Shown here: piece by piece, positions 1 through 64,000 of the stretch
How positions within the stretch are numbered: the stretch's first letter is position 1
Layout of the letters: each line of letters starts with the position of its first letter
Assembly (NCBI GenBank): GCA_014871385.1
Contig: CM026421.1
Coordinates: 25,104,752 to 25,168,751, forward strand
Length of the DNA stretch: 64,000 bases
Direction: 5' to 3'
Origin: Ceratodon purpureus
Taxonomy: Eukaryota; Streptophyta; Bryopsida; Pseudoditrichales; Ditrichaceae
Position numbers and translations under genes: made by a program
Notes under the pieces: generated by a model
Databases searched by the model: none
Seen by the model: only the letters and a program-made list of their open reading frames with translations
What the model was told of the DNA's origin: nothing

Positions 1-1529
1 GCAACGGGGCTATGGACGTCTGGGGCTCCCACCTCGGACTTGAGAACCTCAAGAAGGTGCTGCAGCTCCGCTTGAGCCGACTCATGCAGTGGAAATCCCC
101 ATTGCCCAAGCCATCCCCCACTCAAGGAGCGGCAGCAACGGCTACACTTGGCGTCAAGGGAGAAGACAACCTCAAACATGCAATGTGGGTGTGCCAAGCA
201 GCCGCAGTTCAAGGGTACACAAGCAGCGTCAACAAAGTACCGCGCACAGAAGGGGCCAGGGTCGGAAACCTGAATGGGGAGGGCTCGAAACTCGGATGGC
301 AGGTGTGGGAGCACACTCTTCGGGCGAATGAATGCCGCTGCCAGCTCCAGGGTCATGATCTCCACGCTAAGAGCACCAATCTCGGCCTTGCACCTCTCTA
401 TGTCCCCCATCAAAGCATCCATCTGCTTCTCCTTGTTGTCAATGCGAAGCTGGGCTTCTTCGGCAGCCTTGCTCGCATTGGCCATCTGATCACCACCTAG
501 ACGGGCCAGAGCATCCAATCGCTTCTTTTCTGCCGTGTTGCCAGCGGCCGCGGCTATCTTGCTCGCAGCACGGTGGGCAGCAATGTCCTCATAGAACCGG
601 CCCTCCTCATCCTCCTTCTCCTGCATAAAGGTCCTCTGGTTCTTGATATCTCCAAGAAACAACTCCCTCTGAGCCTCCTTCTTCGTGAGCTCAGCCTGAA
701 ATCTCGCCTTCTTGGCCCTGGCCTGGTCCAGCTTCGCCTTCGGATCCGTGCTGGGTCGGTCTTCATCCTTGCTGCCAGCAAGTGAAGACTTGGGCAAGCT
801 CTCCTCCTCAGTGATCAAGGGCGCCTTCGACTTGAGGTGGCTATGAGTGCGACCCCGAGCTCCCTCTGCTGCAGGCGCTCCCTTGCTGCTGCTCCCCGTA
901 ACAAGGACCCCGTGGCTAGGTCCGATGCCGACTCCCTCAATGGCCATGACCGTGTTGCCAGCAGAGGGTCTGTCGTCGATGTGGCCAGCGAGCACGTCGA
1001 TGAGGGCCTCGATCTGCTCTCTGAAGGCTGGGGGTGTGAGCTTGAGAGGATTGCGGGCATCTTTCTTATCACGTGCCTTCTGCAAGGTCGCGGCTTTCTC
1101 TGCCCAGTTGACGTCTTCGCCCAGCTCGAAGGTCAGATGGCAGTCTCGCAGGAAGGAGGTACCAAATGTCCCGTTGTCAGGGCCTTCACCTCCATACACC
1201 TTCGCATGCTGGAGTGTGTAAGCCTCGACAGCCTGCTTGTCGGTGCAGTCAGCAATGTGGTGGCGCCCTCCATGTCGTTCCGGCCACCTCTTAATGAACA
1301 AGGATTTCTTGCATACCTTGTCACTGCTGAGCTCGGTGAAGGATATCCCTTCCTTGCAGAGCCCAAGTGCACGGTTGAAGAAATCGACGTCGTAGTTTGC
1401 GCTCTTCCTACCAAGAAGAAAGGGCGCCATCACCACGGCCTTGTCCGCCACATGCTGCGGTAGAGCCTTCAGGTCGAAAGGGAGGTCCCATTGCGTGAGA
1501 ACACCGTCGTCCTTGCTGCCAGCAACCAT
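1..1529 (-). CDS. Large coiled-coil protein with Cys/His-rich RING-like segment (3' partial)
   Basis: A single minus-strand frame is open from ATG at 1529 to the window edge, about 509 codons, with no stop, so the C-terminus lies outside. Residues 1-190 are globular and contain a run of Cys, His and Trp. About residues 260-400 are Lys/Glu/Ala/Gln-rich and look like a long coiled coil. After that, encoded at about 130-255, comes a Cys/His cluster with C-x-C-x2-H-x2-C spacing and then C-x2-C. It resembles a RING finger with its first Cys pair altered. The ATG lies 2 nt after a good acceptor (TTGCAG, AG at 1532-1533), so a 5'-untranslated exon probably lies upstream (see 1835-2079). GC content is far above the surrounding DNA. 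I do not recognise the family; plus-strand frames here are antisense shadows. A degenerate E3 ligase or a transposon-encoded accessory protein are both possible. Confidence 0.6.
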   Translation of the reverse strand, partial: MVAGSKDDGVLTQWDLPFDLKALPQHVADKAVVMAPFLLGRKSANYDVDFFNRALGLCKEGISFTELSSDKVCKKSLFIKRWPERHGGRHHIADCTDKQAVEAYTLQHAKVYGGEGPDNGTFGTSFLRDCHLTFELGEDVNWAEKAATLQKARDKKDARNPLKLTPPAFREQIEALIDVLAGHIDDRPSAGNTVMAIEGVGIGPSHGVLVTGSSSKGAPAAEGARGRTHSHLKSKAPLITEEESLPKSSLAGSKDEDRPSTDPKAKLDQARAKKARFQAELTKKEAQRELFLGDIKNQRTFMQEKEDEEGRFYEDIAAHRAASKIAAAAGNTAEKKRLDALARLGGDQMANASKAAEEAQLRIDNKEKQMDALMGDIERCKAEIGALSVEIMTLELAAAFIRPKSVLPHLPSEFRALPIQVSDPGPFCARYFVDAACVPLNCGCLAHPHCMFEVVFSLDAKCSRCCRSLSGGWLGQWGFPLHESAQAELQHLLEVLKSEVGAPDVHSPV

Positions 1530-1834
1530 GGCTGCAACACAACATACAGTTGTAAACCTTGACAGTAGCTGAACTTAAATCAAAGCACTCTAAGTCCTAT
1601 AAACAATGAAGTAGGAAAGAGGGTATATGCAATGTTTACCTTCCGAGGTCACAGCAAGCACTATAGCAACACGTGAGGAAAGCTTCTTCCATACAGTTCA
1701 TCACACATTCACAAAAAAGAACTTCACAGAACCATTTAACTTGAATGGCACCCTGACTACTCTCTGAAATTTGAATTTAAAAAATCCTGGCAGCTGATGT
1801 ACTGCTGTCGCAAGCCATGGGGGGGTTTGGTTAC

Positions 1835-2079
1835 CTGATCACTGCAGCCCTCTTTCTCTCCACCGAGCTTGTGTCGCGCTCCTTCAGTCGCCCTCCACCG
1901 AGCTGGGCCACGGAGCTGCGCACCTCCACCGACCAGCTCACCTCCACCAACTCGTGCCCTCCGCGACCTCTCCACCAAAGCGTGCCGTCCGCGCCTCTTC
2001 GTCGATCTTCCTCTGCCGTCGGGGGGCGCAAGCTGCTCTCCACAGCGTCGCCTTAGGAGCGAGCTCTCCGCAAGCTGCC
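1835..2079 (-). other. Probable 5'-untranslated exon of the 1-1529 gene, interrupted by the hAT insertion
   Basis: On the minus strand a consensus donor (CAG|GTAACC, exon end at 1835) faces the acceptor at 1532-1534, giving a 303-bp intron directly before the ATG at 1529. Going upstream, the exon reaches the hAT target duplication at 2072-2079 and resumes at 13757-13764, continuing to about 14000. A minus-strand TATA-like AAAATATAAAAG lies at about 14033-14045. Removing the 11.7-kb element and one duplication would restore a GC-rich leader of about 480 bp. Splice sites and TATA are seen in sequence; that they belong to one transcript is inference. Confidence 0.4.
2072..2079. repeat. Left 8-bp target-site duplication of the hAT element
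   Basis: AAGCTGCC immediately precedes the left terminus at 2080 and is repeated exactly at 13757-13764 immediately after the right terminus. An 8-bp duplication is the hallmark of hAT superfamily insertion. Confidence 0.93.
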
Positions 2080-2092
2080 CAGGGTTGTCTAT
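2080..2092 (+). repeat. Left terminal inverted repeat of the hAT element
   Basis: CAGGGTTGTCTAT. It matches the inverse of the right end (CAGGGTTGTTCAT) at 11 of 13 positions, and the first nine are identical. It fits the usual hAT terminus pattern CAGGG-TTG. Confidence 0.9.
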
Positions 2093-2120
2093 TCGGACGG
2101 ACATGGGCAAAATTTCCGGA

Positions 2121-2173
2121 CATAGACGGACGGACGGACGGACGGACCGGTCGGTCCCCGGACATAATCGGAC
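2121..2173 (+). repeat. Left subterminal GGAC repeats
   Basis: Tandem GACG units (2125-2148) run into a palindromic ACCGGT core, followed by CCCCGGACATAATCGGACA. The same GGACGGACGGACCGGTC core occurs near the right end at 13701-13734. Repeated subterminal motifs are typical transposase-binding regions in hAT elements; that role here is inferred. Confidence 0.6.
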
Positions 2174-2300
2174 ATTGAGGGGAGGAGGAAAATTACTAAG
2201 TTAGTTTTTTTTTTTTACAACTTACCTATAGGGGAAACATATTGATGACATGGACAACGAACGATGACGGGGAATTCCACATATGCAAAAGGGGTGCCAG

Positions 2301-2540
2301 CATGTGTAGGGGGCGAGAGCGGGTACAGGGGGGGCGCGAGCGGGTTCAGGGGGGCGCGAGCGGGTTCAGGGGGGCGCGAGCGGGTTCAGGGGGGGGGGGG
2401 GGGGGGGGCGCGAGCGGGTTGAAGGAGGGGCGCGAGCGGGTTCAAGGGGGGGCGCGAGCGGGTTCAGGGGGAATGGGCGCGAGCGGATTCAGGGGGGGCG
2501 CGAGCGGGTTCAGGAGGGGGCGCGAGCGGGTTTCTCGTGC
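2301..2540 (+). repeat. GC-rich tandem array 1 (G-rich on plus strand)
   Basis: About nine copies of a unit close to GGGGCGCGAGCGGGTTCA, with variable G runs (one about 19 G). It lies between the left terminus and the 3' end of the RING gene. The motif is shared with arrays at about 5476, 7118, 9300 (inverted) and 13366 (inverted). The open frames through it are repeat artefacts. Confidence 0.85.
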
Positions 2541-2788
2541 GGCCCATTTTGTAGATAGTAAATTTTTGACAATGCAAAAAAACCTAACATTTTCATTAGA
2601 ATAATATATTGGGGCTAAGCGCAATGACAAATGTGTAAATTCAGATACTCGTGAGCCAAAATACATGGACTTTGCAATGTTGTATACATTTATGAAAGTA
2701 AAAGCATTTCATTACCAATTCAAACCAAAACATTACAAAAACTGTAGTATATGAAAACTAGTCACTTAGTACTAAGTTGTAACTATTC

Positions 2789-3340
2789 CTATTCATCTGC
2801 ATCTACTCCCGCTGTGCCACTTGGTCCCGCTCCATCGTCCAGCGTCAAGCTGCGCCTGGCTCTCGTCCGTGTCCGCCGGAATGGGCCATCACCTTCACTG
2901 AGAGAACGCAAAATTTGCGAGTTCCTCAATTCTCTCAATGTACGCAATGTCTGTGGAGAGTGTTCCTCCAGAAGAAAGTCAACAGCCTCATGCTTGAAAA
3001 TTAACTTCCACTCCGAAAGAGACATTTGGACTGCATCTCGGGTGGTCAAAGACATGAATTGACCTTCGAGGTCTGTAACCAATTCCCCGTCCTTGTTCCA
3101 TATGAGGCCTTTTGGGTGATTACCAAGTTCGAACTTCCTATGCTTCGGATCCCAGTATCCATTCAAAGTCTGATAGAAGAAATTTCGTTTCCCTTGGTCC
3201 TCCTTCTTTGATCCAATTATCTTCTTTGCCACCCTCACAATCTGATTGGGGTCATCCTCCCACCCCAACTCGTCACTTACATTGCTCTTGAAGACCGAGT
3301 GAGTCTGGGCCCGCCAACTCCAAATCAAATCTTCCCCCAC
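2789..3340 (-). CDS. C-terminal part of RING protein, separated by a 1-nt frameshift
   Basis: This 183-codon open frame begins inside the last codons of the RING ORF (3325-5169), in another frame. If the G run at about 3337-3341 had six G instead of five, the RING ORF would read through its TGA and continue smoothly here: the residues just before the shift (EQYRNMWG) would lead into EDLIWSWRAQ. The segment is Trp-, Lys- and Glu-rich with a Ser/Arg-rich tail, and I recognise no domain. It has no good ATG of its own (the apparent start is GTG), which supports it being a detached tail. A real mutation, a sequencing error in a homopolymer, or slippage would all fit. Confidence 0.65.
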   Translation of the reverse strand: MGEDLIWSWRAQTHSVFKSNVSDELGWEDDPNQIVRVAKKIIGSKKEDQGKRNFFYQTLNGYWDPKHRKFELGNHPKGLIWNKDGELVTDLEGQFMSLTTRDAVQMSLSEWKLIFKHEAVDFLLEEHSPQTLRTLRELRNSQILRSLSEGDGPFRRTRTRARRSLTLDDGAGPSGTAGVDADE

Positions 3341-5169
3341 ATGTTGCGGTACTGTTCACCTGGTGTGTTTTCGGGATTTCTCTCATGGCTTGGTGGCATG
3401 TATGGAGTGAGTCCAAAAACCTCGTACAAGCGTTCATGGAACGGGGATTTGCACACCGGGCAAAATCTCCTTACCAAAAAAATGTTAATTAAACACATTG
3501 GATGGAACATGTGGGTACATGATCCAACTGCCCATCCACCCTCAGGACCAAATGTATTTAGACACACACTACATTCTTTTGAACCATCCATCACCCACGG
3601 TTGAGGATTTGGCCAAAGCTTCCTGCTATTAACTCCTTCCTTCATTTGAAGATCATGGCACGAAGTTGCGTTCTTCACATCGAAATTCAACTGGGCCCAA
3701 TCTATGAGTTCAGGATTCGATTCTTGCTTTGGCATGTTATCTGGATACATATCATCTGCGCTAATCCATGAAGTGAGGCCAAAATTCCTTCGTCTGTTGT
3801 GTTGCAAGTACGATTCGTCGATCTTCTTGAACTCTAATGCAATTTGGCGACCGCGATCAACGCTGAGAATGGTTGCCACTTTCCACTCGTAGTATGCTTT
3901 AGCAAACTTTGAAACAAGGAGCCGCAATTCATTATTGACTCTCATCAATGTCTCCACTTCTCCCGTTAGAGCATTGGGTGGAAATGACAAGGAATCTTGA
4001 CTTAATGGTCCATCGATGTCCACATAGGGTCGCGGGTATGGGGCTGGTGGAGGCAATATCACTCCAACTCGTCGTCGTTTTGCTGGAGTGGAAATATTCT
4101 CCAACACACCGGCCGTCGCAACATCAACCGTATTGTTGATGTAAGATTCATCCACCAACATTGGATCTTGAACTACAGGTATATCATTGGCTTGAGAAGA
4201 CTGAGGTCTTTCTCGTTCTTGCAATTGATTGCGCAAATCTGATATTACTGCATCTTTTGTTGCTGATTCCAATCGTAGTTTTCGGATGGTCTCTTGTAAC
4301 TCTGCAATGAAGCCATCCTTTTCTATAACCTGTAATTGCAACTCCCCGACCTCCTCGGTCTGGTTAGACTGGTCATTTCTAACTAGAACCGGCATGCCAA
4401 GAACCATCGTAGGTTCAGTTCCGACCACCTCCAAATTAGCTGCCGTATTTGGATCGTTTTCCACGAAGATGGTGTTCGCATCGTCGTGAGGTTCTATGAC
4501 GTCCGCTGGATGGTTCATTGGAGGCTCTACAGCCATATTTGCTGGTGCTGCAATTCTACGTGGCACTCTTTCTCCACGACGACCATCGGAATCAGAATCT
4601 GGTTCAGACTCTGTTGTATCAGGCTCCCGCACTTGTGTTTTTTCCTTCATTTTTTTCCCCAGGCCACCATCTGCGTATTTCCTTTGTTTGGGAATGTCAC
4701 GCTCTGTCGGCGCCCTAACACTCGGCGTGGATTTGATGGTGGACCAATCCACCACTTTGTGAAGCACCACCTCAGCATACACCATTCTGCAAATGAACAA
4801 TGGTACTTCATTGCGTCCGACACATCGTTGCTTGTATAGATGCTGGTAAACTTGTATAGAACGTTCAACAAACTCTGCATTCAAGCAATAATAGAGGTTA
4901 GCCTTGTCTGAGATCCTGTGTTTTCTGTGCCGATCATGTGGAAATATTTTTGTGATGTGGCACCACTCAATGAATTCCTCGCATGTGGAATATTTCCACG
5001 GTTCCGGCTCATCTTGCCAACCTCTAAATGCCAACTTCGTCGGGTTGTTCAGCACATGAAGCCACTTCTTCATCTTCTTACCACCACGCTTCCGTTCACG
5101 ATCTCTGATTTTTTTCTTTTCGGCCTTGGTGAGTGGCCTTTCCTCCGCCGGTTCTGGGTTTCCCTCCAT
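3325..5169 (-). CDS. RING-H2 protein (E3 ubiquitin ligase-like) carried by the hAT element
   Basis: This 614-residue frame starts at ATG 5169. The N-terminus is Lys/Arg-rich (residues 10-35), followed by a conserved-looking Trp/Cys/His segment (40-150). Next comes an acidic Ser/Asp stretch (about 180-200) and a predicted coiled coil (about 270-325). A RING-H2 finger lies at 533-573: C-x2-C-x14-C-x-H-x2-H-x2-C-x10-C-x2-C, containing CTHMFHPMC. RING-H2 fingers normally recruit E2 enzymes for ubiquitin transfer, so an E3 role is likely but untested; the rest is unrecognised. A minus-strand TATA box at 5504-5511 and GC-rich array 2 lie upstream. The frame ends at a TGA produced by an apparent 1-nt deletion, and a further 183 codons follow in another frame. 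It is transcribed divergently from the kinase-like gene. Confidence 0.8.
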   Translation of the reverse strand: MEGNPEPAEERPLTKAEKKKIRDRERKRGGKKMKKWLHVLNNPTKLAFRGWQDEPEPWKYSTCEEFIEWCHITKIFPHDRHRKHRISDKANLYYCLNAEFVERSIQVYQHLYKQRCVGRNEVPLFICRMVYAEVVLHKVVDWSTIKSTPSVRAPTERDIPKQRKYADGGLGKKMKEKTQVREPDTTESEPDSDSDGRRGERVPRRIAAPANMAVEPPMNHPADVIEPHDDANTIFVENDPNTAANLEVVGTEPTMVLGMPVLVRNDQSNQTEEVGELQLQVIEKDGFIAELQETIRKLRLESATKDAVISDLRNQLQERERPQSSQANDIPVVQDPMLVDESYINNTVDVATAGVLENISTPAKRRRVGVILPPPAPYPRPYVDIDGPLSQDSLSFPPNALTGEVETLMRVNNELRLLVSKFAKAYYEWKVATILSVDRGRQIALEFKKIDESYLQHNRRRNFGLTSWISADDMYPDNMPKQESNPELIDWAQLNFDVKNATSCHDLQMKEGVNSRKLWPNPQPWVMDGSKECSVCLNTFGPEGGWAVGSCTHMFHPMCLINIFLVRRFCPVCKSPFHERLYEVFGLTPYMPPSHERNPENTPGEQYRNMWGKI

Positions 5170-5288
5170 CGTGGTGTACTGGTAAAGTTTTGTGTGTTAA
5201 AAAACACACCAACTCCTCAAAACTTCCCCCAATTGATTTTACAATTTTCCTACGTGGTTGATTACGGTATTCTAACTATACTTTGTGG

Positions 5289-5458
5289 CCCACCCAAGTA
5301 TTCAGCAATAAGCCACCGTGAGGTAGTTTAGGGCCCGAATTCCCGGATGAGCGTACAAAATACGGTAGAACGAGGTACGTGGCGTTGTCAAAATGCTGTA
5401 GACCCCACCCAAGTACTCAGCAATAAGCCACCGCGAGGTAGTTCAAGGCCTGAGTGCC
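5289..5458. repeat. Two direct repeats of about 55 bp in the RING gene leader
   Basis: CCACCCAAGTA-TCAGCAATAAGCCACCG-GAGGTAGTT occurs at about 5290-5343 and again at about 5405-5458, period 115 bp, with a few mismatches. The repeats lie between the RING start codon and its TATA box, in the predicted 5'-untranslated region. Confidence 0.75.
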
Positions 5459-5475
5459 AAGGTGGAGCTTAAAAA

Positions 5476-5680
5476 GTGGGGGGGGGGGAGGGCGCCCCCT
5501 TCACTTATATAGTCGGGGGGGAGGGCGCGTGCGGGGTCAGGGGGGGGGGCGCGAGCGGCTGAGGGGGGGGGCGCGAGCGGGATCAAGGGGGGGCGGGCGC
5601 GGGTTTAGGGGGAGGTGCGCAAGCGGGTATGGGGGGGCGCGAGCGGGATCAAGGGGGGGCGCGAGAGGGTCCCCCCCTTA
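5476..5680 (+). repeat. GC-rich tandem array 2 (RING gene promoter side)
   Basis: Repeated GGGCGCGAGCGG-T-CAAGGGG units, G-rich on the plus strand. The RING gene's TATA box sits inside its left margin, so on the minus strand the array lies directly upstream of the presumed RING transcription start. Confidence 0.8.
5504..5511 (-). promoter_or_regulatory. TATA box of the RING gene
   Basis: The minus strand reads CCGACTATATAAGTGAAGGG. The core GACTATATAAG is identical to that of the kinase-like gene at 7341-7348, and both abut a CGCGAGCGGG array. Confidence 0.65.
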
Positions 5681-5689
5681 AAACAAGAT

Positions 5690-7060
5690 CTCATTTCCTT
5701 AGGAGTAGCATTGAAGAAGGTTGGAAGACAATAATAAAAACAAATGCAATGGATTTTTTCACCATTTCTCTCAAAAATAAAATTAAAAATTAAAAATTAA
5801 AAAGAGATATTAAAATAAGGAATACTGATTTGAATAATTTGGGGATGAGATATCAAATTATAGAAAAACAATCATGACTATAATAAGGGACTCGGGATAA
5901 AAAGGGATGAATAACATGGGATGAAAGAAGTTATCAAGATGAATAAATCTCATGGTGATTAGAAACTGAGTTATGCCATAACGGAATACTGATCTAATGC
6001 ACCATGAATAATATAATGTTGACTATAAAAAAATTAGTGTTTTAATATTAGAAGAGATGTGGAAATCTAAAAAAGATAAAACATTGGAAGAGACGAAGGG
6101 AATAAAATAAAATCAATATCATTGAGAGGAAGAGATAAAAGGAATAAAATAAAATCAATAGCATGGTGTGGAAGACAGTTGAATTAGAGTTCAAAACAAA
6201 AATCTATATATTTCATTGTACATACGGATCCTACAATGCTCTAACATATAATTAAAAATATAAAGAATCATAAAGAAGGGCTCGATGCAATTGGTTTGGC
6301 AGATAAACGGAATAAAATTAAATCAATAGCATGGAGTGGAAGAGATAAAGGGAATAAAATTAAAAGAATAGCATGGTGTGGAAGAGAGTTGGATTAGAGT
6401 TTAAAAAAATAAAAAATATAATGCATTGTACATACGGATCCTACAATGCTCTAACATATAATTAAAAAAAAAAAAAAAATCATAAAGAAGGGCTCGATGC
6501 AATTGGTTTGGCTGATAAACGGAATAAAATTAAATCAATAGCATGGAGTGGAAGAGATAAAGGGAATAAAATTAAAAGAATAGCATGGTGTCGAAATACG
6601 CAGGATTACAGTTTAAAAAAATAAAAAATATAATGCATTGTACATACGGATCCTACAATGCTCTAACATATAATTAAAAAAAAAAAGAATCATAAAGAAG
6701 GGCTCGATGCAATTGGTTTGGCTGATAAACGGAATAAAATTAAATCAATAGCATGGAGTGGAAGAGATAAAGGGAATAAAATTAAAAGAATAGCATGGTG
6801 TGGAAATACGCAGGATTAGAGTTTAAAAAAATAAAAAATATAATGCATTGTACATACGGATCCTACAATGCTCTAACATATTATAAAGAATCATAAAGAA
6901 GGGATCGATGCAATTAGTTTGGGAGATAGACGTTTTAAAATTAAATCAATAGCATGGAGTGGAAGAGAGCTGAATGAGAGGTTGTGCATGTATAAAATCC
7001 CAATAGTTTCTATTTTTTAATTTGTTTTATTTTATTTTTTTCTCTTAGAAAGTAGTGTAG
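5690..7060. repeat. AT-rich spacer with about four 210-bp tandem repeats
   Basis: This is the divergent intergenic region between the RING and kinase-like genes. A unit containing CATTGTACATACGGATCC recurs at 6214, 6424, 6636 and 6846, a spacing of 210-212 bp. Neighbouring parts of the unit (GGAATAAAATTAAATCAATAGCATGG-GTGGAAGAG) repeat with it. No gene is seen here. Confidence 0.85.
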
Positions 7061-7117
7061 AGATTTGACTATTTCCAGAAGAAAAATAGAAAATAAAAAA
7101 ATAAGTTGGAAAACAAA

Positions 7118-7340
7118 AGGTGGGGGGGGGGGGGCGGCGCGAGCGTGTCCGAGGGGGCGCGAACGGGTGAAGGGGGCGCGGACGGGTACGGGCGCGAGCG
7201 GGTACAGGGGCGCGAGCGGGTCGGGGGGCGCGAGCGGGTACGGGGGGGGGGGCGCGATCGGGTATAGGGGGGGCGCGAGCGGGTACAGGGGGGCGCGAGC
7301 GGGTTCAGGGGGGGGGGGCGCGAGCGGGTCCGTGGGGGAC
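7118..7340 (+). repeat. GC-rich tandem array 3 (kinase-like gene promoter side)
   Basis: About nine units of GGGGCGCGAGCGGGTAC/TTC in G-rich orientation end directly at the kinase-like gene's TATA box. Unit sequence closely matches array 1. Confidence 0.85.
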
Positions 7341-7348
7341 TATATAAG
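7341..7348 (+). promoter_or_regulatory. TATA box of the kinase-like gene
   Basis: GGGGGACTATATAAGGTGAGG follows array 3 without a gap and lies 164 bp before the ATG at 7505. A pyrimidine tract ending TTTTTTTTTTCAG just before the ATG suggests a 5'-untranslated intron. Confidence 0.7.
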
Positions 7349-7504
7349 GTGAGGAGAAGCTCTCGCCCCCCTCACTCCTTCCCACTGCGGCTCCTTGTCC
7401 TGACGTGTGAAAACACGCCTTGCTTGGAACTGCTTATGTGGGAAGTCTTCATTGGGGCGGGGGGGGGAAGTTGTTGATTTTTTTTTTCAGGGATTTACTT
7501 TGCG

Positions 7505-9076
7505 ATGTCTTCTAGACAAGGCTCCGGCAAGCGGCCTATGTATGAGGACTTGGATGCTCCAGATGCGGTGGACCCTATGAGTTGCGTAAGACCTCATGGT
7601 TCTACTGGTTCTACTCCTTCATCTAGCTCGAAGGGTAAAAAGAAGAAGAGTATTCCAGCGCACAAGAAGGATGACGGTTATCCACCATTGGAGTATACGC
7701 ATTTCATCAGGAAGGTGACCGTTGAGTACTACAAGGCCCGTACCATACGAATGTTGAAGGCAATGTACCTTGATCACGGAGAGAATGGTATCTACAACCT
7801 CCAACGTGATTTGGAAAGGGAATTTTGGAGCGCATTGGAAGGATCAGAGTTGTACATGGATTGCAAGACGAAGTATTTTCACAGCCCGAAGTAGTTGACA
7901 CAACAAGTGAGTAGTGCTACGACAAATGTCATTCATGTGTTTGAATCACATGTCAAGAAACCACAAGGCGAAGAATGGAGCAACCAAGACAAAGTGTTTA
8001 TTCAAAAACTGACAACGGTTCAGGAGGCATGTCAGAGATGTTCTAAGGGGAAAACAAAGATTATGCCTTGGAATGAGCAAGCATTGAACTCAGCATTGGA
8101 AGCACACATGTATGGTGCATTGATATGGATTCCGGTTACGGCCAAGGTTGTGCCATTATCTGGCTTCAATGCCGAGGGGGGGTATGGCAAAGTGCGAAAA
8201 GTGCGAATAGCCAATATGAAGAAAATTCCAATTCACATAGAATTTGCGGGAAAACTTTCCAAGGCTAAAACCGAAGTGAAGAAGCGAGAGGAACGGGCGA
8301 TTGAGGCCACGGTTAACCCCGTAGAGCATCCGGGTGTGATAAAATTTTGGACCATTCACTCGAAGACCATGGAAGCTTATACCCTGTGGTGGAATGGAGA
8401 TTGCCTCCGCAACTTCCTCAAATTAAATGAGAAGGCAACCGAGGCAACAGATTACAAAGAAATTTTGAAGTCGAGGGATATGCCCATGGAAGAGTGCCAA
8501 AGAATTGTTGCCTATCGAAAGAACCGGGGAATGTTGGCGTGGAGTCTCATCTACGTTATGGACATAGTACATAAGGCTGAAATCCTCCACAACGACTTAA
8601 CGCCATCCAACATTCTACTTCACTTTCCACCTCATGACAAGGATAAAGTATATATTGGTGTATGCGATTGGGGTGTGGCAAGCAGAGTCATTGAGAAGAA
8701 GGCCTCCCCTTATGGTGTGATGGACCCCGATGAACTTGTACAAGTAAAGGAGAGGAGGGTAGGAGTTGCACCGGAGTTGTTCTTTTTATATGGCAAAAAA
8801 GATGATGAGGAACGGAATTTGGAGCGCATGAAGAGGATGCATCCATGTACGACGCTATCTGATGCATTTTCGGTAGGCCATTTGGCAAAGAAGATATGGA
8901 GAGAAGAAGATTGCCCATAACTCTTTAAGGATTCAATCTCAAAGATTGTATTCTCATCAAAGTTGGATGGCTTGCTTAACGAAGATCCTACAAAGAGGCT
9001 TTCACTTGCAAAAGTTGTGAATGATTTGATGAGCCCCCCTTACAACTTCCAAGCTCCCAATGGTTGTTTTAGATAG
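7505..9076 (+). pseudogene. Protein-kinase-like gene in the hAT element, with two in-frame stops
   Basis: One frame runs from ATG 7505 to TAG 9074-9076 (524 codons including the final stop), broken by TAG at 7892-7894 and TAA at 8918-8920. Coding character continues past both stops. The N-terminal 130 residues are Ser/Lys-rich, then unrecognised. The kinase-like domain (codons about 215-510) has a glycine loop AEGGYGKV (223-230), FAGK in the place of the ATP-binding lysine motif, HNDLTPSN for HRDLKPEN (from 362), DWG for DFG (388-390) and APE (422-424). After the second stop, DPTKRLSLAKVV matches the end of a C-lobe. The catalytic Asp and Asn are kept, but the loop Lys is Thr. Each stop is one transition from a Gln codon. 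Its role in the element is unknown. Confidence 0.8.
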
Positions 9077-9299
9077 ACATTGTACTTCCATAGTGATTTA
9101 CGTTTGGAACATTTTGATTGCCTATGTGGCCTTGTTTGCACATTTCTAATATTTTAATAAATCGTTTTTTCAGCGTATACATGCCTTGGTGGAACATGAA
9201 ATGGTATTGTTGGTTTTGTAATGGAATGAAAAATTGTTTTTAAAAAAAAAATTAAAAAACTGTATGGCCCATTCACCGGGACTGCCCCTCGTACAAGGG

Positions 9300-9344
9300 T
9301 GCCTCCCCCCCTCTGGAAGCTCGCGCCCCCCTTTGCAGTAGGTT

Positions 9345-9376
<32 letters not shown>

Positions 9377-9595
9377 GAGAAGCTCGCGCCCCCCCCCCCT
9401 TGGAGAAGCTCGCGCTCCCCCCTGGAGAAGCTCGCGCCCCCCCTGGAGAAGCTCGCGCCCCCCCCTGGAGAAGCTCGCGCCCCCCCCCCCTCTGGAGAAG
9501 CTCGCGCCCCCCCCCCCTCTGGAGAAGCTCGCGCCCCCCTGCAGACGCTCGCGCCCCCCCCGCCTGGAGAAGCTCGCGCCCCCCCTCACGAGTAT
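9300..9595 (-). repeat. GC-rich tandem array 4 (transposase promoter side, inverted)
   Basis: About twelve units of GGAGAAGCTCGCGCCCCCC, i.e. the inverse strand of the GGGGCGCGAGC motif, with one C run of about 26. It lies between the kinase-like gene's end and the transposase TATA box. Confidence 0.85.
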
Positions 9596-9598
9596 AAA
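9593..9598 (+). promoter_or_regulatory. TATA box of the hAT transposase gene
   Basis: TATAAA in CACGAGTATAAATGCC lies immediately after array 4. A branch-point-like ATACTAAC (9745-9752) and acceptor TTGCAG (AG 9759-9760) follow, suggesting a leader intron ending 36 bp before the ATG at 9797. Confidence 0.6.
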
Positions 9599-9796
9599 TG
9601 CCACCAACTTAGCCCAAGGCCAATATCATTTGAAATCATGGCCTCTAGTCCCGGAACTCCTTGTGGGCTCCTTGCTTGAGACTATGTGCATCACATTGGC
9701 CTGTGGTTGATGTCTACACATACCATTTTTTTCTCACATGTGTCATACTAACACTTGCAGACAGGAGATCATTGTACTTTTTCAGAGACACGGAGA

Positions 9797-12700
9797 ATGG
9801 CAGGTCAACAGCGTCAGTCGACGGCTGAGTGGGCTCCGTGGTGGACGTTCATTGATAAGGACCATGTTAAATGTGTGTGGTGCAATTTCACCTTTCGTTA
9901 TAAACGACAAAGAGCTTTCAAGCACTATGGATGGGGTGAAGGTTCAAGCAAGAGTCATTGTACCAAGGCCCCTGCCGCCGTATTTAGGCGCTTTGCCAAT
10001 TGTGGTAATGTAATACCAAAAAGAATGACACATGCGGAGATATACGGCACTGATGGTGGTGATGGCGAGGCACACTTGGCACACTTGGCACCATGTTCTA
10101 GCAAGTCTATGCTTGCTGAGCAATCTACGGAAGTGCCTCAGAGAACGGAGGAGGTCCAAGAGGAGAGGATTTCCCAAGTTCAACCGTCTCAGTCAACTCC
10201 GCCTATAAGCAGAGGCGATTCATGTACACCAAGATCTATGCGGCAACAAAGTTTTACCGAGGCCTATCAGATTGGGATGCGCAATGAATTGGATGAGAAA
10301 TGGGCGTCCTTTTTTTACGAAGCGAATGTGCCTTTCAATGTGGTTAGACATCCATCTTTTATCGCTGCTGTGGAGGCAACATCGAAAGCGGGTTTTGTCT
10401 ACCGTCCACCAGCATACAACGCAATGCGAACCAAGCACATCCAGCCAACAAAGCAGCTTCTCAAGATGAAAATAGAGGAGAAAACGAAGCAGTGTATTAG
10501 CTTGTACGGGGCAACTATTTGCTCGGATGGATGGGACAACGTTGTTCATCGGCCGTTGATGAATGTCATGCTTGTGTGTCCAGCAAGAGATATTTTCCTG
10601 GGTTCCATTGATACAACGGGGTACAAGAAATCAAAGGCATACATAGCTGGGAAATTGAAAGAGTACATCAAAGAAGTTGGACCGCAGAATGTGGTACAGA
10701 TTTGCTCCGACAATGCTAGTGCAATGTTGGGAGCCATGGACCAGGTGGTAGAAGCTTATCCACACATTTACAAGCAAGGTTGTGCAGCTCACATCATGGA
10801 CCTCTTACTAGAAGATTGGGGGAAGGAAGCAACCTTCAAAGAGCTGATTGCCTTGGCAAAACGCATACCAAATTTTATACGTCGCCGTCATGTCACCATG
10901 GCTTTGTTTCGCCAATTCAGCCCGAAGTTGTCTCTGTTGTTACCAGCGGAGACAAGATTTGGATGCCAGTACTTGATGATTGTTCGATTGCTTCAACTCA
11001 GGGAGGCACTAATCCAGGTGGTAGCCAATCCAAAATGGGACGAATATGTGGGTACTTTATTCAATCGGTCAAACGGGTATCGAGCTCACACCTTAGCATG
11101 TCAAGTACGGAGTACCATTCTCGATGAGACATTTTGGTTACGTTGTGAGGATCTTGTGCATGTTATGAAGCCGGCTGTTGTGACCTTGAAGACATTTGAT
11201 GGACAAACACCGGCAATGGGGAGGGCATGGTTGGCCATGAATAATTTGAAGAAGCATGTGTTCCGTCTACGGGGTGATCCTTTTTTCCTAGACCCCGCTA
11301 TAGCAGGGCGCTTTGAGAAACATTTTACGAAGAGATGGAAGATGATGTTGACAGATCTCCATTACGCAGGCGCCATTTTGAATCCCTACATTTTCCCGGA
11401 GAGCCACGAGCTATTGACTAACAGTGCTGCGAAGCGTGCACTCCTGCAAGTGCTAATTCATTTGAGTGAGTCCCTTAAACTGGACCACGATACTGTGTTG
11501 TTCGAGCTAACACAGTTTGAGGAACGCACCGGTCCATTCAGTCCTTTGGAGGCCCCAAACATTCGACAGACTAAGATGCTACCTCATCAATGGTGGCAGC
11601 GGGTTGGGGGCGATGCGTTACCGTTGATAGCAAAGCGCATCCTTTCGTTAACATGCTCGGCATCATCATGTGAGCGAAATTGGAGCATGTATTCCTTTGT
11701 TCACACTAAGGTTCGCAACCGATTGGCCGTGAAGAAGGCAGAGGACTTGGTGTACATTTACACGAACAGTAAGCTCCTTCGAGAACGACGTGGAGCGGAT
11801 CCTGTTCTTTGGTACGAGAACCAACCGTTCTCCGAAGACTCGGATGAAGAAGTGCCAGCCATGTACGATGAAGACGTATGTGATGATGATGGAGATGAAG
11901 GATTCCACGACGGACTTGAAGTTAATGAAGGCGATGGTGATGACGGTGGAGTTCATTACACTCCTGCTACTATGGATGATGAGTATCCAGAGTTACCCGT
12001 GGACAATGGTGATGGTGACATGCCACGCACTGAACCCGTTAACCAGCCGAATGGAGTTTTTGATTGGGCAGGATTTGATGAAGAGGCAGCTACTTCGCCT
12101 CACCACGTTGTCAATGAAATACAAACTAGAGGCGAGGTCGCATACGATCGGGCAGACGATGATATTGACGATGAATTTGAAGTCGAAATGACTGAGCATC
12201 AAAGCGACGATGGTGGCAATAATGATGACATTTACCCCGTTCGTAGCGTTTCGAACAATGACAATGAAGAAGGGGGTAACAACATGGGAGAGCAAATTCC
12301 AATTCCAGAAGACGTTGAGGGAGGAGAAGAAGTTGAACAACTCCAGGGCACTCTGCCAGTAAATGTTGAGGAAACAATCAGGTCTGGAGGTTTGGATGAA
12401 AGCCCTCCAAGAAATGAACAATCAGAGACAGTCAGAAATGGACAAGAAGATGAAATTCCTATTGGCCGATTGTTTCAAACACCCCTACCCCAGAGTACAC
12501 CTTCAATCGGAGCAGTACTTGCAGGGTTGGGTCGACCTCCCCCACCTCGTTCAAGCACTTCTACTGGGCATGGTTCAATAACTCCAACACCGAATACAAG
12601 CATTCCACTCACTTCTTCTGGACAAAGTCTACCAGCTGGACCTTCTACGACGCGTCATGGAGTGATACGGTCACGGAAAGGTCCAACAAACGTTCGCCCT

Positions 12701-13081
12701 TTTTTTTCAGGATATACTGTTGGAACTACCCCGTCTTTACCTGTGGCTGTGGGTAAACGTAGATTACCCGTAATGAATGTGGACGGAATCACCGATAAGA
12801 CCAAAAGACGGAAGATCAAAAGAATTGTGACCATAGTGGTGGATGGTACAATTGACCACGAATTGCGCAACATTCATTCCACGGTGGAGGAGTATGTGCC
12901 TAATCAGGGGGGAGATGGAGATGACGAAGGGTCGAAATCCTCAGAAGGATATTACTCATCAGAAGATAGCCGTGAAGAAGCACCTGATGATGAAGACATT
13001 GTTGTAAGAGTACCATTGGGTATGCCCGGTACTCGAAGGAATCCGGAGCGGCGCACCGCCAAAAAAAACAAAAAAAAGTGA
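9797..13081 (+). CDS. hAT superfamily transposase with long acidic C-terminal tail
   Basis: An intact 1094-residue frame starts at ATG 9797; upstream codons are open but have no ATG and lie next to a likely splice acceptor. A BED-like zinc finger lies at residues 12-60 (CVWC at 26-29, then H43 and HC at 54-55). The DUF659-type RNase-H core has the first Asp in CSDGWD and the second in ICSDNAS. The hAT dimerisation region at about 610-665 contains SSCERNWSMYSFVHTKVRNRL, where the conserved Glu falls in CERNWS. About 430 further residues form an Asp/Glu-rich, low-complexity tail ending in a basic KKNKKK stretch; most hAT transposases lack such a tail. It should excise and insert elements bearing these termini. 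The reading frame appears undamaged, unlike its two neighbours in the element. Confidence 0.93.
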   Translation: MAGQQRQSTAEWAPWWTFIDKDHVKCVWCNFTFRYKRQRAFKHYGWGEGSSKSHCTKAPAAVFRRFANCGNVIPKRMTHAEIYGTDGGDGEAHLAHLAPCSSKSMLAEQSTEVPQRTEEVQEERISQVQPSQSTPPISRGDSCTPRSMRQQSFTEAYQIGMRNELDEKWASFFYEANVPFNVVRHPSFIAAVEATSKAGFVYRPPAYNAMRTKHIQPTKQLLKMKIEEKTKQCISLYGATICSDGWDNVVHRPLMNVMLVCPARDIFLGSIDTTGYKKSKAYIAGKLKEYIKEVGPQNVVQICSDNASAMLGAMDQVVEAYPHIYKQGCAAHIMDLLLEDWGKEATFKELIALAKRIPNFIRRRHVTMALFRQFSPKLSLLLPAETRFGCQYLMIVRLLQLREALIQVVANPKWDEYVGTLFNRSNGYRAHTLACQVRSTILDETFWLRCEDLVHVMKPAVVTLKTFDGQTPAMGRAWLAMNNLKKHVFRLRGDPFFLDPAIAGRFEKHFTKRWKMMLTDLHYAGAILNPYIFPESHELLTNSAAKRALLQVLIHLSESLKLDHDTVLFELTQFEERTGPFSPLEAPNIRQTKMLPHQWWQRVGGDALPLIAKRILSLTCSASSCERNWSMYSFVHTKVRNRLAVKKAEDLVYIYTNSKLLRERRGADPVLWYENQPFSEDSDEEVPAMYDEDVCDDDGDEGFHDGLEVNEGDGDDGGVHYTPATMDDEYPELPVDNGDGDMPRTEPVNQPNGVFDWAGFDEEAATSPHHVVNEIQTRGEVAYDRADDDIDDEFEVEMTEHQSDDGGNNDDIYPVRSVSNNDNEEGGNNMGEQIPIPEDVEGGEEVEQLQGTLPVNVEETIRSGGLDESPPRNEQSETVRNGQEDEIPIGRLFQTPLPQSTPSIGAVLAGLGRPPPPRSSTSTGHGSITPTPNTSIPLTSSGQSLPAGPSTTRHGVIRSRKGPTNVRPFFSGYTVGTTPSLPVAVGKRRLPVMNVDGITDKTKRRKIKRIVTIVVDGTIDHELRNIHSTVEEYVPNQGGDGDDEGSKSSEGYYSSEDSREEAPDDEDIVVRVPLGMPGTRRNPERRTAKKNKKK

Positions 13082-13365
13082 TACATCTATTAGCATATTA
13101 CATATAGAAGTTATATAGAGAAAGTATAATATATATGTCTCCAAAATAATTTTAAAAAAACACAAAAAAATATAATATATATATATATCTAAATTTTATA
13201 CGTAGATACTTATATGTTAACTTTAGTCAATGTCCATAAAACATTAGCTAAGGCTATTGAATGTAATTTTGTTTCGACATGAATTGAAACTTCTCTCATT
13301 TATGTCACTATGAAAAATTCAGTCATGTCTTAATTTCCTTCAATGGTTGATTCTTGTTCCCCGCT
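13082..13365. other. AT-rich 3' flank of the transposase gene
   Basis: Contains a (TA)n-type tract (about 13125-13190) and no open gene. It presumably holds the transposase 3'-untranslated region. Confidence 0.5.
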
Positions 13366-13545
13366 CGCGCCCCCCTGCAATCGCTGGCGCTCGCGCCCCC
13401 CCCCCCCCCCCCCCCCCCCCTCGCAGGCGCCCGCGCCCCTCCCAGTCGCTCGCGCCCCCTCGCTCGCGCCCCCCTTCCCAAGACGCTCGCGCCCCCCCTC
13501 TCAGCCGCTCGCGCCCCCCTCACTCAAGGCGTTGGCGCCCTTCCT
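13366..13545 (-). repeat. GC-rich tandem array 5 (right subterminal, inverted)
   Basis: Repeated CGCTCGCGCCCCC units with a C run of about 22. This is the mirror-image counterpart of array 1 at the other end of the element. Confidence 0.85.
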
Positions 13546-13697
13546 CTTAGCCACGTCATCCCCCGAGTCAACAATATATGTGGAATATTTGGTGACATGT
13601 CAGACGCGTGGCATCCTAGGTGGCCAAGGTAACTCCCATTTCACCATTTGGGTGGTCAACCGTAAGTCCTGGTCAAACGGACCTCCCCTGACCCCTA

Positions 13698-13738
13698 ACA
13701 GACGGACGAGCGGACCGGACGGACGGACCGGTCCTTTT
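13698..13738 (+). repeat. Right subterminal GGAC repeats
   Basis: GACGGACGAGCGGACC followed by GGACGGACGGACCGGTCC lies just inside the right terminus and shares its core with 2121-2173. The ACCGGT centre is palindromic, so each end carries it in both orientations. Confidence 0.6.
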
Positions 13739-13743
13739 GTCCC

Positions 13744-13756
13744 ATGAACAACCCTG
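13744..13756 (-). repeat. Right terminal inverted repeat of the hAT element
   Basis: The plus strand reads ATGAACAACCCTG; its inverse CAGGGTTGTTCAT pairs with 2080-2092. Confidence 0.9.
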
Positions 13757-13764
13757 AAGCTGCC
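13757..13764. repeat. Right 8-bp target-site duplication
   Basis: AAGCTGCC, identical to 2072-2079. Confidence 0.93.
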
Positions 13765-13965
13765 GACGGAGCTGCCTGGCGTCCTCCCTCTTGCAGCTTC
13801 CGTCGCGTCCTCGCCTCCTCGCCTCGCGTTGCCGAGGGCCTCCCTCCTGCAGCTACTCTGCTGCGAGCTCCATCTCCGGCGTCGGGGAGGTGGCGTGCTG
13901 GCAACAATGGAGCAAGAGGGGGGAAGCGAGGCACTCCTCCCCCTCTCCATACCACGCGGGTATGG

Positions 13966-13997
13966 ATGCCGCGGTCATGGGTGAATGACCGCGGCAT
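13966..13997. repeat. Perfect 13-bp inverted repeat (hairpin)
   Basis: ATGCCGCGGTCAT, a 6-nt spacer, then ATGACCGCGGCAT. It is GC-rich and lies just downstream (minus strand) of the TATA-like sequence at about 14033-14045, so it could sit at the start of the leader of the 1-1529 gene. Confidence 0.8.
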
Positions 13998-14049
13998 TAC
14001 TGTACCCCCTTCAAATTGTCACGTCACCTTTCTTTTATATTTTAAAAAT

Positions 14050-16225
14050 GATCATAAATTCTGAAAGTATTTCGAGGAAATTGAGAAAAAAATTTAAATT
14101 TTTTTTAAAAAAGGGACAAAAGAAGTTTTAAAAAAAAGAGTAAAAACTTGGGAAAAATATAAAAAATGGGGGATAAATATAAAGAATGGGGGGGAAAGAG
14201 AATAAAATAAAATTAAGAAACAATGGGAGGAAAAACATAAAGAATGGAGGAAAAAAATAAAGAATGGGGGAAAAAAAAAAGGAAAGGGAGAAAAAAGAAA
14301 AAAGAAAAATGTATCTCCAAAAAATGGGTAGAGAAAAAAAGAAAAAAAAAAATAGGAAATTAAAAAAAATTTAAAAAAAAAAAAAAAACATACAACACGA
14401 TAAAAATCTAAGTAGAACAAAACCTTAAATAATGAAAGATAAGAGAGCTGTCTAAAATCTATATGGAAAAAGAATTAAATGAAGAGATAATTAAAACCAA
14501 ATGAGAATAAAAGTAATTAAATAAAAAAATGGGAAGGGAGGAAAAAAAAAAAAAAAAAAGGATAAAAACCCAAAAAACAAATAATGAGAGATAAGGGAAT
14601 TCTCTGAAGTTGGAAGGAAAAAATAAACACTAAATGAAAATAAAAACCAAAATGAAAATAAGACCTCACTCGGAAATTTTAAAAATACTTCACTATTGGA
14701 AAAAAAATAAGAGATGTCGGGGAACTAACTAAATCTAAAAATGAAAAGGGAAATAAATATACATAAAAAAACAAATTACTAAGTTAGTAACCAGAACAAG
14801 AAAGGGTCTAAAATAATAATTTGTGGGACTTAAATGACATGGAGACATAATCAAAACCAAATGAAATTTAACCCTTATTTAGCGATTTCAAAAATACTTA
14901 AATGCGGGGGAATAAAAAAATAAAAGATAAAATAAATATCTGAAATTGGAAGGAAAAAAATAAAAATGAAGACATAAGAAAAACCAATTGAAAATAAAAC
15001 CTTATTTGTACTTTGAAATCAAACAAATCAAAAAAGAATAAAAAAAAAGAACGGAAAAAAAGAATGGGAGGACAAGAACGGGAAAGTGAGAAGAAATGGG
15101 TAGAGGAAAAAAAAAAAAAAAAAAAAAGGGAAAAAAAATAGGAAAAATTACGAAATCAGGAGAAAAGAATAAGATAAAAAGTGACCAAAAAGCCAAAAAA
15201 AAAAAAAAAACTAAACAGAGTAAACTCAAAAGTACAAATGTTAGGATCTCAAAAAAAATTGATAGAAGATGGAAAATAATGTAATCTTAAATATTATTAA
15301 TTAGTAGTTCTAAAAGGAACTTTCGAAAAAATCATTTGCAGTCTAATGAGAAAAAATGAAATTAGGTAAATAAAAATCCGGTCTAAATTATTATTCATAT
15401 TTGATAAATTGAAGAATATGAGTTGTATAAGTTTATGAAATTCTTATAATCTATTCTATTGTAACTCCCCCAGAAAGTGTATTTGATTCTACTATTTCAC
15501 CTGTAAATTTATTTTGGATATTTCCTACTTTTCCTAGTAAGTAATTTATTTTATTTTTAAATATTTTCACTAATATTTTATAATTTGGGTAAATTCTTCA
15601 TGTGTCTTTGAAATAAAAATAAGTGATCTTCAACTTTTTATATTTAGAATAGAAGATAAACATAGAATTTAAAATTAAAATTAAGAAAATTCAATTAAGA
15701 AGTGATGCAACTTAATGGCACCCAAGGTCTCGTAAAAATCTCTAAGAAATATTAAATGTAAAAACTTATTAACTAAGATATATGATCAAAAATTAAGAGA
15801 ACTAAATTTGAAAGCAAGATTGCTTTATAAGAGAACATGATTCAAAGGGGAAAAATTTGGCTTTTTGTAATATTTATTTCTATAAACAACATCCATATTT
15901 TCTAAAATTTAAATATGATATCGCGAATGTGAGATCATGTAGTTAAAAAAATTCGAGTCTAATTTGTCTGAGTATGGACGATGTTTCCTTGACTATATAT
16001 TCGCACATCTGCTAAATTTTGAGAGTGAATTGCCTAAATTTTTGAATTTTTTAATATTTTTTTTAATGAAAGTGTACATTTGAAGACAATTGAAGCGTTC
16101 ATGTAACTACTCGCTTAACTATCCTCTCTACAGAATACAGTATCTTTGAAAGGCATTACTTCTTTATAACATTACCCTTCTACAAAACATTGTATACCAA
16201 AAAAAACTCCATGACTCTGAGCCCC
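14050..16225. other. A-rich polypurine stretch and AT-rich intergenic DNA
   Basis: From 14080 to about 15250 the plus strand is almost all A and G, with many degenerate AAATAAAGAATGGGGGAAAA units, including A runs of 15 or more. The remainder to 16225 is AT-rich without recognisable genes. Predicted frames here are low-complexity artefacts. Confidence 0.7.
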
Positions 16226-19200
16226 CTAGTCGCTGTCAGCATGTGCAATGTCGACATCGGGGGCAATATCCTCCCCGGCACCCCTGTTGCCAGCATCCGG
16301 GATGTCCTCATCGTTGTTAGCAGCGTCCCTCTGTTCATCTTCCTCGCCCCCACTGCCAACCATGTCCCCGTTGGCATTCCATTCCTGCTCTTCTTCCATC
16401 ATCCAATCTCCTTCGTCCTCCACGACTTCTTCAAGAACATATGCTCGTCCAACACGCCTCCTCCTTGACCTCCACTCCTGGCAGGCAATGGCAGCGTTTG
16501 ATTGTTGCCACCGCTCACGTCTCCTGGCCGCCTCAATGGCCCGTGCTCCGTCATCCGGGTCAGGTACAGCTCCCTGGATTTCCATTTTTTTCCTATATCG
16601 ATGTTGTATGTTTCGGTACCAATGCTAGATCTGCTGGAGAATCGCACTAGTACGGGCTTTCCCACCACCATGGGCTGTATGTGCCTGATGTGCTGCCTTC
16701 GCTTGGTGGTGTGATTTCTCCATGCCTTGGCAGCTCCACACTCCAAGGCTCCTATAGTGTTCCACAAACCAAGTGGAGTGCCGTACAATTACGTGCTGTC
16801 AACAAGAAGAAGGAAGTTAATAGCCGGATACTTAGGTCAAGTAGACGGTTCACTGAAGAAACACCAAAAGCAACAACAGACAGAGCCGGGAGCATACCAT
16901 ATAATGGGTAACATGCTCTTCTCCGAAGGCCTTTAAGTATGCCTTTCCCCACTTGTGTATCTTCTGCTTGAATTGCATCCGTTGCTCTGCTGTCAACACC
17001 AGTCCTGTCAAATATGGTACGACATCTTCAAAGGCTTGCCACATCTGGTACTTTGCAATGCGGTCAGCCCCACTCCCGGCATTATTATTCTCAGCTTGAC
17101 ATATATCCTTCCAGGCCTTATCATTTCCAGACCAAACGCTTGGCCTAAAAAGCCTGCTGGCAACGGTACCACTCAAAGAGGGTTTTTGCGGCACGTTTCC
17201 GGTGTTGCCACTGAGCTTGGGGTCCCTCTTAATCTCCACGTTTCCACCATGAGCCCCAATCGCGGACAACGACTTCTCCATCTGTTCAATTGCAGTAGCC
17301 CTCAGTCTCTGATTCTGTATGTTCCAAACATACATGATATGCATGTGCACTATCTTCTCCGTCAATCGAACCAAGGCATGCAATGTACAAATGTGTAGTC
17401 TGGACAAAGGAATTGGCAGGATAGGCCTCCACCTAGTAGATGTTGCCATGTCACAAGGTTCCTCAGGTACGCTGCTGGAAAATAGCCCCCCCACCCAGTT
17501 TGCTTTACCACGGCTCTTGATGGCAGCGTTTGCCTGGCTTGCTGTCCCCACAGTGGGCTTTATCCTCTTCTGGTCGCAATATATGCAGTTCATTGCACAC
17601 GACGGCCCTGACTGGAGCCCGTACATACACTTGATCGTCTTCATGTCCGCAGCAAGATGCCACTCCACCTGGAATTCTCCAACTTCGGGGACTGTGAGTT
17701 TCTCGCCACTTGACTGCGCTGCTATCACAGCCGGGATGTTCGACTTTCCAAATATCCACCAGAGAACATCGTAGGACTCCTTCTCGACCTGAAACGTGGC
17801 AACTGGCCAAATCTCCTGCTCTGATTGTACTGAGAAGTACCTCTCGTGGTCCACCTGAATGTTAGTGTCCAGAGCCCGATTCATCAACGTGATACTAACA
17901 CGTTCAAATTTCTTCCCGTTAATAATCTCTGCCTCATCCAGCTTGAGGACAAATATTAACGGAGCCCCTTCCAACTCTGCAAGAATATCCTCACGTGAGA
18001 ATGTTTCTGTAATGCAATCGAATTAGCTTCCATTGTTAAACACATACAATGCAGTTGCTGGCACCAAACGGACATTCACCATTGCTGTCAACAAGAGAAG
18101 AAGAGGATGCATACCTGACTTCGTGATGCCATAAAAGATCACCATGCTCTGCTGGACCACCTCAAGGTCCGTGAATAGCGAGTTTTTTTCATCTAAGACC
18201 ACCTCCTTTCGCTACTCCTCAGATTTCTTGGTTTTCTTTGACACTGCTGGCAGCTCCATCCTTCCCTCAGCGTGGTAGTACTGGCCAATGAATTGTGGCA
18301 AGTTCGCATTTAGCTCCTGCCGAAGCCTTTTGACGTGGTAGGGACTAGGTAGTATGTTGGATTTGGCATCCTTGCCCAAATCCCGAACTGGAGCCTTCAC
18401 GGCTTGGTAAATTGCACCATAACCTTTCAAGGACACCCCTGCTTGGTCGCAGGCAGCAAGAATATTACTCGGCCGTACCCTTTTTCCAATTGCCTTCATG
18501 ACGTTAGTAGCAATCTTTCTCTTAACATGCTCCATAGATGGCTGAGTTGCGAGGGTGAGACCTTCATGCCTAGTCAGTATCTTTGCTAACGCTACAGCAG
18601 TTACTGTTTGGGAGGCTTTATCCCCATGAAGTCGCTGCTTCTCATGGTTGACCCGGTTGTTGTCGTTGACAGCATCCACGAGATGAGGTTGCAAATGCGT
18701 CTTAACGAGCTTCACTCTGCGTTTTGCCCACCCTGAACCATGATTCAATTCATGAATCCCCCTGAGCGGTCGAGCCCTACGTCGCATCCCCATAGGCGTG
18801 TCCTTCAAAGGGCTAGGCCCCTCCGGTAGGCGCTCACTTGCTTGCTGCCAGCGACGCACCTCGGTCTCCAAGCCCTGCACCGTCACCCTATGATTTCTCT
18901 CCATGCTGCTCATCTCGGTTCGAATAGTCTCCAATTGAACCCGCAATTGCATGCATGTATCCTCAATGTCCCTGTTATGGTCGAGCCTCTCTCGGCTGCC
19001 AGCAAGGTCCTCTCTCACCTTGCCGAGTTCTTCTTCTAAATGTCGGCACTCCATCTCCATCTCACTCCTTGTAGGTCCTCCTCCATCAACGAGACCCAAT
19101 CTGCGTGCATATCCATACAGACCTTGCTCTCCATGACATATGAATTCCAGGCAATCTCGAAGAGTTCTGAATGGAGGTAGCCTCCCTGTTCCTGGATCAA

Positions 19201-19384
19201 CCGGGTAAATGCTGCCATCGACCCACAAGTCAATGTTTGTATCCCCGGCTGCCCTCCGTCCTGGAAATGTTGATGGGCAGGGTTGCTCGGATCTCAATAA
19301 ACCTCTCCTCACAAGTGGTGCGTAGCGTGCATCAATCGAAATTCCAACACGGTAGCTTGAAGGCTCCACCCCTGGTGTTGCCAT
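16226..19384 (-). pseudogene. Three-exon transposase-like gene of an uncharacterised family, two in-frame TAG codons
   Basis: The exons are 19384-18115, 17976-16898 and 16795-16226. Donors are CAG|GTATGC and ATG|GTATGC; acceptors are TTGCAG and GACAG. Phases agree, giving 972 codons. TAG interrupts at 18212-18214 (codon 391) and 16625-16627 (codon 840); coding continues in frame after each. N-terminal residues about 105-190 are a coiled coil. A middle region contains AADMK (from 532) and CIYC (554-557). Exon 3 opens with HVIVRHSTWFVEHY, then SLGVWSCQGMEKSHHQA, and the protein ends in an acidic tail. From memory, this order (G-D-K-F-like motif, C-x2-C, then H-V-L-V and Q-G-x-E-K) resembles uncharacterised ORFs common in animal genomes that may be RNase-H-like transposases. 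That link is inference. The termini of any element were not found. Confidence 0.6.
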
Positions 19385-20190
19385 CGAGAGTTCAAAATTC
19401 CGAAGTAGTGATTCAAGCTCTCAAGGCCCCGGATCGACCTGGAAGTATGCAGAGAATCGTTTTTAAGATTGCCATATACCCAAAACCGCAGAGTTCACAA
19501 CAACCAAACCCTATACCATAGCCACTCAAGGAAATTGCAGGATCAAATGAATAGCATGCAATGTACAAATGCACGACCCAAACTTGTCATAGAGAAATTG
19601 ACACTTACACAACCTCTTCAGTCCACGGCAGGAGGTGTTGCAAGAACACCCTTCGAATGTTTGCTGCTCGAGTTTGTAACTGCTGCCAACGCGTATCTGC
19701 ACAATCATGCTCACTGGTTTAGTTCTCACAATTTCCCCTGACTCTCTCGAATTTCACTTGCGAATTGGGTCGTTGGTCCTGCAACACCAAAATTCTAAGC
19801 ACCCAACTTCGATTCACCCCATTCCCAGGTGGGGAGACCAACCTACTGTCGACCGAGCTCCATGGCTTCTTCCCGTTGTGGCAGCAAACTTCGAATCTTG
19901 AAACGGTTGACACCAATCTCCCGTCATCTCTCCTTCGAATCGGGCTTTAACTTCAATAAATGGGAGAAGGCGTGGTTCACCAAACAAGGCAGCCACCTCG
20001 GCGCCACTAGGCACACCGACCCGCCCCGCAACCCCTTCCCGAGACCATTAAGTCGCCCTATTAACTCTGCGGGCAGCGATCCTGGCACCCGCTGCCAGCG
20101 ACAGTGCCGCATTTGGGCAGGGAGTTCACCTAGAAAGGGCAGGCTTACACGGCCTTATTTTGAGCTCATTTTTCTCCTAATGCAATAGTG
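19385..20190. other. GC-richer upstream flank of the 16226-19384 gene
   Basis: No convincing frame is visible. It may hold the leader and promoter of the minus-strand gene. The GC content drops sharply to AT-rich DNA at about 20190, which may mark an element edge. Confidence 0.35.
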
Positions 20191-22980
20191 TCAGGCCTAA
20201 TTAGTCGGTAGATTGCGTTGACCTACCAACCTTGTAGCTCTGGCTATCGATATTGGTACTTAGTCTATTGACTCTATCTATAACCGTATATCTACTTCTA
20301 GGGTGTGTACCTACTAGATTATTGCCTACCGAATCTATACCTACCGGATATAGATTAGCCCAAATTTAGCCTAAGTTTAGATTTTGTCCACAAATTAAGC
20401 TATGGAAAGAGCTCTTGATGTTATACTTCTGAGCTTCTTCCTGTCAAAAAGTAATAAAATGTAGCATAAAAAAGATTACTTATGAAAATCAATCATTAAA
20501 TATGAGTCTTAATACTAAAAATGCGTAATGTTGTTTTTGTATAAATCCCAAATTTTGATATTGAATATAAGGAAGAGAAAGAACTCCAAATATAATTTGA
20601 GGCTGGTGTAAATAAAATGTCTGTTCAACCTATCCTTAGATGTGTGCCATGAGGTCATTGATAAAAGTACTTGAAAATGGAGCGGTACTAACAATGGAGC
20701 TCTAGACTTTTATGGCCAGAGGGTATTTAATAGCGTTTGCAATCCAACACTACCATGTAACTCTACATGGTGCCCTTTTTAGACACTATTTTAGAAACAC
20801 TTATAAGTAATAACAATGGTCAACACTTAGGGTGAAGACTATGCTAGCTTCTAGTTAGCCACTAAGGCCTAAGAGATGTAGTAACCATTCAATGAGGACT
20901 TTAAGATAACCATTCAATAAGGTCGAAGAACCCCCCACTACAACCAGGTGGACTAAGGTGGTGAGCACCATACTAGTATCGGAAATAGAACCTACAAACT
21001 CCTCACTTGAGGCCATGAGCCCCTACCACCAAGTTAAAGCTCGTGGTGTTTTGTTAAGAATTCATACTAACAAATACAATACATGCAACTACAAGCTAAT
21101 GCTTGGGAAATGCTAATGTCCGGGGTCAAATTAATGTCAATGTGGTCAATGACACGAGTCTCACTATCTACTACAATGGATGCTACTGAATGTTATGGCC
21201 TTAGAAAATCCAAGCTCAATGTAATCAACAACACAGGTTCCACTAGTCCATTCTAATGAAAAAAAACCGCGAAAGAAAACCACAAAGCAGGATCAACAGA
21301 CAACGCGCCCCAACTCTGCAGCTCAAGCTCCGTGAAACCTCTCCTTGTATGAAAAAATGTTAAAAACCACGTCGCACAAATGACAAACGCCATCACTCAA
21401 GAAAACTAGCTTGCTTCACACTCGCTACCATAAACGCTCAATCAAACGAACGGAATAACAATCACAATCCAGAAAACCTCTCTCCACATATGGAAAATGG
21501 AAACTAAAAATACATGTTGAGTAATGCATGTGCCTACTCCCAACTCCAAAATGTAAGAAAGAGTATGTTACACAAGTAATATGGTAGACATGTGCCTACG
21601 AGAAATGGAAGATGGAAACTAACAATATCTATGGAGGTAAGGACGTGTCTATGACAAACGGAAGATGGAAAATAAAAATATGTATAGAGGTAGGCATGTG
21701 CCTACCCTCAACTCTAAAATGTTTGACAAGTAACGAGATAGGCATGTGCCTACTCCAAATGGAAAATGGAAAATAAAAATATGTATGGAGGTAGACATGC
21801 ATGTACCTCCAATTCCAAAATATAAGAAAGAGAATGGTTCAAAGATGTCGTGCTAAAACACTAATATGCGACAACATCATCATACTACGTAGAAGAGTTT
21901 CAAATTTTTTGCATATCTTATGATAAACATAGTCATCACTCCACTTGTAATCTATAAAGATCAAACAAATAAAGAGTAATCAAATAGAACTCTAACGGAA
22001 TCCGTCCGAGCAAAATCAACAAGATCAACAGAGCATAAGGGTCCCTAGACGTATAAACCCCGAGCTATGCACAATGATGTTGATATGATATTCCATAGAG
22101 CGACAAAACTGGAAATAACACCATATTCGTTAAATTGAGACTTTTCATAGTCTCAATGTAATGCTTGATTGTAGATTTTTCATTGATTCCTTGATTGATT
22201 CTATATTTGTCAGAAACTTTTTGACTATATATGGGAAGATTATCCTCGAGTCGAGGATAATCTATAATTAAAAAGTCAAGAAAAGTTCAAATTGTCTTAT
22301 AACAATTGCTGAAATTGTAGGCAAAATGTCTCAAAGTTCAAAAATTGTCCCAAAATAACAAATATGGTCATAAATCCTCGGGAAAACCTCAACAATGACA
22401 ACTCTCCTCACAAGAGTGTGCATGAAATGCACCTTTTCGCGAAACAAAACCTAAAAGAAACGCAGAGAACTATTTTTGACAGCATAAAGCTTGTATTCTG
22501 AGGAAGATGTGCTCTGATGTTGTGATCAATAGTCCATGATGTTGAGATTTGATTTGTGTTGATCACATAGAATTGTTTGTGGAAGATGAGGATTGTAGAG
22601 TCAATATGATTAGAATCAAAACATGTTGCAAGGGTCACGATAACATAACATGAGATATGTTGTAGATGGAATTCTATGCTTTGTTGCACAATCCGGATGA
22701 TTTGAGAGAACTATTTAGTTGCCGCTTTCACTTGTTAGAGGTAACATGAAGTCTATACATTTTTTGAGGGCGAAGCTTGCAGATCTTGAGCATTATGGAG
22801 CACAATAGTAGATGTTGCACCTAGATGGCGTTCATTTTAGTGTATTTTCCTACAACATCTACTAGTGTTCTTTCAATTTCAAACTATGTGCAATTTCAAT
22901 TTTAGAAAAATAAATTATTCAAAAATTTGCATTTTTCATGAAAAACCAACTTCAAATTCATGATAGAATCACCCTAACTA
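20191..22980. other. AT-rich intergenic DNA with short dispersed repeats
   Basis: No gene seen. From about 21480 to 21830 there are degenerate repeats of roughly 90-100 bp containing GGTAGGCATGTGCCTAC (a near-palindrome) with AAATGGAAAATGGAAA. Near 22135 there is a small hairpin, TTGAGACT/AGTCTCAA. Confidence 0.6.
22237..22263. repeat. 13-bp inverted repeat with a 1-nt centre
   Basis: AGATTATCCTCGA, G, TCGAGGATAATCT. Weaker outer arms (ACTTTTTGAC / GTCAAGAAAAGT) extend the potential hairpin to about 90 bp, as in a small degraded MITE. Confidence 0.7.
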
Positions 22981-23005
22981 GCTGGTCGTAAAATAGTGTT
23001 GAAGC

Positions 23006-23935
23006 TTAACCCCTGTTTGGACAATCTTCCACATTTGGGCTTTTTTAGAATTTAGGCATGTATTTGTTATGTCAATTTTAGATATTTTTTTTTTGAAATT
23101 TATGTGAAAGTTTGCCGTTACAAGAACTTTAAGGAAATCTAATTTTTTTCTCAATCGAACATTTATAAAAATGGTAATGGTACCCAAAGTGGAAAATTTG
23201 TGTTCGGTGGGCAATTCGGACAGCCATGCTAAATTCATCTATTACCTCTGAGATTATTTCTATAAATTCTTATTGTCGTCATCTTTGAGATTTTTCAAAA
23301 AAAAACAACTTTCAGTATATAATGTTCACTTCACAAAAGATCAAAGTTTTCTCACCGTTATGGACAGTGCACCAAAAAAGCTTCTTTTTTTCTTTATAAA
23401 AGTTAGAAAATTTATTTTTTTAGGTTTTTTCTTTTTTCCACTTAAAGAATGGACATCAATCTTTACTTTGACCGTTTGAATAGGGACTTTACAAAATAAT
23501 GGAATTCATTGGAAAGAAATATGAATTAGCATTCTTATATATTCAACTTAATAAAAATATTGTTTTCAACATGCTATAGTTGTCTTTTGTGTGTATTTTA
23601 TTTAATACAATTAGCTAACTTAGTCTTCTTTGTCATGCTCCAAAACTGCCAAAATACATAATGCGAAAAACCAAAGAAAAAAAAGTTAGAGTGTGTCAAC
23701 ATAGTTAAAAACCGTGTCAAAAAAGTTTGTTTTCAAAATTTATTTGCTATAATCTTCTAATCTCTGTGGTCAATCATGATGAAATTTTTGGAGCTATCCA
23801 CTAAAATAATCTTGATGTAGATCTTACATTTAGAATTAGAAACTAATGATTTTTAGTCATTCTTATTTTTAACATTAAAAATGGCAGTTTTAGAGCGTTT
23901 TTAGTGAAACAAAGTCAAGGAACTTATGAGGTTAA
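23006..23935. mobile_element. Degraded TTAA-bounded repeat (copy A)
   Basis: It begins TTAACCCCTGTTTGGACAAT and shares long stretches with the repeat at about 53490-54330 (for example GTGTTCGGT and GGCAGCCATGCTAAAT). It shares shorter stretches with the complete copies at 39241 and 40964 (ACAATTAGCTAAC-CAGTCTTCTTTG). The right end is poorly preserved; TTAA occurs at about 23932. Confidence 0.55.
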
Positions 23936-24681
23936 ATTTTGGGAACAAGGCACGCCTATCCTGCAATTCAAGACGTCGAATGGAACGCATCAGTATTTGT
24001 TCTACGCTCCTCGTCAAACGCTAGTCCTATTTACCGTCACTCCCGCACCGGGAAGTGATATCTGAGGCTCCACCAACTGGGCTTGCCGATCGGATGCTAC
24101 GTCATGCGAAATACCGGTATTATAAGTTAATGTTATGATTACTAAAAAGAAATTGTAATGGGTCGCTGCTGCAAATGCTTCCTCATTTCGAAGGGGTAAC
24201 GTAGACTTCGCACAAGGCTGAGGCTTCTCGCAGTTCTTGCAGTTTTCGATACCTGCGGCGCTGGTCTCACGGGTGTGCTCGTTCATGTGCTCTTTCTTCA
24301 AGTAAGTTTTCAACATGTGTAAAATGAAACTTTATAAATATATAACAATTGACTGTACATGTCACCAACTCTGCTGCGTGTACAGTAGCTAGTTTTGATG
24401 AATTACAGACCAAAAGTACATTAGTCTTTTTAGTTACTTTTGAAAGTGGTGGTCTCTCTTATCAATCTTATTTTCAGGATTTTAAATGGCTTTTACAGAC
24501 AAAAAGAACCTTTTCAGCAGATCATTCACAGACAAACTCAAATATTGTGCCGAAGCAAGTTGGATGTTTGCAAGACTTTGACAGATACACAACGTGTGTA
24601 TAAAACACAAAAGCATGTGTACAGACTACAAAGCGTACGTACAGAATACGCTGCATGACCAGCGATGGTTTAGGCCTAACC

Positions 24682-24707
24682 TTGTGAGCTCACCGATGAG
24701 CTCACAA
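24682..24707. repeat. Perfect 11-bp hairpin with 4-nt loop
   Basis: TTGTGAGCTCA, CCGA, TGAGCTCACAA. It is isolated in intergenic DNA and no adjacent gene explains it. Confidence 0.75.
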
Positions 24708-25084
24708 TTCGCCACTCCCTTGATTCTATTCGATGTGGATCACATCCCTTCAAACATCAGACACCGCATAAGTTAGCCTACCAATTCATGGGCAACATCT
24801 TAAAAGCGGAAGTCCAAGAGTGGATTCGTTCACACATCCTGTTGGCAAGCGCAGGGAGCCAAATCCAGAGTAGGTTCCCTGCTGAAATCGTTGGCAAAAT
24901 GTCATGTGAACTTAGCATTTTTCCTACAAATTCAGCACTTTAGGGCACAATTTTAGAAACACCTGTAAATCCATTGTAACTTCAAAAATTTATAACTAGT
25001 TGTAGAAGGATCCAAAAATGATGGATCCACTTCCTTGATCTTTTCACTTAGTTTCCCCATGCACGAAAATTGCTTGCAGTGCTA

Positions 25085-25221
25085 ATTCACTAGTAGAAAT
25101 ATGGTCCTTAATGACTCGTCCATAATGACTTAAATGGTCCAAAATGTCTCAATTTGAGTCATTTTGGACCATTTAAGTCATAATGGACGAGTCATTAAGG
25201 ACCATATTTCTACTAGTGATT
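25085..25221. mobile_element. CACTA-type palindromic MITE, 131 bp
   Basis: The element (25088-25218) is almost a perfect palindrome starting CACTAGTAGAAATATGGTCC and ending with its inverse. It is flanked by the 3-bp duplication ATT on both sides. Three-base duplications and CACTA termini define the En/Spm superfamily. Its end CACTAGTAGAAA matches the CACTA terminus at 57532, so it may be mobilised by that family. Confidence 0.9.
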
Positions 25222-27609
25222 TTGATGTAGATTTCCTACACTGATAATTGGGCCATTATTGAATATCTTACCATTATTGGAAAATAACAAATTGTAATAA
25301 TTATGAGGATCGTAAGGATTGCAGAGGTAGAAGACTTTCTTACCAATAGCCACTAAAATCATCTTCATGCATAGATTTATGGAAGTCAAATTAAGTGGGT
25401 ACTTAATAATGTAATGTTGTTGTCAAATTAACATTTAATCCCTTAAACAATGCAATGTGAGTACTGTAGTTTTATAACACCCATTTTATAACATCCATTC
25501 ATCACCGCTCGACTTTTCTATACAACTGATACACATGGGTTTTTCTGAGTTTGTACACAAAGAAACCTTCTTCTCGTTCAAAAATTCAACTCAAGGAGAG
25601 TCAAAAAATTTATGCCTTACATAGCAAGGTGTTAATGTTTTCTTTATCCACATTCATAATCATATAAACAATAAAGATATAGTTTTTTTGTTTTTTTTGT
25701 TTTTTTTTTTTTTTCCATTTTTTACAATTTCACAACAAAAAGAAAAAGAAAAAACTTAGGTCTTTGAAGGAGACTCACGTGAATTGGGGGGGAAGCATAA
25801 TAAAGTGTACCAAAAAAGTGCTCCGCTCCTTGCCAATTTCAACCCCTATCGCAGAGACATAATAAGTGGCATTTCGGTTGTTGGTATGTAGGAAAGAAGT
25901 CTGGGTATAGAAAATATACTTGATTATCTAAAGTGTGGGAGCATACGGTACGAATTTGCGTCTTTCACAATGCCGTACGAGAACCTCAAAGTCCGACAAA
26001 GTGAATGCAGTCATTTGAAAAAGTGATAAGAATAAGAGTCAAATGTTGTCGGAAATCACTTTTGATTCCACAGGGACCTCCATTTGTGAATTGCGGTTGT
26101 AGAAATGACTATGACCACTTCAAATGAAAGTTTGGGCGGACGAGCAGTATTTCATGGACGTTTTTAAAACGCTGTTTTCCGTGAAACTTTTTGTGAGGTT
26201 TTTTTCACCGAACATTGTTTTTTAAATTGGAAAAAACACCATCTAAAGACAGTAGAGGGCCCCAAATGAAGAAATTAAAACTTTGAAAAAGTTAATTTTC
26301 ATGATTTAGAACTAGCGGTCAAGTTAAGTTTCAATTGAAGATGTTTTTTTTATGGAGATGCGTGTAAAATACCTTATGACATCTTAAAAAGTGACTAAAA
26401 TGCTCAAAAACTACACCAAAATGCTCAAAATCAGCTTTGAGCTTTCAAAAACAGCACACTTTATATTCACTTCTTAGTGATCACATATTGCACTTTGTGG
26501 TACACTTTATTGTGCTTCCCCCCATTAAGTATATGTTTGTTCCACCCCCAATCCAATACCCACAAGACAAAGGTATGAAAAACAACTTCACAATAATCAA
26601 TGATTTTGTGATCACTCTTTGAATTAAGTTTATGTGAGAAATTGGATTTAGACAAAAATGGGATGTATATGGCATTGTTATGGACCTTGTTCTGCACTAA
26701 GACATTATTAAAAATGCTTCATACAACTATTTTTAATATTTAATACACAAATACCCGATATCAATGGAATCATGATACCAAAGAATTATAATTAATCATA
26801 ACAAAAATATTTCATTTTAAAACTTAATCCAATTGAGGTATCTTTGTAAATCATTGTCACAGAAAGTTATTATTTACTTTAAATTAAAGAATCTTTGAAT
26901 TTGTAAAGTAAAAATCACTTAAAAAAATTGCAAACATTTCACTAGCATTCCATAACATTCCATAATAAAGATATAAGTGTAAAAAAAACATTTTGATTAA
27001 GAATGATAGATCTTTGCAACAAAACAATTAGTTTTGAAGTATTTTTTGAGAAATGTAGTCAAAAAACATAAGGGGCTACATCAAGTAATCCAATACCAAA
27101 ATTACATATTGAATTTTATAAAGTGTTCTACCAAAACATTAGAGCTCTTAATCTATTGTACATATTATATATATTTTGGTAATATTTATGTATATGCCCA
27201 TCTAAGATATCTACCATCACATTGTAGCAGATACCATCTTCTAACACATTGTATAAAAGCCATGACATAGCCTTGCCATTGGATTCCCTACCTTACTGCT
27301 GAATGTGCAAGAGATTTCAACCTTCACCTAAGTGCCAGAACCAAGTCCAATGTGCGGTCTACGGATCTCTTCTCCTATCAATAATTTCCTTGAAAGCTGT
27401 GAAATCATTGTGAATGGCAGATCTGCCTGACGTAGGGCTTGGGTGGAACTTCGGAAGGCATGATCGTGAAATCAATCGCACAACTGAGTTAAGTACGCCC
27501 TGCGTAAATCTCAACTGAAGGTCGAACACATGAAGTTCGGAGATGTTAGGAATAAAGAGTTGGAACTGCTGCTCATCCCCTGCATCAGTTGCTCCATTCG
27601 ACCATTGCA
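25222..27609. other. AT-rich intergenic DNA
   Basis: No gene or clear mobile element seen; poly-T tracts lie near 25690-25715. The last 250 bp (from about 27359) lie just downstream of the AP2/ERF-type gene and may be its 3'-untranslated region. Confidence 0.5.
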
Positions 27610-27632
27610 TCAGTTGCTCCATTCGACCATTG
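27583..27632. repeat. 25-bp tandem duplication spanning the AP2 gene stop codon
   Basis: CATCAGTTGCTCCATTCGAC + CATTG occurs twice in tandem (27583-27607 and 27608-27632). The gene's TGA lies at the edge of the inner copy. Either copy alone would still stop the frame, so the protein end is probably unaffected. Confidence 0.85.
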
Positions 27633-29478
27633 CATCGTCCAAGCTGAACAGCTGCGGCGCCCACGATCCATCAACACCGTCCTCATCCTGAAAACTCTGG
27701 GGACTGTCTATCTGGAACAAGCTGAGCCCTGGCGATGACACATACTGAAAACACTTGGCACTGTCCGTCTGGAACAAGTTGGGCCCTGGCGATGAAACAT
27801 ACTGAAAACCCTTGGCACTATCTATCTGGAACAAGTTGGGCCCTGGCGATGGCACAGAAAAGAAGTCCTTGCTTAGGTACTGGAATTGATCGGCACAAGC
27901 TGGTTGCGCCTCAAACCCTGAGGATTCCACCAAGTTCCGGGCCCAGGTGGTGGAGTAGAGGTCTGAACCATTCCATTGTTCGCTATGATGCTGTGATCTC
28001 GCAGAGACAAGCGGATCATCCTCCAGACCTTGCCTAGGTTGATTACAAAATTCGACTGATTCGACTAATTTTGTGATGGCATCCATATCACTGAATGGCT
28101 CTAAGGTGCTGCAGCTCTGTTGCCTATCACTAGGGAACGAAATGTTGGTGATGGCGCCCGTTAAGTATTCCCGGTGTGGTTGCGGGGGTTGGGGTTCACC
28201 ATAGGCGCCTGTGCCGTCACCACTCTCATAGCCAATAAGCGACCATGACACCCACGGCGACGACTGAGAGTCCGTGCATGGGGGAAGTTCTACACTTGGG
28301 ACGACAGTGTTACTAGCTCGTGACGGTAACGCAGGAGCCGTCAACGAAGCTACGGCGGGTGTAGAAGAGGGCGTGGACGGGGGTATGGAAGCCCTAGATA
28401 CGAGCATCTGTTCGTGCAGCTCCGCAAGCATATGTCCGTGCTGCTTCACAAGCGTCAACTTCTCGTCCACACTTAGCCCATCTGGTTTGGGTTGCGTTGA
28501 CAGAATCTGTAGAGAGTCAGCAAAGTTTACCTTGTCTGTAATCCCGTAGTGGTAAAAGGCTGCATCAATGGCGCGAGCTGCTGCTTCTGCGGACATGAAG
28601 TCGCCGAAGGAAACCTTGTTCTTTTTAGGGTAATTCGGCACCTTTGTCTCTGCTATAAAACGCTTGCGGTCGGGGCGATAGCGGACCCCATTGAATCGCT
28701 CGGCTTCCGATTTGCAAAACTCCTCCTGCAATAACTGTTTTTTGCTAACCGGAGACACCTGTGCACACGGACCGTAGAGTCGTCTTTTCCTAAGGCCCGG
28801 CTGAGAAAAGTTCTTGGTGTACATATCCAGAACGTCCACTTGCACCTGCCAGAGGACTGCGCATTGAACTCCTGGGTGCGCCCAGATGAGTTCTGGGCTT
28901 TCATCGTCAAGAAACGATTCCCACCATTCACGAGGGACTTTTTGAACTTCGGATTCCACAAGTAATTTATCCAAAGAAGTGGCACCCACATGGTAGCCAG
29001 GGTACAAACACGCGTTACCGTAGACCTCGAGAGTGCTCAATCTAAATGACTTGCGAGCGAAGGCGGAAGCGGGCTGTCCTCTCGCACGCGCAGCAAATGT
29101 TGGGGACTCGGCGCTTACAGCGTATGGTTGTGCGTTGAGACGGCTATATAATTCGTCAGTACTAGACCCCGACGTCGACGGAGCATCGCCCATCAGCATG
29201 AGATGCTTAAACACATCCGGGTCGCTCTCTTCAACATCTTGGTCCGCTTGCCAATCGAGTGCCTCTTGCGTCACCGAGAAGGAAGGTGTGCGCACCGACA
29301 CATCCCCGATTGTTCCCTCCTGCTGTGATAGCACAATTGCGCAGGCGTACACCTTGTGGACCTGATAACGATTCCTCGCAAACGTTGCCGTAGAAAGGAC
29401 ATGCTCCAGCTGAGGAATCCATCGCCCCACCAGATCACTGGTGTTAATAGCAAGAGCCATGAAGCACGATGAAAACAA
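27610..29478 (-). CDS. Single-domain AP2/ERF-type transcription factor, 622 residues
   Basis: An intronless frame runs from ATG 29478 (alternative ATG at 29460) to TGA 27610. A divergent AP2 domain spans about residues 262-322. FNGVRYRPDRKRFIAET corresponds to the YRG element, VSFGDFMSAEAAARAIDAAF to the RAYD helix, and KVNFAD to the domain end. Preceding it, residues 150-255 form a Trp-rich segment (REWWESFL, LIWAHPG, VLWQVQVD) that I do not recognise. The rest is Ser/Pro/Gln-rich, as in activation regions. Near the C-terminus (540-596) a 19-residue unit, SPGPNLFQIDSAKGFQYVS-like, is repeated three times. AP2 domains bind GCC/DRE-like DNA through a three-stranded sheet, so a nuclear regulator is likely. 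Whether the divergent domain still binds DNA is uncertain. A 25-bp tandem duplication overlaps the stop codon. Confidence 0.82.
   Translation of the reverse strand: MFSSCFMALAINTSDLVGRWIPQLEHVLSTATFARNRYQVHKVYACAIVLSQQEGTIGDVSVRTPSFSVTQEALDWQADQDVEESDPDVFKHLMLMGDAPSTSGSSTDELYSRLNAQPYAVSAESPTFAARARGQPASAFARKSFRLSTLEVYGNACLYPGYHVGATSLDKLLVESEVQKVPREWWESFLDDESPELIWAHPGVQCAVLWQVQVDVLDMYTKNFSQPGLRKRRLYGPCAQVSPVSKKQLLQEEFCKSEAERFNGVRYRPDRKRFIAETKVPNYPKKNKVSFGDFMSAEAAARAIDAAFYHYGITDKVNFADSLQILSTQPKPDGLSVDEKLTLVKQHGHMLAELHEQMLVSRASIPPSTPSSTPAVASLTAPALPSRASNTVVPSVELPPCTDSQSSPWVSWSLIGYESGDGTGAYGEPQPPQPHREYLTGAITNISFPSDRQQSCSTLEPFSDMDAITKLVESVEFCNQPRQGLEDDPLVSARSQHHSEQWNGSDLYSTTWARNLVESSGFEAQPACADQFQYLSKDFFSVPSPGPNLFQIDSAKGFQYVSSPGPNLFQTDSAKCFQYVSSPGLSLFQIDSPQSFQDEDGVDGSWAPQLFSLDDAMVEWSN
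27691..27861 (-). repeat. Three 57-bp in-frame repeats in the AP2-type gene
   Basis: The three units encode variants of FQYVSSPGPNLFQIDSAKG. They are nearly identical in DNA, implying recent expansion. Confidence 0.85.
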
Positions 29479-30634
29479 GGCGCTGTGCTGGTAATCAAGG
29501 ACACGTCCTACTCTCCAACCCAGGAGTTAAAGTAATAAGTCAATTAGCTGGTGACTACACCAGTAGAGAGACACCCTAAATTAGAGAAGGTAGAAGAGCA
29601 GGAGCGTGACCCAGATCGACAACAAGGCGCACCTACACGTTGTGACTGAGCAGAGGAGCAAGGTGGGTGATATAACGCAAAGCAACCCTGCAGGATGACA
29701 TTACCGACAGATCTTACAGTCAGATTTGGTCAGATTTGCGCAGTGACCCCCAAAAAGTTCAAAGGTGCCACTAGTCAATCAAGAGTTAGGACTTGGATTT
29801 CAACCATTACGGGTGTGCTTCTTTTGAGACCCTGGATGCACATCAGTAACAGCATCGAACACGCTAGATCAAACGATTCAGCCATTAGTTTAGTCAAGCA
29901 GGTTGTGTCCTGTAACCTTCTCACGATCAATCCCACGCCTGCTGCCTCCCTCGACGAACTTGCTGCCTCCAAGGCATGCGCGCACAGTAGTAATGTACAG
30001 ACTTACTAGTGTACAGTACTGTGACTCCGAACGCGGAGTGAAACCAGGCATGAGGCAGAAAGACGAAGTACGAAAGGGTCAAATGATGCCGATGCTACCC
30101 TTATTACATGGGCGCTGCAAGTTTGTGTCCACTCGTCTAGCCTGTTGTTGACACTCCAGCTCCTTGATGATCACCTTCTCTGCAAATACGTGAACTGAAT
30201 ATATTCTGAAAATGACGGCGAGTGTGGCTAGTTGTAACTGGACAGTCCATCCGTGTTGCGTTCTGAAATATATGTGATTTTAAAAGAGGTGCGACACTCG
30301 AGACGTGATATGGTTTGATTGCAGTAAATCAGGAAATTTCATGCGTTCCATCCTCAACATCATCCAAGCACTGTTGATACTTGCCGGCGCATTGGTCCAG
30401 CGGCTGCCACCATCTATAATTCAGCCCACCCCCAAATAAGTTCATAGGGTCCCATCCTCCTCCTTTGTCTTACAACATGCTCGTAGTGCAAAGTTATGTC
30501 ACTGGGTATTTGGCGTGGTCGGTTGGATGAAGAATACTGCAATTCTTTCGGGCTGCTCAGTTCACTATAAGACAAGTTCAATGAAATAGGAATGGGTGTT
30601 GGCTGGACTGGCAAAAAGTTTTGGAATGCTCTTG
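29479..30634. other. Upstream region of the AP2/ERF-type gene
   Basis: No gene recognised. It presumably includes the AP2-type gene's promoter and leader; I could not choose a TATA box with confidence. Confidence 0.4.
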
Positions 30635-30716
30635 TTAGAGCATCTCCACCCGTTGGCTCCAACGAGGACGCCAACGAATTGGACACCGGTGCCCATTTGG
30701 GTGCCGGTTGCGGCCC

Positions 30717-31118
30717 TTAGAGCATCTCCACCGGTGACTATGGGAAATGGCTCTCCCAGAGTCTTTGGGCGAGCTCTGTGAATGTACCAGAGCCCCCAAA
30801 AATCGCTCCAGTGGCACTACACCCACCGGTGGCTCATGTGCCTTATCTAATTTTGAACTTTTATCCTCATTTCCAAGCAACTTTCGAATCACCTTGCTCA
30901 TCTCCTGTTGTGTGTGAAGAAGACTCGCTTTGACTATCTCTTCAGTGTCGTGTCCAGAGCTCTGTATATCTCAAAATTTGGCCATGTCCTGGGCCTCTTT
31001 GGCAGAGCCCGATTTTCATGCTAGTGCTACAGAGTGAACGGTGCGATTCAATTTTTGTTGGTTGGCAGCAGGTGACAGTTTTTTGGGCCTCCCAGAGTCA
31101 CCGGTGGAGATGCTCTTA
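30717..31118. mobile_element. Tourist/PIF-Harbinger-like MITE, 396 bp
   Basis: Terminal inverted repeats GAGCATCTCCACCGGTGACT (20 bp, perfect) lie at 30720 and 31115, flanked by TTA on both sides. A 3-bp TTA duplication is characteristic of PIF/Harbinger-type elements. Confidence 0.88.
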
Positions 31119-31410
31119 GCAAAGCTCCCACCCCATGCTCCTGCCCCGACGCCATTGCAGACCATACCAGGCCTTATTTGGCCTCACCCTACTCCTCGGC
31201 CTCGTTGCCTTGAAGGTGCCCCGTCCCCCTCGCACACCATCGCAAACCCCCCTCCTCCTCCAGGCTCAGACTCTATTTTCTGAGTTTACTGTGAGCACTT
31301 GATTTTTGAGCATTTTTGTGTTTGTGAATCATAGAAGCATGGAGGCCAAGGTTGGCGGCAGCCCAAGAAGCGTTGATGGAGGATGATGAAGAAGGCAAGT
31401 TGAAGATGCA

Positions 31411-31473
31411 GTAGGTTGTGACTAATGTGACTAACGGCCCTTTTCAACATTAATCACATTAGTCACAACCTAC
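31411..31473. repeat. Perfect 20-bp inverted repeat
   Basis: GTAGGTTGTGACTAATGTGA pairs with its inverse at 31454-31473 across a 23-nt spacer. It lies inside the possible outer Harbinger-like element. As RNA it would fold into a long stem. Confidence 0.85.
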
Positions 31474-31950
31474 TCAATCAAATCCAAATACATGTGAGAT
31501 TGAGAATGATGACACATTCTATGGACTCAAGGGGGATCTCATTGAGCATTTATGGGATTAAAAGGCACTAGGGCCCTGATTTTATTTATAAATGATATAA
31601 GCCATAAAGACTTAAACCAACATTTACATTTTGTCCATTTCTCACAACATTTTCATCGTATCCATCTAATTTGATGGCCTCCAAATTGCTATTGTAAACT
31701 CTATACACATTACCGCCACCTTCTTTGCTTGCTTCTTCCTCGCTACCACCATCGTAAGAATTTGTCAACCAAGAAAAGATTCCCGGAATCCAAGATGTTT
31801 GGCATAAAGAAATGGTCACTACAAATTACCAACCAGGAGGTGGTTTGAGCAGGGTTGGATGTGATTTTGCCGTTGGCGCCGCCTCCGTGGCCAATTGGTC
31901 GCGGCACCCAACCTTTGGCGCCTCCATTCGCGCCTACAGCGAAGATGCTC

Positions 31951-34900
31951 TTCTGAATCTTGGATTTAATGCTCAAGTCCGTCCTTCATAATCAACCAAT
32001 CAAACGAAGACATCATCTAATTCGTATGCAAAAGATATGGACAATACTCCACAGTTGTGTCAAGGTCCAAAAACTAAATTGTGTTCCTAGCACCTTTTTA
32101 AAGCTCATTTGTGTATAGGAGATCAACTTTTTTGGAATTGTTTTGGTCTAAGAAAATTTTAGCAATCAAGTAATCTCTCACTTCCAACAAATTGTATGTC
32201 ATTTGAAGACTTTGTGCAAAAGCAATGGATGTTATAAAAATGAAGACTAACTAGGTGCTTCACGTCAAAGTTCCTATGTCCCACATGCATTGTTGGATAG
32301 AACTCCACTCCACTTGTATAAAGCATAAAACATTCTTAACTCTTTCTACACAAATTTTACCTATTAACTATTTAGACAGACATGGACTAGACAATAAGCC
32401 GCGGACTAGACAATAAGTCGAATTTTGAAAAATCTAAAGGGAAAATTGCCAAAATTATTAATTTACTGTTTTTAGGTTCCAAACATACTTTTAAAACTTC
32501 AATTAATTAATAGGTAGCAAAGTGTAGAACTTGCTTGTAAATTGCAGTAATAAATTGTACCAACCAAAAAAAAAATACAAACACTAACAATTATATAAAC
32601 TCATGTCATTTTCACAATTTCTTTTGTAATCATACATTCCTTTGCAACCTTTAAAATTTGATGTAGAAGAGATTAACATGATGCATATCATACTTGTGCA
32701 ACTTATATAGTGCAAATATTTAACATCAAAAGAAGTTAAAGTCTACAAATCTTCTTTGGATAGAATATAGAAACAAATGTTTTCTACTTTAAATGTAAAA
32801 TCTTTCAATTCTTGTAATTAAATTTAATGAAATTTATTACCTCCACAGTATGTAGTAATTATAGTAAAATCTCAAGGTTGGAGATGCAAAGAAAACTTTT
32901 GTTTGGTGCTTTTGCTCCATCCTTTGGAAATGAAAGTTTTGAACCATTTATGGTGAAAAATGGTCAAGAAATTGGAGGGGTTAAATTCTATGCAATCTTC
33001 TCGATAAATTTGTCACAGTAATCTAATTTTTGATTTTGAATCATATTTTCTAATTTTGGATCATATTTCATTAAATTTAGATTCTATTTTCTTGATTTTG
33101 GATCCTATTTTCTTAATTTTGGATAATGTTTCATAATTTTGAAAGGATATTATTTAAGCTATCTCTATATTTATGACTTATTGGTGTTGAATATGGTGCT
33201 TCTTACACAGAGTCATAGTGTATGTAATCACTAAATAGCCACATGTGTTGAAGTGCTTATAGTCCTCAAAAAACAAATCAAGTTTTGGAGCGAAATGCAG
33301 TTATGTACGCAATCTATATTGTTGTTTACAAACAACACGCGATTCTTGAATCAGTTATCATTTTCTACATCTCACCTCCTCTTAGCCAATGAATTTTGCG
33401 GCTAAAGAAAAATTTAATGGTTGTCACCACCTTTAAATGACCAATGATGCAATAAACCTTCTGATAGTCATACCTTTTAGTGATGCTGAGGAATGATGTA
33501 GCCTTGTACAAGCTTATAAAGGCATGCACACACTCTAATTTTTTATTGGAATTAGAAAATAATACATATAGAGGCACTTAAGTCGACAAATGAGAAGGCT
33601 CTTGGCCCAAACAAAATCATTGTTAAATTTATAAGATCGTATGGCCCGTGAATGATAAAGAATATGCAAAAATGATTTAGAAGGCAAACAATAAAGGGCA
33701 CGATTTAGCGAAGGTTACATCACACCTCACTACTATGCTTTACAAAGATGGAAACCAAAATTCTCTTGGTAAGAGGGTTATAAAGACACTACACGTCCCA
33801 ATGTCCTCAACAAACCACTCCCAAAGTCTCCACCCACATTCCGACGTCCCGTCATCTAGACCAAAAAAAATCTCTTTCATGCCGCAAGTAAATCCCCAAG
33901 GCCGTCGGATTAGAAGACTGCAAGATCCAACTATTGGATCCTGTTGTCGGCCGCATCGACTGACCTCAATGTTGGCCCATCGACCCCCAACTCGATCCAA
34001 CGGCCGCGATGCGGACGAGTCGAGCGCCAATCGGCCATCCGATCGCACAATCATCAGAGCGGACTGCCCCTCCGCCAACCGCTTGGCTGTCAGATCCAAT
34101 GGCCACGTCGGCCATTGGAACTATCGGTCACCACCTTTGAAAAATGCGCCAAAACTAAAAATCCTCATAATTTCCTTAAAGCTTGTCTAAATCAGGCTTA
34201 TAAGGAGTTTTTGGCATTTGCATTATTTGTAGGTGCCAAAAACAATCTCATAATGTTGATTTGGACACGTTTTGAAGAAGTTACGGGGTTTTAAAGTTTT
34301 AAATACAATTTTGGATGGACTAAAGCCATTGGCCGTCCACTATCTGCCATTCCAACAACCGCTCGTTCTCCTTGCTTTCTCCCATCTTCTTTCTCTCTCC
34401 AACTTCCTCTCCTCCCTAACTCCCTTCCCTTCCTAATCTCCTTCATCCTTGGCAAAACCAAAGAACTCCTGCATCTTCCATTTTTTGACATGTAGTATTA
34501 TACATGTAGTCCAAATCAAGAAGTTTCTAACACATGCATTAGTTGTCAAAAGAATGTCCGAGAGATTCTTTGGTGAGTAGGACCTTATTGATCTTGGGGA
34601 AGGATATAAGAATGGAAATACATTTGAACTACTCTACTTAATACTTTTTGGTTTAAGTTTTTGGTTGAAGTTTAAAGTTGGTGGAGGGAAATTAAGTTAT
34701 TAGAGAGAATCAAAGGAATAAAATTTAAGAAGGTGGGGGGGGGGGTTGGTAGATAGAGGATACAAATCAATGATGGAACATTGGAATTAAATAGAGGGGA
34801 AACTTGGAATCCGAAAATAAATTTAAAGAGAAAGTAAAGAAGATAAGTTGTAGAAGGAGGCAACACTTAGAAATTGGAATTCAAATCAAATTAGATGGAG

Positions 34901-36106
34901 GCTGAAATTGTGTGGGGGGGGGGGGGGGGGGGGGGTTGGAAGACACATTTATTTAAATTGAGGGTTGTATGTAAATTTGAATTAGAAGTTGGAGATGGTA
35001 GACAAGAATTTAATCATAAGTGATAGATGATAGGAATTTAAATAAAATGAATTAAATAAAAATAAAAAATAAAATCCACTCATATTAAAAGAGTGGAGGT
35101 TAAAATATGAAGGGTGGCTGATTCATGGATGATTGGGATTTGATACCAAGAGAAATGTTTCTTTCTTTTAGAAACGATAATATGCTATATGATTTGTTAA
35201 CCTAGGGTGATGAATGCTACATTATTTGCCTCTTATAACCTTGTGGACAACGATGGAGCCACTTAGGCTTAGAGTTTAACAATTTTGGTCGAATCTTTTA
35301 TTTCAAGATTCATGAATTTTAATGGTGATTTAAAATCATTATTGTTATGCGTTAAGGACATTACAGGTGGAATCCATATGCAGAGATACAAACACAAACC
35401 TCATAGCTAGAAAGAATATCTATTAAGATTTCATGGTCACTTCTTTAAGATCCTCAGCATGCATATCAATATTCCATTTTTAGTTTTATATTGTTCTAGA
35501 TCCTAGATAATGTAAAGAATAGAATACCACTAATACATGAATGCTTCCATAAAAATCCGGAAAAGTAATGAATTATTCATTTTTGGGTTCTCATGAGCAA
35601 ATTCATTTGACCATCTGGAATCTCATCTAAGATTCGTAGAGAGCTCAGAGAATTCTTACGGATTAGTGTTACAAATGGTGTAGAGTGTGTCCTCACTATA
35701 TATACCCATGTCTTGATTTAAGACAAGGATGAGGTTTATCGTTGGGGAAGGGTCTTCTAGAAAGATGTCTCACTGTTCATGCCTTACTCTACAAACAAAA
35801 GTTGATTATTTCTGTAGAAACTCATATTGTTGCCTAACGTTGTTCAACATAATTAGTCCACCGCTCTACCGAGAGAATTCAAACTCAATCAAACTAATAC
35901 TTGAGACCTTGAAAGATCTGGTAAAGAAGCAGGGCTCATTTGGCAACTTTGGCATCATGTAGTGGCGGTGAATGAGCAGAGGGGGAAGATTTCGAACTTC
36001 ATCGACCAGTCATGTCTTGACTATAATACGGGCAAAACGGAAAATGTACTTTGCTTCTGGCACTGTGGACAAGCACGGGATGTCTGGTCATGCACTGCTT
36101 GCGTCC
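31951..36106. other. Intergenic DNA, no gene recognised
   Basis: Mostly AT-rich. A GC-rich island at about 33890-34130 contains several GATCCAACGGCC-like motifs. Two G runs stand out at about 34736 and 34913-34936. Short frames are not coding-like. Confidence 0.5.
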
Positions 36107-36910
36107 TTAACCCTTTAGTGCACGAGGTGGTTTTGGAGAAACAACTATTTTTTGCTTGATGTATCTTTAAAATTAGTCAAAATTAGTGATATTATTGATA
36201 GTATCCAACCATATGAATGTAAGTATAGCGTAATGAAACAAGTGTTGATTAAATCTTGGTAAGGTCGGACATTTGGATTGGAAGATTATAATATGTCTTT
36301 GATTTGTATAATGCGCATTCAAAATTGAGATTTTTTGAGGTGTTTCACTTTGAGGTTGAATAGAATTTTGGTTAAATTCTCAAATTTGAAAGTGAAGATT
36401 TTTAGCAATGGCATGTATCAACACCTTTTAATCGCAATCTTTCATATCTAGAACACATTCATACATAATTATTGTAGATTTTATAAGTGAGGGTGACTTA
36501 TCTATGCACGTTTTAGGACAAAATTTATGCATTAAAATAAGAAAAGAATTGATACATTGATCAAGATCGGAATATATACACTACTGGAACATGAACAAAA
36601 GAAAACAATCCAAAAAATGTACACAAGATAACAAACTTGCAAACACAAGAAATACCACATCGTACATATGTCATATTTGTGAGTATTTGCTGTATTTTAA
36701 AGTATCTGTAGTTTTTTGATGTTTTGTACATAGGTGTTTGAATAGCTAAGGAAATCAGATTTCAAATTTTCTTTTTGCATCACCTACAAAACCAAAAGTT
36801 GCACATCTGAACTTCACAAGTTCAACTGAGATGGTTAACAGATTTTCCAGCATTTCATTTTCTAGTTATTCAGTGATCACTTAGTGATCACCTGGGCATC
36901 GAAGGGTTAA
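36107..36910. mobile_element. TTAA-bounded non-autonomous element (second family)
   Basis: TTAA flanks both ends (36107-36110, 36907-36910). The inner ends are CCCTTTAGTGCACGAGGTG and the inverse CCCTTCGATGCCCAGGTG, an imperfect inverted repeat. TTAA targets with CCC-starting ends are the piggyBac signature. No transposase is present. AGTGATCACTTAGTGATCACC is a direct/inverted motif near the right end. Confidence 0.5.
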
Positions 36911-37138
36911 CACTGTTTGGACTGTTGCCAAGGTTGGAGTAGACGACTCCTTAGCTCCGACTCGCCTTTTTAACACACTGGTTGCCGAGAAAATATCGTA
37001 GTGTTAGGAGAATCTCGTTGCTCCTCCGAGGTAACATTCTGTGGATCATTTGGATAGCGATCAAGGAATGACCTGTGTTTTCAATTAGGAACAGTGGAAT
37101 TATGATAATTTAGTCTATTCTCTTACCTGGCCCGAGGT

Positions 37139-37474
37139 TTGACTTATTATGGTAGAGCCGCATGGTCGCGGGTGCTTAAGCTTGGGGCGGGGGGATCTGC
37201 TGACGAACTTAGTACTGCAATTGCCCAGTTCGATTCTAGGGTGTGTTCAGTAGGTGAGAAGCAGAGTCTGCTAAAGATTGCACAAGCATCACATACATAT
37301 TGTTCAGTCATGTTGATGTTAGATCATTGATGTAAACATTGTCCATCTTGAACTCCGAGAGCTCACGCAACAGATTTGGACTCAGACAGAAGGGAGGACA
37401 ATATAGCTCAATACTCCACAACTAAACCTTAATCGATCCACATCTATAAGAAATAACAGATCCTGGAATACTGC
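37139..37474. other. Intergenic DNA between TTAA element and MITE
   Basis: No gene. A GTTCGATTC motif near 37228 resembles a tRNA T-loop, but no cloverleaf can be built around it. Confidence 0.4.
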
Positions 37475-37674
37475 ATTCACTAGTGGAAAAGGTGTCCGAG
37501 TACATCAAAGGAGAACACCAAGGAGTGACGGATTACACCAAAAAATTTGAAATTTTTGGTGTAATCCATCACTCCTTGGTGTTCTCTTTTGGTGTACTTG
37601 GACACCTTTTCCACCAGTGATTCTCGGACACCTTTTCCACTAGTGATTCTCGGACACCTTTTCCACTAATGATT
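37475..37674. mobile_element. CACTA-type MITE with reiterated right end
   Basis: The element 37478-37619 starts CACTAGTGGAAAAGGTGTCC and is palindromic throughout, flanked by ATT on both sides. Directly after it, the terminal 26 bp (CTCGGACACCTTTTCCACTA + GTGATT) is repeated twice more in tandem (37623-37648 and 37649-37674), each copy carrying its own end and ATT. Confidence 0.87.
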
Positions 37675-39240
37675 CTTTAGTGCAACTGTGCAAATGCAAA
37701 CAGTATTGTAATTGAATTTATATCCGGTCAAGGGCCGGACTCTCAAGCGTATTCTGAGACATAATCTACTCTATGTGTTCTGAACTCCATGGTTGAAAAT
37801 CTATCATGATGAATTTAATATAAACAACAGAGTGTGATTTAAAATTTGATACCAGGTCATATTTTTGTTTGCTCATAAGTGAATTTTTATGACTTCAAAT
37901 TAGTTTGGTATGAATTTACAAACATAAATTTAACCCCTAAAGCATTTGGCCATAAAATCCCAAATTCTGCCTCAATTCTGCCTTATTTTAGTTCAAGGTA
38001 GAATTATGCAAATTCAAACGTATTTTAAAGAATCTAATCATAGGATCTAGTACCTTACTTGTACATGTATGTGTACACAAAATTTTAGGTTGTAACTCGT
38101 CGCCGTTTGGAAGATCGTAAGGTTTGAACTTGAGAGAAAAGTTTTTTTTGGTGCTGACCGGCAGGGACAGCCAGTCTTCTGAGAGTGAAACAACCAATTT
38201 TTTGAGATTGTGTGGTTGGAGGCTCTTCAGTTTTGGATTCTAAAGTGAGTTATGAGTATGCTCAAAAAAATCTGAAGACAATACAACACACATAAGCATT
38301 GGAAAACCACATTTCCAATGATGGGAGTCAAATGAAATGCATATACACTAGCTCTTTTTCCACACTACAAATGCCTAAGAAGGTCATCTACTTTTTGAAA
38401 TCCGAGCGGTGTATACATGCATTTGTATGGAAAAGAAATTTTAGAGGAAAAAAATAAAATAAAATAATAAATCCAAAATAGATATGAATTTTACAGCATA
38501 TTCTGCGGTTTAGGAGGAGAAAATGGTGAAGGAAAAATGGGTGACGAAGCTGTTTGAAAGTTTTTATAAAACTTGGAACTTTGACTAAATATATCTCAAG
38601 ATCTGTACGATTAAACTTTACAAAACTTTGAACGAAGACTAATTGAATGGCTCTGAACAAGATCATATGGTTCGATTATTCAAAATCAAGTTTAAAAAAA
38701 AATTGTGAAACAATTTCAGAAAGGATCATTTGGAAGTCACTATAGAGTGTCACAGATTTGGTACACCACTTTAAACCTGCCCGAGCTGCCCTGAATTGAA
38801 TTTTGCTTTAAACACGAATTATTTCTTAACTACGGACCCAATGAAAGTAAAATTTGGTCATGTTAGAAAGATATGACAATTTCCCATGATGTGCCAAAGT
38901 TACAACCACATCCGGTAAAATTTGACTCATAGGGAGCCTGACCAGACCCTAGGGCCTAAATCATACCAAAATTGTTGACTTGATGCTTTAGCGGTTAATC
39001 TAATTGCATAAGTAGAATATGTTCACACTTGGGTCAAAGGTTGAGAATTTGTCAAATTCCACTGTTCAAATTGCATGATAAGATAAAATGATCTCTAAGG
39101 CTTCATAGAAGAGCGTATATTCTAAAATTCTTTGCCTTGTAAAATCCTTGCAATGGCAGTTCTCTCGTGTAATTTGGCAGGTATATAGCAAACTCTCAAG
39201 GGGATATTGGAACAACCAAGAATGGAGGCCCAGTTTCCTC
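37675..39240. other. AT-rich intergenic DNA
   Basis: No gene, RNA or mobile element recognised on either strand. Confidence 0.45.
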
Positions 39241-40079
39241 TTAACCCCAAAACGGCCATTGTCCTGGAATGGGCTTTTTAAAAAATTGGGCAGGTTCCTA
39301 AAAATTCAAATTTACTTGAAATTTTTTGAATTTTTTTGTGGAAAAAGGTTTTTTCAAAAGGTTTATGGGGATATTTTTTTTTATTTTTTTTGGGTGAAGT
39401 GAGAAAAATTTATGCTCCTCTGAGCATAAAAGGCCCTTCCACGGGCAGGCTGTCAGCCACTGTGAATGCAGCAATTTCTGCCCCAAACTGCCCAAAACTG
39501 CCTAAAGACAAAACTTTGAAATTCCACCAAAAATTGAGATTTTGATACTTTTCAAAAATAAAAATTTCTATGTATGGAAAAGGTAGTAGAGCATGTTCTC
39601 GGTGTTTGGATTTTTATTCCAAATTTTTTTCATATGCTATTTTTATTGTCAAAAACGACCTTTGTTTGTGGATTTCATTATACTCCCAAGCGGAAAATGA
39701 TTGTTTTGGCAACCTTCCACAAATTTTTTGAATATGATTTTTTTAACACAATTAGCTAACTCAGTCTTCTTTGACGTGCATCAAAACCCCCAAAAACCAT
39801 AATTCAAAAATATGGTTTTTTGGGCCTTCAGAACTCTGCTGATCCCATTTTGCGCAGGGAAAAAAAACTTATTTTTCAACTTTGAACGTTGCGATCTTGC
39901 AATTGGTGAGGAATGAGTGTGTAAGATTTGGTGGAAATGTAGACATAGAAGTTAGCTACAAGATCTTATAGTTAGATATACTAATCAAGACCCCAACTTT
40001 GCAAAAGCCACCTTGCTTTGAAGGCGGGTTCTTTTCACACAGTTTTGATGAAAAACACCCTTGGCCGTTTAGGGGTTAA
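39241..40079 (+). mobile_element. TTAA-bounded piggyBac-like non-autonomous element (copy B)
   Basis: Ends are TTAACCCCAAAACGGCCA and the inverse TTAACCCCTAAACGGCCA (17 of 18 matching), with TTAA on both sides. The interior contains the near-palindrome TTATGCTCCTCTGAGCATAA (39410-39429). It has no coding capacity. It shares about 550 bp of its left half with the copy at 40964-41832, which lies in opposite orientation. Confidence 0.72.
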
Positions 40080-40963
40080 TAATTTGTCATATATTAAATA
40101 ATATGCATAGGAAGACAAGGTTCTTTGTTCTGTAAAAGAATAAATCATATTTGAAAAGCTTTTGTCATAATCTAAATATAAATCCTTAGACAATTATTGA
40201 CTCCAAATATATCTTAATTTAAGATAAACCATACTTCAAGAGGCCATAACTTTGTCATGATAATAAAAAAAAAAAATTGGAAAAATTCCATATATTAAAA
40301 ATATTTGTATAGGACTTTTAAAACTCATGGTATTTGACTCATGGTAATTTTGGAATGAGTATCTTTGAAAACACAAAAATATAAATATATATCCAAATTA
40401 AACATTTCTTAATAGAGAATTCCAAACATTGATATTTTAATAAATATGAGTCTAAAACATGAGGTTTTTGTTTTCACAATTCTACAAGGGATTTGCATTT
40501 TTCTCATTGAAAGTTTTGTAAGTAATAAGTGACAAAATTATTTTTATGAATTTTCAAATAATTGAAGGGATAAAAATGAAGGCTTAAAAACAAATTTAAA
40601 AAATTTCTTTATCATTAAAACTCAATAACTGTATGTGTAGTTTATCTTTTTCATTACAACTTGTCCAAATCAAACTCATAGTTCATTATTGTTGTAATTT
40701 TTATTGGCCATTATTAGAAAATTTTAAAAATGTAAACTTGTTATTGGATATTGTACATGGAAATGCTTTCTATGGACATGTTAAATATAGGCTTCTAATG
40801 GTTATGTCTAAATTAGTGCAACCATGCCCTCTTTGCAAGTCCCACCCTCCAAGCTTGGCAATTTCCAGCACGGCTTTCATTTGACTTTTTTCGAACACTT
40901 GTCCCCGTTCTTGGCCCTACTTCATCCTCCATGCCTCCTCGTTCTAGCATTGAACCTTCCTTC
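40080..40963. other. Spacer between the two inverted TTAA elements
   Basis: AT-rich; nothing recognisable. If the elements act together, this would be the loop of a large inverted structure. Confidence 0.4.
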
Positions 40964-41832
40964 TTAACCCCTAATTGGCCAAGGATGTTTTGCTCAAAAC
41001 TGCCACCAAATAATCCCTTCTGAAAGCAAGCTGGATAGTGCAAAATTGAAACCAATTTTGGTATTTTCAACCGTAAGATCTTGTATCTAACTTCTATGTC
41101 TATGTGCATGTCAGATCTCACACTCTCACTCCGTACCATTTGAGAGATAGTAACATTCAAAATTGAAAAAAAAGTTTTTTTTACCCTGCAAAAAGAGGAC
41201 AGCAGTATTTTGGGGTCCAAAAAAACCATTTTTTTTGAGTAGATTTGGATGACATTTCTTTAGATTCTTGTTCCTAGGTGAGTTAGGTACATGTCCACAA
41301 AATCTCATACCCATGCAAGGTGTAGAACCTTGAGAAAATCATCAATTTCCACAAGGGGGTATGCTGAAATTCACATACAAAGGCTGTTTTTTTACAATAC
41401 AAATAGCATATGAATCATTCTTGGATTGAAAATCCAAACAGTGGAAACATGCTCTAGTGGCTCTTCTACATATAGAAATTTGTTTTTTTGGAAAAAAATA
41501 AAATCTCAATTTTTGGTGGAATTTCAAAGTTTCGTCTTTAGGCAGATTTGGGCAGATTTTGGCAGTTTTGGGCAGTTTTGGGCAGTTTCGGGCAGAAATT
41601 GCTGCATTCACAGTGGCTGAGAGCATGCCCGTGGAAGGGCGTTTTATGCTCAGAGGAGCATAACTTTTGCTCACTTCATCCAAAAAATAAATAAAAAAAT
41701 ATCCCCATAAACCTTTTGAAAAAACCTTTTTCCACAAGAAATTTCAAAAAAATTCAAGTAAATTTGAATTTTTAGGAACGTGCCCAAATTTCAAAAACGC
41801 CCATTCTAAGAGTTTGGCCAATTAGGGGTTAA
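40964..41832 (-). mobile_element. TTAA-bounded piggyBac-like non-autonomous element (copy C, inverted)
   Basis: Ends are TTAACCCCTAATTGGCCAA on both sides (inverse at right), including flanking TTAA. Its right half is the reverse complement of 39245-39560, including the GGGCAG-rich stretch; here the GGCAGATTTTGGCAGTTTT-like unit is expanded to about five copies. Confidence 0.75.
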
Positions 41833-44800
41833 CCTTGTTGATAACCTTAGTTTCTCCACAATACCCTCTTATTTGCCTTAGCAACAACTTTCGTCTTGAT
41901 GTTAATCCCTCCCGTTTGCCATCAAAGGGAAAGAAGTTCTTGCTGAAAGTTACAAAGCATGAGTTAGGGGCCAATAGTTGAGTGCAAAGAGTAAGGTTGT
42001 GAATAATGGAAGTTGCAAGTTGTGAATGATGGAGGTAGTAGGGTATGACCGATGGATATTGCAGATTGAGAGTGATGGAGGTCCTTAGGATTACGGCGTG
42101 AAATGTTGTTATAGTTTTTAGAATGTGAGATGTTGTCATATGGTTTAGCTAGTAAATAGAATGTGTATAACATTGATGGGTACAGAATTGATAGCCTTGT
42201 TAAAATAGAAAACATTTGTAAGCTCAAAGAAAACAGCCTTGAAGATGTGCTCTTGAATGTCATCAACCTCTTTGCTGAAATTTAGCTCTTACAAGAGAAG
42301 ATTGATTTGAGGTGTGTTTTCGGAGCTCTAGATTAATAGGAGAATAAGATCTAGATAGTGATGACCTCTATGACGCGTGCAAGACTATGAGACATGTAAA
42401 CATTACTTTGTATCATTTGAAAATTGCACTCTACAAGGAGAAAACAACTTGTATTTTGGTAGAAATGGAAGACCTTGGCAACCTTTGAATGCTTATCAAA
42501 CATTATGCTTATCAAACATGTGTAATATGTGTTTCTACTGTGTCAGCCACATATTACACATGAGATTGTAAATTTTAATCATATAGAAGACATAAAGGTA
42601 CAAGTGCTGAAGAGGAGTCCAAAGTTGAGACTATATACAATGACATTGATGATTTTGGAGAAAACATGACATGGGTGGAGACCTACTAGGTAGTGCAAGA
42701 TTGATAGTTATGGAAAAGGCTATTATCTAGGAAGGTTCAACTAAACTATTATTTTATACAAACAAGGTCAAAATGAAGAACAAAAGAGGTTATGATAAAT
42801 TAAAAAATTAAAAAGAAGTAATCTTCAATTATGTTGGTTTTCGTTGTGCATTGCTTGTAAATAGAATAATTCTTATTCTATCAATTGTTATTTCATCCTA
42901 TTTGATTCAAAATTGTAACTGTTTTTAAATATTTTACAAAATACCTTACATAGAAAAAAATTACTTAAATTGAATAATTATACAATTTATTTTTGATATT
43001 TTCCTTGTTTTTTTCCAACTCTTATTCTTGACTATAAAAAGACTTCTTTTGCATCTACATTCATATAACAAGAATGATTTTTTTTTTGTCTAATTTGCTC
43101 TCTTGATTGACCTATTCAAAAAATTAGGAAATAAAATAATTGACTACAATTATAAGTTAAGTATCTATTATCATAGAATATTACGTTGTTGAGTTGAAAG
43201 GAATTTGCTCTGAAAAATTACAAAGAATTTAGCTGGTGCTGGAAATGACTTAAGGACAAGGCTCCGTATTTGATGTCCCTCAAATGTTGAATCTTTAGTA
43301 AATTTTCAATCAACTTTCCGTTGGCTTATCATAATAAAGCACCAGAGGCTCAAAGGATTGAGAGAGCATAAGCAACGACGAGATACAAGACAAGGACAAT
43401 AGACGGGTAGATTACAAGCTGAACCGTTTGTTCAAATATAAATCATAAACTTTCATATTCACAATCTACATGTGGTTACCCAGTCTCATTGAGATAACAA
43501 CATAAGATTAAACCATGTGGGCCATTAATCCTACCTCTTCACTCATAACATTCATCTAGGTACGTAAGACCACAAATGCAATGTCATATCAATACACAAC
43601 AAAGATTATAATTCAAAATTAACAACACAAAATAAGCCATAGACGCAATGTCTAGACCATATGCAAACAAGTTTTACAAAGCAAGACTGACAATGAGCCT
43701 CTAAATCAGGCTACGAATAATAAAGCTACATACCACTACATAGAATAAATCATCGCAAAGGAAATCTTCATTTGAATTTTCAAGTCTTCAAAATTTCAAA
43801 TCTTCACATCATAGCTTCTCTCGATCAACAGCACCAAAACAGTCACCAAAAACGATATAGAACTTTACTTAAAAAAAAAAACTACAATTCATGAACTATA
43901 TGCTCTCAAAGTTTATTTGAAAGTTTTGAGCAGTAATGAATGTTTTTCTTCATTTCTGCTCATAACTCATAACTTATCAATGCTATCAAACTTATCATTA
44001 CTCATAACTTATCAATGCTTTCTAACTCATAACTTATAACTTATAAGTGTGATAGCTCTTTGAAAAGCTAACAAAAAGATGTACACACCTTCTAAATTTC
44101 ACTTTGATCCAATAAAAATTGTGACATTAAAAAGATACTAAGTCTCGATACCTCTCTAGGGGTAGCAGCAGACCATTCCTCACTCAAAAGCTCATAAAAC
44201 TCTCATATAAGCTTCAAATCAACTGAAACTACCGTATAAAGACGCTCAACATCAACAAGTATATTTTTATTAATATTTAGATTTTAATTTTTTCGCACAA
44301 TATACGCAGTCAAGTCAAAGTTTTGGCTCCCTTCACTCTTACACACCACACAAAACTAAACAACGAGAAGGTAAGAAAAATAATCCCCTCCAACATTCTT
44401 CCATACTAGCCACATCAATTTATGCCACACTAATAATGGCATCTTTCCAGCAATAGGCTCCCTAAACTTTTATCTTATCATCAATCTAAGTCATCTTTGG
44501 ATCGACAAACCCCAAAGTCAACTTGGAAGAAGTAAACTAGGTATTTACTTTCATCAAATGTCAAATAAAATTAATTGGTGGTAAACAGACTCAATATACA
44601 AGCAAAAAATAAGCCAATTTGGCACCCAAATTAATATAAATAAAAGAATCTCATTCAAACATTCAGAAATTCTAAAATACATAAAATTACTACATTAATG
44701 GAATTTCTTATTTGATTCCTAATAAAGAGATTTAGTGATCCTTGAAGCCAAAAGCAATGGCTTACTTCACTAAGAATACAACTAATTTTTTGTTCTTCAT

Positions 44801-47800
44801 TTTTGTTCCCAAAGCACTCCTCAAATCGATAGATAGAAACGCCACACCAAAGGTTGGCGTGAATAGAGTATCTGTTCGTAATGTTAGAGGCCTTGTATCC
44901 ACTGGATAATGGATTTCCGAGGCAATGCTACTCTTCCCATTTAAGCATAGACACTGTACGGACGGAAGGAAACCACATAGAAGAAAGACCTCCTCAAACA
45001 CGATTTAATAACTCCCGAATATGGTTCGTTTGGAACCCAAAACAATTACTAAAGCTTTGTTATTCAATTGCGAAAATGAATCTAAAGTAAACTATGAGAA
45101 GCAAAGCTACTTGGCTCACTTTATTTTAAATGTAGTAGCTTCCATTATAAACTTCTTTCCACTTTTAACACTCCAATAACATCATAATAACTATTTTATT
45201 ATAAAACACAAATGCTAATAACTAAACATATCTTATTATTTATCTAAAGATAACCTAGGTGAGAAAGAATAGGCTGAGGAGCATCGTTCTATTGGTCAAA
45301 TGCCAAACGGTCAATCAACACTAGTATTTAATTATTTTACTGCCAACAATGATCATCAAATTGTGTACTTGATTGGTTATTTTAGGTTGTAATTAACCGC
45401 TAGCCGGTTCTGGATTCAAATCCCTTTGGATTCGTTGATTTGGTGTGAGCAGGTGAAACTTGGCTTTGCTAGTAAAAGTAAGAAACCAACATTCAACCAA
45501 CCACTTTATTCTTCTGAGCTAAGTGATAAGACGTAATATAATCTAAGATTGTGGATCTTTCTACAATCTCTAACTTTTTATATCTTTATTCTTTTCTTGA
45601 AAAATTGAGGACTTCAAGGTTGATGTCATGATTTTTTACATGGCATGTCTATTTACAACATGACATTGTATTAACATCTTAGAATTTTAAGATGCAATTT
45701 ATAATTGATATGAATTTTTATTCCAATCACTTCCAAAAATTGCATTAATTTTACATATTGACTAAATATGCAAAATTTTGTTGACTTAAAGTATTAATCA
45801 GAAAGTACAATTCCATCCTTCAAATTGATATTTCTAGACTTAATGGATGTGTAGTAGGGAAAATACTCTATGTTGTGAGTTAAAGTAGTTTGACATGCAT
45901 CTAACAAGAAAGTAATGTGGAGAGAAAGAGAATAGTGAAAAACACAACATATTCATAGAGTTAGGGTTTCAAATGAAAACAAGCTATCTTGGCTTTTTAC
46001 ACATGGAAACCCCAGTTAAGAGTCAAGGACCATCCATTCGATCTTGTCATAACTTATACTTGCAGTGAATCGCATGGGAGATCCGAGGACAGGATCGGAG
46101 TATAATTATGGATGAAGATACATGGTGACATTGCGTAACAAGTTCCACATTGAGCAAATGGAGAGGTTGTCCAACACACAACCTTGCTCCCCACAGTGAT
46201 CTCCTTTTCTGCACTTTTTCTTTTTCTTTTTTGGGCACCAATTGAACTAACAAGAGAGAGTAAAAACCAATTGAAGCAAGTCTTGCTAGCAACGGTAAAG
46301 AGAACTAAATGTGCAATTCCCCAGAAGGGGTCTCTGACGAGACCAGGCAATCTGATGACCCTCTCTCTTCTCCAAAGAGCCCCATAGCTATTAGCTACCT
46401 CAACTAGCATCTTTACTGCGCACCTTTTGGTGTGGCTGGAGGGCAGAGGGGTTTCGATCATTTTCTGTCTGAGCATTCGAATGCTCCAATCAGGCTGCCC
46501 ACTCCGGTGCCAGGCGGCCAGAGCAATGAACCTTTGGCCATGTCAAGGGCGTCTGTATCTAGTTGTGAGGACATGAAGCAACATGCAACCTGCTGCCCCA
46601 GCTGCTGCGGCTGATAATGATTCATCCCTTGCCATGACATGATGCACTGACTGCCTTCCTTTTGCAGAGCCAAGTTACTTTGCCTGAGCCTGCGCTCTGA
46701 TGCCTGCAGGATCAAGTTAAATTTTAGGTGCCAGGCATAGAAGAATAATGTCCAATGCCTTTGCCAGTCACTTGGGCCCCCTCTGCAGCCACGGATAGTA
46801 CAAAGCAACATTCGGATGAATACCGTAGCTAATTTACTTTCTAATCCCAAGTAAATTAACGTACTCACTAGGTCTTCTAGGTGTTGTGTACACACTCATA
46901 ACATCCTGCACATAGAACCAATTCTTCCCCTAAAGCAGAGGTTGTGAAAAACCTCATCTAACAATCAAAGGAGGAATTTATTTTACAGCAAAGTGAATTA
47001 CAAGTAACCGAGTAGGAACCAGTAGAAACCCACACTCAACGACCATAGTCGAAATGCTTAAAAGGAAATTACTTTGAAGACTTCCTTGACCTGTATTCTG
47101 AAATGAACGTTTCGGGTACAGTCTGTCTGCAGTGGGCGAATGGGTGTCTGAGATTGGTTCAAGTACCTACTTTGTCTGATTATCTTTACTATGGTTAGCG
47201 TGATGGTTGTTTCTGGGGAAGCGAAATCAGCTGGAATATTGGCATCCATGCTTTTTGGCAAGAACCAACCTAACAACTGTACTTGCAAGCAGCAGACGAG
47301 AGTGGTAATATTACTGTAGCGTAGTGGTCACTTGTGACATATGTCTTACTGAAATCACAATACTGTATACTGTGTGCGTAGGAGATTATTGTGGTTATCT
47401 TTGTACCTGTGAGTAGTGTGGTTTTGAAGTTTGCAGTTCTTACAACAAGAGTTAGCATTAAGGTTTACTTTGATCACGTGCATACTTTTTGGTTACACCC
47501 TTGATATATTTTCTTTAAGACTAATTAGATGTCAAGGTCAAAATATCTTTGAACGTGACTATATTTATTGTTACCTCAAAGAATTTTGGACACTATTTTT
47601 TGAAAATAAGGATGACAAATACATGTAGCAAAGTATTAAAGGTTGGAATTAAAGGTTGTAACAGAGATAAATTTACTCTCTATCCCATCCATTCTAGATC
47701 GAATAATAAGGAACCACTTTAGACTAGTTCAAATATGTACTTTTACCTTAGGCATAAGTGCACTACTGGGCCGTGGTAGGGATTTAGGTAACAATCCAAT

Positions 47801-48624
47801 GGTTTGTCAACAATCCAATGAGAATCACCATTGATTGTATAGAAATTGAATGCATCAAAAACTGAGCAAGCAAGTACCCAGTTCAAACTTAACTATCATT
47901 AAATCAACCTGCACTACTGCTCAACATAACAACACTTGTATCCAATTACAGGTTTGAAAGTGTAACAAGCCGTTCCAGTCTTCCAGAGTTCATTTCTAGG
48001 TAGCAGATTTAAAACAGTAGTTACCTAAATGGGGTGTGTCTACCTAACCGGTAAGTTTACATGCAACTGATCTGTAGAAGACAAGGCAGGAACTGAATTG
48101 GGAACTGGCACCAGGGCTTAGGCCCTCAAAGTGGTGGGTTGTTACCGCATTCGGAACGGCGACCGCATGCCGGGCATGATGGTAGGCAAGGTAGATGCAG
48201 GGCCAGATTTTTTTCCTGCGCCTGGGTGTCGGCAACTGGCTGGCTGCGAGTCACGACGATTCCTTTTCGTCAGACGAAGCTGCAGCCCATGCGGTGATTG
48301 CAGTAACAGTGGTATTACAGTAACAGTCTAGTAGTACTAGATTGGAAGGAAAAACAAGGACCATGGCATGGGGTTGAAGGGAAGGCAAGATGATTCATCA
48401 CTGGTCCCGTATCTCCAGTCGCTGTCTGGACGCTGGTACCAGTGCTAGATGGAGCCTGTCCCTGGGCCACATTCTTAACCGCTTGTCGAGTCACACTAGA
48501 GAGCAGTATACTAGTAAGATGCCTGATGTGGGCTGCAGATGATGTGGTGCTAGCATGGTGGTGCTCGCATGGTGAGTAGATCTGAGGAGGAGTTGAGACG
48601 AGGAGAGAATCTGGGTTATGGAGG
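41833..48624. other. Long AT-rich intergenic region
   Basis: No convincing gene. The only stretch with coding-like composition is the minus-strand frame at about 46458-46720: an acceptor-like CCTGCAG near 46706, then ASERRLRQSNLALQKEG and a Gln-rich tail. It could be a last exon, but no upstream exons were found. From about 48000 the DNA becomes GC-richer toward the MADS-box gene, and 48340-48624 is likely its promoter and leader. Confidence 0.5.
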
Positions 48625-48831
48625 ATGACTCAAGCGTCGGGGCAATCCGTTGGGGGCAGCAGGCAGTGGCAGTTCGGGAGTGCAGCTGCCACGGCGACCA
48701 CGCAGGAGACGGCGTCGTCGGGTGAGATTGTGGTGGACGGCGAGTGTGAGGTAGCGACGCGTTTGTCGCTGCGTGTGGCGTCTTGCGGGACCACGGGGAC
48801 TGAGACAGGGGGAGAGTCGCGACGGAGGGTG

Positions 48832-51424
48832 ATGGGGCGGGGGAAGGTGGAGATCAAGAAGATAGAAAATACTACTAGCCGGCAAGTGACGTTCTCCAAG
48901 CGGCGCGGTGGGTTGTTGAAGAAGGCGCATGAGCTTGCGGTGCTGTGCGATGCAGAAGTGGCGCTTGTCATCTTCTCTAGCACGGGCAAGCTCTTCGAGT
49001 ATGCCAGCTCAGGCAGGTAAATGTCGTCTTCGTCACCATCCTCGCAGTCACCAAATGATCAGAAATGTTTGTGTGCCTGATGTGACTCACGTCTTGTCAA
49101 TTCTCCCGATTCGGTGTTGACAGTGTTTTTGCTAACTTTTCAGAATGTTGCTTTCTGTCCGCTCATGAAACTTGGGCATTGACAACTATTTCCCGGTCAT
49201 GAGTTCATTGTCTGCATTTACTAAGGTTGCAAGCAATTGTTCATGGCCTCAAGAGCCCTCAGAATTGTACCAGATTAGGGGCAGCTCAGCACGAATGGGT
49301 ATCATTCATTAGAACTAATGTTAACCAAGGGTACAGCTGGTCGTAATTGACTTCAGCTGATTGCGAGAATTCTTCAGGAATGTACTGTGAGAGCAAGGAA
49401 AATTAATTCTCGCAGCTGGCAATGCTGGTGAACTAGGCACAGATCTTGTGTAGGGTTTTCATTAGGGTTTATGGTATGGAGTGGACCTGAATATATGCAA
49501 CTTGCACCATCTAATCGCTTCTGTACTCAGTTGCTTTGCTCGAACCTCTAATATATTCTGATGTTGTTTCTGGAGCTTTTTATCGTTTTCAGCATGCGGG
49601 ACATCATCGACCGGTACAAGAAGAACCCAGATGGAGTTTCGCAGGCTTGCACCAGCACCGATGTATGTTCTCAGACTCAAACTACTTTCTTACTTTTCTT
49701 CCTCCACAAGGCACGAGATTGACATTACTTCGTCAGTTACCAATGTAATATTATGAAAATAATGTCATACAGTTAGGTACTGAGCAGTTAATTTGTGTCC
49801 TGCATTTGTGTGCACTTTGAACAGCAGTTCATGGGGCGTGAAGTGGCGAAGTTGCGAGAGCAGTTAGAGCAACTGAAAGTCTCGCAAAGGTCGCTTTCCT
49901 AAGTGCAAACCTTGATTTTGGTTAGTTTTAATTGAAGGTTTACTGAATTGATATAGAGGTCAACTTTGTCAGTAGTATGGGCGTTCGAAAGTCATTGAGA
50001 GTCTACGATCAATTTTTCTACAGGAACATGCTGGGTGAGGATCTTGCGGAGCTGAAGGTATCTGATCTGTTGCAGCTTGAGCAGCAACTTGATATGGGTG
50101 CTTCGCGAGTAAGAGCAAGGAAGGCAAGTATCTGAAATGTTCTAAGTTGTATGAAGTTTAGACTGACCTGATACATCTATATATATTTGTTTAGATACAT
50201 ATATGTGCAGATGTTTTCCTAAATACTTTTGCTTTTGCGGAGAGAGAGTTGGGTTCGATACTGTAGATTTATCGTGGCTGTAGTTTTTGAATGCAGAATC
50301 AACTCATTTTGGAGGAGGTTGAATGCTTGCGGAGAAAGGTGTGTTGAGATAAATCTTCCATGATTCTGATGTGCAATATACACTTTGGTGTAGTATGTTT
50401 AAAGCTTGCATATTAGAACCTATGGGAAATATCGTGAGAAACTTACGACTACTTTCATTTACAGGAGCGAGAATTATTGGCTGCAAATGAGGACCTTCGC
50501 CAGAAGGTATGTGGTAGTTTTTACGACTGATTTTGGTTTTTGTTTGTAAATGATGTTACTGAGATTTTGGTGTTCTGCAAGTCGTTGTGCTAATTGTTAA
50601 TGTTGTCTGAAGAGTGCCATATGGAAGGTTCAAGCTAGGATGATTAAAATAGGTTTGGCTATTGTGTGTTGATGTAGCTCGCAGATGCTCAAGGGATGGC
50701 GGATGCAGTTAAAGCTCGAACTGTTAACTTGGCAGACAGCTCTATTCCTTTGGCCAGCGCTCTTACACGAGATGTTGATATGACCTCGCACCAGGCAGCG
50801 ACTGTGTATCCCCATCCCAACCTTCGTGATGCGCAGCGATCTCAGACGTCCTTACAACTAGGGTGAGCACTTGAGAATACCAATGTGTGCATCATTTCAC
50901 TATTCTTTAAATGATGTGATATTTAACTCTATAAAGAGACTGTGTCAGCGAAGTGATTAATTATGAAGCCCAAAGAAATGGCCATGGGTTGGGAGGAAGA
51001 GAGATATTGATGCCTGCATTTGTTCGGTTTTGGAACAGCATGTTCTCTTCTGAGTCGTATCCGCCAAGCTCTAGCAGGTGGGCACCTGAGCAGCAGATTC
51101 CCGTTGGGTCAGAAGGTAAAATGCCCGAACGTTTCGTTCTTTATTTGTTGTTAGGTTATAGATCAACCTCGTTTTAAAAGGTAAGAATTCAGAGTACTTC
51201 CTTTGTTTCACCATCATGCTTTTTCTAGAAAAAAATCTCTGATTAAATTAGTTATCTTTTGCTTTAACTTTGATAATCACGAGAGATGCTTTGCCTGTCT
51301 TTGACTATCAATTTTGTGCCGTCCCACAGGTTGTGCAGGTGAATCTGCCATGAGTTGGGATCATTCGCGCTTCCACAGTCAGAATAGACTCCATGCAAAC
51401 ATATCACCGAGTGTGAGAATTTAA
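48832..51424 (+). CDS. MIKC-type (Type II) MADS-box transcription factor, nine exons
   Basis: Exons: 48832-49016, 49593-49662, 49825-49889, 50024-50123, 50297-50338, 50465-50506, 50678-50862, 50949-51115, 51330-51424 (316 residues). The lengths 185/70/65/100/42/42 are those of classical MIKC-C genes. The MADS domain (1-60) reads [20 protein letters not shown] onward, with [20 protein letters not shown]. An I region ([12 protein letters not shown]) follows, then a K domain with [28 protein letters not shown] and [11 protein letters not shown] heptads for dimerisation. The C-terminus includes SLQLG. It binds CArG boxes as a dimer in the nucleus. Intron 4 has a GC donor. An in-frame ATG at 48625 could add 69 residues; the canonical start is preferred by family length. 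Confidence 0.9.
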
Positions 51425-53480
51425 AAGCTACATGTCGATCGGTAAGCCACTCCGAAGACAAAAACTTAGGTCTTATTTGAATCTTGGGTTAAGGGGCAAG
51501 ACAGTTAGGCCTTCCGGCAGTTGCGTATCTCTGATGCGCGCAGGTGCACTCTAGCCTGAACATGCAATTCTAGAGTGTGTTAGTTAGAATTTCGAAGGTG
51601 TTGTAGAACAAGCAGCATTAGGAATGGCTGCTGAGTAGCACTACTGCAGCTACTAATCTAGAATTGGTTACGTACTTGAAGTTGATAAGCATCTCCACGA
51701 GTTATATCTCTGTCATGGACGCTATAGGCGTGCTCGATGGTGCTCCTAAGTCTGGTTAGTGAACTAAATTTTCGGATAAAGTAGACTGAGGGTAGGATTG
51801 TCAGGAATCTTATCTGGTCCCCTTCGTCTCCTAGCTCCGGTCGGATTGTTTTATGAATCGGCTATTATCCTGTGGCTACTGTTGAACGTGTATATTTCTA
51901 CTTCAACGAAGACTTGTTGGAGTGCTCAAGTTTCGGAATGGGATGCACTTCGGAGTTATTTAGAGATTTCGAATTTTGTAAAGCCCACCAGCTCTGTCGG
52001 GAATTTGGCAGGAAAATTTCTTCATTATCTCTCTTTAGAAATAGTTTATATAACCATTTACTCAGTCGCACAATAAACAATGCCAATGTCGTGTACTGCC
52101 AGATTTCATGCTTTGAAGTAATTACTGTCTTAGTACAGATTGGTTGTTGTTACACCTTCGAATTTTGTGATTACCTGCTCACGTGTTCTTGCGTTTTGCT
52201 GACCAGGAGCACAAAGTAATGCTTGCAATGTGTCGAATAGTAGGAGGACGACTTCTCCCCTAGATCCCTTGGTCACTCCTCAAACTAAGTGACTTTTGTT
52301 TTGGATCAGTGGCATCTTTAAGAAGGCCCCGCTCAGGTGCCACTTGTACCTTAGGGACCTTGTACTTCTCACGAACCGACATACTATTCAACTTACAGAC
52401 TACTCAGATGTTACAGCAGATACGGGCGTGGAATCTGCATTGCAGTTCCACCAACGTGATACACATGGAAAATCTGTCACGATTTTAGATATCCGATGAC
52501 AGGCGGATTTGGAGGGGTTTATCGTATGAACTTTTTCAAAGTCCATAATATGGTACTTTTTAGTTTAATGAAAAGCATTGTGGAGATTATTCCGAACAAC
52601 TTCCTCGTAGAATCGAAAAGTCTTGAATTTGAAGATCGTTATAACAAATGCCTTAGTGAGAAAGTCTCAGTTCTGTTTCTTGGCACTAAGTTGTTGTTAC
52701 ACGTCAATCTGCAACGGGGCCTAGCATTAACTGGACTAAGTAACTAGCGTTGAAAAGAAGATCGGTGACTCTGATTTAAGTTGCTGGATAGATCGGTCAA
52801 CTATACTCTCTGTCCTATCATATACTTTCATACTTCGCTTAGGACTCACCCAGTTCATGATGAGTCACATGGGTATGTAAATCCAGAAATGGAAATGTGA
52901 AATTTATCTGAGAAAATTTGGGCGCCTCCGGACAGTAAGCATGTCACTTTTTGCCCGTAAGATGCTCAGGAGCGTGAGCAGGCTCTGCCACCTTCTTGAG
53001 GGGAGTCATCTTGTGGATTGCCAGAAACGATATCATCTTGAACCAGGAATGATGGACGTTTCAGCGGATCAACTTGGCAGGGCATCGTCGATTATGGTAC
53101 GGTAGCGTCTGGACAGAGTCTTTAAGTTTAGCTCTGCTCATCTGTTTGCCTCGGTGGTTGCGCAATTCAACTCCAGCTGGGCACTTAACTTACACGGTTC
53201 TTTAGCAAGTGAGGTGGATCGAGAATCAGTTCCAAGGTCGGTCTCTAAATGCTCCTTCCCACTGTCGTTAACTCTTTCGAGTCTGGATGACCAATTGAAA
53301 TTATGCAACTATCAAACACCTAAGAACAAATCTAAATTAAGTAACGCAAATATTTGAGAATATAAAAAATAATTTACTAAAAATTATAATGCACCATGTC
53401 GTAAATCATTTGATTGGAAGTAAGTTATCTTGTTTTATTTTTTCCAATTATGTTACCTTTGTCATATTTGAAATCAACCC
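51425..53480. other. 3' flank of the MADS-box gene and intergenic DNA
   Basis: No gene recognised. The first few hundred bases probably hold the 3'-untranslated region. Short plus-strand frames at 51872-52747 show no domain and no codon pattern I trust. Confidence 0.45.
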
Positions 53481-53489
53481 CTACAGGAC

Positions 53490-54330
53490 AATCTGCGACA
53501 ATTGGGCTTTTTAAAAAATTTGAGTATGTACCTATGGATTCAATTTAAGATAAGTTTTTTTGAAACTTTTTGTGAATGCTTGCCGTAACAAGGACTTTGA
53601 GGCAATCTAATTTTTTTTCAGGTCCCCAAAGTGGAATTTTGTGTTCGGTAGCAATTTGGGCAGCCATGCTAAATACATCATTACCTTTGAGATTTTTCCT
53701 ATAAATACTTTACGTCATCATCTTTGAGATTTCTAAAAAAATACTTTTTTCAATACAAAATGTTCATTCCACAAAAGATCAAATTTTTCTCACTGTTCGG
53801 AGTAATGTACCAAAAAACTTCTTCATTCCTTCATAAATTTTGGATTTTTATTTTTTATTTTTTTATTTTATGTTTTTTATTTTTTTTACTTCAAGAATGG
53901 ATATTAACCTTTAATTTGACCATTTGGATTAGGACTTTATGAAATAATGGAATTTCTAGAAAAAAAATAAAAATGAATTAACATTCTTAAGTATTCAACT
54001 TAATAAAAACATTGTTTTCAAGATGCTACACTTGTCTTTTGTGTTTAAATCTTTTTATACAATTAGCTCACTTAGTTGTCTTTGTCATGCACCAAAACCC
54101 TCAAAACCTAAGTAAACAAAAGTTAGAGTGTGTCAACCTAGTTGAAAATTGTGCCAAAAAAAAATTGTTTTCAGATTTTAATCGCTATTATAATCTTCTA
54201 TTTTCTCCGGTCAATTATTATGAAATTTATTGAGCTATCTACTACAATAAAATAGTTGAAGATCTTACCGTGAATATTAGAAACAATGATTTTTTATCCA
54301 TTCATGCTTTTATTCATTCATGTTTCAAAC
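53490..54330. mobile_element. Degraded relative of the TTAA-bounded repeats (copy D)
   Basis: It is collinear in the same orientation with 23015-23870: GGACAATCT-C-ACA-TTGGGCTTTTT, AGTGGAA-TTTTGTGTTCGGT, GGCAGCCATGCTAAAT and ACAATTAGCT-ACTTAGT blocks occur in the same order. The TTAA ends are not preserved. Confidence 0.6.
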
Positions 54331-56795
54331 ATCAGATTTATGATTGGGTGGTACAAAACTGAGTGTATGGTTACAACAAATCTCTAAACTGAATATTCCG
54401 AACTTCGATCTTCCCGGATCATAAGGTATTCAGATTACACTGAGTTTTGCGATCAGTTCCTGCCTGCATGAGCTCCAAAGCGTCAAGAATCTCAACACAT
54501 GAAAGCATGAAACAGAAGAAGTTAGAAATTTCATGAAAATCAATATCTGTTAGAACCTAGAAGACAGGGCCATAGGATCGCAGGCCTAGCATACTTTGGG
54601 ATTTTTGAAATAAAGCTCAATTGACTCTGGAGTTGAGAACCGTTCAATGGCGGTTTAGTCCTTTGCCTACACCAAGCAAGTTGAACGAATACAACAGCTG
54701 TAATTGGTCTACCGAACCTTTAAGAAATGATATCGATTTCAGCCAATTCAATGCAGAGGATCCATTCCAAAAGGACAGCCAAGTGCTCCTCATACTTCAC
54801 ATGGCCTTAAGCCAAAAGAGACACCTAAACTTGGCAAGAGCTGCAACAGTTGTGGGCAATTGTAGGCAACTGTGGGCAAATGATAGAGAGGCCAGAGTGG
54901 CCGCTGGCGGTTTACAGCGTGGAGGATGCCGGAGGCCCGTGGTTAACGCAAAACATTGATGCTTGCAATGGAAATCCTTTGCGTCAAAAAAAAAAAAAAA
55001 AAAACATTGATGCTTCCCAGAATCAGATGACGCATTTTTGGACTCCGATGCACAGTTGACTACCGTTGTTGGGGTCAATTTGAGCCTGGCATAAATAATG
55101 CACAACTCTCCATTCTATCTGCCGCGCGGTGAGCATACTTTCCCACCTCGCAATATGCAATGGAAAAAAGTCATGAAGTTCAAAACGAGGTCATGTTCAT
55201 AGGAAAGTATTTACAACTTGGCTGCCGAAAATTGAATGCAGGGCACATCAAACGTTTCGTGTATTTTGGAATCTTTTCCACCTCGCTAGCTCGTTAAGTT
55301 TCACTTCAGGTCGGCTATGAGCTCCAATCCTGTACACATCATCGTCCATTTTCAATGCAGGAATCAGGTGCCACTCTGCCACCGCTTGCTCTATACTCCT
55401 GTCATATTATTATATTTAACACAAACTGAATTTGACTTCAATTTAGGCCCACTTCAAAAACAGGAAGAGGCATGCAAGAGGTGTGGAAGACATGCAAAAG
55501 CTGTGCGTTTATTATTTGCCACTTCAATACAAGTTACAAGAAAAGTTCACAGTTGAGACAAGGCAAGGATCCTTTGAGAAAGTATCAAGAAAGCCCAAGT
55601 TTCAGGGAGTATCAGGCAAAATCCCCTACTAGAGATTTGTTACCGCTCAAGGACAACCTATAAGGTGTATTAGTGTGAAGGCACAAGAGGCAATTGCAAC
55701 TCTGTGAACCAATATTCATTGAGCAGATATGCTATCTCTCATGCCGCCCCCTGCCGCTCCCTTCAGCTTTTCGCAGTCTGAATTGGCCAGGGCCTCAGAA
55801 GAATATTACACAGTATGCACGGACCCACGGTCATATCTGTATGTCGATCGAACCATTGCACTACCCAGTGTGTCCTAAGATTGCACAGTGGGGTGTATAG
55901 TTAGCAATAGGAGCATGCTATCATTTGAGAACGGATGCAGTAAGTTACATGCTTCATCCTCGGACGTGGGTGGTATGCTGCCAATTCCCGGACAAATCAA
56001 TTTTACACATGCTGCCTACATGCGGTGTTACCGTATAAATCCTGTCACAGGGTACTTGAAATACTCCGACATCAACAGCAACCTGTTGGGACCTTGCACG
56101 AACCTGGAGTCCCAGAATTAGTGTTCTTGGGATTTTATTAAACCAAAGAAATTTCTTTAAAACCATAATATTGGAGGTTTTGGAATTTTGATCCGGTTCT
56201 TGATGATCTTGATGATTAATCAATTCTTATCCTGGTGGAACTCCTGAACTTATTAGAGCCGAGCCTACTACTGTAATATATTTGTCTACTCAGGCTTCCA
56301 GGAGCATAACAAACTTTGGAAAGAAACAGAATTAGCAAATGCAAAATTGTAGATTCTGAAACTTTCATGCGTTCCACACAAGGAATCGTGCAATTTAAGG
56401 TCATGAGTGGCATCCTCCATTAGCATGTCTCTGAATGGAAATTACTCTTAAACATTCTATTTGGTCACTAAACAAGTACAATTCCTTATTGTATTTTCTT
56501 TCGCAGAATATTCATCAAGTATTCATAGCAGGGAGAGAGAAATTTCGAACCAGACTGAGATCACGAAAATTTTCTGAAAAGAGAAATAAAACTTGCACTG
56601 AATTCCAAACGGACTGACGATGAGCCAAGAGTGAAAACCACGGTATTGTGTCCCTACAAGCCTTAGCGTCTTAGCTCTTGGAATTCAGGAGCCAAGGCCC
56701 ACAGTGGACGTATATTGATCCCTTTTGATGAGATTGACCGTTCGCAAGATTTTTTTATTTTTTATTTTTCTAAAAGGGAGCCCTTTTGCAAGGAT
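54331..56795. other. Intergenic DNA, no gene recognised
   Basis: Contains an A run at about 54985-55003 flanked by two copies of AACATTGATGCTT (54951 and 55002), like a short retroposed tail with target duplication, but too little to classify. Confidence 0.4.
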
Positions 56796-57531
56796 TTATT
56801 TATTTATTTTTTATTCTTCAAGCAGAGATTTATTCCACAGTAGAAGAAATAAATACCCTGCGCAAGACCAAGCTCGCCGAGAATCCAGCTGGCAAAACCT
56901 ATTTATGATTTTCACCTAAATAAACCTGAATACCTAGAAAACAAATGAAAGCTAAGGGGAGACTCAAGGAGGCCGAGCACGGGCTGGGCCGAGGTAATTC
57001 CAGCGAAGGCCATCTTCCAATACTTGGCAGAAGACGTCTCGATGGAGCCACAGGTCGTGAAAAAGGCGAGTGGCCGAGGGAAGAGTTTGGGGCTGAATGC
57101 GGGTTATCCAGCGAATATGAGCCCACGCGGCACGACGGAGGTCAAGAATTTCATCCCACACCATGCGATCTAATTTCACTTCAGGCCAAGGATCATTTTG
57201 AAAAACGCACGCATTACGGCGAATCCAAATTATTTATAAGCCTGATCCCCTGATCAGTGACCAGGTGGAAGTCAACCGCTAGAAAACGGCCGGGAGGGGA
57301 GTGCCCAAGAGGCATTAGTCTGATGTAGGCAGAGGTTGGGTTAGAGTGGTGAGGGGGACGCCAGCGGCAAGTGCCTAGGCGATTCACGCCAATCGCCACG
57401 CCCGTGCCGTAGGGGAGCATGAGTAAAAATAGTGAAGCAGGCTTCAGCTTCTCTAAGGACCCGGTGGTGCAACAAGTGCAGGTAGCCGAAAGGGTGGAGA
57501 ATGCGGGTTGTCGCCAGTGGTTTAGCGCAAT
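56796..57531 (-). mobile_element. 5'-truncated LINE (non-LTR retrotransposon) 3' end
   Basis: The minus strand encodes, with a frame change, pieces resembling the end of plant LINE reverse transcriptases. These are a Cys-containing LPYGTGVAIGVNRLGTCRWR stretch like the zinc-binding zf-RVT region, then WIRRNACVFQNDPWPEVKLD and a stop near 56964. The minus-strand 3' end is GAATAAAAAATAAATAAATA, a typical LINE tail. The fragment is cut at 57531 by the CACTA terminus. Assignment rests on recalled family patterns. Confidence 0.55.
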
Positions 57532-58527
57532 CACTAGTAGAAAACTGAAAATTTAGGACAAGTTAAGGGACTCAATAAACAGTCTCTTTGGACGGAGGTT
57601 GGAGTAAATGACATGGAAAAGTCATGTACATCCGGACCTGTCCTTCCATGCTCTCTGTCACTCTGGACCACTATTACCCCTTAGGTGAATCGACTTACTC
57701 GAACTCACTCGCAGTTCCGAAATGTGTACAACTGGAACAGCGTGTGATCTTCAGTTTTAATATTTTTGATTGCCTCCTGCGAATATTTGGACCTCCGCTG
57801 GAATGTGCACTATTGTTTCAGTCTAGAAATCTTGAATATACTGATCAAGATCTAGAACATGGCTTTATCCGAAGTGGATCTTCCCACCTTCTGTACCGAA
57901 AACGGATTGCTGGATTTTGTACACGCGGCAGAGTTTGATAGGTTATTTTGCATTTTTCAATTTCAAATCCATTCAGTGCGGGCTTCTTATACAGCGCCAC
58001 TTGTCGCGAAACTAATTTTCTGTTTCTTTTTCGAAATAATGGAAATTACATGTTTAAATGAGTTTGTCACCGGTAAGCATGTCACGTGTCGTACAGAAGA
58101 CGGCTATATCTGAAACAGCATATAATGCCAGCACAATACGGATTGTAACGCATTTCAATTAATAAATATTGCTTACACAAGCAACATACAATATCTCTCA
58201 ATAGCCTTTCAAATGCCCGGCTTCGAAAAGCAAACACGCTCTGTTACTCAGAGCTCATTCCCTCCTAGTGGGGACCTATATCCACATACTAACTTTGCAC
58301 TGGATTACTTTTCACTCACTGCACTCTTTTGGGTACTACAGGTGGAAACTGATAGGAAAGTCTAAGACAATGTAATCCCACAAAGACAAAGGATAAGGTG
58401 AACAAGGTACACATTGGAGAGTACGGTAAACGATGGATCGTATCAGTAAAACCTGAATTCGCCATCCTTAGAACTCGTAGAGCCACCTCTGCACCGTGAG
58501 TTTCTTTTAGATGGCTACGTGCAATCC

Positions 58528-61500
58528 TCACCGAGGAAATGTAAGTCCCTTTAACCATAAAACGCTCGATCCAAGAGCATCTTCCAAATTTACTTGTTCC
58601 GCGTCCTCCACAGGGATCATGAGTGGAATGTTTACGTCCACCTTCTCCAGAGTCACGCGCACGAATCCCGGTGGAATAGGTCGATTATGAAACTGCCCTT
58701 GACCTGCAAGGCTCATCACAGTTCCAGTCGCCACTTTAGCGGTCGGGTTGAGAGTGTCTGCGATCCACACTTTCGCTCCGACTGCTACCTGCCATATCGA
58801 ACGTATATGATTAGCGGCATCCTCGAAGCAAAACAGGGCGTCCGTGATAATATAAACCCCTAACAAGTTACAACCTAGTTTCACTTAATGATGGTGATAC
58901 ATGTGACTGCCTTACTTCGTCGTTTTTTGGGATTTCCCTGGCCGCATGATCCACCTGGAGCGTCAAAAGTGATTCAGTATAATGCCTTTCTGAATTAAAA
59001 AATAAATCCATATGTCAAAGAATATAATCCGACCTCTATGTCTGTCGTTATAATGTCTCACCTGTTCATTCTGGGTAGCTGTCCTCGTCTCAGACGGCTT
59101 TGGAAATCTCTGCGGGACCAAACATGATTTCTGTCAATCGGATGGCGTTTACATGGGTCTTCCTCAAACAAGAAAACAATGGAGCTAAGACCGACAACAA
59201 CAAATAATTTATAAATAGTGAGCATTTTACCTCTACAAGATTAACTCTGTGGTGTTGATGATGCTTCCTCGCAATATCATTCTATCAATCATTAAGCAAA
59301 AAAGAAGCGCGATTCAGTGCGTCACTTATACAAATATGAAAGGAGGAGTTGGTACAAACAAGAGGTAGAAGATATAATGACGTACTGAATAATGTACTAG
59401 GCCGTGCTTGCAAGTCTGCATTGACGAGTTCCCCTTATCCTATTGATAAATGACACAATTTACTTATCTACGATAATCCCAGTATGTTGTGTTTATCGAT
59501 CCTGTATGTTCTCTCCTACTTCAAGACAGACTGTATTGTCAAATTTTATACTAATTTCTCTTCTTAAATCTATTGCAACACTCATACGAGAGATAACAAA
59601 GATTCAAGAGTTGCCCTGAAACTCCTCACATTTTTCTTGACTACGTATAGGTTGGTACAATATTGTCAGAGATCTAGAACTCTCTAACCCTTTCACATTT
59701 TGACAATTGAAGTATGGCAAAGCTAACTTTGTCATTTGGAAGTGGAAACAAAGTATTGGTGATAGTCACTTACGCTTGACTCCGGCGGTGCTCGCCTGTT
59801 TCGCCGATCGACGTCCATAGCGCTTGCTGTGCTGGTCTGCCACATAAAGAAAACAACACCTCTTTTCGTTAAGGCGGTGCAGTAATTGTATAGTAGCGAG
59901 CGACCTTGTAAATGATAGCACTTCCCGCTATGGGTGTGTGGCGAATTAGTCAAAGTTACTCGACTTCGATGCCATTCTTCCCATTAGATTCGACTCTACG
60001 TTCGGATATAATAAGTATCACAAACAAGCTGCACCAGCATTAGTAAATCAAGCAGACCTCTTTGTCTGAAACTTCCAGAATTGGACACATGATACATCAC
60101 TACCTCGTTCCTAGTTTCCTTCCTTTCTAACATTCATCAGTTCGTAACAGTATATCACATAGTAAGTCAAGCCCACGCATGTGACCATAAATAATAAATC
60201 CATGTCAAATTTAAAAAAAAGGATAATCGAAAGAGTTAAAAAAACAAGCTTACCCTACACTTGATCAAACCTTCCAAATCTTAGCATCCATTCAGGTAGG
60301 AAATGTGATTACGGATTTTGCTAGATTACCTTTGCTTTGTGCTGCCTATGGGATGCAGATTTCTGGGCGCCGACGGTGCATGCGGCGAGGTCATCGTCTG
60401 TCGACTTACATAGATCATCCCACCATTGTTCGGAACTCCCTTTACCTGCTGACTCTCGTCGATGGAGGGTTTCACTTCCTTCCGCATGGGTAACCGTCTC
60501 TTTCACTGCCGGTGTACTGGTCTTGAATACCTCGTCCCGCTTTCCTTCATCGCTTCGTGATTGATTTCTCAAAACAGTTTCCAACATACTCTGTAGGTTC
60601 AGATTACTCTTCATAACTTCGTCGAGTCTCCTGTTAGTCTCTAGGTGGTTCCGTTCCAGACCTGTTAATCGACTTAACGTTTTCCTGTCCATCTCCTGAA
60701 ATCCAGAAATACAGTATACGAAACCATCATAAAAATTTGAGGTTATTCTGATCGTTTATAAAAATGTAGCGTAATGGAACTCTGATGTCGTAGAGAACTC
60801 GATGCTCAAGGGTTTGTAAGTTATTCTGAAGGGAAGAAAAAGCGAGTGCCACGTTAATAGAGTAGGGTATTGAAATGAAATGCCCCGTTCCCTATTTGTT
60901 ATAATACCTTCACCTCACTATTGAAACTAAAATAACGAGATAATTCGGAAATTATAAAAATAGAACCGCATTCATGAGAAATCCCATGACTGCTGTGATC
61001 AAGAAATCTGAGGAATAAAGATATTGCCTGCTACAGATATTTCATTATCTGTACAATACTTGCAGTGGACTTCGAATTAAATTAAAATTCGCGCACACGA
61101 AAATTTGATATAAAACCGAGCATGTGAATCAAATAAAAATACAAACCGTCCTCGTTGGATTCCCCTGGTCTGCATCGAGTTCCTCATTCACATCCGTCAC
61201 TGTCGGAGTTCGTTCTCGCTGTACCCTCTGCCACATTCCAAAACTGATTAAAATGATTTGGACTATTCTACTATTTTTGAGAGATGACATAATATATGTA
61301 TAGTCCTCAGTGTAAAAAGAACTGGTTTCCAACCATCCTTCCACATCCACCCCTACAAAACTCCCTAAACACGTTGATAAATTACTTACTTACCAGATTT
61401 GCAGCTTTTCTTGCATATCCATGACGGCCTACCCGGGGGTTATACACCTGTTTTTTCCTCTCAGACATTGTATCTGATTTTTCTTTATATTCTGGACTCG

Positions 61501-63449
61501 CCCAGTAGTTCCTCAGAGATGCCCATTGCTCATCAGTGTACCTTCCCGGAGGTTTAACACTTCCTCCATGTACCCTTCTTACTCTCTCCCTATACCGTCG
61601 TAACCATGTCTTAATCATCTTGTCAAAAGAGATTTGAGTGACTTGATTGTCGACGAATTCAAATTTCGCCACTAGCTGGTCCCTCAGTTTATCCCTAGAG
61701 CTCTGGCTTTGCTCTTCATATTTTATAACACTCAAATCTAACATGCGAGGCGTAAAATTGCGTACTTGCTCCTGCCATTTCAAATGACCGGCACAACCAC
61801 TATCAATTATCCCGTCAGGTCTTACCTCTACGACATAGGGTCTAAGGCCTGCGGTTTGCCTTCTGCGTGCCTCCTCATCAGCTTGACGCTTACTGGCCCT
61901 GCTCACTCGTTTACGAAGCGAATCTTCTTTAATGGACGATGACACCGAAGGTAAGCTCGGGTCGTCCCTGGTTGCTTCACCCGTGGTTGCTTCAGCGACC
62001 TCCGCTGTATCCACTCCAGTCGAGAACTGCACAAAAGAAGACCGAAAATTAGGAGGTAAGTTCTCTTGCGATAATTTCCCCAACATGTCGAGCATGCCTC
62101 TCCCTGTTTCATTGTGAGGGACCGGAACCCATGTATACGCCGGCGGGGGACGCATGGGGTTCGATGATGTAGACGGGACATTGATGCGAATCTGCGCTGC
62201 GTCCTGATTGCGGTATTCCCCTGCCGCGTTTCCAACATCTTCACTGTCATAGCGCTCCGCACGGAATTGCTTCCTTTCGGATGATGCATTCTTTGATTTC
62301 TCTTTCCGACTAGTGCTGCCCCCTCCCTGTTGCTGGGTTGTGCGTCTCCTACTCGAGTCTTCAGACAGTGATTCGCTATTGTAATCATCTGCAGTCACAT
62401 ATTTGTGAAGAATTTAATTAGGTCTAACCCTAAAACCGTTGACGCGTTTACAATGTGGAATTGAATAACTCGTCAAAGCTCATAGCCACTACACTTTAAG
62501 GTTAGGCAGATAAACACGAACGTCAGAGGTACATCGTGAAATCTCTCAGTGGGTAACACAGAGGAATGAAAACTACATGATAAACCCTAACAAAATTGAT
62601 CGTTCTCTGTTTACAATCGAAAACCTAAGAAGCTAGAAGAGGCGTACCAGAATACCAGTCATCCACATACTAATGCACTTCGGCTGAAACACAGCACAAT
62701 ATTTTGAGTTAAGAATACCAGTTTCGAAGTAGTCCGACGAGTCGCTCGGGAGTTCCTCACGCGGTCTCGCTGACCCACCCAAGACTTCGTTCTCGCATGG
62801 AACTGCACCACTCTCCAAACCATCTGAGTTCAGTCTCTTACTCCGACGCGGGGGTTCAGTAACGCGCAGCTTGGTCTCTCTCTTCTTTCCTCGTGAAGAA
62901 GCGGCTACATGATGTTTTCTGAAAATTCACAATAACAAATGCAGATTTGCACAGAGAACAACGCAAACATGGTCAGCCCTCGGGGGCAACGCCCTGCCAC
63001 TGTTTACCCTATCTGAAAACTAAACAGACTAATCCGGTTCGTCGAAATAGACACGTGTGAGCCATCCAGCGGTCAAAGAATTCCGACATAGGGTTTTAAT
63101 ACGGACAAATACTTACAAATCATTGGCAGCGTCGACAACCGGCTGAAAGCGTGCCCTGTTCCTTGCAACTTGGGCATCGCGCATGAGTTCATACTCGTTT
63201 GGACCCTCTGAACCACCGACGTCGGAGTTATCTCTGCTTCCCTCGCCCCCTTCGCTTGATGAACCTGTATGTGACATTTCCTATTCCGCTGTGTGTAAAC
63301 CTCTCTACGCGGACCCCGAACGATGTAGAACCGTCGCGGCGATGTTTCTTCTCGGATTCCCGGAGTCGTGGAACTACTGGCTGTGTGACACACGAATTAC
63401 GGTACAGAAGTCCGTAATCACTTGAGAGGTAAAGCTCACCGTCATTCAT
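58528..63449 (-). CDS. Ptta/En-Spm-type transposon protein (Transposase_24-like), 12 exons, intact
   Basis: Exons (minus): 63449-63440, 63264-63117, 62918-62719, 62388-61394, 61227-61147, 60695-60330, 59836-59774, 59439-59386, 59281-59231, 59109-59062, 58954-58916, 58788-58528. All have GT-AG borders and agree in phase, giving 771 residues. The N-terminus has YELMRDAQVARNRARF and PPRRSKRLN, both typical of plant Ptta proteins. Exon 4 carries the Transposase_24-like core (WLRRYRERV, QWASLRNYWASPEYKEKSD, HGYARKAANL), completed by TPTVTDVNEEL. Exon 6 is a coiled coil. Exon 12 (VGAKVWIADTLNPTAKVATG onward) resembles the C-terminal DUF8039-type domain. These proteins are thought to bind element ends and aid CACTA transposition; a tnp2-type catalytic transposase is not seen. 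Short exons 7-11 are less certain than the others. Confidence 0.78.
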
Positions 63450-64000
63450 GATTTAGGATTCGCAGTAGACAGTGGGGGTTTAGAGCAATCCAGACAGCAA
63501 ATGTCAAGTGAAGTTCAATTTAGCAAGTTCTTCCATTTCCGTGAATGTACATTTCCTTTGTAGATCAATGAATGAACCACTCCTGTGGCACTGTAGGTAC
63601 ACTACAGACTGTATTGCTCTGGTAATCTTTGTCATGCATATTTTAAATTGCTTATTCACATGGATTCATATTAGCTACGGTGTTCAGCTCGTGTGCACAA
63701 CATAAGATTTCCGGCTATACAAGCTCTTTACCTCACACCGTTTCATGGTGGTTGTGGTTCCTCTAAACATCTTTATCCATTCTGAAAGCTCCCTCCGTGA
63801 CTGCTTTGCTGTGTAGGTCGAAACGTGGAGGACGTTGGTCACGGTACAGTGTTGCTGTTTGATTTCCCTTGGAAATTGATGTCAACTCAGCACTCAATTT
63901 GAGGTAATTGGAAATACTCACGAAATACTCAATTTCCATTTCTTTGTATTATAATATTTCTTTCGTGTAACCTCATTGAACTCAACGAAGCACACATTCA
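63450..64000. other. Upstream region of the Ptta-type gene
   Basis: No gene seen; probably promoter and interior of the CACTA element. Confidence 0.4.

Follow-up and report, generated by a model that had tools for sequence, protein, structure and literature searches.

Plant hAT elements typically carry a transposase only. Positions 2080-13756 of a 64-kb stretch of Ceratodon purpureus DNA (the window) are occupied by an 11,677 bp hAT element in which a protein-kinase gene and a gene for a RING-H2 protein accompany the transposase gene, raising the question of whether these two genes belong to the element and what they might do for it. Very probably the element belongs to a high-copy, cut-and-paste hAT lineage, complete members of which normally have three genes, encoding a RING-H2 protein, a Ser/Thr-type kinase and the transposase. 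The three-gene lineage is old, and the retention of the trio in two deeply diverged branches suggests that the extra proteins aid the survival or movement of the element.

Ends and hAT identity of the element

The direct duplication AAGCTGCC is found at 2072-2079 and 13757-13764, and the terminal inverted repeat CAGGGTTGT lies at 2080-2088 on the + strand, followed by CGGAC repeats, and at 13748-13756 on the - strand; each has its sole two occurrences in the 64 kb at these places. The perfect duplications and termini by which the initial annotation had bounded the element are real, with the correction that the target-site duplications (TSDs) sit outside 2080-13756. Taken alone, the AAGCTGCC duplication was reached in 51 of 100 shuffles and the CAGGGTTGT ends in 6 of 100. 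A chance origin is nevertheless rejected, because the two pairs adjoin exactly and the same CAGGGTTGT ends recur in copies of this lineage (hereafter the first lineage) elsewhere, with different 8-bp duplications. Eleven first-lineage copies were compared (the window copy and ten others that we fetched): the TSD is perfect (8/8) in eight and matches at 7/8 in one, while one of the remaining two has mismatching flanks and an N run makes the other not judgeable. The TSD of the C2 subfamily copy is also 8/8. From the near-identical copies at different target sites we infer that elements of this kind have probably been active in transposition.

The transposase reading frame (9797-13081, + strand; 1094 aa) is open in the window, as the initial annotation had described it, and ends in a long acidic C-terminal tail. 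Pfam detects DUF659 (PF04937, 9.8e-33) and Dimer_Tnp_hAT (PF05699, 1.6e-6), both above cut-off, and the protein matches the Hermes transposase (4.5e-5, residues 139-411). Across 21 aligned transposases D244 is invariant and D305 and E626 are kept in at least 90%; judged by motif position and not by a structure, these three are candidates for the catalytic D, D, E triad. The 8-bp TSD, the short CAGGG-type terminal inverted repeat, and the dimerisation domain together with a Hermes-related transposase core identify the element as a hAT. We take short CAGGG-type repeats to be of the hAT type, which CAGGGTTGT and the CATGGTTGTCATAATG ends of a second lineage, described below, both fit. An Rfam search of 1900-14000 returned zero families at gathering score.

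The gene trio in the window and in two lineages

Pfam confirms all three genes, including the RING-H2 and kinase-like cargo that had been proposed beside the transposase, and all three are single-exon. The RING-H2 gene (2789-5169, - strand) is broken in the window by a 1-nt deletion near 3338; its protein, 792-793 aa in open-frame copies, scores 1.4e-6 for zf-RING_2 (28.9 bits versus a cut-off of 27.3). The C3H2C3 zinc ligands are kept in most of the RING homologues that reach that region and altered in a few. The kinase gene (7505-9079, + strand) is broken by three premature stops, at codons 130, 472 and 524, and encodes 526 aa in open-frame copies; the window kinase scores 5.1e-10 for Pkinase (39.6 bits versus a cut-off of 31.7). 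Lys250, Glu267, Asp364 and Asn369 are invariant in all 40 kinase homologues aligned, out of 106 found, with Asp388 present in at least 90% of them. From known kinase motifs we take these residues to be the catalytic Lys, the Glu, the HxD Asp, the Asn and the DxG Asp, respectively, with the two motifs present as the variants HND and DWG. Searching the PDB by sequence gave just generic kinase, RING and coiled-coil matches; in the RING protein, neither Pfam nor this search matched a known domain beyond the RING and a coiled-coil-like stretch. Viral contigs scanned with two kinase peptide patterns and one RING peptide pattern held zero relatives.

The RING, kinase and transposase genes are colinear in nine of the ten other fetched copies, and the tenth runs into an N run or assembly gap. 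The trio is not a one-off capture, as these nine copies contain all three genes in the same arrangement. As to whether the cargo is also intact elsewhere, a check proposed in the initial annotation, all three frames are open in 4 of the 11 first-lineage copies, among them C6, in which the end of the transposase frame is altered. Linkage of the trio was read within the Ceratodon purpureus genome. The RING scan gave 1701 candidates, of which the best 57 are full-length and 47 of those 57 stop-free; the best 81 of 1367 kinase candidates include 77 that are stop-free, and the best 38 of 1615 transposase candidates are all stop-free over the part matched, which is the first two thirds. Of the 57 listed RING copies, 33 lie within 8 kb of a divergent kinase copy that is also listed (expected 0.05), and for 30 of the 38 transposase copies in the list a listed kinase copy occurs 0.73-0.94 kb upstream on the same strand (expected 0.02). 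A by-contig tally of second-lineage RING places (51 of 55) does not enter these counts.

Each of the three genes, in both lineages, has a promoter made of a GC array and a TATA box, and subterminal arrays lie inside both ends, again in both lineages. TATA-like boxes precede all three genes in the window, so the boxes noted earlier for the cargo genes stand: TATATAA for the RING gene (5505-5511, - strand) and the kinase gene (7341-7347, + strand), and TATAAAT for the transposase gene (9593-9599, + strand), in a layout shared by the C6 copy. The GC-rich arrays upstream of the RING, kinase and transposase genes are located at 5517-5669 (+ strand), 7132-7338 (+ strand) and 9364-9585 (- strand), respectively, and the subterminal ones at 2309-2532 (+ strand, GGGGGCGCGAGCGGGTTCAGG units) on the left and 13388-13552 (- strand) on the right. 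Between the RING and kinase arrays is a 210-bp minisatellite (6099-6968), with 4.2 units in the window copy, that varies among copies. Six of nine promoter pairs compared beat all 200 shuffles, although the test alone is lenient because unlike genes also exceed the shuffle maximum (RING-transposase 42 versus 41, kinase-RING 27 versus 25, kinase-transposase 31 versus 27).

The second hAT lineage in Ceratodon purpureus is 16-17 kb long, with the 16-bp terminal inverted repeat CATGGTTGTCATAATG and an 8/8 TSD in both fetched copies. Its gene order, RING-transposase-kinase, differs from that of the first lineage, and all frames are open in its C10 copy. The absence of the cargo from other copies, or its capture at this locus alone, had been named as grounds for giving up the idea of a three-gene element; neither holds, since other copies and the second lineage carry the trio. 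Between the lineages, amino acid identity is 43.0% for the RING protein, 50.0% for the kinase and 46.9% for the transposase, and fourfold sites agree at 22-31%, which is saturation. Comparison of the coding sequences shows that the proteins of both lineages have been under purifying selection since their divergence; the transposase row of a comparison with the C2 subfamily, in which a dropped stop had shifted the codon frame, is left out. Among open-frame first-lineage copies each of the three genes has a pN/pS of less than 1, and context-matched randomisations reached the signal in 0 of 1000 cases for the transposase, 10 of 1000 for the RING gene and 87 of 1000 for the kinase. The dN/dS comparison suggested in the initial annotation, run here as pN/pS, is therefore clear for the transposase and the RING gene but not for the kinase, for which the first-lineage signal is weak.

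Possible roles of the RING protein and the kinase

We propose that the transposase would move the element, that the RING protein and the kinase would act in trans for it, and that the GC arrays are putative binding sites of an element protein (the transposase or the RING protein), which would couple transcription to transposition. The likeliest action of the two additional proteins, which we hold at just short of an even chance, is that they modify and then remove or disable host silencing factors. More tentatively, they may form a two-enzyme counter-defence module in which the kinase marks a host silencing factor and the RING ligase ubiquitylates it, with the arrays recruiting the module to the promoters and ends of the element. 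If so, a DNA transposon would evade silencing via targeted protein modification, by a module that has outlasted a reordering of the genes and is common to distinct element lineages. Against a helper role, the RING and kinase genes are broken in the window copy while the transposase is open; the same pattern is also expected if the cargo is dispensable for copies mobilised in trans.

Next in likelihood, though less probable than not, is that the cargo controls the transposase itself: the kinase would phosphorylate either the RING protein or the transposase, for example on the acidic tail of the latter, and ubiquitylation by the RING protein would set the transposase dose. Of the 21 aligned transposases, 19 have a length of 913-1206 aa, and a long acidic tail is present in most of these, whereas the two named plant/charophyte relatives P0170 (644 aa) and P0171 (710 aa) are without it; the promoter design common to all three genes would also suit such control. 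The tail sequence, however, is poorly conserved among the aligned transposases.

Captured fragments are known from hAT elements, and the two cargo genes could accordingly be host genes recently acquired by one hAT and amplified as passengers, as in Pack-type capture, with which the single-exon structure of all three genes would agree. We consider this very improbable, as the same trio recurs in the second lineage, where fourfold sites are saturated and the proteins are 43-50% identical to those of the first, and many RING and kinase copies are open. Moreover, a plant host gene is named in 0 of the 28 RING and 106 kinase homologues, although most of these are unnamed or called 'hypothetical protein' or 'serine/threonine protein kinase'. 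A Pack-type hAT, with captured fragments and without conserved cargo, is likewise rejected for the element itself, which has open cargo frames in many copies of two lineages. Least probable of all is a nested insertion that brought the RING and kinase genes in from another mobile element: the minisatellite and GC arrays do lie between the genes, but all three genes lie between the outer TSDs in copies from different target sites and in both lineages. The reading of the trio as the standard content of an old hAT lineage is thus preferred.

Related transposons and homologues

The VANDAL anti-silencing protein recognises short motifs that recur within the element; VANDAL/MuDR elements have a Mutator-type transposase and a 9-bp TSD and are not known to carry a RING or kinase gene. 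In En/Spm, which belongs to the CACTA superfamily, has a 3-bp TSD and is likewise not known to carry these genes, TnpA binds repeated subterminal motifs overlapping the promoter. Lanisha DNA transposons reportedly occur in Ceratodon purpureus. As described in the main text of PMC12730594, the Lanisha clade has an EnSpm-like transposase and 2-5 bp TSDs, and the moss element, with hAT domains and an 8-bp TSD, does not belong to it.

The fungal hAT7 elements in that text (PMC12730594) carry a TET/JBP dioxygenase gene beside the transposase, common to several families, and are discussed there alongside fungal transposon silencing. The moss element resembles them as a hAT with an extra enzyme gene, but has a RING protein and a kinase where hAT7 has one DNA-acting enzyme, and an 8-bp instead of a 7-bp TSD (PMC12730594); it is not a TET-bearing hAT7, as the five window translations scanned contain no TET/JBP domain. 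Fungal IS3EU is similarly a DNA transposon with a kinase gene next to the transposase in a conserved layout, but is described as having a transposase of another superfamily, a 6-bp TSD and an alpha-kinase, unlike the Pkinase-type enzyme of the moss (PMC12730594). Plant VANDAL/MuDR elements are reported there to encode an anti-silencing protein (PMC12730594); like them, the moss hAT is a DNA transposon of a plant that encodes more than its transposase. Neither RING nor ubiquitin occurs as a word in the main text (PMC12730594). We found no description of a three-gene hAT lineage in the open-licence PMC literature, in line with the initial annotation, which knew of no hAT lineage with such cargo.

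The predicted RING protein and kinase would act on proteins and not on DNA, and the way in which a transposon counters or tunes host control would become directly testable in mosses. The element suits such tests, with its many near-identical copies, some of which have all three frames open, and with two diverged lineages available for comparison; mosses also include haploid, transformable laboratory species.

Among the homologues, P0010 has no close match among those listed in the Ceratodon purpureus genome (52-54%). The second lineage joins at differing places in the three protein trees, among which the taxa are unmatched; this is compatible with an exchange of cargo between lineages but does not demonstrate one. 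The relatives of the first lineage nest similarly in these trees, which were built from 17 RING, 30 kinase and 29 transposase chosen homologues and the two lineages, and the homologue clusters are of like size (P0010, 47 members; P0035, 47; P0139, 43). The like sizes and nesting hint, only suggestively, that the trio may be linked in other species.

Structure and copies of the three-gene element

The element at window 2080–13756 (11,677 bp) is bracketed by the direct duplication AAGCTGCC and ends in CAGGGTTGT in inverted orientation. It carries three single-exon genes, for a RING-H2 protein (2789–5169, minus strand), a kinase (7505–9079, plus strand) and a hAT transposase (9797–13081, plus strand); the transposase frame is open and its product, with DUF659 and a hAT dimerisation domain, matches Hermes. 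The initial annotation of a hAT element with these three genes is thus upheld, but its cargo (the RING and kinase genes) is not intact in this copy, as a 1-nt deletion near 3338 disrupts the RING gene and stops interrupt the kinase frame at codons 130, 472 and 524. The RING and kinase genes are separated by a 210-bp minisatellite (6099–6968), whose unit number differs strongly among copies, the longest run being found at C3:6557734 in a 14.4-kb element. The window holds four more ORFs of 338–622 aa, three on the minus strand (16850–17974, 18212–19384 and 27610–29478) and one on the plus strand (61382–62398).

The genome was probed with the left end, and the best 40 of 759 candidates were scored, each spanning 295 or more of the 301 bases, at 98–100% identity. 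Ten of the 39 places besides the window were sampled, giving 11 copies with the window. Both cargo genes, which the initial annotation proposed to look for in other copies, are present there: nine of the ten are colinear with the window element across all three genes, including a C13 copy in which part of the RING–kinase spacer is absent, and in the tenth (C2:118933) an N stretch is reached before the transposase. The 8-bp target-site duplication (TSD) is perfect in 8 of the 11 copies, 7/8 in one, mismatched in one and not judgeable in one. Frames are open for RING in 8/11, kinase in 6/11, transposase in 7/11 and all three in 4/11; in one of these four, on C6, the transposase frame shifts near its end and passes the usual stop. 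From the name of one transposase homologue, KC19_VG232100 of Ceratodon purpureus, we take C6 to be probably the V sex chromosome. At C2:1604138 a further copy keeps both cargo frames open and includes the first 200 transposase codons, where the stretch examined ends. Of the copies at C2:1639381 and C2:1604138, 35 kb apart, one has TTTCCGAC as its right flank and the other has it as its left flank, as recombination between two elements would produce. On C2, a copy of a related subfamily (11,828 bp, TSD 8/8) has all three genes at 94–96% identity to the queries, with the usual RING start absent and a stop in the transposase.

Genome-wide, the best 57 of 1701 RING candidates all cover the full query and 47 have no stops; 77 of the best 81 of 1367 kinase candidates are likewise free of stops, as are all of the best 38 of 1615 transposase candidates in the matched first two thirds. 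A divergent kinase copy lies within 8 kb of 33 of the 57 listed RING copies (0.05 expected; one other arrangement seen), and a same-strand kinase copy lies 0.73–0.94 kb upstream of 30 of the 38 listed transposase copies (0.02 expected); these counts cover the best candidates per query only, so an unlisted partner may still exist, and the kinase at C2:1609965, with no RING partner among the listed matches, has one at the locus. Close inverted RING pairs of equal or near-equal score (C3:6554703/6561697, C2:23504103/23517401, C11:11139919/11143597, C2:2916202/2923459 and C6:32952354/32962597) look as if they came from inverted duplication or from assembly.

The same trio in a second hAT lineage

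With P0020, a RING homologue that shares 37% identity with the window ORF, as query, we obtained 1630 candidates, the best 55 of which show 39–41% identity to it, 40 without stops. Two diverged elements were delimited. The C8 element (16,024 bp; 16-bp terminal inverted repeat (TIR) CATGGTTGTCATAATG; TSD ACTGAGAA, 8/8) carries RING, transposase (frame broken) and kinase genes on a single strand, and the C10 element (16,719 bp; TSD GACACAAG, 8/8) has all three open, at 850 aa for RING, 1148 aa for transposase and 522 aa for kinase. The order RING(+) transposase(+) kinase(+) differs from RING(−) kinase(+) transposase(+) in the window family. Finding the same trio inside a second lineage argues against capture of the cargo in the window copy alone. 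In this lineage, too, a tandem repeat, here of roughly 140 bp, separates RING from transposase.

Beside the second-lineage element on C8 is a possible separate 9-kb element (C8:13342437–13351453; stretches L044/L041) with an 8-bp TIR match CAGGGTGT and a TSD of 7/8. It holds a 587-aa ORF whose similarity to RING is weak (31% to the RING region) and another ORF of 400 aa with no Pfam match; tblastn at 1e-3 gave no kinase or transposase homologues in it.

Selection on the three products and possible roles of the cargo

Between the lineages, amino acid identity is 43.0% for RING, 50.0% for kinase and 46.9% for transposase, while agreement at fourfold-degenerate sites is 21.9%, 27.0% and 31.0%, respectively, which is saturation. 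Unconstrained proteins drifting to saturation would hardly align, and therefore all three products have been under long-term selection; the elements form an old, high-copy three-gene hAT lineage. Within the window family, the comparison between copies that the initial annotation suggested for the cargo genes, applied to the whole trio, gave pooled pN/pS below 1 for each (RING 0.41, 8 copies; kinase 0.57, 6; transposase 0.32, 7), counted on open-frame copies that are not independent. The nonsynonymous share against context-matched expectation is clearly reduced for RING (0.603 versus 0.727, reached in 10/1000 randomisations) and transposase (0.523 versus 0.725, 0/1000), but not significantly for kinase (0.682 versus 0.768, 87/1000).

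Protein searches returned 28 RING, 106 kinase and 37 transposase homologues, few of which bear an informative name, and scans of viral contigs gave no relatives of the RING protein or the kinase. Across 40 aligned kinase homologues of the 106, Lys250, Glu267, Asp364 and Asn369 never vary, and Asp388 is retained in 90% or more, with motifs HND and DWG. With the roles of these five residues assigned from kinase motifs, such conservation makes the kinase probably active. Most RING-family members retain the zinc ligands, and further columns that do not vary (V130, E133, VDW 140–142 and S194-D195-G196) show that constraint extends beyond the RING. In trees of chosen homologues, the branching of window-lineage relatives is similarly nested for RING, kinase and transposase. 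The second lineage joins the three trees at different places and their taxa are unmatched, so these trees fit co-descent and cargo exchange between lineages alike.

Transposition would be cut-and-paste by the hAT enzyme, with the RING protein and kinase presumably acting in trans as element helpers. They may be counter-silencing enzymes, a role to which we give somewhat less than an even chance; that they instead regulate the transposase is the next most likely role. The two closest published precedents found are fungal, namely hAT7 with a TET/JBP dioxygenase and IS3EU with an alpha-kinase, and neither passage describing them reports a hAT with a RING protein plus a kinase (PMC12730594). The open-licence PMC literature searched yielded no earlier description of the three-gene lineage.

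GC-rich arrays and gene leaders

GC-rich arrays around GCGCGAG occupy positions just within both element ends and also stand upstream of the three genes. The window element contains 36 occurrences of this core and its complement, against a single one in the remaining 52.3 kb. Among nine elements (the window and eight copies with the right end located by exact motif), eight have five arrays and the C9 copy has four; the left three arrays share one orientation and the two on the right have the opposite one. In the second lineage, too, GC arrays are found close to the element ends and upstream of the genes. We propose that an element protein may bind the arrays, coupling expression to transposition. 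A TATA-like box lies between the array and the start of each gene. After this box, leaders align between lineages with scores of 56 for kinase (best of 200 shuffles 32) and 47 for transposase (33), in a test that some unlike gene pairs also pass, narrowly. Finally, the RING leader alignment (35; best shuffle 30) falls in the array itself.
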